Origin: Pocillopora verrucosa
Taxonomy: Eukaryota; Cnidaria; Anthozoa; Scleractinia; Pocilloporidae
Length of the DNA stretch: 64,000 bases
Assembly (NCBI RefSeq): GCF_036669915.1
Contig: NC_089321.1
Span: 7,420,163-7,484,162 of the forward strand
Direction of reading: 5' to 3'
A program made the translations under genes and the position numbers. Within the stretch, counting starts at the first letter, position 1. Each line of letters opens with the position of its first letter. The notes beneath the pieces were generated by a model. That model worked only from the letters and a program-made list of their open reading frames with translations. It did not search any database and was not told the DNA's origin. Below, piece by piece: positions 1 to 64,000 of the stretch.

Positions 1-35
1 GAAGAATGATTTGGATGGCTTTTTCAAGGGATTGG
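1..35 (+). other. possible 3' end of an upstream exon
   Basis: The window opens with coding-like sequence followed by a good splice donor (GTAAGT-like, at 36). One frame reads K-N-D-L-D-G-F-F-K-G-L and leaves one base. That phase does not join directly to the exon at 1853, which needs two bases, so a small intermediate exon or another assignment is required. It may be the 5' part of the kinase gene that follows. Weak evidence. Confidence 0.3.
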
Positions 36-1599
36 GTAAGTTAGTGCGTTGCATCTGTTTGAATTTCAGTTTTCTTCCATGTAATCGAATTTGGAATTAT
101 CAGGTCTGATCTCCTTCAATCGTTAATTGTTATATACGTGCTCAGTAGCCCTCAAAGTTCACGTCTCTGATCGTCCTTTTCGTCCTTTGTAGACGTCTCG
201 TCATTCCGGGGCGCTGGTGAACGAAGGATTTCTACGAAGAGAGGAATTCGAGTGGATTTGGCGGACAAAGAGTAAGCAGTCCGGTGATTTAGTTCCATTT
301 TTAAAGCATGTCTCCTGAGACCCTCAAATATTGTTTTGTTCATACATACGATTTTTAATCCTTTTAAGAACTGTTTTTTAAGAAAGTTACGCAGTCGTAA
401 TTGCCAAAATGAACAAGGTGGTCCCAAGAGAAATATTTTCAGCGGGGAATTTTTTGAGCAAGGTAGTTTCCCCCACGATTTTATCATAAAACAGACACGA
501 ACGTTTATGAAATGTTACTTTTTATTTTGGTTGTCTTTCAATATCTTTTTGTCTGTATTATTCTACAGAAATATATTTCTGCTGCAATTTCCTGGTTAGG
601 AAAATTTTAATAAATCACTTTTAACAAGGAGAAAAATTATTAAAATAACTGTAGTAAAAGGAAATGATGGGTATGATTTGTGCATGTGTAAGGAGTGATT
701 CGTATAAGTGTATTGTTGTGTCTACCGAATCAAGGCATTAAAAAGATAAAAGTCTAATTTCCAATACGTTCATGACACAAATTTTCAAAATTGCAGATTT
801 TTTCTTTGTTTTATTGATTCAATATAGACTTCAACTATGTGTATTTTCATGGTAGTGCATAACGAACATGCAACATCAATTTTGTCTAGTTTGAGGTAAA
901 TTAAGGTATCTTGGTTTCACAAGAATTCACTAAATTCAGCACTCCATGCTCCATGTTTTTCTAAATAATCATTTGAGAAAATGAAATCCTAAAAACTAGT
1001 GGCCAGGATTGAAATATTGTTTGCTAGAAAAAACAAATTTTAGTACAATTGGAAAAGGACATTATATACAATACCATATGATGTACTGTACCTCTGACCA
1101 AAACTGAGTTTTTAGAGAAAAAATTCGGAAATGTAGCAATCATTTGTAAAGGTTCATGTTACATCTCATGACATAAAACGTTCATGTTTGTTTTAAGTCA
1201 AAAGAGAAAGAGGGAAATATTATTTTAAAGAAAGTGGTAGGATATTTAACATAATTATCCCATCTGAATGTTTATTTCACCTTGATTTTGGAACATAAAC
1301 ACTAAGTATTAATTGAATGAAGCAAAATACCATTAGTGCTGACCCAAGGTGAAAATTTAATCTGGGTTTCTTTATTCCTTTATTCAAAAGCCTTTTTGGG
1401 ATAATGTCCTGTGTTCTTTTTAGAGCATTAAATAGTCACATTATAGACAAGAAGAATTCAACTGAATTTTTTTTTAAGCTATCAGATCTGAAATCAGATT
1501 TCACACTAACCCTGAGTTATCCTAACCCAGCTTTGAAAAACCCGGCCCAGGTCACCAAACTGACCAAATTAACCTTTAGTTAATTATTTAGAAATATCT

Positions 1600-1757
1600 T
1601 CACCCTTTCACTCCCAGATCTGTAAGTAATTCTCCTTACTGTCTGCCATTTGCCCAACTGATATTTCTCTTTATTCTCATCACTTGTCTTCTTGACATTG
1701 TATCGATATTGTAGGGAGAAATTCTGTCTTGGTCACTCCTGGGAGTTGAAGGGTTAA
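1600..1757 (+). repeat. MITE, AACCCTTTCACTCCC family
   Basis: A short element bounded by imperfect inverted ends: CACCCTTTCACTCCCA on the left and GGGAGTTGAAGGGTTAA on the right. Related copies lie at 15772-15982 and 45427-45637, with a degraded piece near 11060-11200. No coding capacity. It fits a non-autonomous DNA transposon lying in the 5' intron or upstream region of the kinase gene. Confidence 0.65.
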
Positions 1758-1852
1758 ACCAAAGCCTTCACAGCTTGGAATGCTGAGTTACTGTTGAATT
1801 TAGTAGTAATTGCATGAGAAAGTGAGTGTCTTTGTTGTGTTTTCAATGGCAG

Positions 1853-4800
1853 CATAAACTTACATGTGTCACTTACTGGAAAAGCAACTAAAATCCCTGA
1901 AGAACATGACTGGGTTGGTATAGAGGAAGAGACTCTAACTGTTACAGTGAAAACAACTCTATGTGATCATGGCACACTGACAAGAGAACCATCAGATACA
2001 GGTTCCACTCAGAAAGGAAGTGGTGATCCAAATAAGACATGTCAGACACTTCCAGATGGAGGAGGACCCTCCCCACAGGTTGCAAAGGTTCAGAATGGAA
2101 GCATCAGCTACTCCCGCTGCAGCAGTGGTAGTGGAGGAGATGATGGAGATGGTGATGATAACAGGAAGCAGACTGGTCGCATTGGTGGCTGTCAAGGTAG
2201 TGGTGGGAATGATGTAGACAATGAGGACGAAAGTAAGCAGGCATCCAAACAACAGGGTCCTGAAGATGATGTTGCTAATGATAATGATGATTGTCGCGGC
2301 AACGAAGAGAATCACAGTGAATCTCAAAGAAGTGGTAGGTAACTGTATTCCAGCTCTGGGTGATTTTGATACTAGGGTTGCCAAGAAGTTTGAAAGTAAA
2401 CTGCAAGGAGGAAGTAGGTAACCAGGTTATTGTGAATACCTTGTTGTTTCATTACTTTACCTCCAAGACTAGGAACTACACTTACTCTGTTTAAATGTAT
2501 CCCATTATTGAGATAGTTTACACAAACTTTCAAGTGAATTCTGATTGTAGAATTAATTCACATACCTTAACTTTTTTTGTGGTAAACTATGCATCTAATC
2601 TTACTCAAAACTTGGGAATGGTTGCTGCAAGAATCTCTCTGATGGTATTTCAAAAATTGCTGGCTTTCTAATCAACAGGTAAGGTAAAATGAGGTGAAAA
2701 AAGCAAGCTTAAGATGGGAGACTAGCTGTCAGTTTTGACCGGCAAACAGCTCAGACTGACAGCCATGGACACCACCTTTAAGTGAAGGCTTGATGGATGT
2801 GTCATGATAAGAGCTCATTATTCATATATCCCTCCTTTTAATGCAATGTTAAATGGCTTTCCCATAAGTAGAGTGATTGTAGGATTTGCCTTTCCTATGA
2901 TCAGCTTAACTCTTACTGTTTGATGGAGATGATTCCTTCTTTGATATAAATTTCATAAGTGAAAGAACAGTGCATACTGAATTAACATGTGAAAAAAGTG
3001 TATTAATACTCAAAGTAAGATCAGTTACTGTTGTTAAAAAAAGCACTTTATATATCCATTTTGGAGTGCTGTCATTTACCACTAGAGTTGTATGTTTGTT
3101 GCAGATGAAAGTCAGAGAGATGGTGCACAGTCTTCAAGTAGCTACAGCACAGTGCCTGATGGAAGTGGTGAATCTCCCTCCCAGAAAAATGGAAACAGTT
3201 CATGTTCCGACAATGCCAAGAAAGCTGCTCAACAGGTTAATTAAAGCTCTCATGATGTTGTGCAGATTATGGATAGCTCATTCTTGTCACTAAGCCAAAC
3301 TATGTTAAAGTTTACTGACAATAAATTTATCAAGACAATATTTAGTTGGTTATTGTTTAGACTGAAACAAGACTGGGTTTTCAGCTCAAATTTTCTCTAA
3401 ACCTAGATCCACTGGTTCAAAAATCATGAATTAAAAGTTCTTTGGACCAATGTAACTTTTGCTTTTAATAAATGTCTGTATGAAATTGCAGGGCTTGTGG
3501 ATTGATGTTACTGCAGTCAAGATAACAGCTCAAGCACATTTCACACCCCTTGAGTCACAGGTATTCTGAATTAACTTGGAATGTCTTTGAAAATCACATA
3601 TTCTTCAAATCATAGTTCTCTAATGGAATTTTTTTTCATTGTAAGTTATTTGGTTCCTGAAAATATTTGAAACCCCAATCAAAAGGGAATTATAGAATTT
3701 AAGGAGTTTGTGGGTTAGGTTCGAAGATGCACAGAACACTTGAGAGTATAAAGTGTGCATTTAGAGAAATTACATTATTTTATAGCTGGTTAAGGTTCAT
3801 GCAGTGATGAATGAAATGTATTTCAAAAAGTGCTGCTCTGAAAGTGGCCTATCAAATGTTCTATGGCTATTGATATTTAGTGCATTAAATACATTGAATT
3901 TGATTTTGTTGCCAAAGTATTTGTGACAAGTAATATATAATATGTTTTTCCCTTTTCACTTGAACTCTTCTTAGGATGAATCAGAGGAAATCTGCAGGAG
4001 TGAATCAGATGAAGACCTGCAGAAAGCCTTTACCTGTCGGCGAAACTTGAATTCTGAGAGAGAGTGGCAGAAATGTACTGATGCCTTCTGTCAGCTAATC
4101 CAATACTTGCTTGACCACTCGCAAAACTGCAGAATGCGTGTGTTGGGTGGATGTGAAGACTGCATCAGTTATAAGGATATGCTGTTTAACCATGTTTCAA
4201 CATGCATTCTTCCTCTAGGACGATGTGTAGTTGCAAGGTGTGATTACATCAGGGAGTACATGCGTACAAACTGCCTTCCAGATAACAGGAAATGGACATG
4301 GGCCCTTGATCAGTTGTTCTTCAGACCCACACCCCCCTCAACACCCACAAATGAAGACAGTGAAGAGTTCCTGGGTGGTTATAAGGAAGTTTTGACAAGA
4401 CTGGAAGCTGCAAACGCCCAAGAAGACACAGTTCATGATCCAGTTAAAGACATCCTAATTGCTGATAGAAGCTTGACATCTAACTGTGAACCCTTGCGAA
4501 GTGCAAATGGATGGAATCAGTACCATGTGGACCGCCCACCAGATGTCCAAGTTACCAGAGGTCCTGTTATCCAGGAATCCATCCAGGCTGAATGTGAAGA
4601 CTGTTCACCAAGTGCCCCATTGAGTGTGGCTGATGTGTCTGTGACAAATACTTGTACAAGCCAGACTGTGGGAAGTGATTTGGTGCAGGAACTAGGAGAG
4701 GTCATTTGGCCCTTGAACCAGGTACTGCTAATTAACCCTGGGTCATATGTCTTGTTTGCATTTCAGCTCTCAGGAAGATGAACTTCCATTAGATGGCTGC

Positions 4801-7800
4801 TTGACGTACATGTAAATATACATGTACCCTGAATCACCCACATTTGTCTTGAACCTTTCATATAGAGGAATTTAAACCTTCAAATTCCCATAAGTGATAT
4901 TGATAAATCACCTACATTTTCCTTGAACCTCCCATATAAAGGAATTTAAATCTCCCTTCGAATTCCACCAAGGGATTAAGAGGTTCTTTCTCCTTGTAAT
5001 TTTAAAATACATTATTTAGCAAACAAGTAGAAAGTAACATGCCATTTGGGGTTTATTATTATCTTGATATGGCACTAAATGCTTCGGTGATCACTAATCA
5101 ATTCACAAGAGGCTGTGTAGCATCTGCTTTGTGCAAAGGGGAATTACTTGTATTCGTCAGATTATTGGGGGGGGGGGGGAGTCTCTGTCTCTCTCTTCTT
5201 AGTCTGTCTTGATAGGCTGTTCAACTGGAACAGCTGCTATGGCTGGTATCTGCCAGGCTTAAATTTATAATTTCTCATAACAAACTGTAGCTATCTGCTC
5301 TTTTCAGGAGAAGTTGGGTGTTGGTGAGAATGGGTCTTACATTGAGAAAACCCATTGGCAAGTCATTCATTCAATTGGAGGGGGCTCTTGTGGCCGTTGT
5401 TATCTTTGCCGTGATTTGTCAATCCAATCTCTTTTTGCCATCAAAAAGGTACATGATTTTTTCAAATAAATTAAATAATTTTTGTTTTAATGTGATAATT
5501 TGGTTTTGTTAATGGAGTTTATGAGGTAAATTAGCCACTACAAAGAATTTCAAAGCTGACATTTTGAGCATTAGCCCTTTGTCAGAAACTCTTTAAGGTG
5601 GCTAATTTACTCTATCAACTTAGTTGAGAAAACCAGATTTTCTTGTTAAACTACGCCAGTGATACAGTACTACAATGATATCTCTCTAGAGCTTTGTCAG
5701 AGCAAAAGGCTACTGGTCAAAAAGTCAGCTTTGAAAACTCTTTAAGGTGACTAATCAACTCAGTTGAGAAAACCAGATTTTCTTGTTAAACTACACCAGT
5801 GATACAGTACTGCAATGATATCTCTCTAGAGACTTACATGTACCCCCTTCATTTACATGCCCTTAAGTTTTAACAAGTTTGTCAATTTATCATTTATTTA
5901 AAACTACTGCTGTTAAAAAGTTTTCAAAGGTGATTGGTCATCAGCAGCCAGATTTGCAGTTTTTAATGCTTATAGGGAAGTGTTTGAAGAGGACAGTTAA
6001 CACTTATCCCCTTAAGTCATCTTGTGACTGAATTTCATGCATTCAATACTGTCTGTAAACATACACAGGATTAACAAATTGGACCCCTGCTTCACAACTG
6101 TCTGTCAGTTTGATAACAGACCGAATTGGACTCCATTCACTTTTAATACCATTGAAAATCATTTGGTTTTTACTGCTACTCATTCATTCATTTTAATGCT
6201 TTGTCTCCAACATTCATAATAAATAATTAATGATTAACCTTGAGTATATGATGATATATTCTTATGTGATATTTTTTGACATGCAGATTCCCATCGGCAA
6301 GTTTGAAAGTAATGAAATTGAAATTTGGGGAGGGCTGTCTGGACGACATCCAAACATTTTGGAATTGTATGGTGCCATGAAATACAGACAGAGTGGCACA
6401 GTGATTATATTCATGGAATATATGAGTGGTATGCACAATTTTTTTGTTTTGTGTATATGTAACTTTGATTTTAGTACAGGGTCCCCCGATTTCATTGTGT
6501 TAATTTGATAAGTTTGAAATGAATGTTAGGATACATGCTGGGTTACCTATTGAAAAAATTGTCTGTTTTGCATCCTGATGGATATTTGGGGCCCTCATGA
6601 AGTTGTAGTAGAGTAAAAGTTTTGTTGTCTGATGGACTTTCCCAAAAACTCCCTTGCAAAATGTTTAGCTCTAGCCAGGCTATTGTGTTCTCTCCTTTAC
6701 TAAGGCACTTTACTAACATCTCCCTCCCTCTGTTCATCAAGGATTACGAAGGGGTACTCGCAACTGGTAGTGAAACTTGAAAAAATTTGCTGGGTAGAAG
6801 GAGGAGTAGCAGTACTCCTTACGCTTGAAAATTCAGCTTTAAAAGCTCTCTGCAGTGGCTAATTCACATTATCAACTTAGTTGATCAAACCAAATTATTG
6901 TGTAATACTCCCTACCCATGCGACACAATAGTTTCTTTAGAAACTTACTCCCTTAATTTTCTTAAGGGAGTAAGTTTTCTTGCTTCAAACCACCGCACAG
7001 TTACAAGTTCATCTTATGTTTTCTTGTGTTGATTTTGTATATAATCCTTGTGCAGTAGTGTGATTGTGTTCATTCATTCTTTTAGGTGGCTCTGTTGAAG
7101 AGTATGCTGGACAAATGGAGCACAATGAGATCTGGGCAATCCATGTCCTTGGAAAAGTTCTGTCTGCAGTAGACTTTATGCACTTTCAAGGAATACTGCA
7201 TCGTGATATAAAGGGTTAGTGTATGCATGTTCATGGAGCTGCATCATGTTTGTGAATCTTGGAAAATTTGGGTTTCATTTTTTCAAGTTTGTAATCTTCT
7301 TTCTCCTTAATCATCTCTGTTACATACCTTTTGGGATATTGTTGTTGGTATCTTTGAAGTGTCTTTCTGTTTAAAGGAAACTCTGTGTGGTCATTGAAAT
7401 GAATCAAAACATTGTGACATAATGGAAGCTAAACTTATGGCTCCCATTTAGTGCTGTCCATGGGCTGTTTTAATGGCTGTTTGGATGCTGCCATAGTGGC
7501 TTGCTTTTGGTAACATAATCTGCAAGCATTATGAAAAGTCATCTGTTAGAAAATTAAATGGATTACATTGTCAATTTAATGCTTACAAATAGACTACTTC
7601 AATTCTTTAAAGTCATTTTTACATGAAATGAAAAAAAAAAAATTTGCTGATCTTTTTATCTCTTTTATTTTTTGTAACATCAACCTATGCTGTTTGTTTT
7701 TTGTTTTTGTTTTCATGTTGTCAGCTACAAGCCACATCACTTTGCATTTGTGAGAATGAGTCAAATGGCAGTCAAAGTCTAAATTAGCAAACAAGTGTCC

Positions 7801-10800
7801 AGATCAAAGAGCAGCTTATGCTTGGTTATTCCAATTTTGGGCTTCCACTAAATGCTCATTCAGCAGAGTGTATTTACAAGAACAAATTCACTTGTATTCA
7901 TTCTGTAATTTTTTATGTCAGTTAGTGTGTTTTTTTTTTTTGTGCACAGGTGGTAATGTTCTTGTGGATGAGACCGGTCAACATGTGAAACTTGCTGACT
8001 TTGGAACAAGCATCAGATGTGAGAGCTTTCTTCAGGATAACATCCCAAGAGGCACAGAACCTTTCATGTCCCCAGAGGTAAACGTAGCAGTCAACTTAAA
8101 TTGAAACCTTGTTGTAGAAGTGTATCACACATCTGTATGTGACTAAAGGGGGTTGTTTATTTCTTTGATATAGTCATTGTGGTTTCTCCCACTTTCTTAT
8201 GGTCTATAACAAATTAATTTATAACATAGCTTGTAAATTTGTCTAATCAAATTCCATTGCGCGAGTGTGCTTCATATTCTTATTGTGCATGCTCATGATG
8301 TCAGCAAACAAATCCCTCGAGAAAAAAAATTCTGGGGTTGAAAATGTTATAAAACAATTGTTTCATACGTCAGCTGTGCATTCAACAAGATATGAAGCAC
8401 TTGGGAAGTTTGGAGAGCACTCAAGAAGCTAGATTTGCTCTTGGCTATGCCTCGAGCAACTCTTATGCATCTTTCATGCTCTCCAAACTTCCCGCGTGCT
8501 TCATATCTTGATGAACGCATGCTGATGTACGAATCAATTGTTAATTGAATCATGGCTAGTATCTTGATTATTGTTTACAAATTGAAAAGTTTCTTTATCT
8601 CATATCATCAGATGTGTCGGAGTGAATGCCACTCTTTTAGTACAGATATTTGGAGTATCATGTGCCTGCTTTACCAACTGCTGGCAGGACGTCCACCTTG
8701 GGTAGATTCATGTCATGGTTCACTGATCTATAGGGTAAATTTTACCATGTTTGTTATTCTCCTTGTACACATGATACTTCCCTCCGTGTTGATCATAGCA
8801 GTATGCAATATATGTATCACTTATAAACCTCCAAATGATCTAGCTTACTATAGAGTCTCTGTGGCTCATTGGTAGGGCAGCTGAGTTTGGAATACAATGG
8901 TCTGAGGTTGTCATATATCATGGGACTCAGAATTTTTTTCTGCACCTGACATAAAAGTTTTCAGTTTGCATAGATATTATATGGTTTGTTGTTCACCTTC
9001 CTTAGCTGCATCTATTTTTTTCACAGATTGGTACGGCTAAGGAACCACCATTTTCTCCTCCATGCAGCCCAGAGGTTGAGGACCTCTTCAGCCAGGGCTT
9101 CATTCTAAAGCCAGCTGATCGTAAGACTGCAAGGCAGCTGCTGAGACATCCAGCAATAATAGCAGGTAAGGTAGCCTTGACAGTATCCACAGGGATGATT
9201 TCAATGTAATTTAGTGCCCAAGTCTAGTCAACTGCCCTCTCAAATCATTTTTATTGATAAAAATGCATTTATACTATTTTAAGCCCTCCTAAGCTGCTAA
9301 ATACTTAAAACCATGAAGAATCCATTTCTTGAGAAAGACATAAGCACAACTGTGCTCCATTCTCCTTTAAATTTTATACTGGACAGTCATGTGGAGTAGT
9401 CGCTTTTCTTATTGGCTTAAGCTTCCCAAAAGAAGTCGCATGCTGATCCAATCCCAAAAAGTAAGCTAGATTTCTTGCTGTACTTTTCAGCCTGGTAAAG
9501 TGGCTCTGTATGCTTTCCATCAAGACTGATTATTTGGAAGCCAGGAATTTTGTCATCACAGGGCAAGATAAAATGTTCGTGTTCAGTACAATTTTTGAAT
9601 GACACACCACCTTTTATGTTAGTTTCAGCTCCAGATACATCAGATTTTCTCCTTCCAACCTGGGGGGACACAGAGCAATATTCTGATGGTGCTTCCAGCA
9701 TTAGCTCTTTTTCAAGTAATGTATTGAAGTCCATTGTGTCAGAAATGTCTGCGGACCAGCTACTGTGTGATGATTGTGCCTCAGATCTGGAGGGTGATGA
9801 TGCAAACTTCAGTGACTGTTATGATGATGGCACTGATGATGATGATGATGATGATAATGATGATGATGATTTGGCAGAGACGGATGATTTTCAAGTGGAT
9901 GGGTTAATCTTCCCCCCTAATGGACCTTGGCTGGGTGCTGATCTCTCTGTTGAGCAACAGTTTCGATCACTTCAAAGTGGTAAGGACTTTTGAAAATTAC
10001 TTCATAGCTAGAAGGATTGCTTTGTTGCAAAGGAAACCCTTAAGTTTGTTTTAATTTTAAATTAGGGGCTCTAAAACTGAAAGTTAGAGACTTTAATTGC
10101 ATAGTTCCTCCCTCCATATAGTGACAGAAGTGGCTCAACTGGCTCCTCAAAATTTGACTTGATTCTCTTATTGTGGTGAGGGAGGGAGGTTAATGAAGGT
10201 GTGCACCCCTCCCCCCCACAGCAGCCCCAAGGAGAACTAGTACCATTTGACATTGATACTGTAGAAGGTCAATGAACAGACAGGACAAACAGGATAAGAT
10301 GTTCTCACCCAAGAATCCTTTCAATATCTAACAGGGGTGGGTAGAGAAGTAGAGAAAAGTCAGTCCCTAGAGTTACTTGCACTTTGTTTTCTGATTGTTT
10401 TGTTTATCAGATTTGGTTCTCAGTCTTTCGGCTGATGAGTTAGAAAGACATGTGCTTTCCAATTTGGTTACTGATGTAAGTGAAAATGATGTGAACCAGC
10501 TGAGAGATGACAATTTTGATGTCAGCCAAGTTTTAGGTTGGTATATATATATTTTTTAACTTATTTTCATACCAAGTGGGACAAATAACCTAAGATTCTG
10601 TTTAAGAGTTTTCATGGGTAATGTTGGTGGTAAGGAATTTATTGACAAAGATTCTTTGAAGGAAATGACACAAAGTGCACTTTTTAAGTTGGGAAAAGTT
10701 TCTTTGGACAAATGCTAATCTTGATGATGAGAAAATACAGAAGGTAACATACGTTTTAAATTTCTTTTCCAGGGTTAAATCACCTCGAAATACAAAGTAT

Positions 10801-12415
10801 CGATGATCTGCCCCCATCAAGTACACCCCCTGTCAATGATTGGTCGTATTCCATCACAGGTAAACTTTCAATCTTTGAATCTTAAATACTATTGATTAGT
10901 TCAAATTTTTAGAAAAAAATTTTCCACTATTGTTCTGCTGGTGTGCAATGTATTCAGATTTACATTTCCTGTGTTGTCTTCATCCTTTAACACATGGATG
11001 TGATTGACATGTTACTTCTCCCTAAAATATCCGTACATTATTCAGCAAATATGTGATAAGAATACTCAAGCTTATCAGGTAGTAGTTGTTATCTTAATCT
11101 AATACCAAATTCTCATAACTAATGTACTACGAAATGTGTAGCAGCTAGAGTGGAGAATGAACAATTAGATATTGGGAGTTAAGGGTCTTAACTGTATGAA
11201 ATCTGTATGTATCTCAGGCATTTAGTCTTACATTGTGATCCGGGACAGGGTGGTTATCCAATAGTGACTCATTATATCAAAAGAAATATCCCTGGGTATC
11301 TGTTTTGTTACTTATCCTTCACGCTATAGTTCATTTTTTATTTTGGTTTTTACATGACGACTTTATAAATGGTGCTGTAACTTTTCTCTTTTTAAATCGT
11401 GCATAGGTTAAGTCTTCTTCTGCAGTTGTTTATCTCACCTTTGCGTCACGTCATCGGAATACAGCATAGATGTCTTTTCTCTGAGTTCTTATTGGCTCTT
11501 TGCCATATGTAGCTTTGTTCTGATTAGCTGTTTTGGTTCTCTGTTTGGTTTTACTACACTCAATCGAAAAATGCTGTAGAAACAAGCTACATGATTGTAT
11601 TTCTGATTTAGCTGATTGCTACTACAATCGCACTGATCTCCAAGAATGTAGATTTTATATATTTACTTATTTTTTGGATGAGTAACCTGTAGAATTAATG
11701 CCTATGGTTTTTGATATTTTAGATCTCGCAAAGATTCAAATCACAGACAACAGTGGAAAATGGCTGTTTTCAATCCGTGAGAGACCCACCACAGCTTATG
11801 GACGTCTTGCTGAAGACCTTCACGGCATTGTAAGGGTTTGAATCTGCTATCTCTCATCCTCTTTACATCAGATTAAATGAGTTCCTTCGACAGATCCAAA
11901 GCTTTTAGTACCTGCAACCGTCTAAAACAAAACCTTCCCCCGCAACCCATATGTACATGCCCTTCCCCCCCCCCATACATTTTTGTTCCGAAAAAATTAT
12001 TTTTAAGTCGCGCGTTTTTGCACTAGCGCTCGCCGAGGGAAAAATCGCCAGATCGCAGGTTACCACCATTCCCACAGTATTACTTTTCACCACCGACTTG
12101 TGGGTGTGTTCACGTTTGCACATTACAGCCTCTTCTTGCATGTATTTTTAGCGGGCGCTACTCCTTGCTGGACATGATGCAATGAGAACTGTTTCCATGT
12201 TTTTTACCCCGCAGATTGCAACCCGGCTCAATTTGAACTTCTTTTCGTTAACTCGAGAGGATGGAGCCCCATTGAACGTCCGCGCAGAGATTGGCCGTGA
12301 AGAGCAAACATTAAGGGTGGTGCGTGCGCATGACAATGACCAGTGGCAGGAATACCGCTGGAGAGTGGATGATCGCGGTCGTGTGGAGGAGTTTTTCGAT
12401 TTAGGGAATAACTGA
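1853..12415 (+). CDS. MAP3K-like protein kinase with N-terminal TAZ-type zinc finger (5' incomplete)
   Basis: Fifteen exons can be joined in phase: 1853-2334, 3105-3235, 3492-3560, 3975-4721, 5308-5448, 6287-6428, 7086-7214, 7950-8077, 8612-8734, 9027-9165, 9629-9979, 10411-10536, 10773-10859, 11723-11829, 12215-12415 (stop TGA). They give 1033 visible residues; the first exon has no in-frame ATG, so the start lies upstream. Residues 1-250 are low-complexity, Ser/Gly/Asp/Asn-rich. Residues about 275-327 carry H-x3-C-x7-C-x2-C and H-x3-C-x6-C-x4-C, a TAZ-like pattern. Residues about 499-743 form a Ser/Thr kinase: IGGGSCGR loop, AIKK lysine, HRDIK, DFG, and SPE in place of APE. A poly-Asp run follows (about residues 796-816), then a conserved-looking C-terminal domain (about 930-1030). 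The kinase resembles the MAP3K group; MAP3K14/NIK or MAP3K8 relatives are my guess, not proven. It probably acts in stress or NF-kB/MAPK signalling. Confidence 0.8.
5594..5830 (+). repeat. tandemly duplicated dispersed-repeat unit, about 140-bp period
   Basis: A unit beginning CTCTTTAAGGTG and ending ATCTCTCTAGAG occurs twice in near-identical form, at 5590-5691 and 5734-5830, in the intron after the kinase glycine-loop exon. The same family, with the core 'ATTATCAACT-AGTTGA', recurs at 6840-6980 and 18840-18990. It looks like the tail of a dispersed retroelement. Confidence 0.65.
6840..6985 (+). repeat. copy of the TTATCAACTTAGTTGA dispersed repeat
   Basis: Shares the core AATTCACATTATCAACT with 18846-18862 and is close to the 5594-5830 units. 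It ends in a short inverted repeat, ACTCCCTTAATTTTC followed by CTTAAGGGAGTAAG. Intronic, non-coding. Confidence 0.55.
8353..8542. mobile_element. palindromic MITE (AACAATTGATTCRTAC ends)
   Basis: Nearly the whole element is an imperfect inverted repeat. The left arm starts AACAATTGTTTCATACGTCA and passes through ATATGAAGCAC and GGGAAGTTTGGAGAGCA. The right arm is its reverse complement and ends GTACGAATCAATTGTT. It sits in the kinase intron between the SPE-containing exon and the next one. A half-copy of the same arm occurs at 52003-52080. Confidence 0.8.
8862..8940 (+). mobile_element. degenerate tRNA-derived SINE head
   Basis: A box-A-like TGGCTCATTGGTAG is followed at tRNA spacing by a weak box-B-like GGTCTGAGGTTG, then a T-rich CAGAATTTTTTTCTG hairpin like the one behind the SINE at 42222. 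The acceptor stem is not intact, so it is not a functional tRNA gene. Intron of the kinase gene. Confidence 0.5.
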
Positions 12416-12833
12416 TATCATCATTCAGTAAAGTGGCTGAAGTAACTGACGTTCAGGATAATTGAGTTAAAGAGTGGAAAAAAAAGTTAAAAGCGAAGTA
12501 GTTTTTTATGATCATTTTCAGTAACAGTAGTGTACAACGTTTAGAATTAAATTTTATTTTTGTGTCTTTAGGAGATAAGTAGGTCATAAGCTATAAATTT
12601 AAATTAAACTCCAGATATGTTAAACATAGAAGAGTGTAAAACGTACAGCGTTAGTAACCAGATACGATGGTAAAAAATAGACTTGTCTAACAGGTTGTAA
12701 AAGGTCGTATTATATTTTAGTAAGGTAAATTAAGTAGAGCTGAACAAAAAATAAGTCAAGTCAACCGAATACGGTTCAATAGTTTGTTAAGGTTTTGGCT
12801 TCTGATTACTTTTTGATCAAGTTTATAGTCTTC

Positions 12834-12839
12834 AATAAA
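12834..12839 (+). terminator. candidate polyadenylation signal of the kinase gene
   Basis: AATAAA lies about 420 bp after the stop codon at 12415, within AT-rich 3' UTR-like sequence. It is the first good hexamer I see downstream. The true cleavage site is not determined. Confidence 0.4.
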
Positions 12840-13332
12840 CACACCGTAATAGCTATCTGAGACTGTTTTGTGGCGATACCAAGTTCTAATGTTAACCCAG
12901 TTGCTTATTCCTTGTGGATGTGATATTTACAGCTATTGAGGAATCTGTTCTTAAGATCCATAATTGAGAATTTGAAACAGTAGATACTAATTGTGATGTA
13001 GCGATCATGAACACTGAGGGGCCAAACTGTGAAAGAGATCATGCAATTTCAACTTTATTTGGAATATTGAGTTAATGGTGTTAAACCAGACGTTAGAGGT
13101 GAGAAGGAAAGAGAAACAGAATAACTTGGGAGAGAAAAAAGAAGTGAAATTATATGTAAATTATTTCTCACTTATCAGCACTTTTACTTGCGCTCTCCTT
13201 CCAACTCTCATTTTTTCAAAGGTTTGTGACACGAGAATTACAACTATGCTTCACAAATCGCTGTAGCATTTTACAATCAAGTCGACTGTTAGATGTCAAA
13301 TTAACTCCAAAATCGTCAACGGATGGTATAGT

Positions 13333-14532
13333 CTATAGAGTTGTAGCACGCCTTTCCACAGCGCGAGTGTTCTCTGGTCGGATTTGCACACCTTGAAAGG
13401 GGCGCCTTCTTCTAATGAAACCCTTAACTGCCTTCTTAAATTCAGAACTCCGAAAGCTGTACAAAACAGGGTTAATGGCTGAGTTAAGATAACCCAACAT
13501 AAGAAAGAAGGTAAGCAATTCAGGATGCTTTGCGATATCGATAGCACATTTCCGACACAGAATGTACGTGATGCTCAGAAATGAGTGAGGCAACCAACAG
13601 ACCACGAACGAGAAAACGATCAGAAATGTTGTCCTGGCTGCGCGAATGTTCCGTTGTTGTAATTTCCTGATGAGGATGGCTTCATGTCGCGATCGCATAG
13701 ATTCGACAGGTTGTTGTTCTGAGGTAGGTGAATTGGAGCTCTCTTGGACTGTACCAAGCCTTGCTGGGTTTTCAATACTTTCTGGTTTAGCTACTGAAAC
13801 ATTCCCTCTCTTTTCTTTCAATCTAGTCATGTGTTTAGTTTTTCCAGCTCGGCGGCCAGTTTTTGGAGGATGCGCCCGCTTGATTGCGACGCAGAACATT
13901 CTGCAGTTCAGGAAGGAAGCGATTATAACTGGTATCACAAAATTTATCATCGAACTTAAGACTGAATAAGTTAAAGAGAGGTTGAAATAACAGTATTCAT
14001 AATTAACACTTCTTGGAAGCCGTTTCCAGCCAAAGACTGGGGCGAGTGAAAAGAGCATGGAGTATACCCATAAACAGCAAACGACTATAGAGGCGCGCCT
14101 ACGAGTCATCAGCGGCGATGCCTTGTAGATGTCCAGGGGTTCTTGCAGCAATCGGTATCGATAAACTGTCAAAGCCAACAAGCTTAGAATGGACGTGGGT
14201 ACAGCCATTAAGTATGTTGTAGTCCATACGTTGCACATGATTTCACCATGTATCCAGCGCTGGAATGAAATGATCAGCTCCAAGTCAAACGGCATCACCA
14301 GACAAGCTGTTATCAGATCAGAAGCTGCCAGGGAGAGTATGAAGCACGAGTTGATGGATTGCCGCAGGGATCTGGTGTTGAGTATGACTACACAGACTGT
14401 GATATTTCCCAAGAGGGAAGCGATGATGATGATGGCGTAAAATATGGAATATGAGACCATAACTGGTGAGACACCATGATTGTAAATGGTAGGTGAGGCG
14501 GTCGAGTTAGTCGCATTTTCTGACTCATTCAT
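13333..14532 (-). CDS. orphan class A (rhodopsin-family) GPCR, copy 1
   Basis: An intronless coding exon of 399 aa. Two N-glycosylation sites (NAT, NST) open the protein. TM1 carries GN at residues 42-43, TM2 has LAASD, and TM3 begins at a Cys in CNVW and ends YRY, so the DRY aspartate is Tyr while Arg is kept. TM6 has CWLPH and TM7 NPVLY (Asn at about 354). The usual amine-receptor Asp of TM3 is Tyr, so a classical monoamine ligand is unlikely. The third loop is long and basic. I chose the ATG at 14532 because a splice acceptor (TTTTGCAG) lies 30 bp upstream, inside the longer open frame; the 42 residues before it are intronic. Paralogous to the receptor at 21434-22645. Ligand unknown. Confidence 0.9.
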   Translation of the reverse strand: MNESENATNSTASPTIYNHGVSPVMVSYSIFYAIIIIASLLGNITVCVVILNTRSLRQSINSCFILSLAASDLITACLVMPFDLELIISFQRWIHGEIMCNVWTTTYLMAVPTSILSLLALTVYRYRLLQEPLDIYKASPLMTRRRASIVVCCLWVYSMLFSLAPVFGWKRLPRSVNYEYCYFNLSLTYSVLSSMINFVIPVIIASFLNCRMFCVAIKRAHPPKTGRRAGKTKHMTRLKEKRGNVSVAKPESIENPARLGTVQESSNSPTSEQQPVESMRSRHEAILIRKLQQRNIRAARTTFLIVFSFVVCWLPHSFLSITYILCRKCAIDIAKHPELLTFFLMLGYLNSAINPVLYSFRSSEFKKAVKGFIRRRRPFQGVQIRPENTRAVERRATTL

Positions 14533-15771
14533 GGCGGACAACAACCTTTCTTCCTTGCTAGGCCTGCAAAAGTGAAAAGAGTAGGAGACATGCTGGCTAA
14601 ACATGTGACAACTACAAATATGTATACATGTACTAACATCCAAAATTAAATGTTGCATACATAAAACGGGGAATATTTTTTTGTTTTTCTGTCGTGTTTT
14701 CGCTTACAGTTTTCATCTCTTGAACATTTGATAATAAACTAAGCCATCCTTTTAGAATAAGTTCAAAATGCATTTTCAACTGATGATAAGCAAGTTTTGG
14801 ATGAGGTTGAGTATGATTTCATGAATCATAAACAGATAACGCAGACAGGAGGTTGCATAATTCATGATAACATGCGAAAACCGAATTCAAGAATTGTTTT
14901 ATTATACATTTTCAAACGGTCTGCAAGAGAAAACACTTCCCTTAGAGTCTGAAAAAGGTTGCGAACACTACACGGTCGTAGGGCTTGAAAACTAGGCAGA
15001 CTTTGAACTCGAACCCAATATATGTGCTGCAGATATTGGGTTATGATGTCAACTTCACACGCTATTGAATATTGCAATTGATTGTATGCTCTCGACCAAT
15101 TAGAGTTTTCGTAATAAGTCAATTGTATAATAATGTTATTTGGTAATCAATAACGATCTCAGATGAAAGTTTAAAATAGGCTATCGAAGTGATGCAGATT
15201 TTCAAAAAGATGGGATATTCTGAAGACTGAAATTTTGCAACTCAAAAACTGACTTTGTTTAATGCGAGCGGTGTATTTGACTGAGCTTGTTTATTTGCCG
15301 AATTTTCTTGAAAGTTATGAAACCCATAATTTAAAACAATCGCCTTAATCCTGTCTGATCGTTTCGGAAACAATAGTTGTTTGAAGTAGTATTTTATCGT
15401 GTGCAGCGTCAATATGTCGCTACGAAATTGCTGCGAGAAAACAGATGACAGCTATTGGGGTATTTAACTAAGGTAATTTGTAATTTTTGCGCAATACTAT
15501 GGTAATGCAGAAAGGCATTCCCAGGCCTTTTTCCATGAGCTCACCAGCAGGTGAAAATGGAATAAAAGATCAATTTAGACCATAAAAAAGCTTTTTTTTA
15601 CATCCATTTAGTTTTCCTCAAAATAATTCTTCAGCACTAATTTACCTCATACGAACATGCTTACTATCTAAAGAGATTTATCACTACAAGAGGAGAGATA
15701 TCTTATCGGATGATACTTAGATTTTGACGAATAATATTCTTGTTATTAACAGTTCTCGATCGTTTCATAAA

Positions 15772-15982
15772 TTAACCCTTTCACTCCCAAGATCTAATTA
15801 GTAATTCTCCTTACTATCTGCCATACAATTCTTATGATGTTAGTTCAGAGAATTTGGTATTGGATCAACTAATAATCCCATGATTGATATTCTTCTCTAT
15901 TCTCATTACCTACCTGCTTGATATTGTATTGACATTGTTAGGAGAAATTCTGTCTTGGTCACTTGTGGGAGTGAAAGGGTTA
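15772..15982 (+). repeat. MITE, AACCCTTTCACTCCC family
   Basis: Starts TTAACCCTTTCACTCCCA and ends GGGAGTGAAAGGGTTAA, a clean terminal inverted repeat of about 17 bp. It is the best-preserved member of the family in this window; compare 1600-1757 and 45427-45637. Non-coding; it lies in the inferred 5' intron of the copy 1 GPCR. Confidence 0.8.
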
Positions 15983-16714
15983 AGTATACAAAGAAGATGT
16001 TTACAAGGCATTAGGAAAGGCAAATAGTCTGTTCGTTTAGAAATAAAAGTCTCGCAAATCGGTTTTTTTTTCACTATTTCTTCCCGACTGAGCCCCCAAT
16101 ACTTTTTGTAAACTGTTTTGAAATTTTGAATTTTACTAGACATACTCATGGCATACTGTAGGGAAACGCACCGTTTTTTTTGTTTTGTTTTTTTTGTTTT
16201 TGTTTTTGTTTTTTTGCGAAAAAGCAGGTAAGAATGTGATAGGTACTAGGACTAAAAGCTCTTCTGAAGCGTTTTTTTATCATGATTTCCAGGCGTCGTG
16301 ACTTTTACTGTCTTCGAGGAGCTAGCGAAAGACGGTTCTAGGTTCCATTTCTCATATAAAACTATAGTCAATGATCTAAAATTGTTGCGGGTTCGTTGGC
16401 TCGTTCTCGACAAATCGCTGATGCTAGCAATGAACATTTCAGCCCCTAAAAGTCAGCCATCCTGAGACCTTTAATGGCCACTGGACGTTTTAATAGGTTG
16501 TTATAATATTCAATACTCATGCAACATGAAAAAAGACGAATTTGCCGTTTCTTGATGATAATATAACCAACTTCAGAAATGTTTATGATTGAAATTCGAC
16601 CACTACCTAGTACCTCGATAACAAAATCACCCTCTGAGATTACCTCTATGGCTGACTAGTAAGCCAACTGTGTCACGCTCGAACTCGGGAACTGTTTAAT
16701 CTTCTTGACCATAC

Positions 16715-16800
16715 CTGTCTTTAATGTCCTTGGGATCTCAGAGTGGCCTGGCTTACTAAATGATGAATTTTCACTCTCTCATCGGCCTTTTACAAGCGAG
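16715..16800 (-). other. candidate non-coding first exon of GPCR copy 1
   Basis: On the minus strand this stretch ends GACAG followed by GTATGG, a plausible donor. It is clearly related to 19223-19290, which also ends GACAG|GTATG. Both lie upstream of a GPCR coding exon or its remnant, so I read them as duplicated 5' UTR exons. The outer boundary is a guess. Confidence 0.45.
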
Positions 16801-16974
16801 GCTAATTTCCCATAACGATCAATTTACAATGTCACCCATGTATGCAAAATTTCAGCACGTGTATTAGTTAAGGACGCATCAATTAATCCCAAACAAAGCA
16901 GAAAGTTGAAATTGAGTGCGGAATTGATCTACAGGGGAGTCACGAAAGCATAACCAAACAAAATAGCGGACAAA

Positions 16975-17110
16975 TTAGGTGAAAGCATGGAAAATGTGAT
17001 TATAATTGGTGAAACACCAAAACTGTGAATGGCAGGTGAGGCAGTCGAGTTAGTCACATTTTCTGACTCATTCATGGTGAACAAGAACCTTTCTTCCTTG
17101 CAAGGCCCAT
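16975..17110 (-). pseudogene. truncated GPCR 5' copy (pseudogene fragment)
   Basis: The ATG at 17075 opens MNESENVTNSTASPAI, nearly the same as copy 1. Likeness stops after about 25-30 codons, before TM1 is complete, and the frame then runs into unrelated sequence. The splice acceptor before the ATG is also damaged: the CAG of copy 1 reads CATG here. The flanking upstream sequence (to about 17240) resembles the copy 1 intron. Confidence 0.8.
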
Positions 17111-17289
17111 GAAAATGGAAAACGTAGGGGAAATCGCTGGCTGTGACAATTACAAATATGCATACATGTACCAGCATTAAGTGACTAAGCCATTATTTTA
17201 CAGAAAGTTTAAAATGCATTCGTCAACTGATACTGTCAACTGGAAATCAAGAACGATCTATTGCAGTGATGCAAATCGTGAATGGCAGG

Positions 17290-17365
17290 CTAAGCAGTCG
17301 AGTTAATCGCATTTTCTGACTCACTCATGGCGAACAAGAACCTTTTTTCTTTGCTAAGCCTGCAA
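17290..17365 (-). pseudogene. second GPCR 5' remnant with premature stop
   Basis: The ATG at 17328 opens MSESENAINSTA and meets TAG at 17290-17292. The upstream acceptor (TTTTTGCAG) is preserved. It lies about 250 bp from the first remnant, so the 5' coding part was copied twice, and both copies are dead. Confidence 0.75.
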
Positions 17366-17940
17366 AAATGAAAACGGAGGGGGGTATTGCTATATGTATC
17401 TCATTAGCATCTGATTAGCTCGAAAAATCGATTAATGTTGTTCGAAACGCAATGTTTTTCGTTCTGTAATGATAATTGCATCAACACTTCTGATATCTTA
17501 ATCAAATTTTGTTAGTAACTAAACCGTCCTTTTCAAATCAGTTTGAAATGCATTTGCAAACTGACAATGTCTCCGGGCATTTTAGAAAGAACTCAGATGA
17601 AGACTCGTTACCGACTGTCACTGGGATGAAATATAATAATTGATTCGATAAGATATTCTGAATTTTTTTTTTTTAATTGACTTTGCTCAATATGCGTGGT
17701 GCTTTTGACTGCGCTGACTTGTCTGCAGAATACCATTAAAAAAGGAAAAAAACTTAAGCGAAAAACGACCCCGCTCGTAGAGTACTCTATCTCCTGTCAA
17801 TTTGTGTTTCAGATAAAAGCTGTTGTTGAACTCCAAATGAAGGTAATTCGTAATTTCCGACCTTTACACATTACAGCAAAACATTCTCAGGTTAGACAAG
17901 GTTTGTTGCTAATCTGGTTTAAAAATTTAATGAATGTAAC

Positions 17941-18349
17941 CTAGAAGGTACAATTCATAGACCCAACGTTTCGATACTCCTGTCTTGTGCCTTCATCAGA
18001 GGTGATCTAAACGCTGCAACAAGAGGTCTTTCAATATGTTCACTAATTAGCTGCCCTTATTTCTGACAGGGTGTAAATAGGCGTCAGGAAGTAAGCCGCC
18101 ATCATCACGATTTAAAGGAGCGTGGGCGGAGTTCATATGCTAGGCTTTCAAACAAAGGCGCCTGTGGTAACGTTGATAAGAGGTGATAATTTTGGAATTA
18201 TCCCACCCAATTGTATGAATAGTCAGGCATGTGTGCTCCAACAGAGCTGAATTTTCTTTTTTGCAAAAGAAGACCGCTTTTTGATGCTCTCTCAAACGCG
18301 TACCAAACTGACGTTTGGTCTTTCCTATACCATATACTCTATACTCCAT
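17941..18349 (-). mobile_element. Penelope-like retroelement 3' end (GIY-YIG region), decayed
   Basis: The minus-strand frame reads YGIGKTKRQFGTRLREHQKA, then SALLEH and WDNSK. This is the pattern of the endonuclease tail of Penelope-like elements. After LCLKA a TAG stands where such elements usually read Trp, and the frame continues HMNSAHAPLNRDDGGLLPDA to a natural stop at 18047. The tail holds CTGATGA and GAAAC boxes 20 nt apart on the minus strand. The copy is truncated at its 5' end and inactive. Confidence 0.7.
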
Positions 18350-18789
18350 ATACTATATACTCGTGATCACAGTCATTTCACGGAAAGAACTCAAAAGAAC
18401 GCTTCAAAATTTATTCATTATTTCCTTTAAATTAACATTCTCTGTGAACCAGGAGAAAGATGTTCCTTGATAATGGTCATACAGCGCAGAATTATATTGT
18501 TTTCATTATCAAATCTTGATCATTTTATCAAATATCTTTCAAAGGATTAGGAATGGCGAATATTCTGTTCCAAAAATAACGTTCTGGCAGATTCATGTTT
18601 GACCAGTTCCTCCCGTCAGTCTCGGTTATATCCGCGTAATCTCTGTAACTATTTTGAGGTTTAAAATGTTTTAGTGACTTAGCCTCGAGGTCAGCTTTAA
18701 TTTTTACTAAGCCAGACATCCATACGACCGACGCACTGAGCGGAAACGAACTGTTAGTTTTTACTGAATGAGCAAGCAAGAAAACAGTA

Positions 18790-18990
18790 GGCCCCGAGAC
18801 CTTCGCCCTAAGAAGGGCTAACGCTCGTCACATCAGTTTTAGAGGGCAATTCACATTATCAACTCAGTTAATAGAACCAAGTAGTCTCTGGCTCGTTTGC
18901 TGGAATAAAACTATTGTAGACATCTCGAGAAAGCTAACTCTGCTCTCCGCCCTTCGTCCTTACAAGTCAACTATTCTGAAAGCTAAAATG
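18790..18990 (+). repeat. dispersed repeat with GGGCTAACGCTCG core
   Basis: Contains AAGGGCTAACGCTCG, then AATTCACATTATCAACTCAG and a CTCGAGAAAGCTAAC tail. The middle part is shared with 5594-5830 and 6840-6985. No open frame. It looks like the tail of a retroelement. Confidence 0.5.
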
Positions 18991-19222
18991 GTCTCTGGAT
19001 GATAAGGTCGTCATTTGTTTTAAGGCAAAATATGAAAAAGAAGATGGTAATTTCGAGGCGAAAATCAACTTCGAAATTGAGTGGTTTATCATTGTCATCA
19101 GAGCACTGCCTTGCACCTCGGCCGGAAACAAAATCACCATTTGTTGCTAACTATAGTAACTCAAAGTGTGTCACCCTCGCATTTCTGGAAATGAATTGGA
19201 AGACAAAGTTTTTGGATCATAC

Positions 19223-19290
19223 CTGTCTTTTAGAAAGTTCTTAGGATCTCAATAGAGAGTCTTGATTACTGTTTGACTTTCTCATGGCAT
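19223..19290 (-). other. duplicated GPCR first-exon candidate
   Basis: On the minus strand it ends AAAAGACAG followed by GTATGATCC, matching the donor-proximal sequence at 16715. It lies upstream of the two dead GPCR 5' copies near 17 kb, so it is probably an orphaned promoter/5' UTR exon left by a tandem duplication. It could serve another transcript. Confidence 0.4.
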
Positions 19291-19571
19291 GTCTCTAACA
19301 CGGGGGCAAGTTTCAGATGACTTTAAATTTAATCAAGATGTTTAGACGTCATCGCCCAGAGTAAATTTTCCATGCTAATCGATTGATAAAGTCATTCGCA
19401 GTTCACTCTACCACTTGATACAACTGATGTCCATTTTTTGTCAGCAAACACTGATAATGATCTTGAAATATTCTCAAGAAAAGAAACCGGCTGAATAAAT
19501 GGAAATTTATTTTTATCAAAACTTGAAAAGGTAAAAAACGGGCAGCTCTGAAAACGTTTTTATGGGTTGGT

Positions 19572-19631
19572 TAATCAGTTGAACGCGTAACGTAATCAGT
19601 TGAACGCGTAACAATCAGTTGAACGCGGAAC
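19572..19631 (+). repeat. short tandem repeat, three copies of AATCAGTTGAACGCG
   Basis: Three consecutive units AATCAGTTGAACGCGTAAC / AATCAGTTGAACGCGTAAC / AATCAGTTGAACGCGGAAC with a period near 20 bp. Directly visible; function unknown. Confidence 0.85.
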
Positions 19632-20044
19632 AATTTTGCACCCTGAAAAATGCCAGTTCGACATTTTTGCCTCATTGCAATGTGTGTGCGAGCGAAATAT
19701 TCGCAATTTGGCAGTGTTCCTTCGCCCCTGGTCTTCCTGTTTTGTTTACACGAGGAAACAAAAACCACGATGAGACATCTCTTGCTTGGAGGCAATAAAA
19801 ATATCAATTTTTGTTCAACGTGCATGTTTGATGTTTGTTCCGCCCACATCAGCTATGATTGGATACGCATATTAACGAACAATTTTACTGAGTTTTATTC
19901 AGGGACATCATACTTAGCGCAAAACCACAGTTATCGTAACGACCTATTAGAAGAAAGGGAATACCTTAAAGAACCAATGAGAACTCAAATCAAAAGCGGG
20001 GGAAAACATGGGTGACTAATTCGTGTTTAGTTTTAGCTTTGCAT

Positions 20045-21215
20045 GTGAGGGGTATCGAATGGTCCCATTCAATTAAAAAGTGCTCACAAAATTTGGCCTT
20101 TGCTCGAGTTGCTCGCAAAAATTACACGGGTGCTCGCTTGCTTGTGCTTGCAAAATTTTTGAAACTGCTCGCACGCTCGCATTTTCGTTAACATATGCTC
20201 GATTGCTCGAAATTTCGTTTATCCTGCTTTGTAGTTATTTTTTATACATAAATAATTATGTACTATGTTACATTATAATCTGATGCCAAACGGCGGCATG
20301 TGAAACCCGATTACTCAAAATAACATTAATAACAACCCTCGGTCGTTTGTGCTTCACCGGCTCAGGGAAATTCTTGAATGAAATGTTGTTTTAATTATTT
20401 CAATCAAAAACTAAAGGCCTAGCCAAACGAGGATACATGTCTAGAAACTATGTCTCCATGTCGCGCGGAAACACAAAATGTAAGAAGTCTCCTCGAAAGG
20501 CACTCGCGAAGGTAGAAAGTAATCTAGAGAAATACTACTATTACCAGTTCTATTTGACCTTCAGAGCTACCATTGGAGCTTTTCAGATCTGTACGGCTGT
20601 AATTGGTTAGATTCTAGAGGCCTCCAAATAAATAAAGCTTCATTGCGTTGAATCTTTTTCAGTCAATCAGCGGGAAACCAGTTTGCCGATCATCGAAACC
20701 AAAGCCCGAAATGCTTGTTAGACCGAATGTCACGTTATTTACATTTTATAAGAACCATATGACCGAAAAAAAAAAGAAAAACATACCTTCCATTTTAGCG
20801 TCGGGTTAGAAAGAGATGAAAAACTTTAGATCGCGGGCTTTGGATCTAATAGATCTCCTTGAGAGCTCTTGAAGTTCTTGAGCGCCCACCCTGACTGACT
20901 CACGTGAAGCTAAGTGACGTAATTTGGCATCAAGCAGGGCACAATTGGATAAGATGTATATACTGGGACTGGTTTAACCGCCTTAGCTTTGCACCTATTG
21001 TTGTGTTTTTCCGGCTAACGAAATATTTACGAAGTACTCGAAGTGCTTGCTGCTCGCCATCTGTATTTTACTAAAGGGCTCGCTGCTCGCCATCTTTATT
21101 TTCTTAAGTGCCCGCTGCTCGCAAGAAAGAATTGACAACTGCTCGTGCTCGCAAAAATAAACACACTGCTCGCATGCTCGAAAATGCTCGCAAAAGCCAC
21201 TCGATACCATTCGAT
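20045..21215. mobile_element. putative DNA element with clustered GCTCGC subterminal motifs
   Basis: Near the left side GTATCGAATGGT and near the right side ATACCATTCGAT form an inverted pair. Just inside each end the hexamer GCTCGC is repeated: 4 times in 20110-20185 and 7 times in 21045-21200, with many TGCTCG variants. Subterminal motif clusters are usual for binding sites of hAT-like and similar transposases. No transposase frame is visible, so a non-autonomous element is my reading. Confidence 0.4.
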
Positions 21216-21433
21216 TGGTTGAGAGAGTGAAGCAAGTTTTCTGAACCAATCACAGAACAAAGTAAACAAAACCGAATGCAATCTTAAATTACTTCTGACA
21301 TTTAATTGAAAATGGCTTAAATTTATTGTCAAGTTATGATTATTGAGCACTTAGGGTGATATTGACTTTTCAGAGATAAAAAGGTAACCTAGAAACTTGA
21401 TGACCATGATGACTGGCGGTCTCTGCTGTTTGA

Positions 21434-22645
21434 CTAGAGCCTAGTCTCCCGATCCACACTGGTGCTCTTTGTAATGCTCAATCGAGGGTGTGATAATTTT
21501 CTCCCCGAATGCTTATTCGATGAGGTAGACCTCTTCACGAGAAATATTTTGACAGCTTTCTGAAACTCTGGACTGCGAAAGCTGTATAAAATTGGATTCA
21601 AGGCCGAATTCAGATAACCCAACACGAGAAAAAAGCCCGTCACATACGTATAAATATTGTATGGGACATTGATGAAACACTGTTTGCAAATGCTAAACGT
21701 TATGCTACATAATGTGTGCGGAAACCAGCAGAATACGAAGGAAAAAACGATCAAAAAGGTTGTCTTAGCTGCGCGACTGTTGCGCTTTTGTAGTTTCTTA
21801 AGAAGGAAGTCTTCCTGTTGTGCAGATTGGTATAACACCCTATCATCAACAAGATGTGGTTTGTAGAGGTGTTTCGAAGGCTTGGATTTCAGTGGTGACT
21901 CGGTGTTTTCACGCTCATAGAGTGAACAGTTTTGAATCGCTGTACTGTAGCTTGAACTGTGTCGGTTTTTACCACAACGCTCATCGACCCTCAACGCTTT
22001 GCGGGAGAGCTTTAAAGCAAGGCAGAACATTCTGCAGTTTAGGATGGAAGCAGTCATAACTGGCGTCACAAAATTTATCATCGAGCTCAAGACTGAGTAA
22101 ATCCAAGAGACGTTGAAATGACAGTATCCATTAAAGACACTTGTTGGGTACGTTTTCCAGCCAAAGACCGGGACAAGTGAAAAGAGCATGGAGTATCCCC
22201 ATAAACAGCAGACGACTATTAAGGCGCGCCTGCGTGTGATTAGTGGTGATGATTTGTAGCTATCTAGAGGGTCTTGTAGGAGTCGGTATCGATAAACTGT
22301 CAGAGCTAACAAGCTTAGAATAGACGTTGGCACTGCCAGTAGGTAAGTTGTTGTCCAAACATTGCACATTACCTCACCATGTTGCCATTTGCCATTTGAA
22401 ATTAAACGTTCCAAGTCGAACGGTATCACCACACATGTTGTCGTCAGATCAGAAACTGCTAGCGAGAGGATGAAAAACGAGTTGACAGATCGCCGCAGGG
22501 ATCTGGTGCTGAGTATGACCACACATACTATGATGTTTCCTAGAAGTGAAGCGATGATTATAAAGACATACAATATGGCAGTTATGGCAATAAACTCAAG
22601 GTCACCTCTGCTAGTAACATTTCCTGTATGTTGTGAGTCATTCAT
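21434..22645 (-). CDS. orphan class A (rhodopsin-family) GPCR, copy 2
   Basis: A 403-aa intronless coding exon, paralogous to 13333-14532 through all seven helices: LLGN in TM1, LAVSDL in TM2, CNVWTTTYL and YRY in TM3, CWFPH in TM6, and NPILYSF in TM7. N-glycosylation sites NDS and NVT lie in the N-terminus. The third loop is Ser/Lys-rich and differs most from copy 1, which suggests different G-protein or arrestin coupling. The ATG at 22645 follows a 5' UTR stretch whose acceptor is TTTCAG after a long poly-T tract (the A-run at 22694-22716). As in copy 1, the TM3 amine-binding Asp is Tyr. Ligand unknown. Confidence 0.9.
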   Translation of the reverse strand: MNDSQHTGNVTSRGDLEFIAITAILYVFIIIASLLGNIIVCVVILSTRSLRRSVNSFFILSLAVSDLTTTCVVIPFDLERLISNGKWQHGEVMCNVWTTTYLLAVPTSILSLLALTVYRYRLLQDPLDSYKSSPLITRRRALIVVCCLWGYSMLFSLVPVFGWKTYPTSVFNGYCHFNVSWIYSVLSSMINFVTPVMTASILNCRMFCLALKLSRKALRVDERCGKNRHSSSYSTAIQNCSLYERENTESPLKSKPSKHLYKPHLVDDRVLYQSAQQEDFLLKKLQKRNSRAAKTTFLIVFSFVFCWFPHTLCSITFSICKQCFINVPYNIYTYVTGFFLVLGYLNSALNPILYSFRSPEFQKAVKIFLVKRSTSSNKHSGRKLSHPRLSITKSTSVDRETRL

Positions 22646-23556
22646 CTTGAATCCAAATGCAGTGCCCTTGAGCTAAGTATTTTTTAAGTTTCTGAAAAAA
22701 AAAAAAAAAAAAAATTTGTTCTTTAAGTATTGCTGTAGAAGTAGACACGTCAAAGGACCATTCGGGTCACGGAAAATGATGCTGCACAGGAGAACAGAAC
22801 GATCAGAAGGGGTTTTCTTTCTCTAAGTTTAACTTTCCTTTCGGATAAATTTGACGGGCAAAAAAGTGGTACATTAAAACTTAATAATAATAATACTAAT
22901 AATTATAATAATAACAATCAAATCTTATTGTGAGGTCTCTTGGGGTAATAGGGTTTGGTGAAGGTGTTTAAACTTGTTTCTATGTTCATTCTGGTATACA
23001 CCTTTGATTACGTCCTGACTTAAGCATTCAAACTCTGGAAAATCTTGATATTGAAACTCGTAAACCCATCGCGATCACGTTATACCCTTTGACGGCTAGC
23101 TGTTTAGTCCTATTCTTATGACGAAAACCGCATGTAGTACTTACTAAGGGCCTAGCTAGCGCAGGTAGTGACGGGCAATTACTCTTGGCACTTCTTGTCT
23201 CACTCAGAAAGCATCGCTTTCCGACCGTGCCACGAACGAAAAGGTTCGCCTGCTAGAGTCATTGAAGCTGATAGGGTTTCAAAAAACTCGTATAAACGCA
23301 ATCACATTTAACCTAAAGACGGTCGCTCTGCAATTATGGGGTTATTTCTTCGAGAAATAAAGTCAATGTAAATCCTTTGCTCCTTCTATAACATCATTCT
23401 TACTCTGTCTTCACAAAGGATGGCTTCGAAGCGGCGGATTCAGTTCCAGCTGCTTCACACTTTTTTTTTTTTTTTTTTTACAACATAATACTTACATTAA
23501 CTACATTAAGGTTCCTTTCACGGAACTCTCTACGTACATTGCGTACACTACTTACT

Positions 23557-24955
23557 TTTATAATAAAGTTTGGATATAACGCGCGTTGTCATTGGCTGAA
23601 AGAGCGTGCTCTATGGGAGTATAGAGCATAGAGCTGAGCTAAAGCTGTCACGCCATCTGCCATATTGTAGCATGTTCGACCTTTTCCGGGACCTCTTTTT
23701 AGCTTTTTTCCGATAATTGAAGGTGAAATTTCGGAACGAGCGAGCCGGAAAGTAGCAACAGGAGAACCAAACAAACGTTTGTAAACATACTAGGCGCCGT
23801 GATTTACGTTATTAAAACGTGAGCAGATACGAAAATCCTCAAAGGAAAAACAAAATAGACTTTCCGAGTTTAAAGATTTTCACGCTCAGTTAGATTGCAA
23901 GCTTACGTACGGTAATAAAAATCAAACACAGCTAACACTTGTATAGTATATGAAGTTCAGTGTTCAAAAACAAAACAGAAAAAAACAGAAATAATGAAAA
24001 ATATAACCAAACTGGCATAATTGTTAAAATTCATACTAATCATGACGGTGTCTGAGCGATTGTTATTGTAACGTGAGCAGAGACAAAAATCCTCAAAGAT
24101 AAAAGAAGATAGACAGTCCGAGTTTTTTTAACGGTTTTCACGCTCAGTTAGATTGCGAGTTTACGTACGGCAATAAAAATCAAACACAGCTAACACTTGT
24201 ATAGTATATAAAGTTTAGATTTCAAATAGAAAAAAACAGGAATTATGAAAAATATAACCTGGCATAACTTTTAAAATTCATACTAATCATGATGGTGTCA
24301 GAGCGACTTAAGGTCTATCGCGGCTAGCTAATCATGGCGATCTTCGGTCATCGCAGTGGAGCAAGCCTCAGGAACTAAATCGACTACCCTTCGAGTGAAA
24401 AAATGAGAGCTTGCCCTGATTACCTTTCCGATGCGTTGAGTGGAAGGCCAGATCAGTCACTGCAACCGAGTTTTACGGCGCTGTCATTCCGAGCGATCTT
24501 TTTGTCTTAGTGAATTCGGCTGTTGTTCATTCATAATATACTCGCCTTGAACAGTTTGTTTTCTACTTGTCATGTGAAATAACTTGCATATTTTAATGAG
24601 CTACGATTGGGCCGAATTTCACTGAACATTTCACTTTCAGATCCTGTATTAGAAACTAAAAAACTTCAGGCAAAAGTGTTAAATTCGACATGCCGAGCTA
24701 TTTTAGTTTGTAAACTATTGCAGAATATGACCTTTGATGGTTTGACATTTTTGACAGCTTTAGTCTTGTACAGCCAATGAGATTATTTGAACCATTCTAA
24801 CAGGAATTCTGATTGGCTTATTGTAGCGTGCTTTATGAGAGTATAGAGCATGCTAACGACACTGTTATTCGCTTTGGAAATAAGATTTGTTTTGAAAATT
24901 GAAAGTAATTCTTGGGGAATTTAACGGATTTTTTATTATAAAACAAATAGAGAAG
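23557..24955 (+). repeat. long repeat, copy 1, interrupted
   Basis: The left part, 23557-23793, and right part, about 24640-24955, match the continuous repeat at 25598-26155. Between them lies about 850 bp holding a 245-bp tandem duplication. Either this copy received an insertion or the other copy is an internal-deletion form. The left end carries TTATAATAAAG and the right end CTTTATTATAA-like sequence, so the unit may be a DNA element. Confidence 0.7.
23816..24300 (+). repeat. 245-bp tandem duplication
   Basis: Two diverged copies in direct orientation, 23816-24056 and about 24063-24300. Each begins AACGTGAGCAGA, passes through TTTTCACGCTCAGTTAGATT and ACACAGCTAACACTTGTATA, and ends ATTCATACTAATCATGA. 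No open frame of note. Confidence 0.85.
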
Positions 24956-25130
24956 CCTTGACTGTGCTCTGTTCTGTTGTAAAGCACTTAGAAAGCGGCT
25001 AGCGCAGGAAAGAAGTAGGGAGAAACACTCGACTACGTCTCGTGTTTCCCCCTACACTTCTTTCGTGCTCTAGCCGCTTCCTAAGTGCTTTACAACAGAA
25101 CAGAGCACAGTCTAGGCTTCTCTATTTGTT
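24942..25130. mobile_element. 189-bp palindromic MITE
   Basis: The arms AACAAATAGAGAAGCC and GGCTTCTCTATTTGTT are perfect at the ends. Pairing continues almost to a short centre near 25038, through ACTGTGCTCTGTTCTGTTGT and its complement. A second copy is at 26595-26748, with its centre in the opposite orientation. It abuts the right end of the interrupted long repeat. Confidence 0.9.
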
Positions 25131-25369
25131 AAACAGTACTCATAAAAAAGAGAAAACTTATTCACAAAAAATTAACAGTCACGAAAGACAAAAAGGCTAA
25201 ATTGTGGGTGGGATTGATAAGAGTAAGAGCTTGAAAAAATAAAAAACCCAAAAGTACAACGTTTAGCAAAAATTGATTTTCATTGGCTTAAGATTAGCAT
25301 AAGGAGAGTAAGATATAGCCTGCGAGCAGGCTCATATTTGGAGCCCGCCCGCAAACTATATAGCAATTA

Positions 25370-25592
25370 TAGTGCATGAAGTATTTTGTCCCACTTCTGT
25401 TGAAATTTATTTTGTGAATCAGTCAAGATAGATATTTGTTTTTCAATTTCTAAATTATATTTCAGTTGTTGCGCATACTCTCTGATAGATGGAGATATGT
25501 TCTTAAATTTACAGCGATAAATGTAATACTTTGCAAGGAGAAAACAATGGCTTACTAAAATATCATCTTTCTCTCCGGCTAAAACCTAAACA
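25370..25592 (-). mobile_element. LINE ORF2 C-terminal end (3' fragment)
   Basis: On the minus strand the frame reads LLAKYYIYRCKFKNISPSIR, then LKYNLEIEKQ and FQQKWDKILHAL before a stop. This is the pattern at the extreme C-terminus of L1/Tx1-like LINE reverse transcriptases. The preceding zinc-binding part of what looks like the same copy is at 26757-27095. Confidence 0.7.
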
Positions 25593-25597
25593 TTCTT

Positions 25598-26155
25598 ATA
25601 ATAAAGTTCGGATATAACGCGCGCTGTCATTGGTTGAAAGAGCGTGCTCTATGAGAGTATAGAACATAGAACTGAGCTAAAGCTGTCACGCCATCTGCCA
25701 AATTGTACTATGTTCGACCTTCTCCGGGACTTCTTTTTAGCGTTTTTCCGATAATTGAAAGTGAAGTTTCGGAACAAGCGAGCCGGCAAGTAGCAACAGA
25801 AGAACCAAATAAAGGTTTGTAAACATACCATTCTGTATTAGAGACTTAAAAACTTCAGGCAAAAGTATTAAATTCGACTTGCCGAACTATTTTAGTTTGT
25901 GAACTATCGTAGAATGTGGACTTTGATGGTTTTTGAACTTTGATGATTTGACACTTTTGACAGCTTTAGTCTTGTACAGCCAATCAGATTATTTGAACCA
26001 TTCTAACAAGGATTGTGATTGGCTTATTGTAGCGTGCTTTATGAGAGTATAGAGCATGCTGACGACACTGTTCTTCGCTTTGGAAATAAAGTTTGTTTTG
26101 AAAATTGAAAGTAATGCTCGGGGAATTTAATGGATTCTTTATTATAAAACAAACT
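25598..26155 (+). repeat. long repeat, copy 2, continuous
   Basis: A 558-bp match to 23557-23793 plus 24640-24955. It contains two related blocks, GAAAGAGCGTGCTCTATGAG and TAGCGTGCTTTATGAGAGTA, in the same orientation, and TTATAATAAAG / CTTTATTATAA near its ends. It lies within a LINE fragment. Non-coding. Confidence 0.75.
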
Positions 26156-26594
26156 CAAGAAGTGGGGAGAGCTGATTGGTTCAAATGAGGAAATTCTTGC
26201 AAAGCCATCAATGTACGAGTCTTATAGTTCAGTGTATTGGATCAGCTACTTCAGTGCAAAGAATATCAATGTTTTTAAAAAGAGCAAATTGTCTTGCCGA
26301 ATTCGAAATTAAAATCTCGCCGTTCATTTCACAAGAAAGGCTTCAAGAAACGTTCCTTCCATAGGCTTCTTTTTATGGGCAACTGGGTTTATGATGTCTT
26401 CGTTTCGGATTGAAATGCAAACAGCAGCAAGACTCCTGCAGTTTTAAAGAATTGAAGTGCGTGATCAACAAAACTGTTTAAATGAGCGTCTATGTATATA
26501 GTCTAAACACGGTTTTGACGTTCCAAACACGCTTGTATTTTTAAGAAATATACTTTACAAAAGCAATGGAGAACTCTTTGCCGCGTTTCCAATG

Positions 26595-26748
26595 AACAAA
26601 TATAGAAGCCTTGAAGCGGTCAGAGCATGAAAGAAGTGTAGGGAGAAACACGAGACGTAGTCAAGTATTCCCAACTTCTTTCGTGCTCTAGCCGCTTCCC
26701 GCGTGCTTTATAACAGAACAGAGCACAGTCAAGGCTTCTCTATTTGTT
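26595..26748. mobile_element. palindromic MITE, shortened second copy
   Basis: Same family as 24942-25130. The right arm is full length; the left arm has lost its ACTGTGCTCTGTTC segment. The central spacer is in the reverse orientation relative to the first copy. It lies directly beside the LINE zinc-binding fragment. Confidence 0.8.
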
Positions 26749-26756
26749 AAATAGAT

Positions 26757-27095
26757 ATCCAAAACGTGTGAAGCTGGTATCAAATGAATTGAAACGAAGA
26801 AACAATGAACTCTTCCCCAAAAGGTTTTCCTTACCGAGCATTCCCAGAAAAGATGGATTAATGTTTCCTTGTCTGTTTTGCACAAATAACAGAGAGCAAT
26901 CTCCGAAATACCTATTTTAGATAGAAAGGAATTCGTTGCTATTCGACTGTGGAGAAATTTGAACTGGAAGTTCCTTATCTTAGTACTGAGCGTACACAAC
27001 TTTGGTAGTAAATAAATCGATCTCCAGCTCAAATCCTCCACCACTTTAAGGTCACAGTTCTTTACCCATTTTTCTTGACTCTTTTGGGGGCTAGT
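26757..27095 (-). mobile_element. LINE reverse transcriptase zinc-binding region, truncated
   Basis: The minus-strand frame shows SQEKWVKNCDLKVVEDLSWR, then FQFKFLHSRIATN, CYLCKTDKETLIHLFWECS. The C-x2-C...H-x4-C spacing is typical of the zf-RVT tail of LINE ORF2. The frame stops where the MITE and long repeat begin, and the C-terminal rest follows at 25370-25592. Confidence 0.8.
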
Positions 27096-27099
27096 AGAA

Positions 27100-30000
27100 T
27101 TTTTGTGTATTAGAATAATTATGAGAATTTATCAATTGCTTTGTTTTTCTGAAAGAAGTTCTTTTAATTACTTGTAAAGCTCTGTAATTACCAGATAAGA
27201 GCTAATTAGACACAATTTTTTAAATTGTTTTTGGTGACAGAAAGCTATAAGATCAATTAACTATCAATTGTCTTTTTCTCGATTTTTAAGCCGCTTATTG
27301 TGACAAAACTCTTAAAGATATTAAGTGCGACTAACGATATTAGAATGTTTGTCCAAACAATGACGTTTGAGAGCTTATGTTGCTTTTCATTTGTTACATT
27401 GGCCGAGCTTGATTATCATAAGTCCGACATATTTGTAACAAGTCTTTAGAGTTTTAGTGAAACAATTTCCACAAACACTTCCCAGATATGAAATAAAGGC
27501 CACTATAAGAGAGGTTTCGAGACCAGCGCTGAGATTTCGACCGATAACAACCGTCTTCCGAAAAGTCTCGCATCTGTACGACTTGTTTTGATGCTTGAAA
27601 CCCTCTGAAAGCCGCACATTCCGGGGCGTACAAATGTCTCTTTGAGTAAAGCAATTCATAACTAAATTGGATTTGTGTCCCGGTCGTTATGGTTGTAAAA
27701 TTAGCGTAATACTTAGCAAAGAAAACCCGATGCAATATTTATAATTTTCGAGAGATTAAAAAAGCACCAAAGGCTTCGCGAGGAGTTTATTCTGGCATTT
27801 TTAGCCTATGCCGGAGATTTCCCCTTGGAATGCTGCTAGCCGATTGAAAGTCTTTCTTTCCTCTCAGAAAATTGGTAAACAACTAGACGAATCAATAACA
27901 AATAAATTAAGTCGATATATCAATGGTCGGTAAAATCTCATGTAAACAAGATAATTTGGTTCTTGATGCATGTTTCTTGGTTTTATGCCAAAAATATCTT
28001 AATAATGCCAGTTATATCTTTATAACTGCCGTTCTTCAAAAAAAAACCCTATGTTCTGTCTACATGGTCAGCAGCTCCGCAGTGATTCTATAGCGCCAAA
28101 AACAACAATTCATGAAAGAGAAGCGCAAGTTCAGGTCTTTTCCCCTACAGTACTATTAAAAAGCCAGAGTTTCTGACGCAGAGAATGTTCAGCTGTATCA
28201 CAAAAACACCCGACAGAATACTTAGATCAATAGGTCATTTAAATAAAGTTGTTCCGGTTGTTATTGTGTTTCATTCATTTTTGGTAATATGAGCACATTC
28301 ACAGACACAACAAGAGTAACAAAACTATGATGAGCCATTACCCGACAAGATCCTTAAATCAGCTGTGCGTATTACATACCACTGAAGAAGTTTGAATGCA
28401 AGCAAGAGCACACAGAATGCATGCATTATGCAAGTTTAAAAGCGAAAAAATAATGCAAACCAAACTGACTGACCTTCTCCTACGAATTTATTGCGATGCC
28501 AAAAGTGTATATTAACTACTTACCTTGCAGTAACAAGAAACACTGTTCTATTGGTTATTTGAAATAGCTAACAATCTCCTTTGACCATGAATAGAGCTTT
28601 GCGCAGTTGTAACGAAATCAGGTGAATACTCCCTATAAAAGTATTGCCCTTGCCGCTGGAATCTTTTAAAAGTACGATATGAGGATTATTATCAAAATCC
28701 CTCTTTATGCGATTGGCCTATTTCCAAAAAATCTATGTTTTAACACCTGTGTCTAAGTCTGTTGTTTACTTTCGCCTTGGAGGACTTAACGAGATGTGAC
28801 GCTATTTAAACAAGGTTCTTTGTTACGCAGATTCCTCAGGCAGAAAAAGCGTCTGCTCTTTTAAAAAAACTAACAGAAATGGTGGCCCCTTAAAAGCATG
28901 AAAAACAACTTATCTTGGTGCATGCCTGTGCACAGCGACCTTTACATCTAAACGCAAATCCTATTGGATAAAGGTAATTTCGCTGAATTTCACCGCACAA
29001 CCTTTTAAAAACAGTTTTAGCCCTAGTCAATGGATAACCACAGCGCACGAAAGTCGGAAATTCTCTCCGTCCTGCTCAAGCATAGAGGAGAGCCTGTACA
29101 TTTAGAAGCTTATCGTACTTTTTTTCTGCTTTGACGCTACGCTTGGCGAATAAGTTATTCGTCAATAAACCTCCTATTTTTATTCCATAAGGCAATCTCT
29201 ATGATAATTTGTTTTACTGCAGCACGAAGATGAAGTCTTCATTGCATTTTTTAGCTCCTACTTCTCGCAAACCAGTGCTCATGTGTCACATTGTATGGTC
29301 CTTCCTCTCACAAATACGACAAAAGAGCACAAGAAGGAGGAAATTAAGTCAGAAAGTGCAATTGAATCAGGCCGGAGATCCGCTGAAAAGGCAGCGGGAG
29401 ACAAGCTAGCTTTATGATGCCCAGCTATGTTTCCTTGATTGTCCCTTGACATAGTGGGCAGTGCGTACGTGTATCATGAGTAACGTAGCAATGACGAAGA
29501 ACCTTGCAGATGTGCAATGTTCCTGGAATACAACAGATGATTGCGTAACCGTAAAGCTCCATAAAATTTGATTTGATTTGATAAGGCGAGTTTAAATAGT
29601 TTAGCTTCATGAAATTATAGTCTAGGGCGTGCCGTATCCTTGCCTCATAAGGAGAATTGGGTTATTCATACAGCACAAACATGCGGAGCCAGCATTTGGT
29701 TATGGAAAAGATAACATTTTGAGCATTGGTGACTTTGTTGAGATAAAACGAAATCGTCCTAAGAGGCCCTAGAGATTGGGATGAGAGATGGAACGATGGC
29801 GCCGGAAAGCATTTACCTCCAGACATTTGAATTCCGTTTGTAATCTTCATTTATCGTCTTACATCCAATAAAGTTTTTCGTTTGTTCTTGTTTTTTACCG
29901 GAGGGTTTATCTCCAGGTTATCCTCTTTCTCTCGCCCCACAAAAACCAACATTTTATTGAATTCTAGTTCGATTGTATAAATGACCACCTCCTAGTTGTT

Positions 30001-33000
30001 TTTCATATGTATTTGTGTACTTTTTTCAATGCTAATGATCGGAACATTGCAGCTTGCAATCCGCACAGGTATGCTAGTTCAAAATTAGGATAAACAAAAT
30101 TGTCTGGTCATGGGTCATGGGTGCATAGTTTACTCACTGCCCCAGTACTTTAAGTTTTCTTGGGTCAGTTGGCGAGTACGTGATAGCCTGCACGCGTATG
30201 AAAAATGCATCCGTGTTTTCAGGCAATATTCTTGCAACTCCCTCAGTGCCACCGAGGAGCGAAGAAAATATTTCTCATGCCTAAGCACAGGAGTAGCTTA
30301 TTAACCTCTTATCTGTTTCACGTGCACCGAGCTCCCAAAATTTCACCTCGGCGAAACGTATCGAAAGATGTCATTACTTGAAAAAATTTTTCATCCTAGC
30401 TTAGCTGTGTCTTTAAAAAATCATAAGATCTGGTGTAATTTTGGTGCTTCGACGAAAGCGTGAAAATTTCCAAATTGTTTTGAGGGATAACATAGATTAT
30501 TTACCGCGAAACTGCATTACTGATATTTTTAAACGCCGCAAATAATATTTTTAGGAGAAGAAAAATTTCTTTCGTTCAATAATTTATCTTTCACTGCATC
30601 GTTAGCATACTTCAGTTGCAAAATGCAAAACTGGCATTGAAACTGATGTTAATTTTTCTTATTCGATAGGACAATTTGTTACATCACAATTTTTCTTTAC
30701 TCTTACGTCGAATTCAAATGCAATTATGATGGCGTCTAAAAGTTTGTTACGTTGAATTCACATGTATTTGCTTCAGCTTCTTCTCATCAATAGCTTTGTT
30801 AGCGTTCTGTCGGAACGATAGAGATGACTAACATTTATTATCTCCAGGAGAAAACAAAACAACAGTCTTACTTACGATGTTTTTAAAAGGAACAATGGTG
30901 CATGACAACTTGGCAAATTGGTTTCCTGTGTCTTGCTGTGAGCAAACGGATAGGACCTTGCACTTCAATTTGGAATCTGCTCTTCAATACACAGGTATCA
31001 GCGAGCGACGAAACTCGATGAAACTGATCAGCAGCTAAGATGTTATTGTCACTCTTAAATATCTATATGTGAGTGTTGTTTTTTCGTGAGTCTGCTGCCA
31101 AGCAATGAACGCAGTGATCTGATTGGCAAATTTATGCAAGTTAGAGCTGCTCTTATATGATTAGGACATTAAAGCCACTGAAAAGCGGACAGAATTCTGT
31201 CTTATTAACCGACACTTTCATTATCTCATTAGATGGGTTTTTAATCCTCTTATTGTACTTTTTTTCATATATTAAACACTTAATTTATGTATAGCGAGAA
31301 AGCACCGTAACCACCTCAAGTAAATTAGCTCAAACTCAGTTATCGGCCCTAAAAAAAAAATCACTCGAGTTTTTATGAGTCTCTTCCGTCGAAAAGTTTG
31401 ATATTAAAGGGCTTTTCAGATTGAAAGTTAGAACTTAACTACATCTCTAATATCATATCATATTTCGTTTGCCTATGGTAACTTTTGGTCTCCCTGGTAA
31501 TGCACCTGTTTGTTATTGTTGCGGTAAACGACGTTTTTGGATGTTAAAATCCATCTAGTATTTTTGCCTACGCGCAGATAGTTTAAAAGCGTCACGTGAC
31601 TGATTATGTTCCCGGATGAAACTGGAGGACAACAACAATCATTCATCGAAGTGGAGTGGCTTGTAGTGGCAGAAATATTTACCGACACTGCGGTGAATAG
31701 TTGTCTTAGTATAAAATGAAAAACAGTGAAATCTTTTACCGCAAAAAGATGATTTTAACTCATTTATTCCAGCAACGATTACAATATATTCAGGCTTAAA
31801 TCCCACGTGAGTTGCTTGGAGGTGAAAGCAAAGGATGTTCGGAGTTTGAGTAGCCAATCAGAGCGCGTCTTCAACGCAGTTCACTATTTTAGTATCCACT
31901 AAAGGCATTTATATTGAAAACACCGGGTAAAACTGGGATGTATGCCACGATATATGAATCAATATGCGTGTTTCTCACTTGGGATAGATAATTTTCCTAT
32001 GAACCTATATTTACGCATGTTGTGGTGATTATCAACGTAACTTGCAATTGGAACTTTTTCGCCAAGCTGAAGATCCGAGTCTGTGAGGTCGCTATTGATT
32101 CGTTGTCATGCCAATTGTTGCTAATTTCAATGAGCACAGAAGCCTAACGACGCCCAGTGGAGTGTCAAGACTTTTCAAAATCTGACGTGACCGAGTTAAT
32201 CGATATAGCTACTTATGAAGTCGCTACACAAAATCCGTCATAATGTTTGGACGCATGACACCCTTAAAAACTCTCAGGGATAGCAGTAGAATAAGGAATA
32301 TTTTGCATTAAAAAAGTGTTCCCTGTTCTTAACACTCGTAAGAGTAATGAATGATAACATGATACAGTTGTGTATGACAAATCAATTTGCATGTAAAGGC
32401 CCTTTTACGCTCACCCGTGTTTTATCAAAGTCGTTAGATGATTCTGGTTTCAAGTGTCAAATCGATCATCGGAAATTTTCGTTTTCCTTGACTATAATCG
32501 AATTTAAAACACAATTTTCGGCTTTTCTTCTGACGCGTTTTATTTACTGCCATTAGGAACAATTTTGCGCGTCTTTTTTTCCTTTCACAAGTATGTCGCT
32601 TATCAGGGTCTGTTTAAGATCCGGCGACTCTTGGCATTTTGTCGCCACTGTTATGTTATTCTTCAAGTGCAGAGGAGGATGTTGGTAAGCTTACGACACA
32701 GGTACGGATATTCTAAGGACAATTCCCTTCCATTTTTCCCGGATTATCGAATTATCAGTCTTAATAATCAGAATACAATACATTCTCTATTCGGAAAAGC
32801 CAGCTTACGATTATTGAACCACATCCTCCGTTAACGCGGGCATGAATTCCGAACGAGCGTAAGAGAGTAAGTTTGCCCTTTTATGAGTCAAGTTTGAGTT
32901 ACAACAAACCCCAAGCCTCTCTCATTGTTAAAACCTGTATTGAAACGCTACTTAAGTGTACCTGAAGAAGAGTTGGTGTTACGCAACTTTTTACACATGA

Positions 33001-36000
33001 AATACAGCGCGTTTATGTGAAACAATGTGAGCGTTTGTCTCGTACCCATATTTATACTTCATCCATGCCCAATACTTTTAGCCACCATCTGGATACGACA
33101 GCGGGGTGACGACACTACATTTGCCACTGAGTCCTAGTAATCCTAAGGAGACCAATGACAATTGTTTTTTTTTATTTATCTATTTTTTTTAACTCTACAT
33201 TGCATATCAGCTCGGATATCTTAAAGTTTGCTATCATAATAATCTAGTACATATGTATGAGAGATTTTTTGTACTCTCTCAATAACACTTCATTTAAATA
33301 ATGCCTTTTAATGAGATGTGTAAAATTGAAGTTCCTTGTAATCACTTTGAGTAACTTAATACTCGCAATAACATCCTACAGGTACATTCCTGATCATAAC
33401 GGGTCTGCGCCAGGAGCACTGTCCCGAACTTGGTATGCGCATGACCTTCACGTCGCTCATTCTGGTCAAACAGCGCATACTCCCTTGCGCTGAACCGCAG
33501 TGCACTGGATTGTCTGGAGTGCCTTCGCATTTCACGGTGTGGACAAACCTGGGAAAAAAGATGTCGTTGCTTTGGAAATACTTTTGAGGGTCGATACTTG
33601 AGAAGATCTCACGACAGGCACGAGAGTTTATGAATCGCTTTGCAACGTGAGAGGAAGTGCTGTGGAATGGAGAGAAAATACATTATTGAACTTGTACACT
33701 CACGTTCGTAATGTGTACCACTTATAAGGAGAGTATGACAAATCACTTTTGTTTTTCGGCCCTATCAGCGGATATATATCATTGAAGAATTTATTGTAAT
33801 CTGAATTGCCGTAGGCAGAAACAAATTGCTGAGGGTATTAATCCTGTTAATATTTTTACGTCCTCTACAATCAACAAACATCACGGGCGTGTAGAGTATC
33901 TTTGATTGAAGGAGGAACATGAACGGGAACATAAAATTTGTGACAACTTATGTCTGTAGTTTAAATGTCGTGTATCACTCTTGCAGTGAAGGTTTAATTC
34001 ATCTGCTTGAGTCACACGGAAAGTGAGTGGAAAGTGCGGACATCAATTGCCCTCAGACTTGATGAAAATTAAAAATAAAATAAAATTTAATTCTTTCTTT
34101 TTATGTCTGGCAACTTAAAAATGTGGCTTTTTTTCCATTGTTTCTATGACAAATTCGAATGAAGACTGCTCAGTAACAATTCTTAGATAAATCAGAGATG
34201 TGCATGGAAGGAAGATCAGGTGATGGTTTTTGCTTGACATAAATGCCTACGACTTTTGTCGTGGGAGTTTACCTCAAAGTGTCATTTGCTGATTCCAAAG
34301 CTGGAGGTAAGTGACCTTGAAAATCTTGATTTAACCCATTCATCGGCTGGAGAGAGCCCACTGTCAAGTAGGTCATCAAAAAAGGCAGTAGGAACTAGAA
34401 AGGAAAAGAACTATCGTAAACAGTCGTTGGAATCCGGAGTTCGAAACTGATTCGGACTCTTCTCCACAACACAGCGGTCAAACATGAGACACTCACAGAA
34501 AGATCAACTGGCCGGCTGTACGCCAATTTCCCGCAAAAAATTCAAAGGCAAACATGAGAAACAACCCCTATCACTCAAAGTCTGCCGTAAAAAAGTTTGA
34601 AACATTCATACATATCTGTATATCTTATTTCACAGCGAGTCACTTCCTGCTGTTTATTTACCTGACCGGCTTTTTGTTTCGAACGCCTCTTCGCCATCAC
34701 AACGTTCGCACAAGCGCAAACTTTGACCGTTCTGCTTGATTTTGGAATTCAAACATGCCTTTTGCTCTCCCTTGTAGTTGCGCGTGTCGCAGTTTTTAAT
34801 TTTGCACCTGCAATAATTATTTGCCCCGAGGGCAACGTGCGTCGACACAAGAAAACAGGCTAAGGGTGCGAATTTACTACCAACTTTCAGAATGCTGAAC
34901 TGATCGTAGATACAGACAGGCTGATTTTGCGCAAATATTCCCGAATGAGAAACTTTGACGCGCTTAAAATGAAAAACAAAAAAGTAACCAAACTACAGAA
35001 ATGACTACCTGCACTAACTTATACGCCATGGATGGCTACAGCAGTTGAGGAAATAACAATGTTTGTTTGAGGCAGGCAGGGAGATAGTTCCTCCCTCATG
35101 CATGACTATTAATCCCTTTAAAAAACTGAGAAACTTCCTTAACTGAATAGATACCCCTCACAAGTTTCTCTGAGCTTCCAACCTGCCGGTGGAAGTTATC
35201 TTCGAACACAATCCAATTCTATCTAATCTTGGCTTTAGCATTTACGGCTTTCACATACCCTTACCTGAACTGACATACTCGTACAGAAAGGACAAATTAT
35301 TCTTCACTACATCAGTGAAACTCTCATTTCTTACCTTTGCAGAGAACATCTTGTTTCAAAGTTTGCTTTTGTTCGATGACAAATAATTTTTTTATGCAGC
35401 ACAGGGTCACGACTGTGCTTTTTATAGACGCATTCTAGTATTATTTGATTTCTTAAAGTTGATAATAAAAAAAGTAATTATATTGTGAGTGTGACAGAAG
35501 TTTGTAAATGCTTGGACTTCTATGGCAGCCGTATACTTCCCTCATCAACCGACTATTGGTTTTTTCATGCTTATCAGATGACAATTAAATTTCTTACACA
35601 CGATCAAGTAGAGAGGCTATCATTTCATATTTTTTTCGATCATTTACAGGGTACTTTGTGGTAATTATAAATCTTGGAGACATTTAGCTTACAATGTCAA
35701 GAACCCTCGTTATAACCCGAGCTTTGCAGCCTGAACTATATCAAGCCTTTTACTAGAGACACGTTCGTAAAACGTGATCCGATTCATTTTGAGAAAAAAG
35801 GTTCTTGAAACTTATCGATAAAATGCGACTTTTCTAGTTGAAAATCAGAGAGTTTAAGAGACTTTTTATAAACATTTATTTGGTTTTAACAAGAGGATGA
35901 ATGCCTGCTCTCTTCGATTCACTCATCGCAAATGACTTTTGCACTTTTAAATGCCAGAGAGAGGTTACAGAGTAATTTTATCAGTAAAACTTTGACGGTT

Positions 36001-37734
36001 CTTTGCTTAATGGAGAAAGTAATTGCAATTTTTGTCAAAGTTTTGCGCTCTTATGATAAGAGAATTTGAAACTTGTAATGCGTTTCAAACTCGACAGCTA
36101 CTTGAAATTGGTTGTTTAATGCAAAGTAAGAACTCGAACCATCGATGGGTAAAAGCTGTTTATCTCGTATTCAGAGTACTCTTTTAAGAGATAAAAAAGG
36201 GAAATAACCCCTCCCTCTAGGAGCAAATTTTACGATTCAAGTTGGATTCGTGATCCTTATGATCTCGGAATCAAACACAAGTAGTACTCAAAAACAAACT
36301 ACAGTAATCTCAGTTAGTGATAACTGAAAGCAATAAAATAAACTTTGAAAACCATGTGTTGATAGCTTCTTTTTCAAAGAAAAGTGGCTATTACTCGCCC
36401 ACGAATGGCAAGATGTGGATGCCAGGAAGTTCAAATCACCTTTGCGGAAACACAGATACACAAGGTACACAGACGTGAGGCCACGAAAGAAGGCGAAGAC
36501 AGCAGTACCCTGTAATCTCTCTTGCAAGCCTTGACCAACCAGCGGTGCCCGTTTGAATCAGCCCTTCCTTTGGCCTTGAGAAATTTTGCACGCATGTATG
36601 AAACGAAATTAGCCCGCGGAACAAACGTCAAATTTTTGCGTCAAGCAAGCTATACCAGGAAAGAAATGCAGCAATAAAGATCTTTGAGACAATTTGATCA
36701 GCCCAATTGAATTTAAGCGGAATTGGCCGAGAGAAGGCGCCCTTTTTCTTAATTGGTTTTTTATTCAGAAATTTTATTGTTTTAAAAACGAACTCTTTTA
36801 ACTTTACAATGCCAGGGCACTTAATGACCCAGAACGGAAAACTAATATTGATAAATTAATGGTCGTCAATTGTGTAATGTTGGCGGACGTTGTCGACAGA
36901 CGTATTGAAAACCTTGTCCGTTTTACTTAAGACACTCTTCAGCCCTTTGTCAACTTCTGTATATATTGATAATTGATCACAAGAGGTGACATCCTGTCCT
37001 GAGTGTTTTGATGGGTTTCACTGTTCCCTCTCCTTCAACTGTGTTTATCACGAATGACTTGAATAAATGCACGAATAATTAGTATTTTTCGCTATTTTAA
37101 ATTCTGAAGAATGAATACTGGCTTTGTCTTTTGTTGTGAATAGCGTCTGTTTATACTTGATACAGCAAAACTACGGGGTTTCTAGGCTTTTAGAATGCCT
37201 CCCCAAGCATTTGATATGCATTTCTTAAATGGGTAAGTGAGTGAGTGGGCAGAGAAATTGTTTCCGGATCCGTCGTGAGAAATTTCTTCGTTTTACATTT
37301 GGAATATTTCAGAAGACTTCAAGGATTGCTTACTCGCTTTACTTTTACTCTTAGTTGTGAGTCGTTCATTTTTATGGTTTTTCTGTTTTATTTCAGTGCA
37401 GATTTTTTTGTTATTTTCATAATATTGCCTAAAGCTAATTAAAACCGTTATACTCAATGTGATAGAAGGCGGTGTTCGTTAATCATGGCTATTAATGCAT
37501 AATGCCCTTGAGGAAACTTCTGCTGTTATTTCTATATGCGTTGCTAGAGACTCATTCAAATTCCTTTTAATGATTGTGTCTTATTCCTTCTCAACAATTA
37601 TATGTCTAAGACTGAATGTCAACACACTATAATTGCGTGATTGCGTGACAACACATGTACATTACCCATAAATCAAAGCAAGTTACATAATCTTTTGTTC
37701 ATTCAAAAATTATCGGCAAACCACAACAACAAAG
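27100..37734. other. gene-free stretch, AT-rich
   Basis: No protein-like frame, tRNA or rRNA was recognised in about 10.6 kb. All open frames are short and lack recognisable motifs. Repeat-like pieces are suspected around 31550-31900 (GCCAATCAGAGCGCG, common beside non-autonomous elements) and around 36290-36650. The stretch between the GPCR cluster and the BTB gene could hold distal regulatory DNA or unspliced non-coding exons that I cannot see. Confidence 0.5.
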
Positions 37735-39045
37735 ATGGCGTCCGCGAGTGAGATACCGAGCTTTGAGAAATGCCAGCTCAAAGCAACGACCGTACGGGAA
37801 AGGAATGAACTGATGTTTAATAATGAGATACTCAGTGATGTGCACTTCATGGTGGGTAAAGATAAAGTCCGAATTCCTGGTCATAAATACGTTTTAGCCA
37901 TCAGTAGCCCAGTGTTTTTTGCTATGTTTTACGGTCGAATGGCTGAACAGGGATCAGACGTGGCCGTTAGTGACTCCGAGGTTGAATGTTTTATGGAACT
38001 TCTGCGCTTCATTTATACAGACGAAGCAATTTTGACGCTGGACAATGCCCTTGGAGTTCTTTATTTAGCAGAGAAGTACATGTTGCCGGTGTTAGCAGCC
38101 AAGTGTATCAATTATGTCGAAGCGAGTTTAAATCCCGAGAATGTTCTAACGGTTCTGAGCCATGCAAGGTATTTAGGAAAAGAAGAACTGCAGAAGAGGT
38201 GCTGGGAGGTGATAGACACATACACGACTCAAGTTCTAGAATCAGAGGCATTCCTAGAGCTTGAAATAGAAACACTGTCGCTTCTGGTACAACGAAACAC
38301 AATATCGGTTAAAGAGATTCAAATGTTTAAAGCTATAAATTCTTGGTCAGAGAATGAATGTCGTCGCCAAGGCATTAAACCGATTTCTGACAACAAGAGA
38401 GCAGTGTCTTCGCAAGCCATGAAATTTATAAGATTTCCTCTGATGACGCCCTTAGAATTTGCTGACGAAGTTGCCAGATCTGGAATGCTTTCCTATGAAG
38501 AAACAACCAACATATTTTTATACTTCTTTTCCACCCGCGAAACCGAACTTCAATTCTCTAAAATTCCTCGAAAACCTAGGGAAACTTTGTTGAAGAAGAC
38601 TTTAAGATGCTCTAGATTTAAGAGCTGTTGCGGAAATGACTGGTTCTGTGACACAAGAAAATGCGACGCTTTAAAATTCATGGTGAACCGATCGGTTCAC
38701 ATCAAAGGGATAGCAGTTTACGGCGCAAGCAAACTTGAAGGTGATTATACTGCCAGCGTGCAACTCCTGAAACAGACCAAAGTCCTCGCTGACGGTGAAC
38801 GTATATTTTCTTCTGGTACAAGCGCTTTGTTACACGACGTTCTGTTCGATAGACCCTATTTAGTCGACAAGAATGAAGTGTACACAATAAACTTGATGTT
38901 ACAAGGACCATGTTCTCAAAGTGGAAGAGACGGATTTTCCTCTGTTGAAACAGAGGGCGTGACGTTTACCTTTATTGAATACACTAGCCCCAATGGTACA
39001 TCAGCATCTGCTGGGCAAATCCCTGAAATTATCTTTCAGCTTTAA
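37735..39045 (+). CDS. BTB-BACK-PHR protein, BTBD6/BTBD3-like, single exon
   Basis: A 436-aa intronless gene. Residues about 27-125 form a BTB/POZ domain (LSDVHFMVG, HKYVLAISSPVFFAMF, FIYTD); residues about 135-240 form a BACK domain; residues about 290-436 form a PHR domain ending in IPEIIFQL. Vertebrate BTBD1/2/3/6 have this order and act as Cullin-3 substrate adaptors; substrates here are unknown. The length is somewhat below the human forms because the N-terminal tail is short. The ATG sits in AAAGATGG, a good start context. The absence of introns amid intron-rich genes suggests a retrocopy or an intronless lineage-specific expansion. An AATAAA follows at 39108, so it may be expressed. 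Confidence 0.9.
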   Translation: MASASEIPSFEKCQLKATTVRERNELMFNNEILSDVHFMVGKDKVRIPGHKYVLAISSPVFFAMFYGRMAEQGSDVAVSDSEVECFMELLRFIYTDEAILTLDNALGVLYLAEKYMLPVLAAKCINYVEASLNPENVLTVLSHARYLGKEELQKRCWEVIDTYTTQVLESEAFLELEIETLSLLVQRNTISVKEIQMFKAINSWSENECRRQGIKPISDNKRAVSSQAMKFIRFPLMTPLEFADEVARSGMLSYEETTNIFLYFFSTRETELQFSKIPRKPRETLLKKTLRCSRFKSCCGNDWFCDTRKCDALKFMVNRSVHIKGIAVYGASKLEGDYTASVQLLKQTKVLADGERIFSSGTSALLHDVLFDRPYLVDKNEVYTINLMLQGPCSQSGRDGFSSVETEGVTFTFIEYTSPNGTSASAGQIPEIIFQL

Positions 39046-39107
39046 GAAGAAGACAGCAAAAATTTATTCCTTAAGCACTGCATGCCTCATTAAGTTTAGT
39101 CACTTAT

Positions 39108-39113
39108 AATAAA
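39108..39113 (+). terminator. polyadenylation signal of the BTB gene
   Basis: AATAAA lies 63 bp after the stop codon at 39045, in AT-rich sequence, at a suitable distance for a short 3' UTR. Confidence 0.55.
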
Positions 39114-39738
39114 CTATGCATGATAATGATTCATCCTTTCAAAACTATACCTTTAGGGAGAGCTTTGTTTGATAAGAATATCCATTGTTTTTACTTCTAA
39201 GTACAAAAACAATTTCTAAAATACCCTATTTGGTTTTATGATCAATTGCCTCAATTCAATAACATTGAAATTTCATTGAATTCTTTCAAACATTTAAGAG
39301 CAAGAACGTTAAAATTTAGTATGTAATTTTGATATTGATGGCTGCAAATCATGTCTCAAGTATTTGTTCCCAATGTTTATTGGATATTTTGTTTAAAATG
39401 TGTCTCATTTTAAAAGATTTTTTATTCATGTGTATTCTATCATGCAAGTTGTATTGTCATGACAAAGATAAGCCTAGAAAGAAACGTTGGAAACATCATT
39501 TTGCTGCATTTTGATCGCAAATATTTATCAGTTGAATCATTTTGTATAATAACGAATATTATTCCACCAGACTTTAAATGGAGATTTTATAAATTTCTGC
39601 ATTGGCTGTGATTAATTTTGTTAAAACTGAAATCAACATACAGTAGAGACATAATTTTTTAATTAGGCTATTCCCAGACTTAAAAACAATTGCAATATTG
39701 CATATTCAATTTGACTTTGTCAAGTAACTTGTAAAAAA

Positions 39739-39835
39739 TTTGATCATACTGGGTCTCTACATGTATAACAGTTCAGCGATCAGTGATAAATGCTGTGAAT
39801 ACCAGTCAGCTCCAAGGGAAAAAAAAGGAAAATGA
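39739..39835 (+). repeat. direct repeat, copy 1 of 2
   Basis: About 95 bp starting TTTGATCATACTGGG and holding ATAAATGCTGTGAATACCAG and CAGCTCCAAGGGAAAAAAAA. It recurs at 41530-41625 inside DUS3L in the same orientation with few differences. The A-rich 3' end suggests a retroposed unit. Confidence 0.8.
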
Positions 39836-39906
39836 TGAAATAGTTAACAATGTAAATAAAAGAAAAATTAAAAGGTAAAGGAAAGACTGGTCTTTTATAA
39901 TAATAT

Positions 39907-39915
39907 GGCGGGAAA
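39907..39915 (+). promoter_or_regulatory. E2F-like site in the DUS3L promoter
   Basis: GGCGGGAAA, 138 bp upstream of the DUS3L start. It matches the E2F core; whether it is used is unknown. Confidence 0.3.
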
Positions 39916-40052
39916 TTAGAACTCGGCAAGCGCGCAGGAGTATTTTTTTCTACCAATTAGAGATTGAAACAACTGTGACGTTTAAGTTTAGTTTCCTGGA
40001 ATATTTCGCGAGAGCCTGAGTTCTATATGGAAACCAACTGCAGGCCCTGGGA

Positions 40053-43000
40053 ATGAATTGTTTCAATATGGCGGACGATGTAGGGAAAGGATTTTCTCCT
40101 TCAGAAACGACTAATGGTGGTGATAATTCTCAATCTGACACATTGGTAGAGACAAGATTAGATCTAGAATCTGTATCGTTGGTTCCTGGTGTCAAACTCC
40201 GGCCTGGGGTAGCACCTATCAAGACTCAGTAAGTGTGTTCAAACGTTTTGAATTGCACGTGGCTGCTACAGAAATGGAGCTTGCGTGAAGGTTACACTGT
40301 ACGCTGTACGCTGTACGCTGTCCATCTATTCCACAAGTTAATTGGTATTTGTGTTTTTTGCTTGCTTTGGTTTGTTTCGTTCTGTGGTAAGCCTTCTCCT
40401 TGAAGTAACCATCAGTGTGACCCACAATCTCAGACTGTGTTTAGTCGGAGTTACGCAAGACTTTCTGTATAACCTAACCGTTTTATCTGAATCATTCTTA
40501 GTCTTAACGATAAACTGACAAAATGATATGGCTTCACCGACAACCTGGCCACCTACTATTCCTTATTTTCTTTTTAATTTCAAACCTATTGCCTGCCTTG
40601 CCCCTCAGTTTTTCTTCTTTTCCTCTCAATTTTTCAAACAGGTATTTAAAGAAGGTTTCAAAAAGTGCTGCAAATAAAGTGAGTTCAGATGAAAGTAAAG
40701 CATCATGCAATGAAGCTGAGAAAAAGAGACCTGTTTGTGAAGATGAGAGTGATAACAACAAAGCAGGAGAACCTTCTAAAAAGAAGAAAAAACGTGGAAT
40801 GAACAAAGCCAGACCTCGGGCAGCAAAACTTGACTTTAGCCAGCAGTTGTGCACAAGTGTAGTCAAGGGAGAGTTGTGTGCATATGGTGAGAATTGTAGA
40901 TATCTGCATGACATTGAAAAGTATGTGACAGATCATAAGCTGCCTGATATTGGAGAAACCTGTGTGAACTTTGAGAAATATGGAAAATGTATATATGGAA
41001 TAACATGTAGGTATGGGAAGAAACATATTTCCCAGAATTATGAAAACATTGTAAATGAGGCATTGTACAAAGAGACTGCCCCTTCAATGACAAGGACTGT
41101 TTTAAGCAAAGAGCTCACATTTTCATTGAGGAAAAAACAGTATGAGTTTCCCAAAGCAGACATATTCCTGGCACAGCTTGCAAAAGTGAAAGCCGAAGGT
41201 AAAGAATACAGTGAACTTGGAAGTTTGCAAAGACCATGTCCCAAAAGTGCAGGAGCCATCACAGACGAAGATGTCATCAAACTTAGACCACAAGAAAAGA
41301 AAAAGGCATGTACGGTAACTATTCATTCAATAGGACACATGCTTTGAATATAAGCTGTCACTGAATAACTGTTGGTGGTCCTGTTTTTTCCTCCTTTCAG
41401 ATCAATTTTGCAGACAAGCTGTATTTGGCACCACTAACAACTGTAAGTTATAATTTCCAACCACTTTATTGTGTGAAGCTGATGGGACTGTATTGGTGTT
41501 TAATTTTTCAGTGACACATTGTTAACTATTTGATCATAATGGGTGTATACATGTATAACAGTTCAGCAATCAGTGATAAATGCTGTGAATACCAGTCAGC
41601 TCCAAGGGAAAAAAAAAGGAAAATTTTTTCCTGTTTTGACCAGACCCTGGTTAGAATAAACTCTGAGTAGTCTTACTATTTTTTCTCTTACTAGAGTTTT
41701 ACCCACATTCTCAGGGCAGACTCTGGATGAAGGATAATTTCCAGAGTTCCAACATTTTTAAACCAAAGAGAAGCTCAAACTTTTTAGATTAAAGATTTTT
41801 CTTAGAATCCTGCTTTGAAATTTTTGTAAGTTTCCTATTTAGAGAAATATTCAAACCATTGGCTGAATGAAAAGCAATGTTGATAATTAACGTTGGTTGA
41901 TTTAACTTAATTGTTCCTTGTCAAATTTTGAGGCCTTCTTGTAAGTTACTTTTTTGTACTGTCGTTTCTGACCCTTGCTTTCACAAAAAATCTATTATTA
42001 GGACTCTTTGTCCCACACTCTTGATGATACAAAAAACATCTTTCTTTAAATCTATTATGCATGGACTCTGTGCACCTTTTTTTTTCAAACAAATAGAGGC
42101 TTGATTTGCAATTCATGTCAGCCCTATTTTACTTGTACTTTGTAGTTAATAGCTCCAGCCAAGAAGATAACTCGATAAGACATCTACCTTTATGTCTTAC
42201 CTGTATTTAATAACACTGCACTTGCTTGCTAGCTCAGTCGGTAGAGCGCTGCACTGGTATCACAGAGGTCATGGGTTCAAATCCCACATGGGCCTGAATT
42301 TTTTTCAGGTCTTATTTCAAGTACTAGTTCAGTAGTGTTCATAGGTGCAAGGATCTTTTATATTTGTTTCTTCACCACAGTACACATATATGATTTTCAT
42401 ATATCCATAATCATTATTTACTGCCCTTGTAGGTTGGTAACCTGCCGTTTCGCAGGGTTTGCAAACAGTTTGGAGCAGATATAACTTGCAGTGAAATGGC
42501 CATGTGTACCAAACTACTTCAGGTCAGTCTCTTTGGCTAATAAAATTATTTTACAATGTTATCTCGATTTGCATTCCTAAAGGATTCTTGATTTTGTTTT
42601 TAGTTATGTTTTAAGTATATTTATAGTGAGAAAAATGAAGAAACTCAAATTGTCCTTGTAGGGCAGTATGTCAGAATGGGCCTTGCTGAAGCGCCATAGC
42701 TCTGAGGACATTTTTGGTGCACAGGTAAGGGACTTATCTTTAGTTTGCAAAGTACTATTATAATTCCTTTTGATTTTTTTTTCCAGTCTGTAGCCTGAAG
42801 TTTACCAAAATCCAAATACAGTTACAATAATTTTACGAAAAAACAATTTGTTTATATGATGATTATAGTGAGTAAATATCACTTGTTATATTTTATATTG
42901 TTTGTCAGAATACTGAATTTTCTGTTATATATGCAGCTATGTGGTTCATTTCCTGACTCGATGGCAAAATGTGCTGAGCTCCTTCAGAATGATGTCCCTG

Positions 43001-46000
43001 TTGACTTTGTGGATATCAATATTGGTTGCCCCATTGACTTAGTATTTAAACAGGTATGATGAATTGAGGGGTGCAAACTTTGTGGCTTTTAAGACATGTT
43101 GGGAATAAATCTTTGTGTTTTTTATGGATGGGATGAAAAGATGATATTTGCCCTTGGTTCTACAGGGAGCTGGAAGTGCTTTGATGGGCCGCATGGGAAA
43201 ATTTGAGCAGATTGTCAGAGGAATGAACTATGTAAGTAGATTAGGAAAGCTTTTTATGAAATAAGCACTGATATGTTTTTCTTTTCTGTCAATAAAAAAA
43301 TGATTTTCGAAGGAAATTCTGGTAGTGTATTGTTAACAAGGAAGTGAATATGTTGCATTTTATTTCACTGTAAGAATAATTGTTATTAAAGATTTACTTA
43401 TTAATATATAAATTTGCACATTGTTGGCACAATTAAAAAGTTCATAATGATTAATATTGGTGGATGTCTTAAAAGGTCAATCAACATCTTATTTTTTAGT
43501 TATGAATGGCAAAACATTATCTTAAGTTATAGACTTTGAAATAAAAGTACTTAGGACTACTTTTATGAGCTTATTAACTTATATAGTGTAGATATCAATT
43601 GGTGTATTTTACTTTTCAATTTCATTTTATATATTTTTTTTTTGTCTCCCTTCAAGGTCATGGATATACCTCTGACTGTGAAAATGAGAACTGGCATCAG
43701 TGATAAGAAAACTTCATGGAATGCACACAAGCTCATTTCCAATCTTAAGACATGGGGCGTTTCACTGGCAACTGTAAGTAAATTGGAAACAAATTGGCTA
43801 AAGACAATCATAATAATTGAGGACAAAGAACATGTAATGGTCTAATCATCATTCAGCATATGCAAACTCATGTTGTGATTAAGAGTTCTGGTTGGTTCAC
43901 ATGTTATGCATTCTTGGTTGGGTAAACTGAGTTTTGAACTCTCAAACTGCTTCTTTCTGCCTCAGGGAAAGGTTTAATGGTTGCATACTGACATCCAGAT
44001 CAAGAGTTCTGGCTGTTTCACTTCTTATGCATTCTTGGCCAAGTAAACTATTTCGTTCTGTCCTAGCAAAATGATAAATAGTTACCAGCAAGCTGTCATG
44101 TAAACCTTAAGTGTAGAGGAGTGGGGAAATAAGTAACCAGATATAAACCATCATCTGAAGAAGTTGCAACACTGCTATTGGCCTAATGCCTGAGAGACAA
44201 AAGATTTGAAATTTGGGTGTAATCTGTGCTTGTCAAACCTGTCAGTCAGGGTGTGTGTCAAATCAAAGTTCCAAGCCTTCCAGGAGGGAGTAAGCTGTTC
44301 TACAGTTCAGCATAACTATAATTAATGATAATTATTGATGATTCTATTTTTTTCAAATGGAATTGTAATTTGCTGTTAATAGTGTGCTGTGACTGGTTGA
44401 TATTTATGTTGCTGCTGTGCTCTAGGCTTGAGAAAAACCTTTTCTTTTTTTCTTTTTCTGAAGCTCCATGGACGCTCAAGGGAACAACGATACACAAGAC
44501 TAGCTGACTGGGAGTACATTAGTGAGTGTGCTAAGGCTGCTGCACCAATGCCTCTCTTTGGTAAGATAATTTTACTTTATTACTTTTTCTCTATCTTTTG
44601 AAACAGTTTCAATGTAGGATTTAACTTTTGATATTCAATATTCCGCAAGGTGAAATTATCCTGAGAAACCTTTCGTACATGCATTTAGGAGTGTTAAGAG
44701 TGATAAACATATAATTTCTCCTCAAACTATCACCCCTGGATCAAGCATGAAGGTCATGAGAATGAGGGAGATGATCACCAAGTAAAGAAGCTCGTGATTG
44801 TCAAACAAATTCTCCTTGTCAGCACCTTAGGAAATGTATAGAGAACAGTATGGAGAATATGCATACTGATGTTAGGGTGTAAAGGGTTAAACAAATTAAC
44901 TGCAGCATTCATAGCTTTCATCTAGAATTTTTTTTTTTATAATGTACAAGATTTTAAAGTAAGTTACTGATTGTTCTGTTATTTTCAGGAAATGGAGACA
45001 TCCTTTCCTATGAAGATGCTGTTTTACGAAGAGAGCAAACTGGAGTATCTGGTTTGATGATTGCAAGGTACAATGCCTATTAGTTCCTTGGATTTGTAAT
45101 ATTAAGGAAATTCATATTAATAATAGTATTACTTAGCTTTTTTTATTACTTGATGCAGTGTAATATTTTGTGATGTTTGGTTCAAATGGTTGCATAGTTT
45201 TACATACAAGTGAATGTTTTCATGAATTTGTATGGTGATTGATTTGAAAACAATGAAATTCTTACGAGATACTTTGGAATTACCTACAGGAGGGTATTAT
45301 TTTTAGTATTATTTTGTGTTTAAGTATAAAACGATTTTATTCACCATCATAGAGATGACTATCATCAGATAGTTATTAATCCAAGTAAACATTACTAGAT
45401 ATAGAAGTGTAAGATTCTTACAGTATTTAACCCTTCAAATCTAATGCATGACCAAGAGAGAATTTCTCCTTACAATATCAATACAATATCAAGTAGTCAA
45501 GTGATGAGAATTTAAAAAAATCAATTAGAGGATGACTAGTTGATCCAATACCAAATTCTCATAACTAACACCATAAGAATTGTATGACAGACATTGAGGA
45601 GAATTACTAAAAGATCATGGAAGTGAAAAGGGTGAAATGATGTAATATTATTAATAATAGATGGCAAGGAGACCCTTTGAATCCACAAGGCTTATAGTTT
45701 CAACTTTGTTTTCAGAGGGGCTCTGATTAAACCATGGATATTTACAGAGATAAAAGAAAACAGGTAGGAACTTTCTCGTTAATCAGAGTGGATGTTTATA
45801 GTTGATGCTTTTATAAAATGAAAAATTACAGTTAATTTTCTTTCATAATGGCAACCATGTCTTGCAAAGATTGCATGTCTTGAAAATTTCCAGGAGTACA
45901 ATCTATGTATAGCTGGTGGAGTTTGAAATTTTGATAGCTGTTTAGTATGGTGCTATTGTAGAGTATGCATTTTTCTTATGAACGGTGATTTATTTTTTTT

Positions 46001-48176
46001 CAGACACTGGGACATATCATCCAATGAACGTTTTGACATGCTGCGGGATTTTGCCAATTTTGGCTTGGAGCACTGGGGATCTGATACAATGGTATGTTTT
46101 CCTTAAATTAATTCCAGACATGTATGTTGTTAGTTGTTTTTTACATTCAGGTAAATAATGTGAATATTTGGTCACAACTGGCTACACACTCAGCAACATG
46201 TGTAGATGAGGATATTTTGTTATTATTTCCTGTAGGGAGTTGAAAACACAAGGCGGTTTCTTCTTGAGTGGCTTTCATTTCAATGTCGGTAAGTCTGCGC
46301 AGATAGTAAATAAATATGCTTACAGCCTAGAAAGTTCAACAAAAAGTTCAAACAGGAATTGACTGCATTTCAAATAATATACAGATTACTCAAAAAGTGT
46401 AGCATTCCTCCTAACTTGATAATTTTCTTAGGTATATTCCTACAGGTCTGCTTGAACGGCTCCCACAGCGAATCAATGAAAAACCTCCACCATACTTTGG
46501 TCGAAATGATCTGGAAACTTTGTTGTCAAGTGGAAACTCTGCTGATTGGGTTAAAATAAGGTAAAGTAGTACATGCAGAACTGTCTGACCTCTTCAATTT
46601 ATTCTGGTAATTCCATTGTTTGTATGTTGTGGCAGGTATATATGTTGTTTATAAATAAATGCTTCACCTGTTTACCATTAATTTAATGTGAGGTACAGTA
46701 GCCCAACAGTTGGTCTGCTGGACTCTTGGTCAAGAGGTCTGGGTGGGAAACCTGGTGGGGTTTTCATGATGAGTCTTGGGGAAAGACTCTTTACTCCTAC
46801 CATGCCTCAGTCTCTCCAGCCAGGGGTGCAAAGGGATAGTACAGTCGAACCTTGATCGTCTGGACTCATTGGGACTTGACAAAATAGTCCAGATAATTGA
46901 GAGTCCAGATAATCGAGAATATGAATATTAATGAGGAACAACAACTGATTAAATTACAAAAGTGACATTTAATTGTGGAACAAAACACAAATGGACTAGA
47001 TGATCGTGAATAAACATTCATGACACTGTGTAGCTTGTTTATCTCACATATATACCATGCCAAACAAGCCAATTGCATGTGAAATCTCTCTTAGCAAGAA
47101 AGTAACTTTTAGCCCATCAGAACTCATTCAAATGTTCTTCATTAGTCACAATGCATGCAAGCGTTACTTTTGCTTTTTGAAAGCCAAACAAACTTGCATT
47201 TACTTCACTTTTCAATGCTCTAGTTTTAAAGAATATGGCTACAGATCTTGATCATGACTAATAAATTTTCATGACAAAACTGGCTTTGGAGAAAAAGTCT
47301 GGATAATCAAGAAATCCGGATAATCGAGATCCAGATAATTGAGGTTTGACTGTACTGCATGAACTGCATTTTTTATAACTCTTTGATCCCTGAGAATAAA
47401 CCCGCATCTAATTTCTCTTGACAACATTGCCCCTGAATTACACATTAAGGTCACAAGAATAAAGGAAATGATTACAAATGAAAGAAGCTCTCGGCTGGGA
47501 AACAAATTCTACTTGTCTGGACCTTAGGAATTGCAAAGAGAACATTATAGAGAATATGCACGCAGATGTTAGGATGTAAATGGCTTATTTTAGTTATAAT
47601 AAGCAAAACCAGCTAAAAGCTGAACTCTAATTGCTTAAATTATTTTTTGTGGGCCTTCTCGTCATTTGAATTTCACAATAAAAAGTTTGTGGTTCACTAG
47701 ACTGTGTAATTTTGCTGGAAAAGGATACAGAATGCATGATCATCATCACATAATTTTGAAAATAACTTTTAAGATCACAAAAAGCAGTGATATAAAGTTC
47801 TTGTAAAGCAATACGTTTTGAAAGACCATCAATGTTAAACTCTGATAAAGAAAGAGAAAGATTGAAATATTATTTAACAAGGATGACTGCATAGGGTAAT
47901 ATACACTGACATGTAGCTTTCTGGGCTGTTTTTGGAGTTGATGCCAATGGTTTTGCTGTTTTCTTCAAATTAAAGAAATGTTAAAATTTTTTTACTACAA
48001 ATTTTGGAAAGTGATCTGCTAATGTCTGATGAATTATCAGTGCAAAATGATAAGAATCTGATAATTTTTTTCTTTGCATTTTTCTTTCCAGTGAGATGCT
48101 CTTAGGTCCTGTCCCTTCTGGATTCTGCTTCATACCCAAGCACAAGTCAAACTCCTACACTGAAACCGAAGGATAG
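40053..48176 (+). CDS. DUS3L: tRNA-dihydrouridine synthase 3-like
   Basis: Fifteen exons join in phase to 640 aa: 40053-40228, 40642-41314, 41401-41442, 42433-42522, 42662-42724, 42937-43053, 43166-43231, 43657-43773, 44464-44560, 44989-45067, 45716-45763, 46004-46091, 46236-46288, 46432-46560, 48092-48176. The enzyme reduces uridine to dihydrouridine in tRNA (position 47 in yeast Dus3), using FMN. Two CCCH zinc fingers (about residues 108-172; the first is C-x8-C-x5-C-x3-H) precede the TIM barrel. The barrel opens with LYLAPLTT; the catalytic Cys is in NIGCP, followed by GSALMGR. VKMRTG and [10 protein letters not shown] bind substrate and FMN in the family. Length equals the human protein closely. 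The in-frame ATG at 40068 (MADDVGKG) is an equally good start. Introns are rich in short transposons. Confidence 0.95.
40294..40321 (+). repeat. microsatellite (CTGTACG)4 in DUS3L intron 1
   Basis: Four tandem copies of CTGTACG, the last incomplete. Directly visible. Confidence 0.8.
41530..41625 (+). repeat. direct repeat, copy 2 of 2
   Basis: Matches 39739-39835 over about 95 bp in the same orientation, 1.8 kb apart, in DUS3L intron 3. The copy ends in a run of A. Confidence 0.8.
42222..42350 (+). mobile_element. tRNA-derived SINE
   Basis: A clear box A, TAGCTCAGTCGGTAGAGC, and box B, GGTTCAAATCC, stand at tRNA spacing. The 5' acceptor strand does not pair with GGGCC at the 3' side, and the anticodon stem has mismatches. 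CCTGAATTTTTTTCAGG follows, a hairpin tail shared with other SINE heads. It lies in a DUS3L intron, in sense orientation. Confidence 0.75.
44690..44890 (+). repeat. MITE family B (ends TGTAAAGGGTTAA)
   Basis: About 200 bp with blocks GGTCATGAGAATGAGGGAGA, AGAAGCTCGTGATTG, CACCTTAGGAAATGTATAGA and GTTAGGGTGTAAAGGGTTAA. Copies of the same family lie at 47378-47582, 52588-52800, 54691-54902 and, inverted, 52868-53077. All sit in introns of DUS3L or CATIP. Confidence 0.75.
45427..45637 (+). repeat. MITE, AACCCTTTCACTCCC family, degraded
   Basis: Starts TTAACCCTTC and ends GTGAAAAGGGTGAAA. The inner sequence resembles the reverse complement of 15772-15982 (CCAATACCAAATTCTCATAA). DUS3L intron. Confidence 0.65.
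46693..46770 (+). mobile_element. degenerate tRNA-derived SINE fragment
   Basis: GTAGCCCAACAGTTGGTCTG followed by GGTCAAGAGGTCTGGGTGGG resembles a decayed tRNA head. It is cut short 70 bp before the Tigger-like element. Confidence 0.4.
46842..47352. mobile_element. 511-bp Tigger/pogo-like non-autonomous element
   Basis: The ends CAGTCGAACCTTGATCGTCT and, inverted, CAGTCAAACCTCAATTATCT make terminal inverted repeats flanked by TA on both sides (46840-46841 and 47353-47354), as expected for a TA target-site duplication of pogo/Tigger elements. Inner ends repeat CCAGATAATCGAG-like motifs. No transposase frame. DUS3L intron 14. Confidence 0.8.
47378..47582 (+). repeat. MITE family B copy
   Basis: Begins CTTTGATCCCTGAGAATAAA and ends GATGTTAGGATGTAAATGG, with AAGGTCACAAGAATAAAGGA and GAAAGAAGCTCTCGGCTG inside. 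Same family as 44690-44890. DUS3L intron 14. Confidence 0.75.
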
Positions 48177-48879
48177 AATAATAGAACTTTTACTTTCTCA
48201 ATGAAAATCAGCTACAGTAATTGTAGGTTTAAAGATAGTATCCACAAATATTTGAGGGGTGCTTATCATCTTCTTTGTCATGCATTATAACTGCCTGGGG
48301 CGCCAGGATTAAAGATCATATCAAAATGTAGATATCTGGTTAAAATGTTCAGCTTTTTCATAAATATTTTTGAAGATCTGGTAGGCATTGATTTTCTTTT
48401 ATTGTTTTCTTGGAGGAAAAGTTAATGAATGGACTGAAATGTAGTCAATGGTAAAAAAAAATGAAGTGAACACATGGTGTATGGATGTCATCTTCAAAAC
48501 AGTCCATTATGGTGCTTCCAAATCTTAAATATAATGTATAATGTCTATGATTGGTGGAGTGGAAAAAATGATGAAAGAGCCAAAAACCTGATAAACCCTG
48601 GACCCATTCCAATCAAACAGAAACCAAAATTTTGAAGACTTACAAAAATATCCAGACCAAACAGTGATTTATTAATGTTCTCAGCAGCTGTTCGGATCGT
48701 TTGTAATGTGGTTGCTTTCTAAAACTGTGAGTAATGGTTCATTTTTCTCCAAAATTGTCAAAATTATGTGTGGTGTATTTTATGAGGCCATTACTGGTCA
48801 AGGAAATGATTGTAGTGTTGTACTAGCTTGAATTGTCACAGAAAGTTCCTCCATGACTCAGCGAGTTTTGTACAAGAGC

Positions 48880-48885
48880 AATAAA
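48880..48885 (+). terminator. candidate polyadenylation signal of DUS3L
   Basis: AATAAA about 700 bp after the stop at 48176. The sequence between looks like 3' UTR, with no open frame. Low certainty. Confidence 0.3.
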
Positions 48886-49512
48886 ACTCGGTCTACGCGC
48901 AATAATGGGGTATTGAGTGACTAAGACAATAAAAATGATTAATTGAAATAACTGTGAAAATTTGGAACTGCTTTTTTAATTCATATTTGAATTGTTGAGC
49001 CATATTGTGTGCCAAATTCTTTCCTCTTGATAGAATCTGAATTTTATGGCTTTTGCATGTTTGATATTCGTGGGCAAAATGGCACCAATCCACTGTACCA
49101 ACCCCCTCGATACTAATGTGTCAAATAACTAAGCAATGGATTAGTTTGCATCAGTTATTTTTGCATAAAGGGAGGAAACTTGTCAATTACTTTGAAAGAT
49201 GTAGCCCAAGGCCTCTTCACGATCTGGTGACAATTCGCGTTTTTAATTTCCTTTACAACGTCGCACAACGCGGAAGTTACATAAGATCTTGGAAAATGAA
49301 AGTGTGATATCTCGTCCATTCAATCACAACATATAATATTTTTTCAATAGCCCCATTCCGTAAAAAATTAAAAATATCTACCTTTTTTTGCCATGCCATT
49401 CGATTGTAATGGCTAATAGATGACTCTTTCACCAACAAAATCAGAGTCACAGTGACGACTCGAATATGATTGCTTCGCTCATCGGGGCTTCACTCACGTC
49501 TATGACGTAACG

Positions 49513-49526
49513 GTCGCCAAGGTTAC
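49513..49526 (+). promoter_or_regulatory. X-box-like RFX site upstream of CATIP
   Basis: GTCGCCAAGGTTAC is an inverted pair of GTNRCC half-sites with a 2-bp gap, the layout bound by RFX factors at cilium genes. It lies about 160 bp before the CATIP start, beside a CRE-like TGACGTAA at 49503-49510. The site fits the inferred ciliary role of the gene. Confidence 0.55.
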
Positions 49527-49687
49527 AGGGTCTCAATTCCCCGCGCGGGAATTTGTTATTGATATGGAGCCTGTTGGCAATGCTGAGTAACTTGTGATAT
49601 GGACGCTTTTCTTCTCTTCAGTTTCTAAAGATGTTGATCAATAAGTGAAGCAGTGAATTCAGCTGGTTCTTTTGTCACACAAAGGAA

Positions 49688-52600
49688 ATGGACACAGAAA
49701 ACGGAGTAAGGTACGATCGAAGCGCCAATTTGTCGACGCGATGCTGTCATCTTCGTCCGCACTGTATTTATTTTATCGGATAAAAATCAGCTATGTTAAT
49801 TTGAGCTCCTCTCTGTATTTTCAGTGCCGAAAAGTTTACCGCTTCCCTGGCGAAAGCAAGCGAGAAAGCGGTGGCATATCTGGGTAGTGTAGGTAAGCGA
49901 TCAAAGTTTGGGCTAAGTAGCACTTGCCCTTGCATTATTTTGACGATGTTATTGTCTGTTGTAAGTTTGGATAGTTTTGAAATTTCGTTTATCATCTTAG
50001 AATTATGCCACGAACAACCTGCTTGGCGAATCGTAGAAATCTTGTCGTCTTGAGTTTATTGAAAAAACTGTCAGTCTCTTAAATGCAAGATGCACTTTGC
50101 ATCAACTTAACCCCTCGTGTGTATTTCGTAGACTTTTAGCTTCCTAGCGATACATTTGTTTAAACGTGTCGTTGTCTTGGGGGCTAAATTAAAACTGAAA
50201 GGTTTGGTTTAAACTTATGTTTCATTTTGGGTTTCATCTGAGGATGTTTTATCCAGCTGAAAGGAAGCACAGTGAGGAATGTTTTGTTAGTTCGTTAAAT
50301 ACCAAATTGCATTGATTCCCGGAGCATTTCAATAAAAGATTGAATGTCGAAAAATATGACAACACATGTCAATATTGATTAGAGGAAAAAAATTCAAATG
50401 AGCCTTCCTCCGAAGAAAATCTTTTTAATCCACTTTTCCTACGAGATTAGGGAAATGAATACACCAACTAAGTTAAGAGTTTTTGATCAAACGAACGATA
50501 GTACAAATAAAGTTGAATGTAAATTTCCGCACAAACTGATAGCCGACGGCAACAAAAGGGCGATGAGAAGTCTCAATGAAACATTTGTTTTTGATTTGAA
50601 TAAATATGACAATGGACGTATTAAGTTGTACGAAACTCGATCTCTTTGCTTTCGCAACAGTTAGTATCAAGGGCTTGTATTGCAAAGATAGCACGAATTT
50701 TAGAGTTTTTGAATTGCTCATGTGGAACTTGATATCTTTCGTTTACCATCGTCTAAAATTAGAAACATATATAGCAATTGGAAATGTTGCGTTCTCAAGA
50801 AAGCTTTTTATCGGACATACTTGTATTAAAATTGCCACCTTGCTTTTGATTTTCTTTCAAATAATTACATAAAAGCAAAGAAAAAAAATGAGGTCGTTTG
50901 AGTAATTTCACAATATTAAGCCAGGTGGGATACCGGTTTATGACCAACATTGTTATTCAAATCTTTGTCACTTGAACAGCTCATTTTAATGGTTCCAAAC
51001 TAACTCTTTGTTCTAAACAGAATTATTTCTGTTGTTAAGAATAGACTTGTTAAGAATGAAAAAAGAAATCTAGTTTTCAAGAAAGCTTTTAAAAGCTTAC
51101 ATTTGATATGGTTTCTGATGACATAAAAAAATTAGAAATGGGTGTCCTTTCAATTAAAATGTATTTATCACTGTACACTTCTATCCCGTGTGGTTAAATA
51201 AATTAAATTATTTCATCTTGTGCAAATTGTACAGACAAACAAGTTAATTCGTCCGTTCATATGACTTTTTTTGGTTGACGCTAAATATAAATTTCTAACC
51301 AGTTATAGCATAATTATGTGGTGGGAGAGATCAGTGTCTTTGTGTGTTCTCCTATGCACAAAAAAATGAAACCAGCATCTTTAATGAAACTCCTTTAGTA
51401 ATAAAAAATTCTTCTTTGTCAATCAGAGTTATGTTTGTTATCCTTTTATGTCTAATATGCATGCATCACTGGGCAGATAGATCTTGAGATTGAATATAAA
51501 ACAAGACTCAAATGTTGATCAAGGATTTTTTGAGCAATCTGATGGAAAACCTTACATCTGCTAAAATAACCTTCCTCAGCCAGAAAAGGAAGAGTGTGCT
51601 ATATATTCTTTCTTAATGTGTTTCTTGTTGTCTTTCTCTCATTGTGCAGCCAGTGGGCTGGCATCAAAAGGAGCGGTTTGTTAATATCACAAAGTCTCAT
51701 TCATTATACTAACTTCAACCTGGTACCATTAGCAAACAACCCACTTCAACATTTGTATGTTTGATGCATTCCTTAGAAGTTAATGATTTTGTGTGCACGG
51801 AATGTAGTAATAGCCTTTACCCCAAAGGTTTCTCAACACCCTTTACAACAAAAACCACTAAGTTCATATGTTTTCCAAAGGATTTCAGTTGTGCAAGTGT
51901 GTGCTACATTCCCATTGAGTTTGCTGATGATGTGTGTACTGTCAAGCAAAGAAAAATTAAACTTCCTCTCACACATCATACAAAGTACCATACTGATTGA
52001 CAATTGATTCATACATCAGCTGTGTGTTCATTGACGTATATACAGATATAAAGCATTTGGGAAGTTTAGAGGGCACTCTACAAACTAAAGATGGATCAGC
52101 CACTACCAATATCTAGATAGGGTGATAAGAAAGTAATTTACATTTGAAAGCAGTAAGGTTTGTATCATGACAAGGTCACCCTAAGCCTCACCCCTGTTCA
52201 AAGGCTTGGCAACCACACACAAAACCCTAAAATGGACTATTTTCTATCTAGGTACTTTTCTCAGTATAGTCACTGTTAAGTATGTTGTCTTAAGTTTTTT
52301 TGATGTAGTATAGCATATAACAAAGTTGGAGCATTAATTGCCCTAAAATGAACCTTATCACTCATAACATTTGGGGAAAAAATTGTGACATTATGACATT
52401 CATTTTTTTGAAAAGAAAACATGACAAGCTTGCCTACAATAAAGTGATAATATTTAATAATGATATTGTTGTAGTAAGTAAATTATATAAACAAGGGTGA
52501 AAAGGAAATATAGACGCAAAAAAGACAGACACAAATCATAAGCATACATTGCATGGTTAAGCTAGTAGAAAGCGGAATTTAACAATTTTAACCCTGGTCA

Positions 52601-55600
52601 TAAGAGTCACCAGCATCTAGTTTATTCTTACAGTATTATACTGCTTAATGATTTATAAAGATCATGAGTCTAAAAGAAAGATCACCACCGTTAGAGGCTT
52701 TGATTGTTAATCATGTTTGTCTAGTTCATATCAAAGGAAATGTATAGACATTATGGGGAATGAAGAATATGGTCATTGATGTCTGGGTGTAAAGGGTTAA
52801 TTTGTGGTCTGGTGTGGAGTGTTGTGGGTTTGAAAATCCATAATAGGGTTACAGCACCCTAAGTTTTACTCTTCACACTGTAATTCCCATATGTGCAAAT
52901 TCTCCATACTGTTCTGTATACTAAAGTACTGAAAAGGAGAATTTTAACAGGTAACAATTAATAGCTTCTTTAGTTGGTGATCAAACCCTTTATTCTTGTG
53001 ATTAATGTGAGATTGGAAGGTGTTACTGTAGGAGAAATTAGAAGCCAGTCACTCTTAGAGGTCAATCAAAGGGTTAATCAGTTTTTCTCAACTGAACCTT
53101 TATTTTTCTTCACACAGATGATGAGATATGGGAGTCATTGTTGTTTTCTGACTCACTGGTGACTACATCTCAGACTGGCAGAGTAAGTCCATCTTTGTAA
53201 TATTTTCTATGTTGAATTATTCAAACTAAAACCAATCTACTTCACCACTAGTGTTAATTCCCATCCTTGTTTTAACTTTGATTTGTCGTTCCCTGGTGAA
53301 GATCTTTCAAGGATCTTTAAGGATCTTACAAGATCTTCTTGAGGACCTTTGAGGATCCTCTTAAGGATCTTCATGAGGATCTTTGGAAAATCTTTGAAGA
53401 TCTTTAAAATTATTGTTAAGATCTTCATTTTCTTGCCAAGATCTTCAGGGATCTTCAAAGTTCTTGTCAAGATCTTCAAGGATCTTTTATTTTCTTGCCA
53501 AGATCCTTGAGGATCTTGTACAGATCTTTAAAGATCTTGACAAGATCTTTGAAGATTCTTTAAAAATATTTGAAAATTCTTTGAGGATCTTCCAAATTCT
53601 TGTTACTATAGATCTTTGAGGATCTCTATTTTCTTGCAAGGATCTTCATGGATCTTTTATAACTTTCCTGCCAAGATCCTGAACAATCTTGTCATCAATC
53701 TTCAGAGATCTTGTTGAAAATTTTGAAGATTCTTAAAGATCTTGGCAAGAAATTGAAAGATCTTTGAAGATCTTGGCAACAAAAAGAAAGATACTTGAAG
53801 ATTTTGACATGCAATTTAAAGATCTTGGCAAGAGATTTGAAGATCCTTAAAGATCTTGACAAGAATGTCAATGATCCTTGAAGATCCTGGCAAGGAAATG
53901 GAAGATCGTTGAAGATCTTGGCAAGAATGTTATAGAACCTTCAAAATTTTGACAACAAAATAGGCATACTTAATGATAGGTTTATAGAGTGAAGCATGAA
54001 CTTTACCACCAAAGATGTTAACTATTGAAGAATGGATCTAGAGGTCTGATTAATGCTCACTTGATGTAAACAACAAGGTGACAATGGGTTAAATGGCTTT
54101 TAGTGATATTTACCTTTCTTCTAAACTGACCGATATAATTACTCTGGTTTTATTTTACAACACTCAAATTTCTCTTTTCTCCTATTCAAAGGTTCATTGC
54201 TTTTGTCTGTATAACGTTTTGTTATGATAAAAAAACAAACAGGTTTTTTCTTTTATTTAAGATGCAAGATAAGAACTGCAAAGAACAAAAGTGGACAGTC
54301 TTTGCTCAATTGTTTCAATAAAGTTGATATAGCTCTGCAAGTTTTGAAGACCATCCATAGACTGAAGTAGAGCAACACCAACACAGACAAATTAGACTTT
54401 AAAACATCAGTGTATCTTTGTTTAGAGTGCATGATGTTCTTAATGATAGTTTTAAGTAGACCCTGGCTAGTGGAAACAAAATAGCAGTAATTTTATTTAC
54501 ATGTACAGGTAGTTCCCAATGATATTTGAGGCGGCTTTTCTTCACTCTAGGAAATAGGTGAAATGACAATAACTGTGGAAAACACTATGTGGAGAGGAGA
54601 GCCTTGTTATCTTGTTCATGCTAACAGCCATGGGTCTATAGATCAAGTACCTATTGGGACATCAGTAACAGGTTAGCTATTAATCGCGTGTTGGCCCTTT
54701 GAACACTAAGAGTGACTAGCATCTAATTGCTCCTTACGATTTCACCCTTGAATCATACATTAAGGTCGCAGGAATGAAGGTAATGATCACCCACGAAAAG
54801 AAGCTCTTGATTGTTAAACAAATTCTCCTTGCTAGCACCTTAGGAAATATAGAGAACAGTATGGAGAATATGCTTACTGATGTTAGGGTGGGAAGGGTTA
54901 ATGGATGGTTGAAAAGGTGATCTTCATGTTCATGTGATATTTACTTTTGTACTGACTCTACAATGTATGGAAACAATTCTACTTCATTACTGTAACTGTT
55001 TTGTTTTTGTTACAGCTTATGTTGGAAGATCTCTTCAGACATTTGAACAAACCCATTATGAATATGTCAAGGTAAGGACTTCACAAAACTGTATTCATTA
55101 TTATTACACAGATGAATTTCTGATAAACATATGAGGCAAATTTAGTGTACAATGGAGTTTTCACTTGGAGATTTTAAACCCATGTGGGTAAGTGGTTTAT
55201 TTAAAAATAACTGCCCCTTTTTCTGCAATGACTGCAAAATGCTTCCATGTTTTGAATTATATTTTGAACAGAGATTCTTATCATATGGGAAGTATGGTTA
55301 AAAAATTGGGGGATATTTTGATCCGACATCTTTGTAATAATAAATTTTGCTTAAATATAAGGAAAGCCAGTTAAGAGCAGTTTGTCAATATGCATCAGTC
55401 ACTTCACACTGCTGGGGAGAGATTGATCAAGAAACTGTTGATCAAATCAGCTTGCTGTAGACTACTTTTCAAGAGACTTTTTGATATGTTTGTAGATACC
55501 AGATAACCCTCTGGATAAAAAGACTCTTATTGTACTGGATGAGGATGGAACATACTCTGTAAAGAAGACTGAATCACAAGGAGATGTAAGTCATCTTTTG

Positions 55601-57882
55601 AAGTATAACAATAAATAGATAAATGAATAAGTGAAGTAAGATAAAAGGAAAAAAAAGGACATCTCAATCCAAGGTCAGAGAGTCAAAGGAGGATAGAGGG
55701 AGAAATGTTTAGTTCTCCACTGTAAGTGGGGTGGAATAAGTCCAAAATTCAAAAGTAGATCAGTTGTGTGTTGGTTACCCTCCTTTTCACTGTGTTTGGC
55801 ATGCTAGCCTGTTACTCAAAGTTTGTGGGGCATCTTAAGCTATTTCTCCTTGTTCACTATGGCCTTTTTTGACAACTTTGGATTTGCTTGTATGACACTT
55901 GATCAAAAGACATCTAGCATTTTAAAGTTCTTGGTACATGCAACTAATACACCATAGACCTCAACAGAGGCTCTGAAGAATCTAGGAATTGAGTTTGTGG
56001 CCTTATGATATTTTTCTTTTTGCAGTTGAATTTTGTAAAAACATATTTGGATCAATCCACACATCTTACTTAAAGACAAATTATTCAATCTGTGCCGAAA
56101 AATTTTTTACCTGTGTTTTCTGGCTTGCTTTGATAATTTTCATTTCTTGTAGGAAATGCAGAGAACTGACAAATATTTCAAGAAAGAATTATTCCAGGGT
56201 TTTATATCTGAAGGTCAGTTTCTATATTCATATGGAGTTTTCATTCATTTCTGTGTTTGTTTCCTCTTTCATTCATGTGACCATTGTCTCTTGACATGCA
56301 TTATTTACTTATCTGTATTTTTTTGCAGGTTCTAATCTGTTGCTACAGAGAATCATGGTAAAAAGAGGAGTTCCCGAGGACATGACATTTGTTGCATTTG
56401 ACTCAACAACTAGTCTGTGTACTTCATCTTATGTACGAATCTGCATCACATTGAGTTTTTATATTGTTGTGTTTTTGTTTCGGGAGAAGAAATTTAGCAT
56501 CTTGCCTTTACTCCCTCACAGAAAATGCTTGGCAAGTCAGAGAGGAGAATTGGTTTGCAACAAGTTCATGCGGTAGGACTGAATCGTACGATTCATTCAG
56601 TTGAGGAGTCGCCTACCACTTGGGAATCGTACTTCTTGTCGACAGGGTGAGTTTTAGTGTAACATTTTTCTTTGTTTTAATCAGAGGCATAGCTTAGTGG
56701 TTTAAGGTGCTGAGTGTGAAATCTTAAGCTTCCAGGTTCAATTCCCTTATTCTGACCGGAAATTCAATTTGTTTCTCAGTAGTCTCGTGTTCAGCTTCTC
56801 CACTGTGTTTTGTTATCAGCCAACTAGGTTGATTTGCCTCCACTAATTTACATTTTCGATAAATTTTTCTCCCATAACTCCAAAAGGCCAGATGTATCTT
56901 AGACTCAAAGACACTTTTGGAAAACAATGGAGACTGTGAAACTCATGAAATTTAAGTTGACTGAAAGTTTTTAAAGGCGAGTGTGTTTAGAGAACTCTTT
57001 CTTGTAGGCATCTCGCAAGTCGAACACAGCTGGGTTCTGGGGTGACCATGACCTTGTCAAGAATTCCAGAGGAACATCAGATTACAAGTTAGTGTACATG
57101 AAACAAGATTATTCGTCTCGTTATTCCAAGTTGTGACTAGCTATTTCGAGTATTTTGTTTGCTTTTTTTTTTTTTTCAGAATTTTGTATTTTTTACAAAG
57201 AGAGATGGCGTCAAGAAGTTGTTAAACTGGAAATAAACCCTGAGATCTATTGCGATCGCTGTTTACAGATTATTTTAGTCATAATATTTTTGCAAATTTT
57301 TTTAGATACAGACTTATCAGAAGAGACAACAGAAGTTAAACCACTCAAATGGGAAGAAGATATGCAACTATTTTCGCGTTTTTTAGACCGAAAGGTAGGG
57401 GTAACTATTTTAGTCTGTTTGTATGTAACTAAGTTGTGGTGAGAGCGTAAACGACTTACGACATATTAAGGAGATACACAGTGTTAGCTTTGCTAAGTTT
57501 TGACTCTTTGACTCTCAGTATCTCATAATTAATTCTCCATTTTGTGTGCTGCATATTTCCTATAAAGTTAGGTCTGAGAACATTTTTGCAGAATCATAAT
57601 GTTCATCTTTAAAAACAGGCTTCAGGACTGTTAGAACTGATTTTTACACCTCTCGTGTGTTTTCAGGCGGAGTTGGCTGACGATCACGCAACCTACATGA
57701 GAAGGCATCCAGAGCTGCGGGCTCTCCTTGCCGACTTTCTGCAATTCTTACTGCTTCGAAAACCTGATGACGTCACCGGCTTCGCCTCTGAGTTTTTTGG
57801 CGCGTTTTCTACAGCCGCGCCCTCTGTACCTTCATTCGCTCGCTCTTCTCCAGGTCCTGCACGACCTTCCTCTATGCCTTGA
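49688..57882 (+). CDS. CATIP: ciliogenesis-associated TTC17-interacting protein
   Basis: Fourteen exons give 402 aa in phase: 49688-49710, 49825-49892, 51650-51679, 53118-53182, 54551-54671, 55016-55071, 55496-55585, 56153-56213, 56329-56432, 56522-56646, 57008-57087, 57180-57260, 57306-57394, 57667-57882. Vertebrate CATIP binds TTC17 and promotes actin polymerisation needed for cilium formation. Family-like stretches are EPCYLVHANSHG, VPIGTSVTAYV, VPEDMTFVAFD, SVEESPTTWESYFL and KWEEDMQLFSRFLDRK. The C-terminus has LLADFLQFLLLRKPDDV followed by FASEFFGAF, which looks like an RIIa (PKA docking/dimerization-type) helix pair. Length is close to the human protein. The 51650 exon's donor and the 57180-57260 exon are the weakest parts; the latter can be skipped without a frame change. 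Confidence 0.88.
52003..52080 (+). mobile_element. half-copy of the AACAATTG palindromic MITE
   Basis: ACAATTGATTCATACATCAG, then AGATATAAAGCATTTGGGAA and GTTTAGAGGGCACTC match the left arm of 8353-8542. The second arm is absent. CATIP intron. Confidence 0.7.
52588..52800 (+). repeat. MITE family B copy, diverged
   Basis: Starts TTTAACCCTGGTCATAAGAG and ends GTCTGGGTGTAAAGGGTTAA. Faces 52868-53077, an inverted copy 70 bp away. CATIP intron. Confidence 0.65.
52868..53077 (-). repeat. MITE family B copy, inverted
   Basis: Reverse orientation. The plus strand reads AAATTCTCCATACTGTTCTG, TTCTTTAGTTGGTGATCAAA and ends CAATCAAAGGGTTAA. It lies just before the CATIP exon at 53118, so it could pair with the neighbouring copy in the pre-mRNA. 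Confidence 0.65.
53296..53950. repeat. GATCTT-rich minisatellite that switches strand
   Basis: About 650 bp built of imperfect AGATCTT/CAAGGATCTT units. To about 53690 the dominant form is CTTGCCAAGATCTTCAAGGA; after that the complement, GAAGATCTTGGCAAGAA, dominates. The array is thus a large imperfect inverted repeat within a CATIP intron. Confidence 0.85.
54691..54902 (+). repeat. MITE family B copy, well preserved
   Basis: Starts TTGGCCCTTTGAACACTAAG and ends GTTAGGGTGGGAAGGGTTAA. Its blocks AAGAAGCTCTTGATTGTTAA and AGAACAGTATGGAGAATATG match the other copies closely. CATIP intron. Confidence 0.8.
56684..56757 (+). mobile_element. degenerate tRNA-derived SINE head
   Basis: Box-A-like ATAGCTTAGTGGTTTAAGG and box B GGTTCAATTCC at tRNA spacing; acceptor stem not paired. 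CATIP intron, sense orientation. Confidence 0.55.
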
Positions 57883-58831
57883 GGACTTTGAGATACTTGG
57901 CCTCATGCAGTCCTTCCTCGCACCCCCTTCAGACAAGCAGCTTCTGTCAATATTGTACATGATACGAAAAGAGAATTCATATAGTTTAAGTTACAATGTT
58001 TTCCTTACCTCATGAAATTTTTATTAGTGTGTTCTCGGTGGTGATTTTAGCAGTTGATCAGCTCAAATATGGGTGAGAAGCGTTAAGTAGTCATTTGTCT
58101 CTAATTAAAGGATTCATGGCTCACCAAGTTAGTTTCTTCTTGTTTATTTCGAAAGATAAACCTTTTCAAAAGACGGTGACTGAACAATGTACCCTTTGAG
58201 CTTAAAGCTTGCCACATTGTACTTTCCCTTACAGTAGTGTTCCGTAACTCATTTTTGTTCTTCATTTCATGCCTCCACTCAAAATGTGGAAAATAAAAAA
58301 AAGGGCGTGAGGGCATCCTCTGCGTATTAAGCCCCCATCCAGTCCTCAGCGATTTCCTTTGAAAACGCGCACTTTTTGATACATGATAAAGTGGCGGCAA
58401 ATACTATTCCTTAATTTCCACCGGAGATTCGTGAACTTGGGAAAAAGTGAAAGAAATGTTAACAGAACTCAATCGTATCATATTTGGTAACGATAACTGT
58501 CTCAGAGGCAGTTGTTGCTCATCCCCAGGGACAATCGCACTCACGAACCGTTTCTTTCGATCATATGTACTAAAGAAGAGAAGAGTCTGGGACGGTGTGT
58601 TGTGATGTGGCATCCTTGATGTACAAAAGATCTGTGAGCACAAAATTTAGGAGCTTCCATAAGCTCTAAGAAAAGTACCCTCACTGACTACATGTGTGAA
58701 ACGTTGAATCATCACATGATTCCTATCTGCTTGCCAAGTGCATAATGCGCGGAGATTTAATTTAATGTCCTTTCATTGTTTCAAATCAGGCTGGAAAACA
58801 AAATCTTTTGACGAAATTGTATTGAAATAAA

Positions 58832-59854
58832 CTAAACACTTGTCTCGATTTGAGGATTGTGTTTTCTCGCCAGTAAAAAGCGTATGGACTTTCTGTAAGA
58901 TGGCAGTCTCCACGCGAAAATGAATGCATCGGCAGCAGCCTTTACGAAAAGAAATAGATCAGTTATTCTTAACAAAATATTCAAAATGACTTCCTCTTTC
59001 TGGTTCCGGTATTGTTTGTACAAGAAAACGTAAAATACACCAATGTGTGGAAAAGCCGAAAAGAGCAATATTGCAGCGAGGTAAAACGTCATCAGAACAA
59101 AATTTCTGTCGTAATTGCGGCTGCGAGTTTGTAGAAGTCTTTTTCCGCTAGTTTTTTGCGGAGATGCGGTATTGCTGTGAAGATGAAATAATAAACTGGT
59201 CGTTCGAGTGATTTTGTGAACCTGCAAGTGTCCTTTAAAAGCCCTATATATTAAAATCTGAAGAACGGCGAGTATCGCTGAGATAACTGTGGAATGCAGT
59301 GTCAAATTCAGTTTGAAAAACAAGACTTGATCCATACCTAAAACAGGTAAGAGGCTGAATACGGTGAAGTACAACCATGTTGCCATAACGGATGAGAGTA
59401 CAAATCTCTTTCTGATCCAAATCTTGTATTTGTAAGGATATTCTATGGCAATAAACTGTACAAAAGACAGCATCAGCACCATCACGAAGGAAGCATTCAG
59501 CGAGGCTGTCGAAATGATTGAGCTGATTACAAAAAGCGTGTGTGAAATGACTTGAAATTTATCGCCGGCTGTAAAGTAGCGTACAAAAAAGTATAAGGCG
59601 AAAAACGGCTCAACCAGCAAGCCACACAAAAGGTCTGCTATCGAAAGACCAAGAACAAAATAACTTGTCGGTTTCTTGAAATAGTTAAGAGGATCTTTGA
59701 TAATTGTGGTGATTAACAAAATGTTTGTGGCCACTGTTATGGGACTCAGAAATGCAAGCGTGCATGCAGAAGCCAACTCAATCCGGGAGTATGCCCCATT
59801 TTGGATAGATGAGGAACTCCAGTTTGCACTCAGGTTTGAAGACTGTTCACTCAT
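58832..59854 (-). CDS. divergent orphan class A GPCR
   Basis: An intronless coding exon of 340 aa. The ATG at 59854 was chosen because it opens a short glycosylated N-terminus (NLS, NWS) just before TM1; the open frame runs 48 residues further upstream without a signal-like stretch. TM1 has TNILL and TM2 LGLSIADLL, both usual. The TM3 end reads VQFIAIEYP where DRY is expected, so the DRY arginine is Gln. TM6 has FSAFPH instead of CWxP, and TM7 has DAFIFAW instead of NPxxY. Not closely related to the two receptors near 13-22 kb. Ligand unknown; coupling may be unusual. Confidence 0.8.
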   Translation of the reverse strand: MSEQSSNLSANWSSSSIQNGAYSRIELASACTLAFLSPITVATNILLITTIIKDPLNYFKKPTSYFVLGLSIADLLCGLLVEPFFALYFFVRYFTAGDKFQVISHTLFVISSIISTASLNASFVMVLMLSFVQFIAIEYPYKYKIWIRKRFVLSSVMATWLYFTVFSLLPVLGMDQVLFFKLNLTLHSTVISAILAVLQILIYRAFKGHLQVHKITRTTSLLFHLHSNTASPQKTSGKRLLQTRSRNYDRNFVLMTFYLAAILLFSAFPHIGVFYVFLYKQYRNQKEEVILNILLRITDLFLFVKAAADAFIFAWRLPSYRKSIRFLLARKHNPQIETSV

Positions 59855-59859
59855 TGTAA

Positions 59860-61900
59860 ACACACACAGACTTGTCTTCGCGTCAGGTACTCTAAGCATC
59901 CAGTGTCTCGTGGCGCGGATGAGTGTTATAATTATTTTGTGAAACTCCTGTTTTTGCCCCTTTTTTTTCAATTCAGCGATTGTGAACTTGTTTTTCACGC
60001 CGCGTGGTGAAACAAGTTGGATAGTTCATCAAACTGATTGTTTTAATCATCCGGTTTCGTGTACGTTCCCACAACACTTCAATCCCAAGCTGATGAAAAA
60101 CCAACAATCCATTACCGCCGTATGTTAATCATCTCTTTGCTTGCAATATAGATTAATGTTGGACCAGCTTTTTGAGGGAAATTGCAAAATGCGTTCCCGA
60201 AAAAAATTCAGATGCTGAAGAGCGAATTCATAAATTTACTCACAGCGAGAAAACCAAAAATATGGTCTCACGTCTAGCCACTAATTCAAACATCGTTTAC
60301 CTTGTAACAAGTTTTTGTGCAAATAACTCGAGAAAGACAGGGAAAACGAATAAACGAATATTTTATTTCCAACCCAATCACACCTACCTCAGAGCAAGTC
60401 AATTACATTAATTCTCGGGTTTTTTCTTGATGAATTCTTTTTGATCGTTCTCCCGAGGCAAACCAAGTTTATTATCAATAAGACAACTTCAACCAAAACG
60501 GAGGAAAATCTGGCCTAGTACCATTATTTTACAGCCACAGGCCATCAGGAGCTTTTCAAGTTATTGATCTTATTCCCGGAGCGCATTTGAAATATATTGG
60601 ATTTTCTGCCTCTTAATAGAGCAATCGTAGACTTCGAATTAACAAAAGAAAAGGTGAAAAAGTGGATTAATGAGCTCTAAAGTGTGACAATAGATTCTTA
60701 TTTCGATTCTTATTTTCAAGGAATACAGACAGCTGAATCAAAATTACAGGTTACTGAACGATGGAAATTATTAAACGAAAGAGAAGTACAAGACACTATT
60801 AGAAACATTAGCTTCCTTTTAGCGAATCGTTTTAAATTTTTACAATCATGTGTGCTGAGATTAGGTGAATCGAAAAGCTTTCCAATTTCGTTCGTAAAGT
60901 TATAATTCCCAACGCAAATAATTATAATAACAAAGGCCTTTTGTTTTAACTTAATAACAAGGGGAGCAAAAGAGGTTGGAATGCCGGTACAAAAAGAGAT
61001 TTTAAAAATTACGTTGTAATTGAGTATATTTTTTTCTGTCGGGAAATCACCAAAGACGGAAGAATATTACAATGGTTTTTCGTCGAGTATTTGTTTTGTC
61101 TAAAAGTTTTTGTTTCTTTAAATTGAAAGGGAAGGTAATTGTCTCAGGGGGTTAACATGAAACCGGACACAATTTTCAGCAGGAACCTGCTAACGTTTTA
61201 ATCAGTGTTTGTCTCCTTTCAATTTTTAAAATTGAAATCGAAAGATGATGGCAGATGCAGCTGCAGTTTGGCATTTTTTTTGATAGCTTTGTTTTTCGAA
61301 AGTAATCAGTCGATGCGTTTCGTTTCAGTAATGTTGCATCACGGTTGGAGGGTTCTTCTGTAACCAAACTACATATTTTTCGCTTACCTCTGGCTAATAA
61401 ACGACTGCTCATTTCCATTACAATTTTGCATGAAAAACTAAAGTAACATAGAAGATCAAAACATTATTTCCAAGCCCGAAAAACCAGTGATTTTTTAACA
61501 GTTTATACAACAACTGTTCTGAACAAATTTTGCCGCCAGCTAAATATATCAAGTTATGAAGCGTTTGAGGTGGGAAGTTCTTTTGCTTCTTAGTAAGAAA
61601 GATCTTTTGCCCTCTTAGTAGTTACTTGACGTCCAGTGAAGAATTTTGTTTAATAGAGACGACTTTCTTTTCCATCACAAGCCGAGACGAAATCAAAAAG
61701 GAATCTTGAATAAGATTTCAAACTGCTCCTTTAGCATTATCAGTCTGATGGTCAACCGCTGACCTGTACAGTTCTAGTGACGATTCCGTAACGGAAACTC
61801 CTCTCAAAAATTCGTCGTATGGAAGCCCTTCCCCACCCTCTCGTCCCCCCTCTATTAAATAGGTCTCAAACCGTAGGCCAGAACCATTTTGGTCGTCGGC
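59860..61900. other. gene-free stretch
   Basis: AT-rich, with only short open frames and no protein-like motifs. It separates the divergent GPCR (minus strand) from the stress-protein exon (minus strand), so it may include the former's promoter and the latter's 3' UTR or flank. Confidence 0.4.
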
Positions 61901-61924
61901 TGTAACCACCAGAGGACTGTGTCA

Positions 61925-62008
61925 AGTGTAGCCTACTTGCAGCCGTACCCTCCCCCCCATGGTGACACGGTTCACCTTAAAGGGGGAAGGGTACGGCTAC
62001 ACGTAGAC
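61925..62008. repeat. short fold-back repeat
   Basis: GCCTACTTGCAGCCGTACCC on the left pairs with GGGTACGGCTACACGTAGAC on the right, around a centre holding CCATGG. Typical of a small palindromic element. Confidence 0.7.
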
Positions 62009-62089
62009 TATGTCACCCAGGGATTGTATTTCCTATTTTCGCCTGTACTATTGATATTCAAAAAATTTTTCGAGAAAATTGTTCGCTAC

Positions 62090-62410
62090 TTTATGAGCTG
62101 AGCACAAAATAAATTTGGGTTAATGACTGTGGGGAATCCAACCTCACAACAACATTTAATTTTGTCTTGGTCTGTTCTGCAAGCTGAGCAGAAAACATAC
62201 TTGGGTCAACCTCCCAAAGATTTCAAACTCCAGATCTCGCAATTTTGCCATCAAATACTCAAACAGCTGAGCGAAAAAAATTGTTTAGATCGACCTTCTT
62301 GAGAATTCAGATCTTAGACTTTGCACTTTCGGTGTGAAGTACTCTGCCAGCTGAGCAGAGAGAAGTTTTCTTAATCGACTTACGCGAGGATTCCAACCTA
62401 AGATCTTCCA
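62090..62410 (-). repeat. tandem array of four degenerate tRNA-like units
   Basis: On the minus strand the box-A-like GCTCAGC recurs with periods of 84, 83 and 86 bp (plus-strand GCTGAGC at 62097, 62183, 62266, 62350). For three of the four, a box-B-like motif lies about 45 bp away on the correct side (plus-strand GGAATCCAACC, GATTTCAAACTC, GAATTCAGATC); one more, GGATTCCAACC near 62388, lacks a partner. No unit folds as a good tRNA, so these look like decayed tRNA or tRNA-derived SINE units in tandem. Confidence 0.55.
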
Positions 62411-62639
62411 GCTACACAGACACATCCTGTTAATGTCCTTGTTCCATAACAAAGGGGAGAACAAGACACGAAAACGGTTATCATAATAGTAAAATGTTTA
62501 TTTGAATCCCCAACCAACTTCTAACGAAAGAATTCAAGAGAATTCAATCGTAAAAAAAGCTACATTCTTTCATCCTACTACTGACTGTTCCTTCATCTTT
62601 AATGCTTCTTTTCAGTGTGAATGGAGAGGTTGGGTACAG

Positions 62640-62840
62640 TCAGTTCTTCACCTTAGGAACCAGTATCACGGGCACGTGCGCATGATGTATGATGTAGTCA
62701 CTGACACTTCCTAATATGGTGCGACGGATTGTGCCCATTCCTCGGCTGCCAACCACTATAAAGGCAGCACCTTCCTTTTGAGCAGTTTTACAAACATGGT
62801 CTCCCGGATGTCCGCTTTGGATGATGATTTTGGCAGAAAC
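62640..62840 (-). CDS. universal stress protein (UspA family), last exon
   Basis: The minus-strand exon begins after CTCTAG at 62840 and ends TGA at 62640, giving 66 residues in phase 0. It covers the C-terminal half of a UspA domain. GSRGMGTIRRTILGS matches the nucleotide-binding G-x2-G-x9-G-S signature of ATP-binding Usp proteins; VPVILVPK is the usual final strand. Earlier exons were not found up to 64000 and probably lie beyond the window. Cnidarians carry many such genes; they are linked to stress responses, but the exact role here is unknown. Confidence 0.88.
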   Translation of the reverse strand, partial: VSAKIIIQSGHPGDHVCKTAQKEGAAFIVVGSRGMGTIRRTILGSVSDYIIHHAHVPVILVPKVKN

Positions 62841-63049
62841 CTAGAGGATATAAAATCAACATAACCATGGTATGAGGTGTTTTAACCTAAAAATTTTGGC
62901 AAAGTATAGCTTTTTACTGCAATTGTTTTTTAGAAATAATAAGCTTTTTGCATTTCTTAAAATAATCAACGGACGACATGTGACCAGGAAAATATCCGGG
63001 AAAACACGTAACCCAGGGTCTAACACTCTAGAACGTATAACTACTGAAA

Positions 63050-63330
63050 AGCGCAAGAAAACTTTAGTCAAGGAAAGGGGAAGGAAAACACCCAGTCAGT
63101 GCCTAGCACGGCTTAGCACGGGAAACATACAACTTGTTGACAGGCGGAGGAAGACTCGTAACTAATAAAAAGCGCGGGAAAACGGGTGAAGAAATTCCAC
63201 CTTTTGACTCATAATCACTGAATAACGTGCAGCCAGTGAAGAGCACAGAAGACTAGTGAACGATAAAAGCGCTGGAAAACTATTAACTAGATACAAACAC
63301 AACACGTTACCAGCTCTAAGCGCGAGAAAC
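63050..63330 (+). repeat. irregular AGCGCGGGAAAAC-type repeat
   Basis: Variants of AGCGCGGGAAAAC appear near 63050, 63115, 63171, 63268 and 63319, with uneven spacing of about 50-100 bp. Possibly an old minisatellite. No coding sense. Confidence 0.35.
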
Positions 63331-63539
63331 TCTTGGCCATTACTAGTGTCTAGAGAGTTAAAAAACGCAATCATACGCGGACTGATTCCTCCATGCGGGA
63401 TGTTTCCTCGAAACGAAATATCCCTCTTGTATCAGTCCACAGGAAATATTCGGTTAATTTTTAGCGGCTTTGCTACTGATGATAGGGCGCTTATGCATAT
63501 ACTTTTTTTGATACACGTGTGGAGGCAGCAAGTCAATTG

Positions 63540-63727
63540 AAGAAATGTAAAATGGTTTCCGTGTTTACATAGCCTGATGTAAACACGCGGGAGGTTGGGA
63601 GAACACGAGATACGCGTAGGAAACCACGACGCAAAGCGGAGTGGTTTCCAGCTTATCGAGTGTTCTCCCAACCTCCCAAGTGTTTATATCAGGCTATATA
63701 GAACACGGAAACCATTTTACATTTCTT
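63540..63727. mobile_element. 188-bp palindromic MITE
   Basis: The left arm AAGAAATGTAAAATGGTTTC and the right arm GAAACCATTTTACATTTCTT are perfect inverses. Pairing goes on for about 68 bp through GGGAGGTTGGGAGAACAC. A second inner palindrome, GGAAACCAC...GTGGTTTCC, lies in the centre. Confidence 0.9.
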
Positions 63728-63835
63728 TTATAAAATAACTAATGAATGAGGAACGAAAACTGTGTCTACGCACGCTCATGTAAAATGGTTTTATGGCCAA
63801 TCAGAGCGCGCGTACTATTTGAATTATTTTATAAA
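63727..63835. mobile_element. 109-bp element with TTTATAAAATAA ends
   Basis: TTTATAAAATAA and TTATTTTATAAA form a perfect 12-bp inverted repeat, starting at the last base of the palindromic MITE. The inside holds GGCCAATCAGAGCGCGCG. The pair may be one composite element. Confidence 0.6.
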
Positions 63836-64000
63836 GTTCTTTTGCGCATACTACAAATTTTCTGAATGAAGCGTTTAGTTTAAAACGCGAAAATCAAGGG
63901 CTTTCAAAACATGGCAGACGAACTGCATTGTCAGTATACAGTGTATATACATTGTACTTAAGTATAAAAAAAGTGCACACTGTTCTGAGTGATGCCAACT

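Follow-up and report, generated by a model that had tools for sequence, protein, structure and literature searches.

The question raised by this locus is whether a zinc finger of the TAZ type, a module familiar chiefly from the gene regulators CBP and p300, is built into the same protein as a MAP3K-like kinase, and if so to which branch of the MAP3Ks that kinase belongs. The locus lies within the window, the whole stretch of 64,000 nucleotides of Pocillopora verrucosa DNA that was analysed. The preferred answer, to which a probability of roughly 0.6 is given, is that a single animal gene, probably cnidarian, encodes a MAP3K of the NIK/TPL2 branch with a NIK-like C-terminal domain and a TAZ2-like docking finger, and that this protein has a role in NF-kB signalling. 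The gene model, the Cys/His pattern of the finger, the intact kinase core, the grouping with NIK and TPL2 and the NIK-like tail can each be read from the DNA itself. The finger is an unexpected module for a kinase of this branch.

The gene model consists of 16 coding exons on the forward strand, which are read in a single frame from position 195 to 12415 and give 1059 residues in the part that is seen. Every intron is bounded by GT and AG, and the junctions are phase-matched throughout. The exons are as follows.

195..271, forward strand: first exon of the model, start codon not seen (AG before 193, with 193-194 finishing a split codon)
1853..2334, forward strand: exon for an acidic low-complexity N-terminal region (gene model)
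3105..3235, forward strand: exon (gene model)
3492..3560, forward strand: exon, phase 0-0 (gene model)
3975..4721, forward strand: putative TAZ exon, phase 0-0, 249 aa (zf-TAZ match, gene model, shuffles; one genome match, itself)
5308..5448, forward strand: kinase exon with glycine loop and catalytic Lys (Pkinase match)
6287..6428, forward strand: kinase exon with a short alpha-C region as in NIK/TPL2 (kinase alignment; best genome hit of a TPL2 piece, E 0.16)
7086..7214, forward strand: kinase exon with HRD motif (gene model, Pkinase match)
7950..8077, forward strand: kinase exon with DFG and GTE...SPE motifs (gene model, kinase alignment)
8612..8734, forward strand: kinase exon (gene model, Pkinase match)
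9027..9165, forward strand: last kinase exon (gene model, Pkinase match)
9629..9979, forward strand: exon for an acidic linker (gene model)
10411..10536, forward strand: exon (gene model)
10773..10859, forward strand: exon (gene model)
11723..11829, forward strand: exon in which the NIK-like C-terminal domain begins (gene model, tail comparison)
12215..12415, forward strand: last exon, with the remainder of the NIK-like C-terminal domain and a TGA stop at 12413-12415 (gene model, tail comparison)

The TAZ exon is an open stretch of 747 nt preceded by AG and followed by GT, and none of 2000 dinucleotide shuffles of it was open in any frame. It joins the kinase exon at 5308 in phase 0, as the first-pass annotation had proposed. 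That annotation had also held that all of 15 exons stay in phase, and had given the interval 3975..9165. The common frame is borne out, since the joined frame was kept open in 0 of 500 shuffles of all the exons; the count of 15 falls one short, and the interval has to be widened at both ends, from before 195 to the stop codon. As the introns on both sides of the TAZ exon are in phase 0, this exon could be skipped with the frame intact.

It is very unlikely that a finger gene and a kinase gene merely lie side by side with exons in phase by chance, or that the finger exons form an untranslated leader. Such readings draw on the fact that the splicing of the joined model is inferred from genomic sequence, and on the start of the protein: no start codon precedes the finger in the seen frame of the model, whose first Met is residue 307, within the finger, so that the start codon must sit in an unseen exon. 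Set against them are the phase-matched GT-AG junctions, the lack of any stop between the finger and kinase exons, an intron (4722-5307) in which a scan for polyadenylation-type signals found neither AATAAA nor ATTAAA, and exons 5' of the kinase whose frame is open, unlike in shuffles. There may be an earlier exon, ending at 35 in an open frame, and the sequence directly upstream of the window is N.

The Cys/His region of the TAZ exon contains the finger itself.

4023..4280, forward strand: putative TAZ2-like zinc finger, site 1 degenerate, sites 2 and 3 complete (zf-TAZ, p300 TAZ2 match, alignment)

Both Cys/His modules described in the first-pass annotation are found, as H-x3-C-x7-C-x2-C (4116-4163) and H-x3-C-x6-C-x4-C (4191-4241). 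That description was incomplete, as a third, defective TAZ site precedes them, in which Lys takes the place of His and is followed by C-x12-C-x4-C. In Pfam the assignment to TAZ is upheld, for a divergent finger: zf-TAZ (PF02135) scores 25.0 bits (2.7e-5) on 4047-4280, where the gathering cut-off is 25 bits, and falls below it on the exon (19.3 bits) and on the whole protein (19.1 bits). At a limit of E 10, with filters that drop most matches above about 0.1, the search lists no other family for the finger; zf-TRAF was among the candidates set aside on this result. Searching the PDB gives p300 TAZ2 as the best match (E 0.013), and the 12 best matches are all TAZ chains of p300 or CBP. The finger shares with TAZ2 of these proteins zinc sites 2 and 3, the spacing of site 2 (identical to that of p300 TAZ2), a CQ at the last cysteine of site 1 and a GGC loop. 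It differs from them in the missing His of site 1, in a site-3 loop that is two residues longer, and in having a kinase as its host.

An unlikely alternative is that the region is another zinc-binding module that merely resembles TAZ and has no TAZ-type ligand binding. The lost His of site 1 and the zf-TAZ scores at or below the cut-off would fit this, as would a genome-wide zf-TAZ search at E 0.001 in which the exon was not listed. Shuffles with Cys and His held fixed would fit it too: 11 of 1000 matched p300 TAZ2 as well as the real finger, where no full shuffle of 1000 did, and 188 and 192 of 1000 did as well against L003 and L004, two open frames of this genome in which TAZ stands alone. 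The run of p300 and CBP chains, the spacing of site 2 and the absence of any rival Pfam family speak for TAZ. A small profile of five TAZ fingers ranked the TAZ exon first among the 1191 open reading frames of at least 30 aa in the window, though only at E 0.0044. The identification as a divergent TAZ finger is supported. A predicted model of the finger is all-helical, with a pLDDT of 47 that makes it too poor to use. The exon has one match in the genome, itself, and no relatives in prokaryote genome contigs, viral contigs or plasmids, as expected for an animal gene. The two TAZ-only open frames likewise carry a TAZ2-like finger outside CBP; zf-TAZ scores them higher, at 42 and 38 bits, and neither frame matches a kinase. 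The alignment also took in two CBP-like loci, L001 and L002.

The kinase shares its frame with the finger and, as far as its residues tell, has an intact core, matching Pkinase at 3.6e-47 over residues 520-766. The MAP3K-like label given to it at first holds and can be refined to the NIK/TPL2 branch. In a tree of these kinases the window protein, NIK (MAP3K14) and TPL2 (MAP3K8) are split from MEKK2 and ASK1 at 98.8/98. The split is kept (97.7/81) in a 13-sequence tree with seven kinases of the same genome, drawn from the top ten of 77 matches with L009, L013 and L014 dropped as too short. That the protein is instead a MEKK- or ASK-type MAP3K which gained a TAZ finger, unconnected with NF-kB signalling, is highly improbable. 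In its favour the best PDB kinase by bits is MAP3K2 (125.5, then MAP3K8 at 118.8 and MAP3K14 at 116.9), a score that is lifted because the MEKK2 branch is shorter than those of NIK and TPL2. Trees with MEKK2 or ASK1 as the sister are each rejected (AU p 0.006), and the NIK-like tail also tells against this origin.

Within the branch, NIK and TPL2 are not separated by the kinase domain alone. The AU test allows the window protein with NIK, with TPL2 (0.39) or outside the pair, the three values being 0.68, 0.39 and 0.38. Besides the branch, it has in common with NIK an alpha-C region that is short, HW ahead of the glycine loop and GTE ahead of the SPE/APE motif. The window kinase has HRD where NIK has HGD, and the glycine before VKVQIQ in NIK, the aly site, is not kept. 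Likeness to TPL2 lies in the same branch and in the close IPVDQF...VEI and RGTE..MSPE segments. Genome-wide searches at E 10 or better with human NIK did not return the window gene, either with a 50-aa piece or with residues 384-947; the latter gave 77 matches and is an unfair test, as a search made one exon at a time is biased towards kinases that a single long exon encodes, though still a miss.

The C-terminal domain, some 90 aa at the very end of the protein, bears on this choice, as it resembles that of NIK in sequence and position. The last 100 residues are 29% identical to the human NIK tail (z 8.0; 0 of 2000 shuffles as good; BLASTP 7e-4), the reference being a sequence that we take to be correct from its length of 947 and its landmarks. 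The stretch that precedes this tail shows no likeness to NIK (659 of 2000 shuffles as good). The tail occurs once in the genome; a genome-wide search with the C-terminal 93 aa of human NIK, run to E 10, missed the window gene, and the domain has no PDB match up to E 10. A predicted model of the last exon alone, about half a domain, is all strand, with four strands and a pLDDT of 69.

It is possible, at odds well short of even, that the gene is an undivided forerunner of NIK and TPL2, one kinase where vertebrates have two, which may feed ERK, as TPL2 does, besides IKK. All three AU placements would permit this, and the 13-sequence tree sets the window protein outside NIK and TPL2 with weak support (12.1/47). 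The best hit of a 50-aa piece of human TPL2 in the 353-Mb genome is also the window gene, at a non-significant E of 0.16 in a search that scored only four candidates, none significant. The NIK-like tail favours NIK. To our knowledge TPL2 has neither such a domain nor any zinc finger, and the window protein has both.

In the preferred reading of a NIK/TPL2-branch kinase in NF-kB signalling, the kinase would activate the IKK of the animal, which in turn would drive processing of its p100-like NF-kB, with the C-terminal domain serving as the piece that docks IKK and NF-kB, as in NIK. TAZ domains bind short amphipathic helices. The finger, which lies in the N-terminal half, may be a peptide-docking module that brings an activator, a substrate or a turnover factor to the kinase, the job done in mammalian NIK by the TRAF3-binding N-terminus. 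We know of no zinc finger in mammalian NIK. One segment of the TAZ exon was compared with the TRAF3-binding motif of NIK, ISIIAQA.

4566..4601, forward strand: VIQESIQAECED, candidate equivalent of the TRAF3 motif in NIK, with a likeness that is not significant (QAECE in common; a 5-mer is also shared in 107 of 1000 shuffles)

A bolder and improbable extension is that the ancestral NIK/TPL2 of animals was itself a TAZ kinase. Through its finger the kinase would dock directly on transcription factors or their co-regulators, at helices of the transactivation type, so that an NF-kB kinase was steered in the manner of CBP/p300, possibly in competition with CBP, before TRAF3-controlled turnover arose.

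Published work gives this pathway some context. The C-terminal domain of NIK is described as binding IKKa and p100 (PMC7696043), and processing of Aiptasia NF-kB in 293 cells is described as driven by co-expressed human NIK or Aiptasia IKK (PMC5700166). In simple animals, according to published reports, no kinase of the NIK type had been found. As a NIK/MAP3K14 homolog is already named in an Aiptasia expression study (PMC7654579), a bare anemone NIK-like gene is not wholly new; beyond that annotation no described cnidarian NIK, and no TAZ-bearing MAP3K, was found in the portions of the open-access literature consulted. The present analysis adds the finger, the tail and the placement in the NIK/TPL2 branch. 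A search of the genome for IKK with the PF12179 profile gave nothing and is uninformative, as the controls were silent too. The same genome holds a Rel homology (RHD) gene followed by ankyrin-like exons and DSGFDSG, the ankyrin and DSG parts being recognized by motif only. If the preferred reading is true, a NIK/TPL2-branch kinase with a NIK-like tail together with this RHD/ankyrin-like gene would fill the NIK gap and make it testable.

The gene probably encodes a kinase of the NIK/TPL2 (MAP3K14/MAP3K8) branch in a simple animal, beyond a mere MAP3K with a finger, and its gene model, motifs, NIK/TPL2 branching and NIK-like tail are established at the level of sequence. In the sequence model a single frame of 1059 amino acids is joined from 16 plus-strand exons separated by GT–AG introns:

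195–271, plus strand, first exon of the model
3975–4721, plus strand, exon encoding the TAZ finger
12215–12415, plus strand, last exon
12413–12415, plus strand, stop codon (TGA) at the end of the joined frame

The first-pass annotation had joined a TAZ-type zinc finger to a MAP3K-like kinase through 15 in-phase exons at 3975–9165; the fusion stands in the sequence model, in one frame of 16 exons, and that interval takes in only the central part of a longer gene. Its suggestion of a cnidarian origin fits the present findings. The finger exon is open in 0 of 2000 shuffled versions and the joined frame in 0 of 500. The introns have a GC content of 0.35, and the three codon positions reach 0.55, 0.43 and 0.39. 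Neither AATAAA nor ATTAAA occurs in the 586 nt of intron that separate finger from kinase, whereas three such signals lie between 12418 and 13300. No start codon was seen in frame before the finger, the first methionine being residue 307 within it; a candidate preceding exon ending at 35 leaves the frame open, and the sequence immediately upstream of the window is N. The finger exon is flanked on either side by phase 0 introns, so that both its gain by exon shuffling and its skipping are mechanically easy. Within the exon that links the kinase to the tail, a run of Asp codons (GAT repeats, 9800–9890) may vary in length.

The Cys/His region is taken, from its sequence, as a putative, divergent TAZ2-type finger. 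The only Pfam family listed on it is zf-TAZ, and the translation of 4047–4280, the stretch named in the earlier reading, just reaches the gathering score of 25.0 bits (25.0 bits, E 2.7e-5); the score falls below it, to 19.3 bits with the whole exon and 19.1 with the whole protein as query. Alignment with p300 TAZ2 and the fingers of the same genome shows zinc sites 2 and 3 to be complete, while site 1 keeps three Cys and has Lys in place of His. Of 15 PDB matches listed at E 10 or better, 13 are chains of p300 or CBP TAZ domains, the top 12 among them; all are weak (best E 0.013). Against p300 TAZ2, 0 of 1000 full shuffles scored as well as the finger, and 11 of 1000 with Cys/His fixed; the corresponding counts were 3 and 188 against L003 and 1 and 192 against L004, two TAZ-only open frames of this genome. 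These results indicate that the match is chiefly one of ligand pattern and has some further support as well. In the genome (353.4 Mb, 52 contigs; window at C10:7420163–7484162) the finger exon has one place, its own gene. A genome-wide zf-TAZ search (limit 0.001) did not list this exon and returned four places, namely CBP-like TAZ1 and TAZ2 (L001, L002), L003 and L004. The last two (L003 1441–1974, 42 bits; L004 1441–2901, 38 bits) are TAZ-bearing frames outside CBP, about 14 kb apart at G000:C14:6.75–6.77 Mb, with no further Pfam match at E 0.001.

The kinase domain (Pkinase, 3.6e-47) aligns with all of the Lys, HRD, DFG and SPE motifs present. Among PDB kinases it scores highest with MAP3K2 (125.5 bits), MAP3K8/TPL2 (118.8) and MAP3K14/NIK (116.9), followed by STK4 (about 102–105); with human NIK as query the nearest others are TPL2 and MAP3K2. 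A tree of six sequences splits MEKK2 and ASK1 from NIK, TPL2 and the window kinase with support of 98.8/98. A sister position to MEKK2 or to ASK1 is rejected in this tree (AU 0.006 each), and grouping with NIK (0.68), with TPL2 (0.39) or outside both (0.38) is permitted. The split stays when seven kinases from the same genome are added (97.7/81), the window kinase then lying outside NIK+TPL2 with weak support (12.1/47). When a 50-residue piece of TPL2 was searched against the genome, this gene came out best (E 0.16, four places scored); the corresponding NIK piece gave no match. Before the kinase, VIQESIQAECED resembles the NIK TRAF3 site ISIIAQAECEN, in which the residues flanking ISIIAQA are presumed, at a level that is not significant.

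Residues 958–1059 share 29% identity (26/91) with the last 92 residues of what we take to be the human NIK sequence (pairwise BLASTP 7e-4). No shuffle of 2000 was as good for this tail (z 8.0), and 3 of 2000 were for the whole post-kinase stretch (z 4.5); the part directly before the tail domain is not significant (659 of 2000), and four other regions of the protein gave 84, 493, 323 and 244 of 500. The assumed NIK sequence differs from PDB 6wpp at 3 of 303 kinase residues and carries ISIIAQA at 78, matching the published position. Each of the two tail exons occurs at a single site in the genome, within its own gene. Unlike NIK, the window protein does not conserve the aly glycine at the position we presume for it. 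The assumed sequence equals the published length of 947 (PMC7696043). The mammalian NIK C-terminal domain is described as binding IKKα and p100, and the aly mutation within it as weakening the IKKα contact (PMC7696043, PMC6210445).

A Rel homology domain was found at one place in the genome, in two exons. Downstream, a one-strand motif scan, as distinct from a domain search, found exons with ankyrin-type motifs and DSGFDSGLGSQ, which looks like a phosphodegron and may be an IKK/βTrCP site. By motif the locus (L024 1465–9998, G000:C3:5067465–5075998) has a p100-like NF-κB layout, so the substrate expected of a NIK-like kinase seems present. The single IKK model tried on the genome gave no match, its controls being silent too. 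From family knowledge, the kinase would activate IKK and act on the p100-like NF-κB, with the tail as a docking domain; the finger, the least certain part, might be a peptide-binding input or a turnover module. Processing of Aiptasia NF-κB is reported to be induced in 293 cells by co-expressed human NIK or Aiptasia IKK, and the same source states that no NIK-like protein had been identified in basal organisms (PMC5700166).

Elsewhere the window holds two similar long open frames for rhodopsin-type GPCRs (7tm_1; 13333–14703 and 21434–22672, minus strand), perhaps a local duplication, and a third, weaker one at 58832–60025. A BTB-BACK-PHR protein (37672–39045) and a DUS3L-type CCCH zinc finger frame (40514–41347) lie on the plus strand, and an open frame with a retroelement zf-RVT match (26688–27128) on the minus strand.
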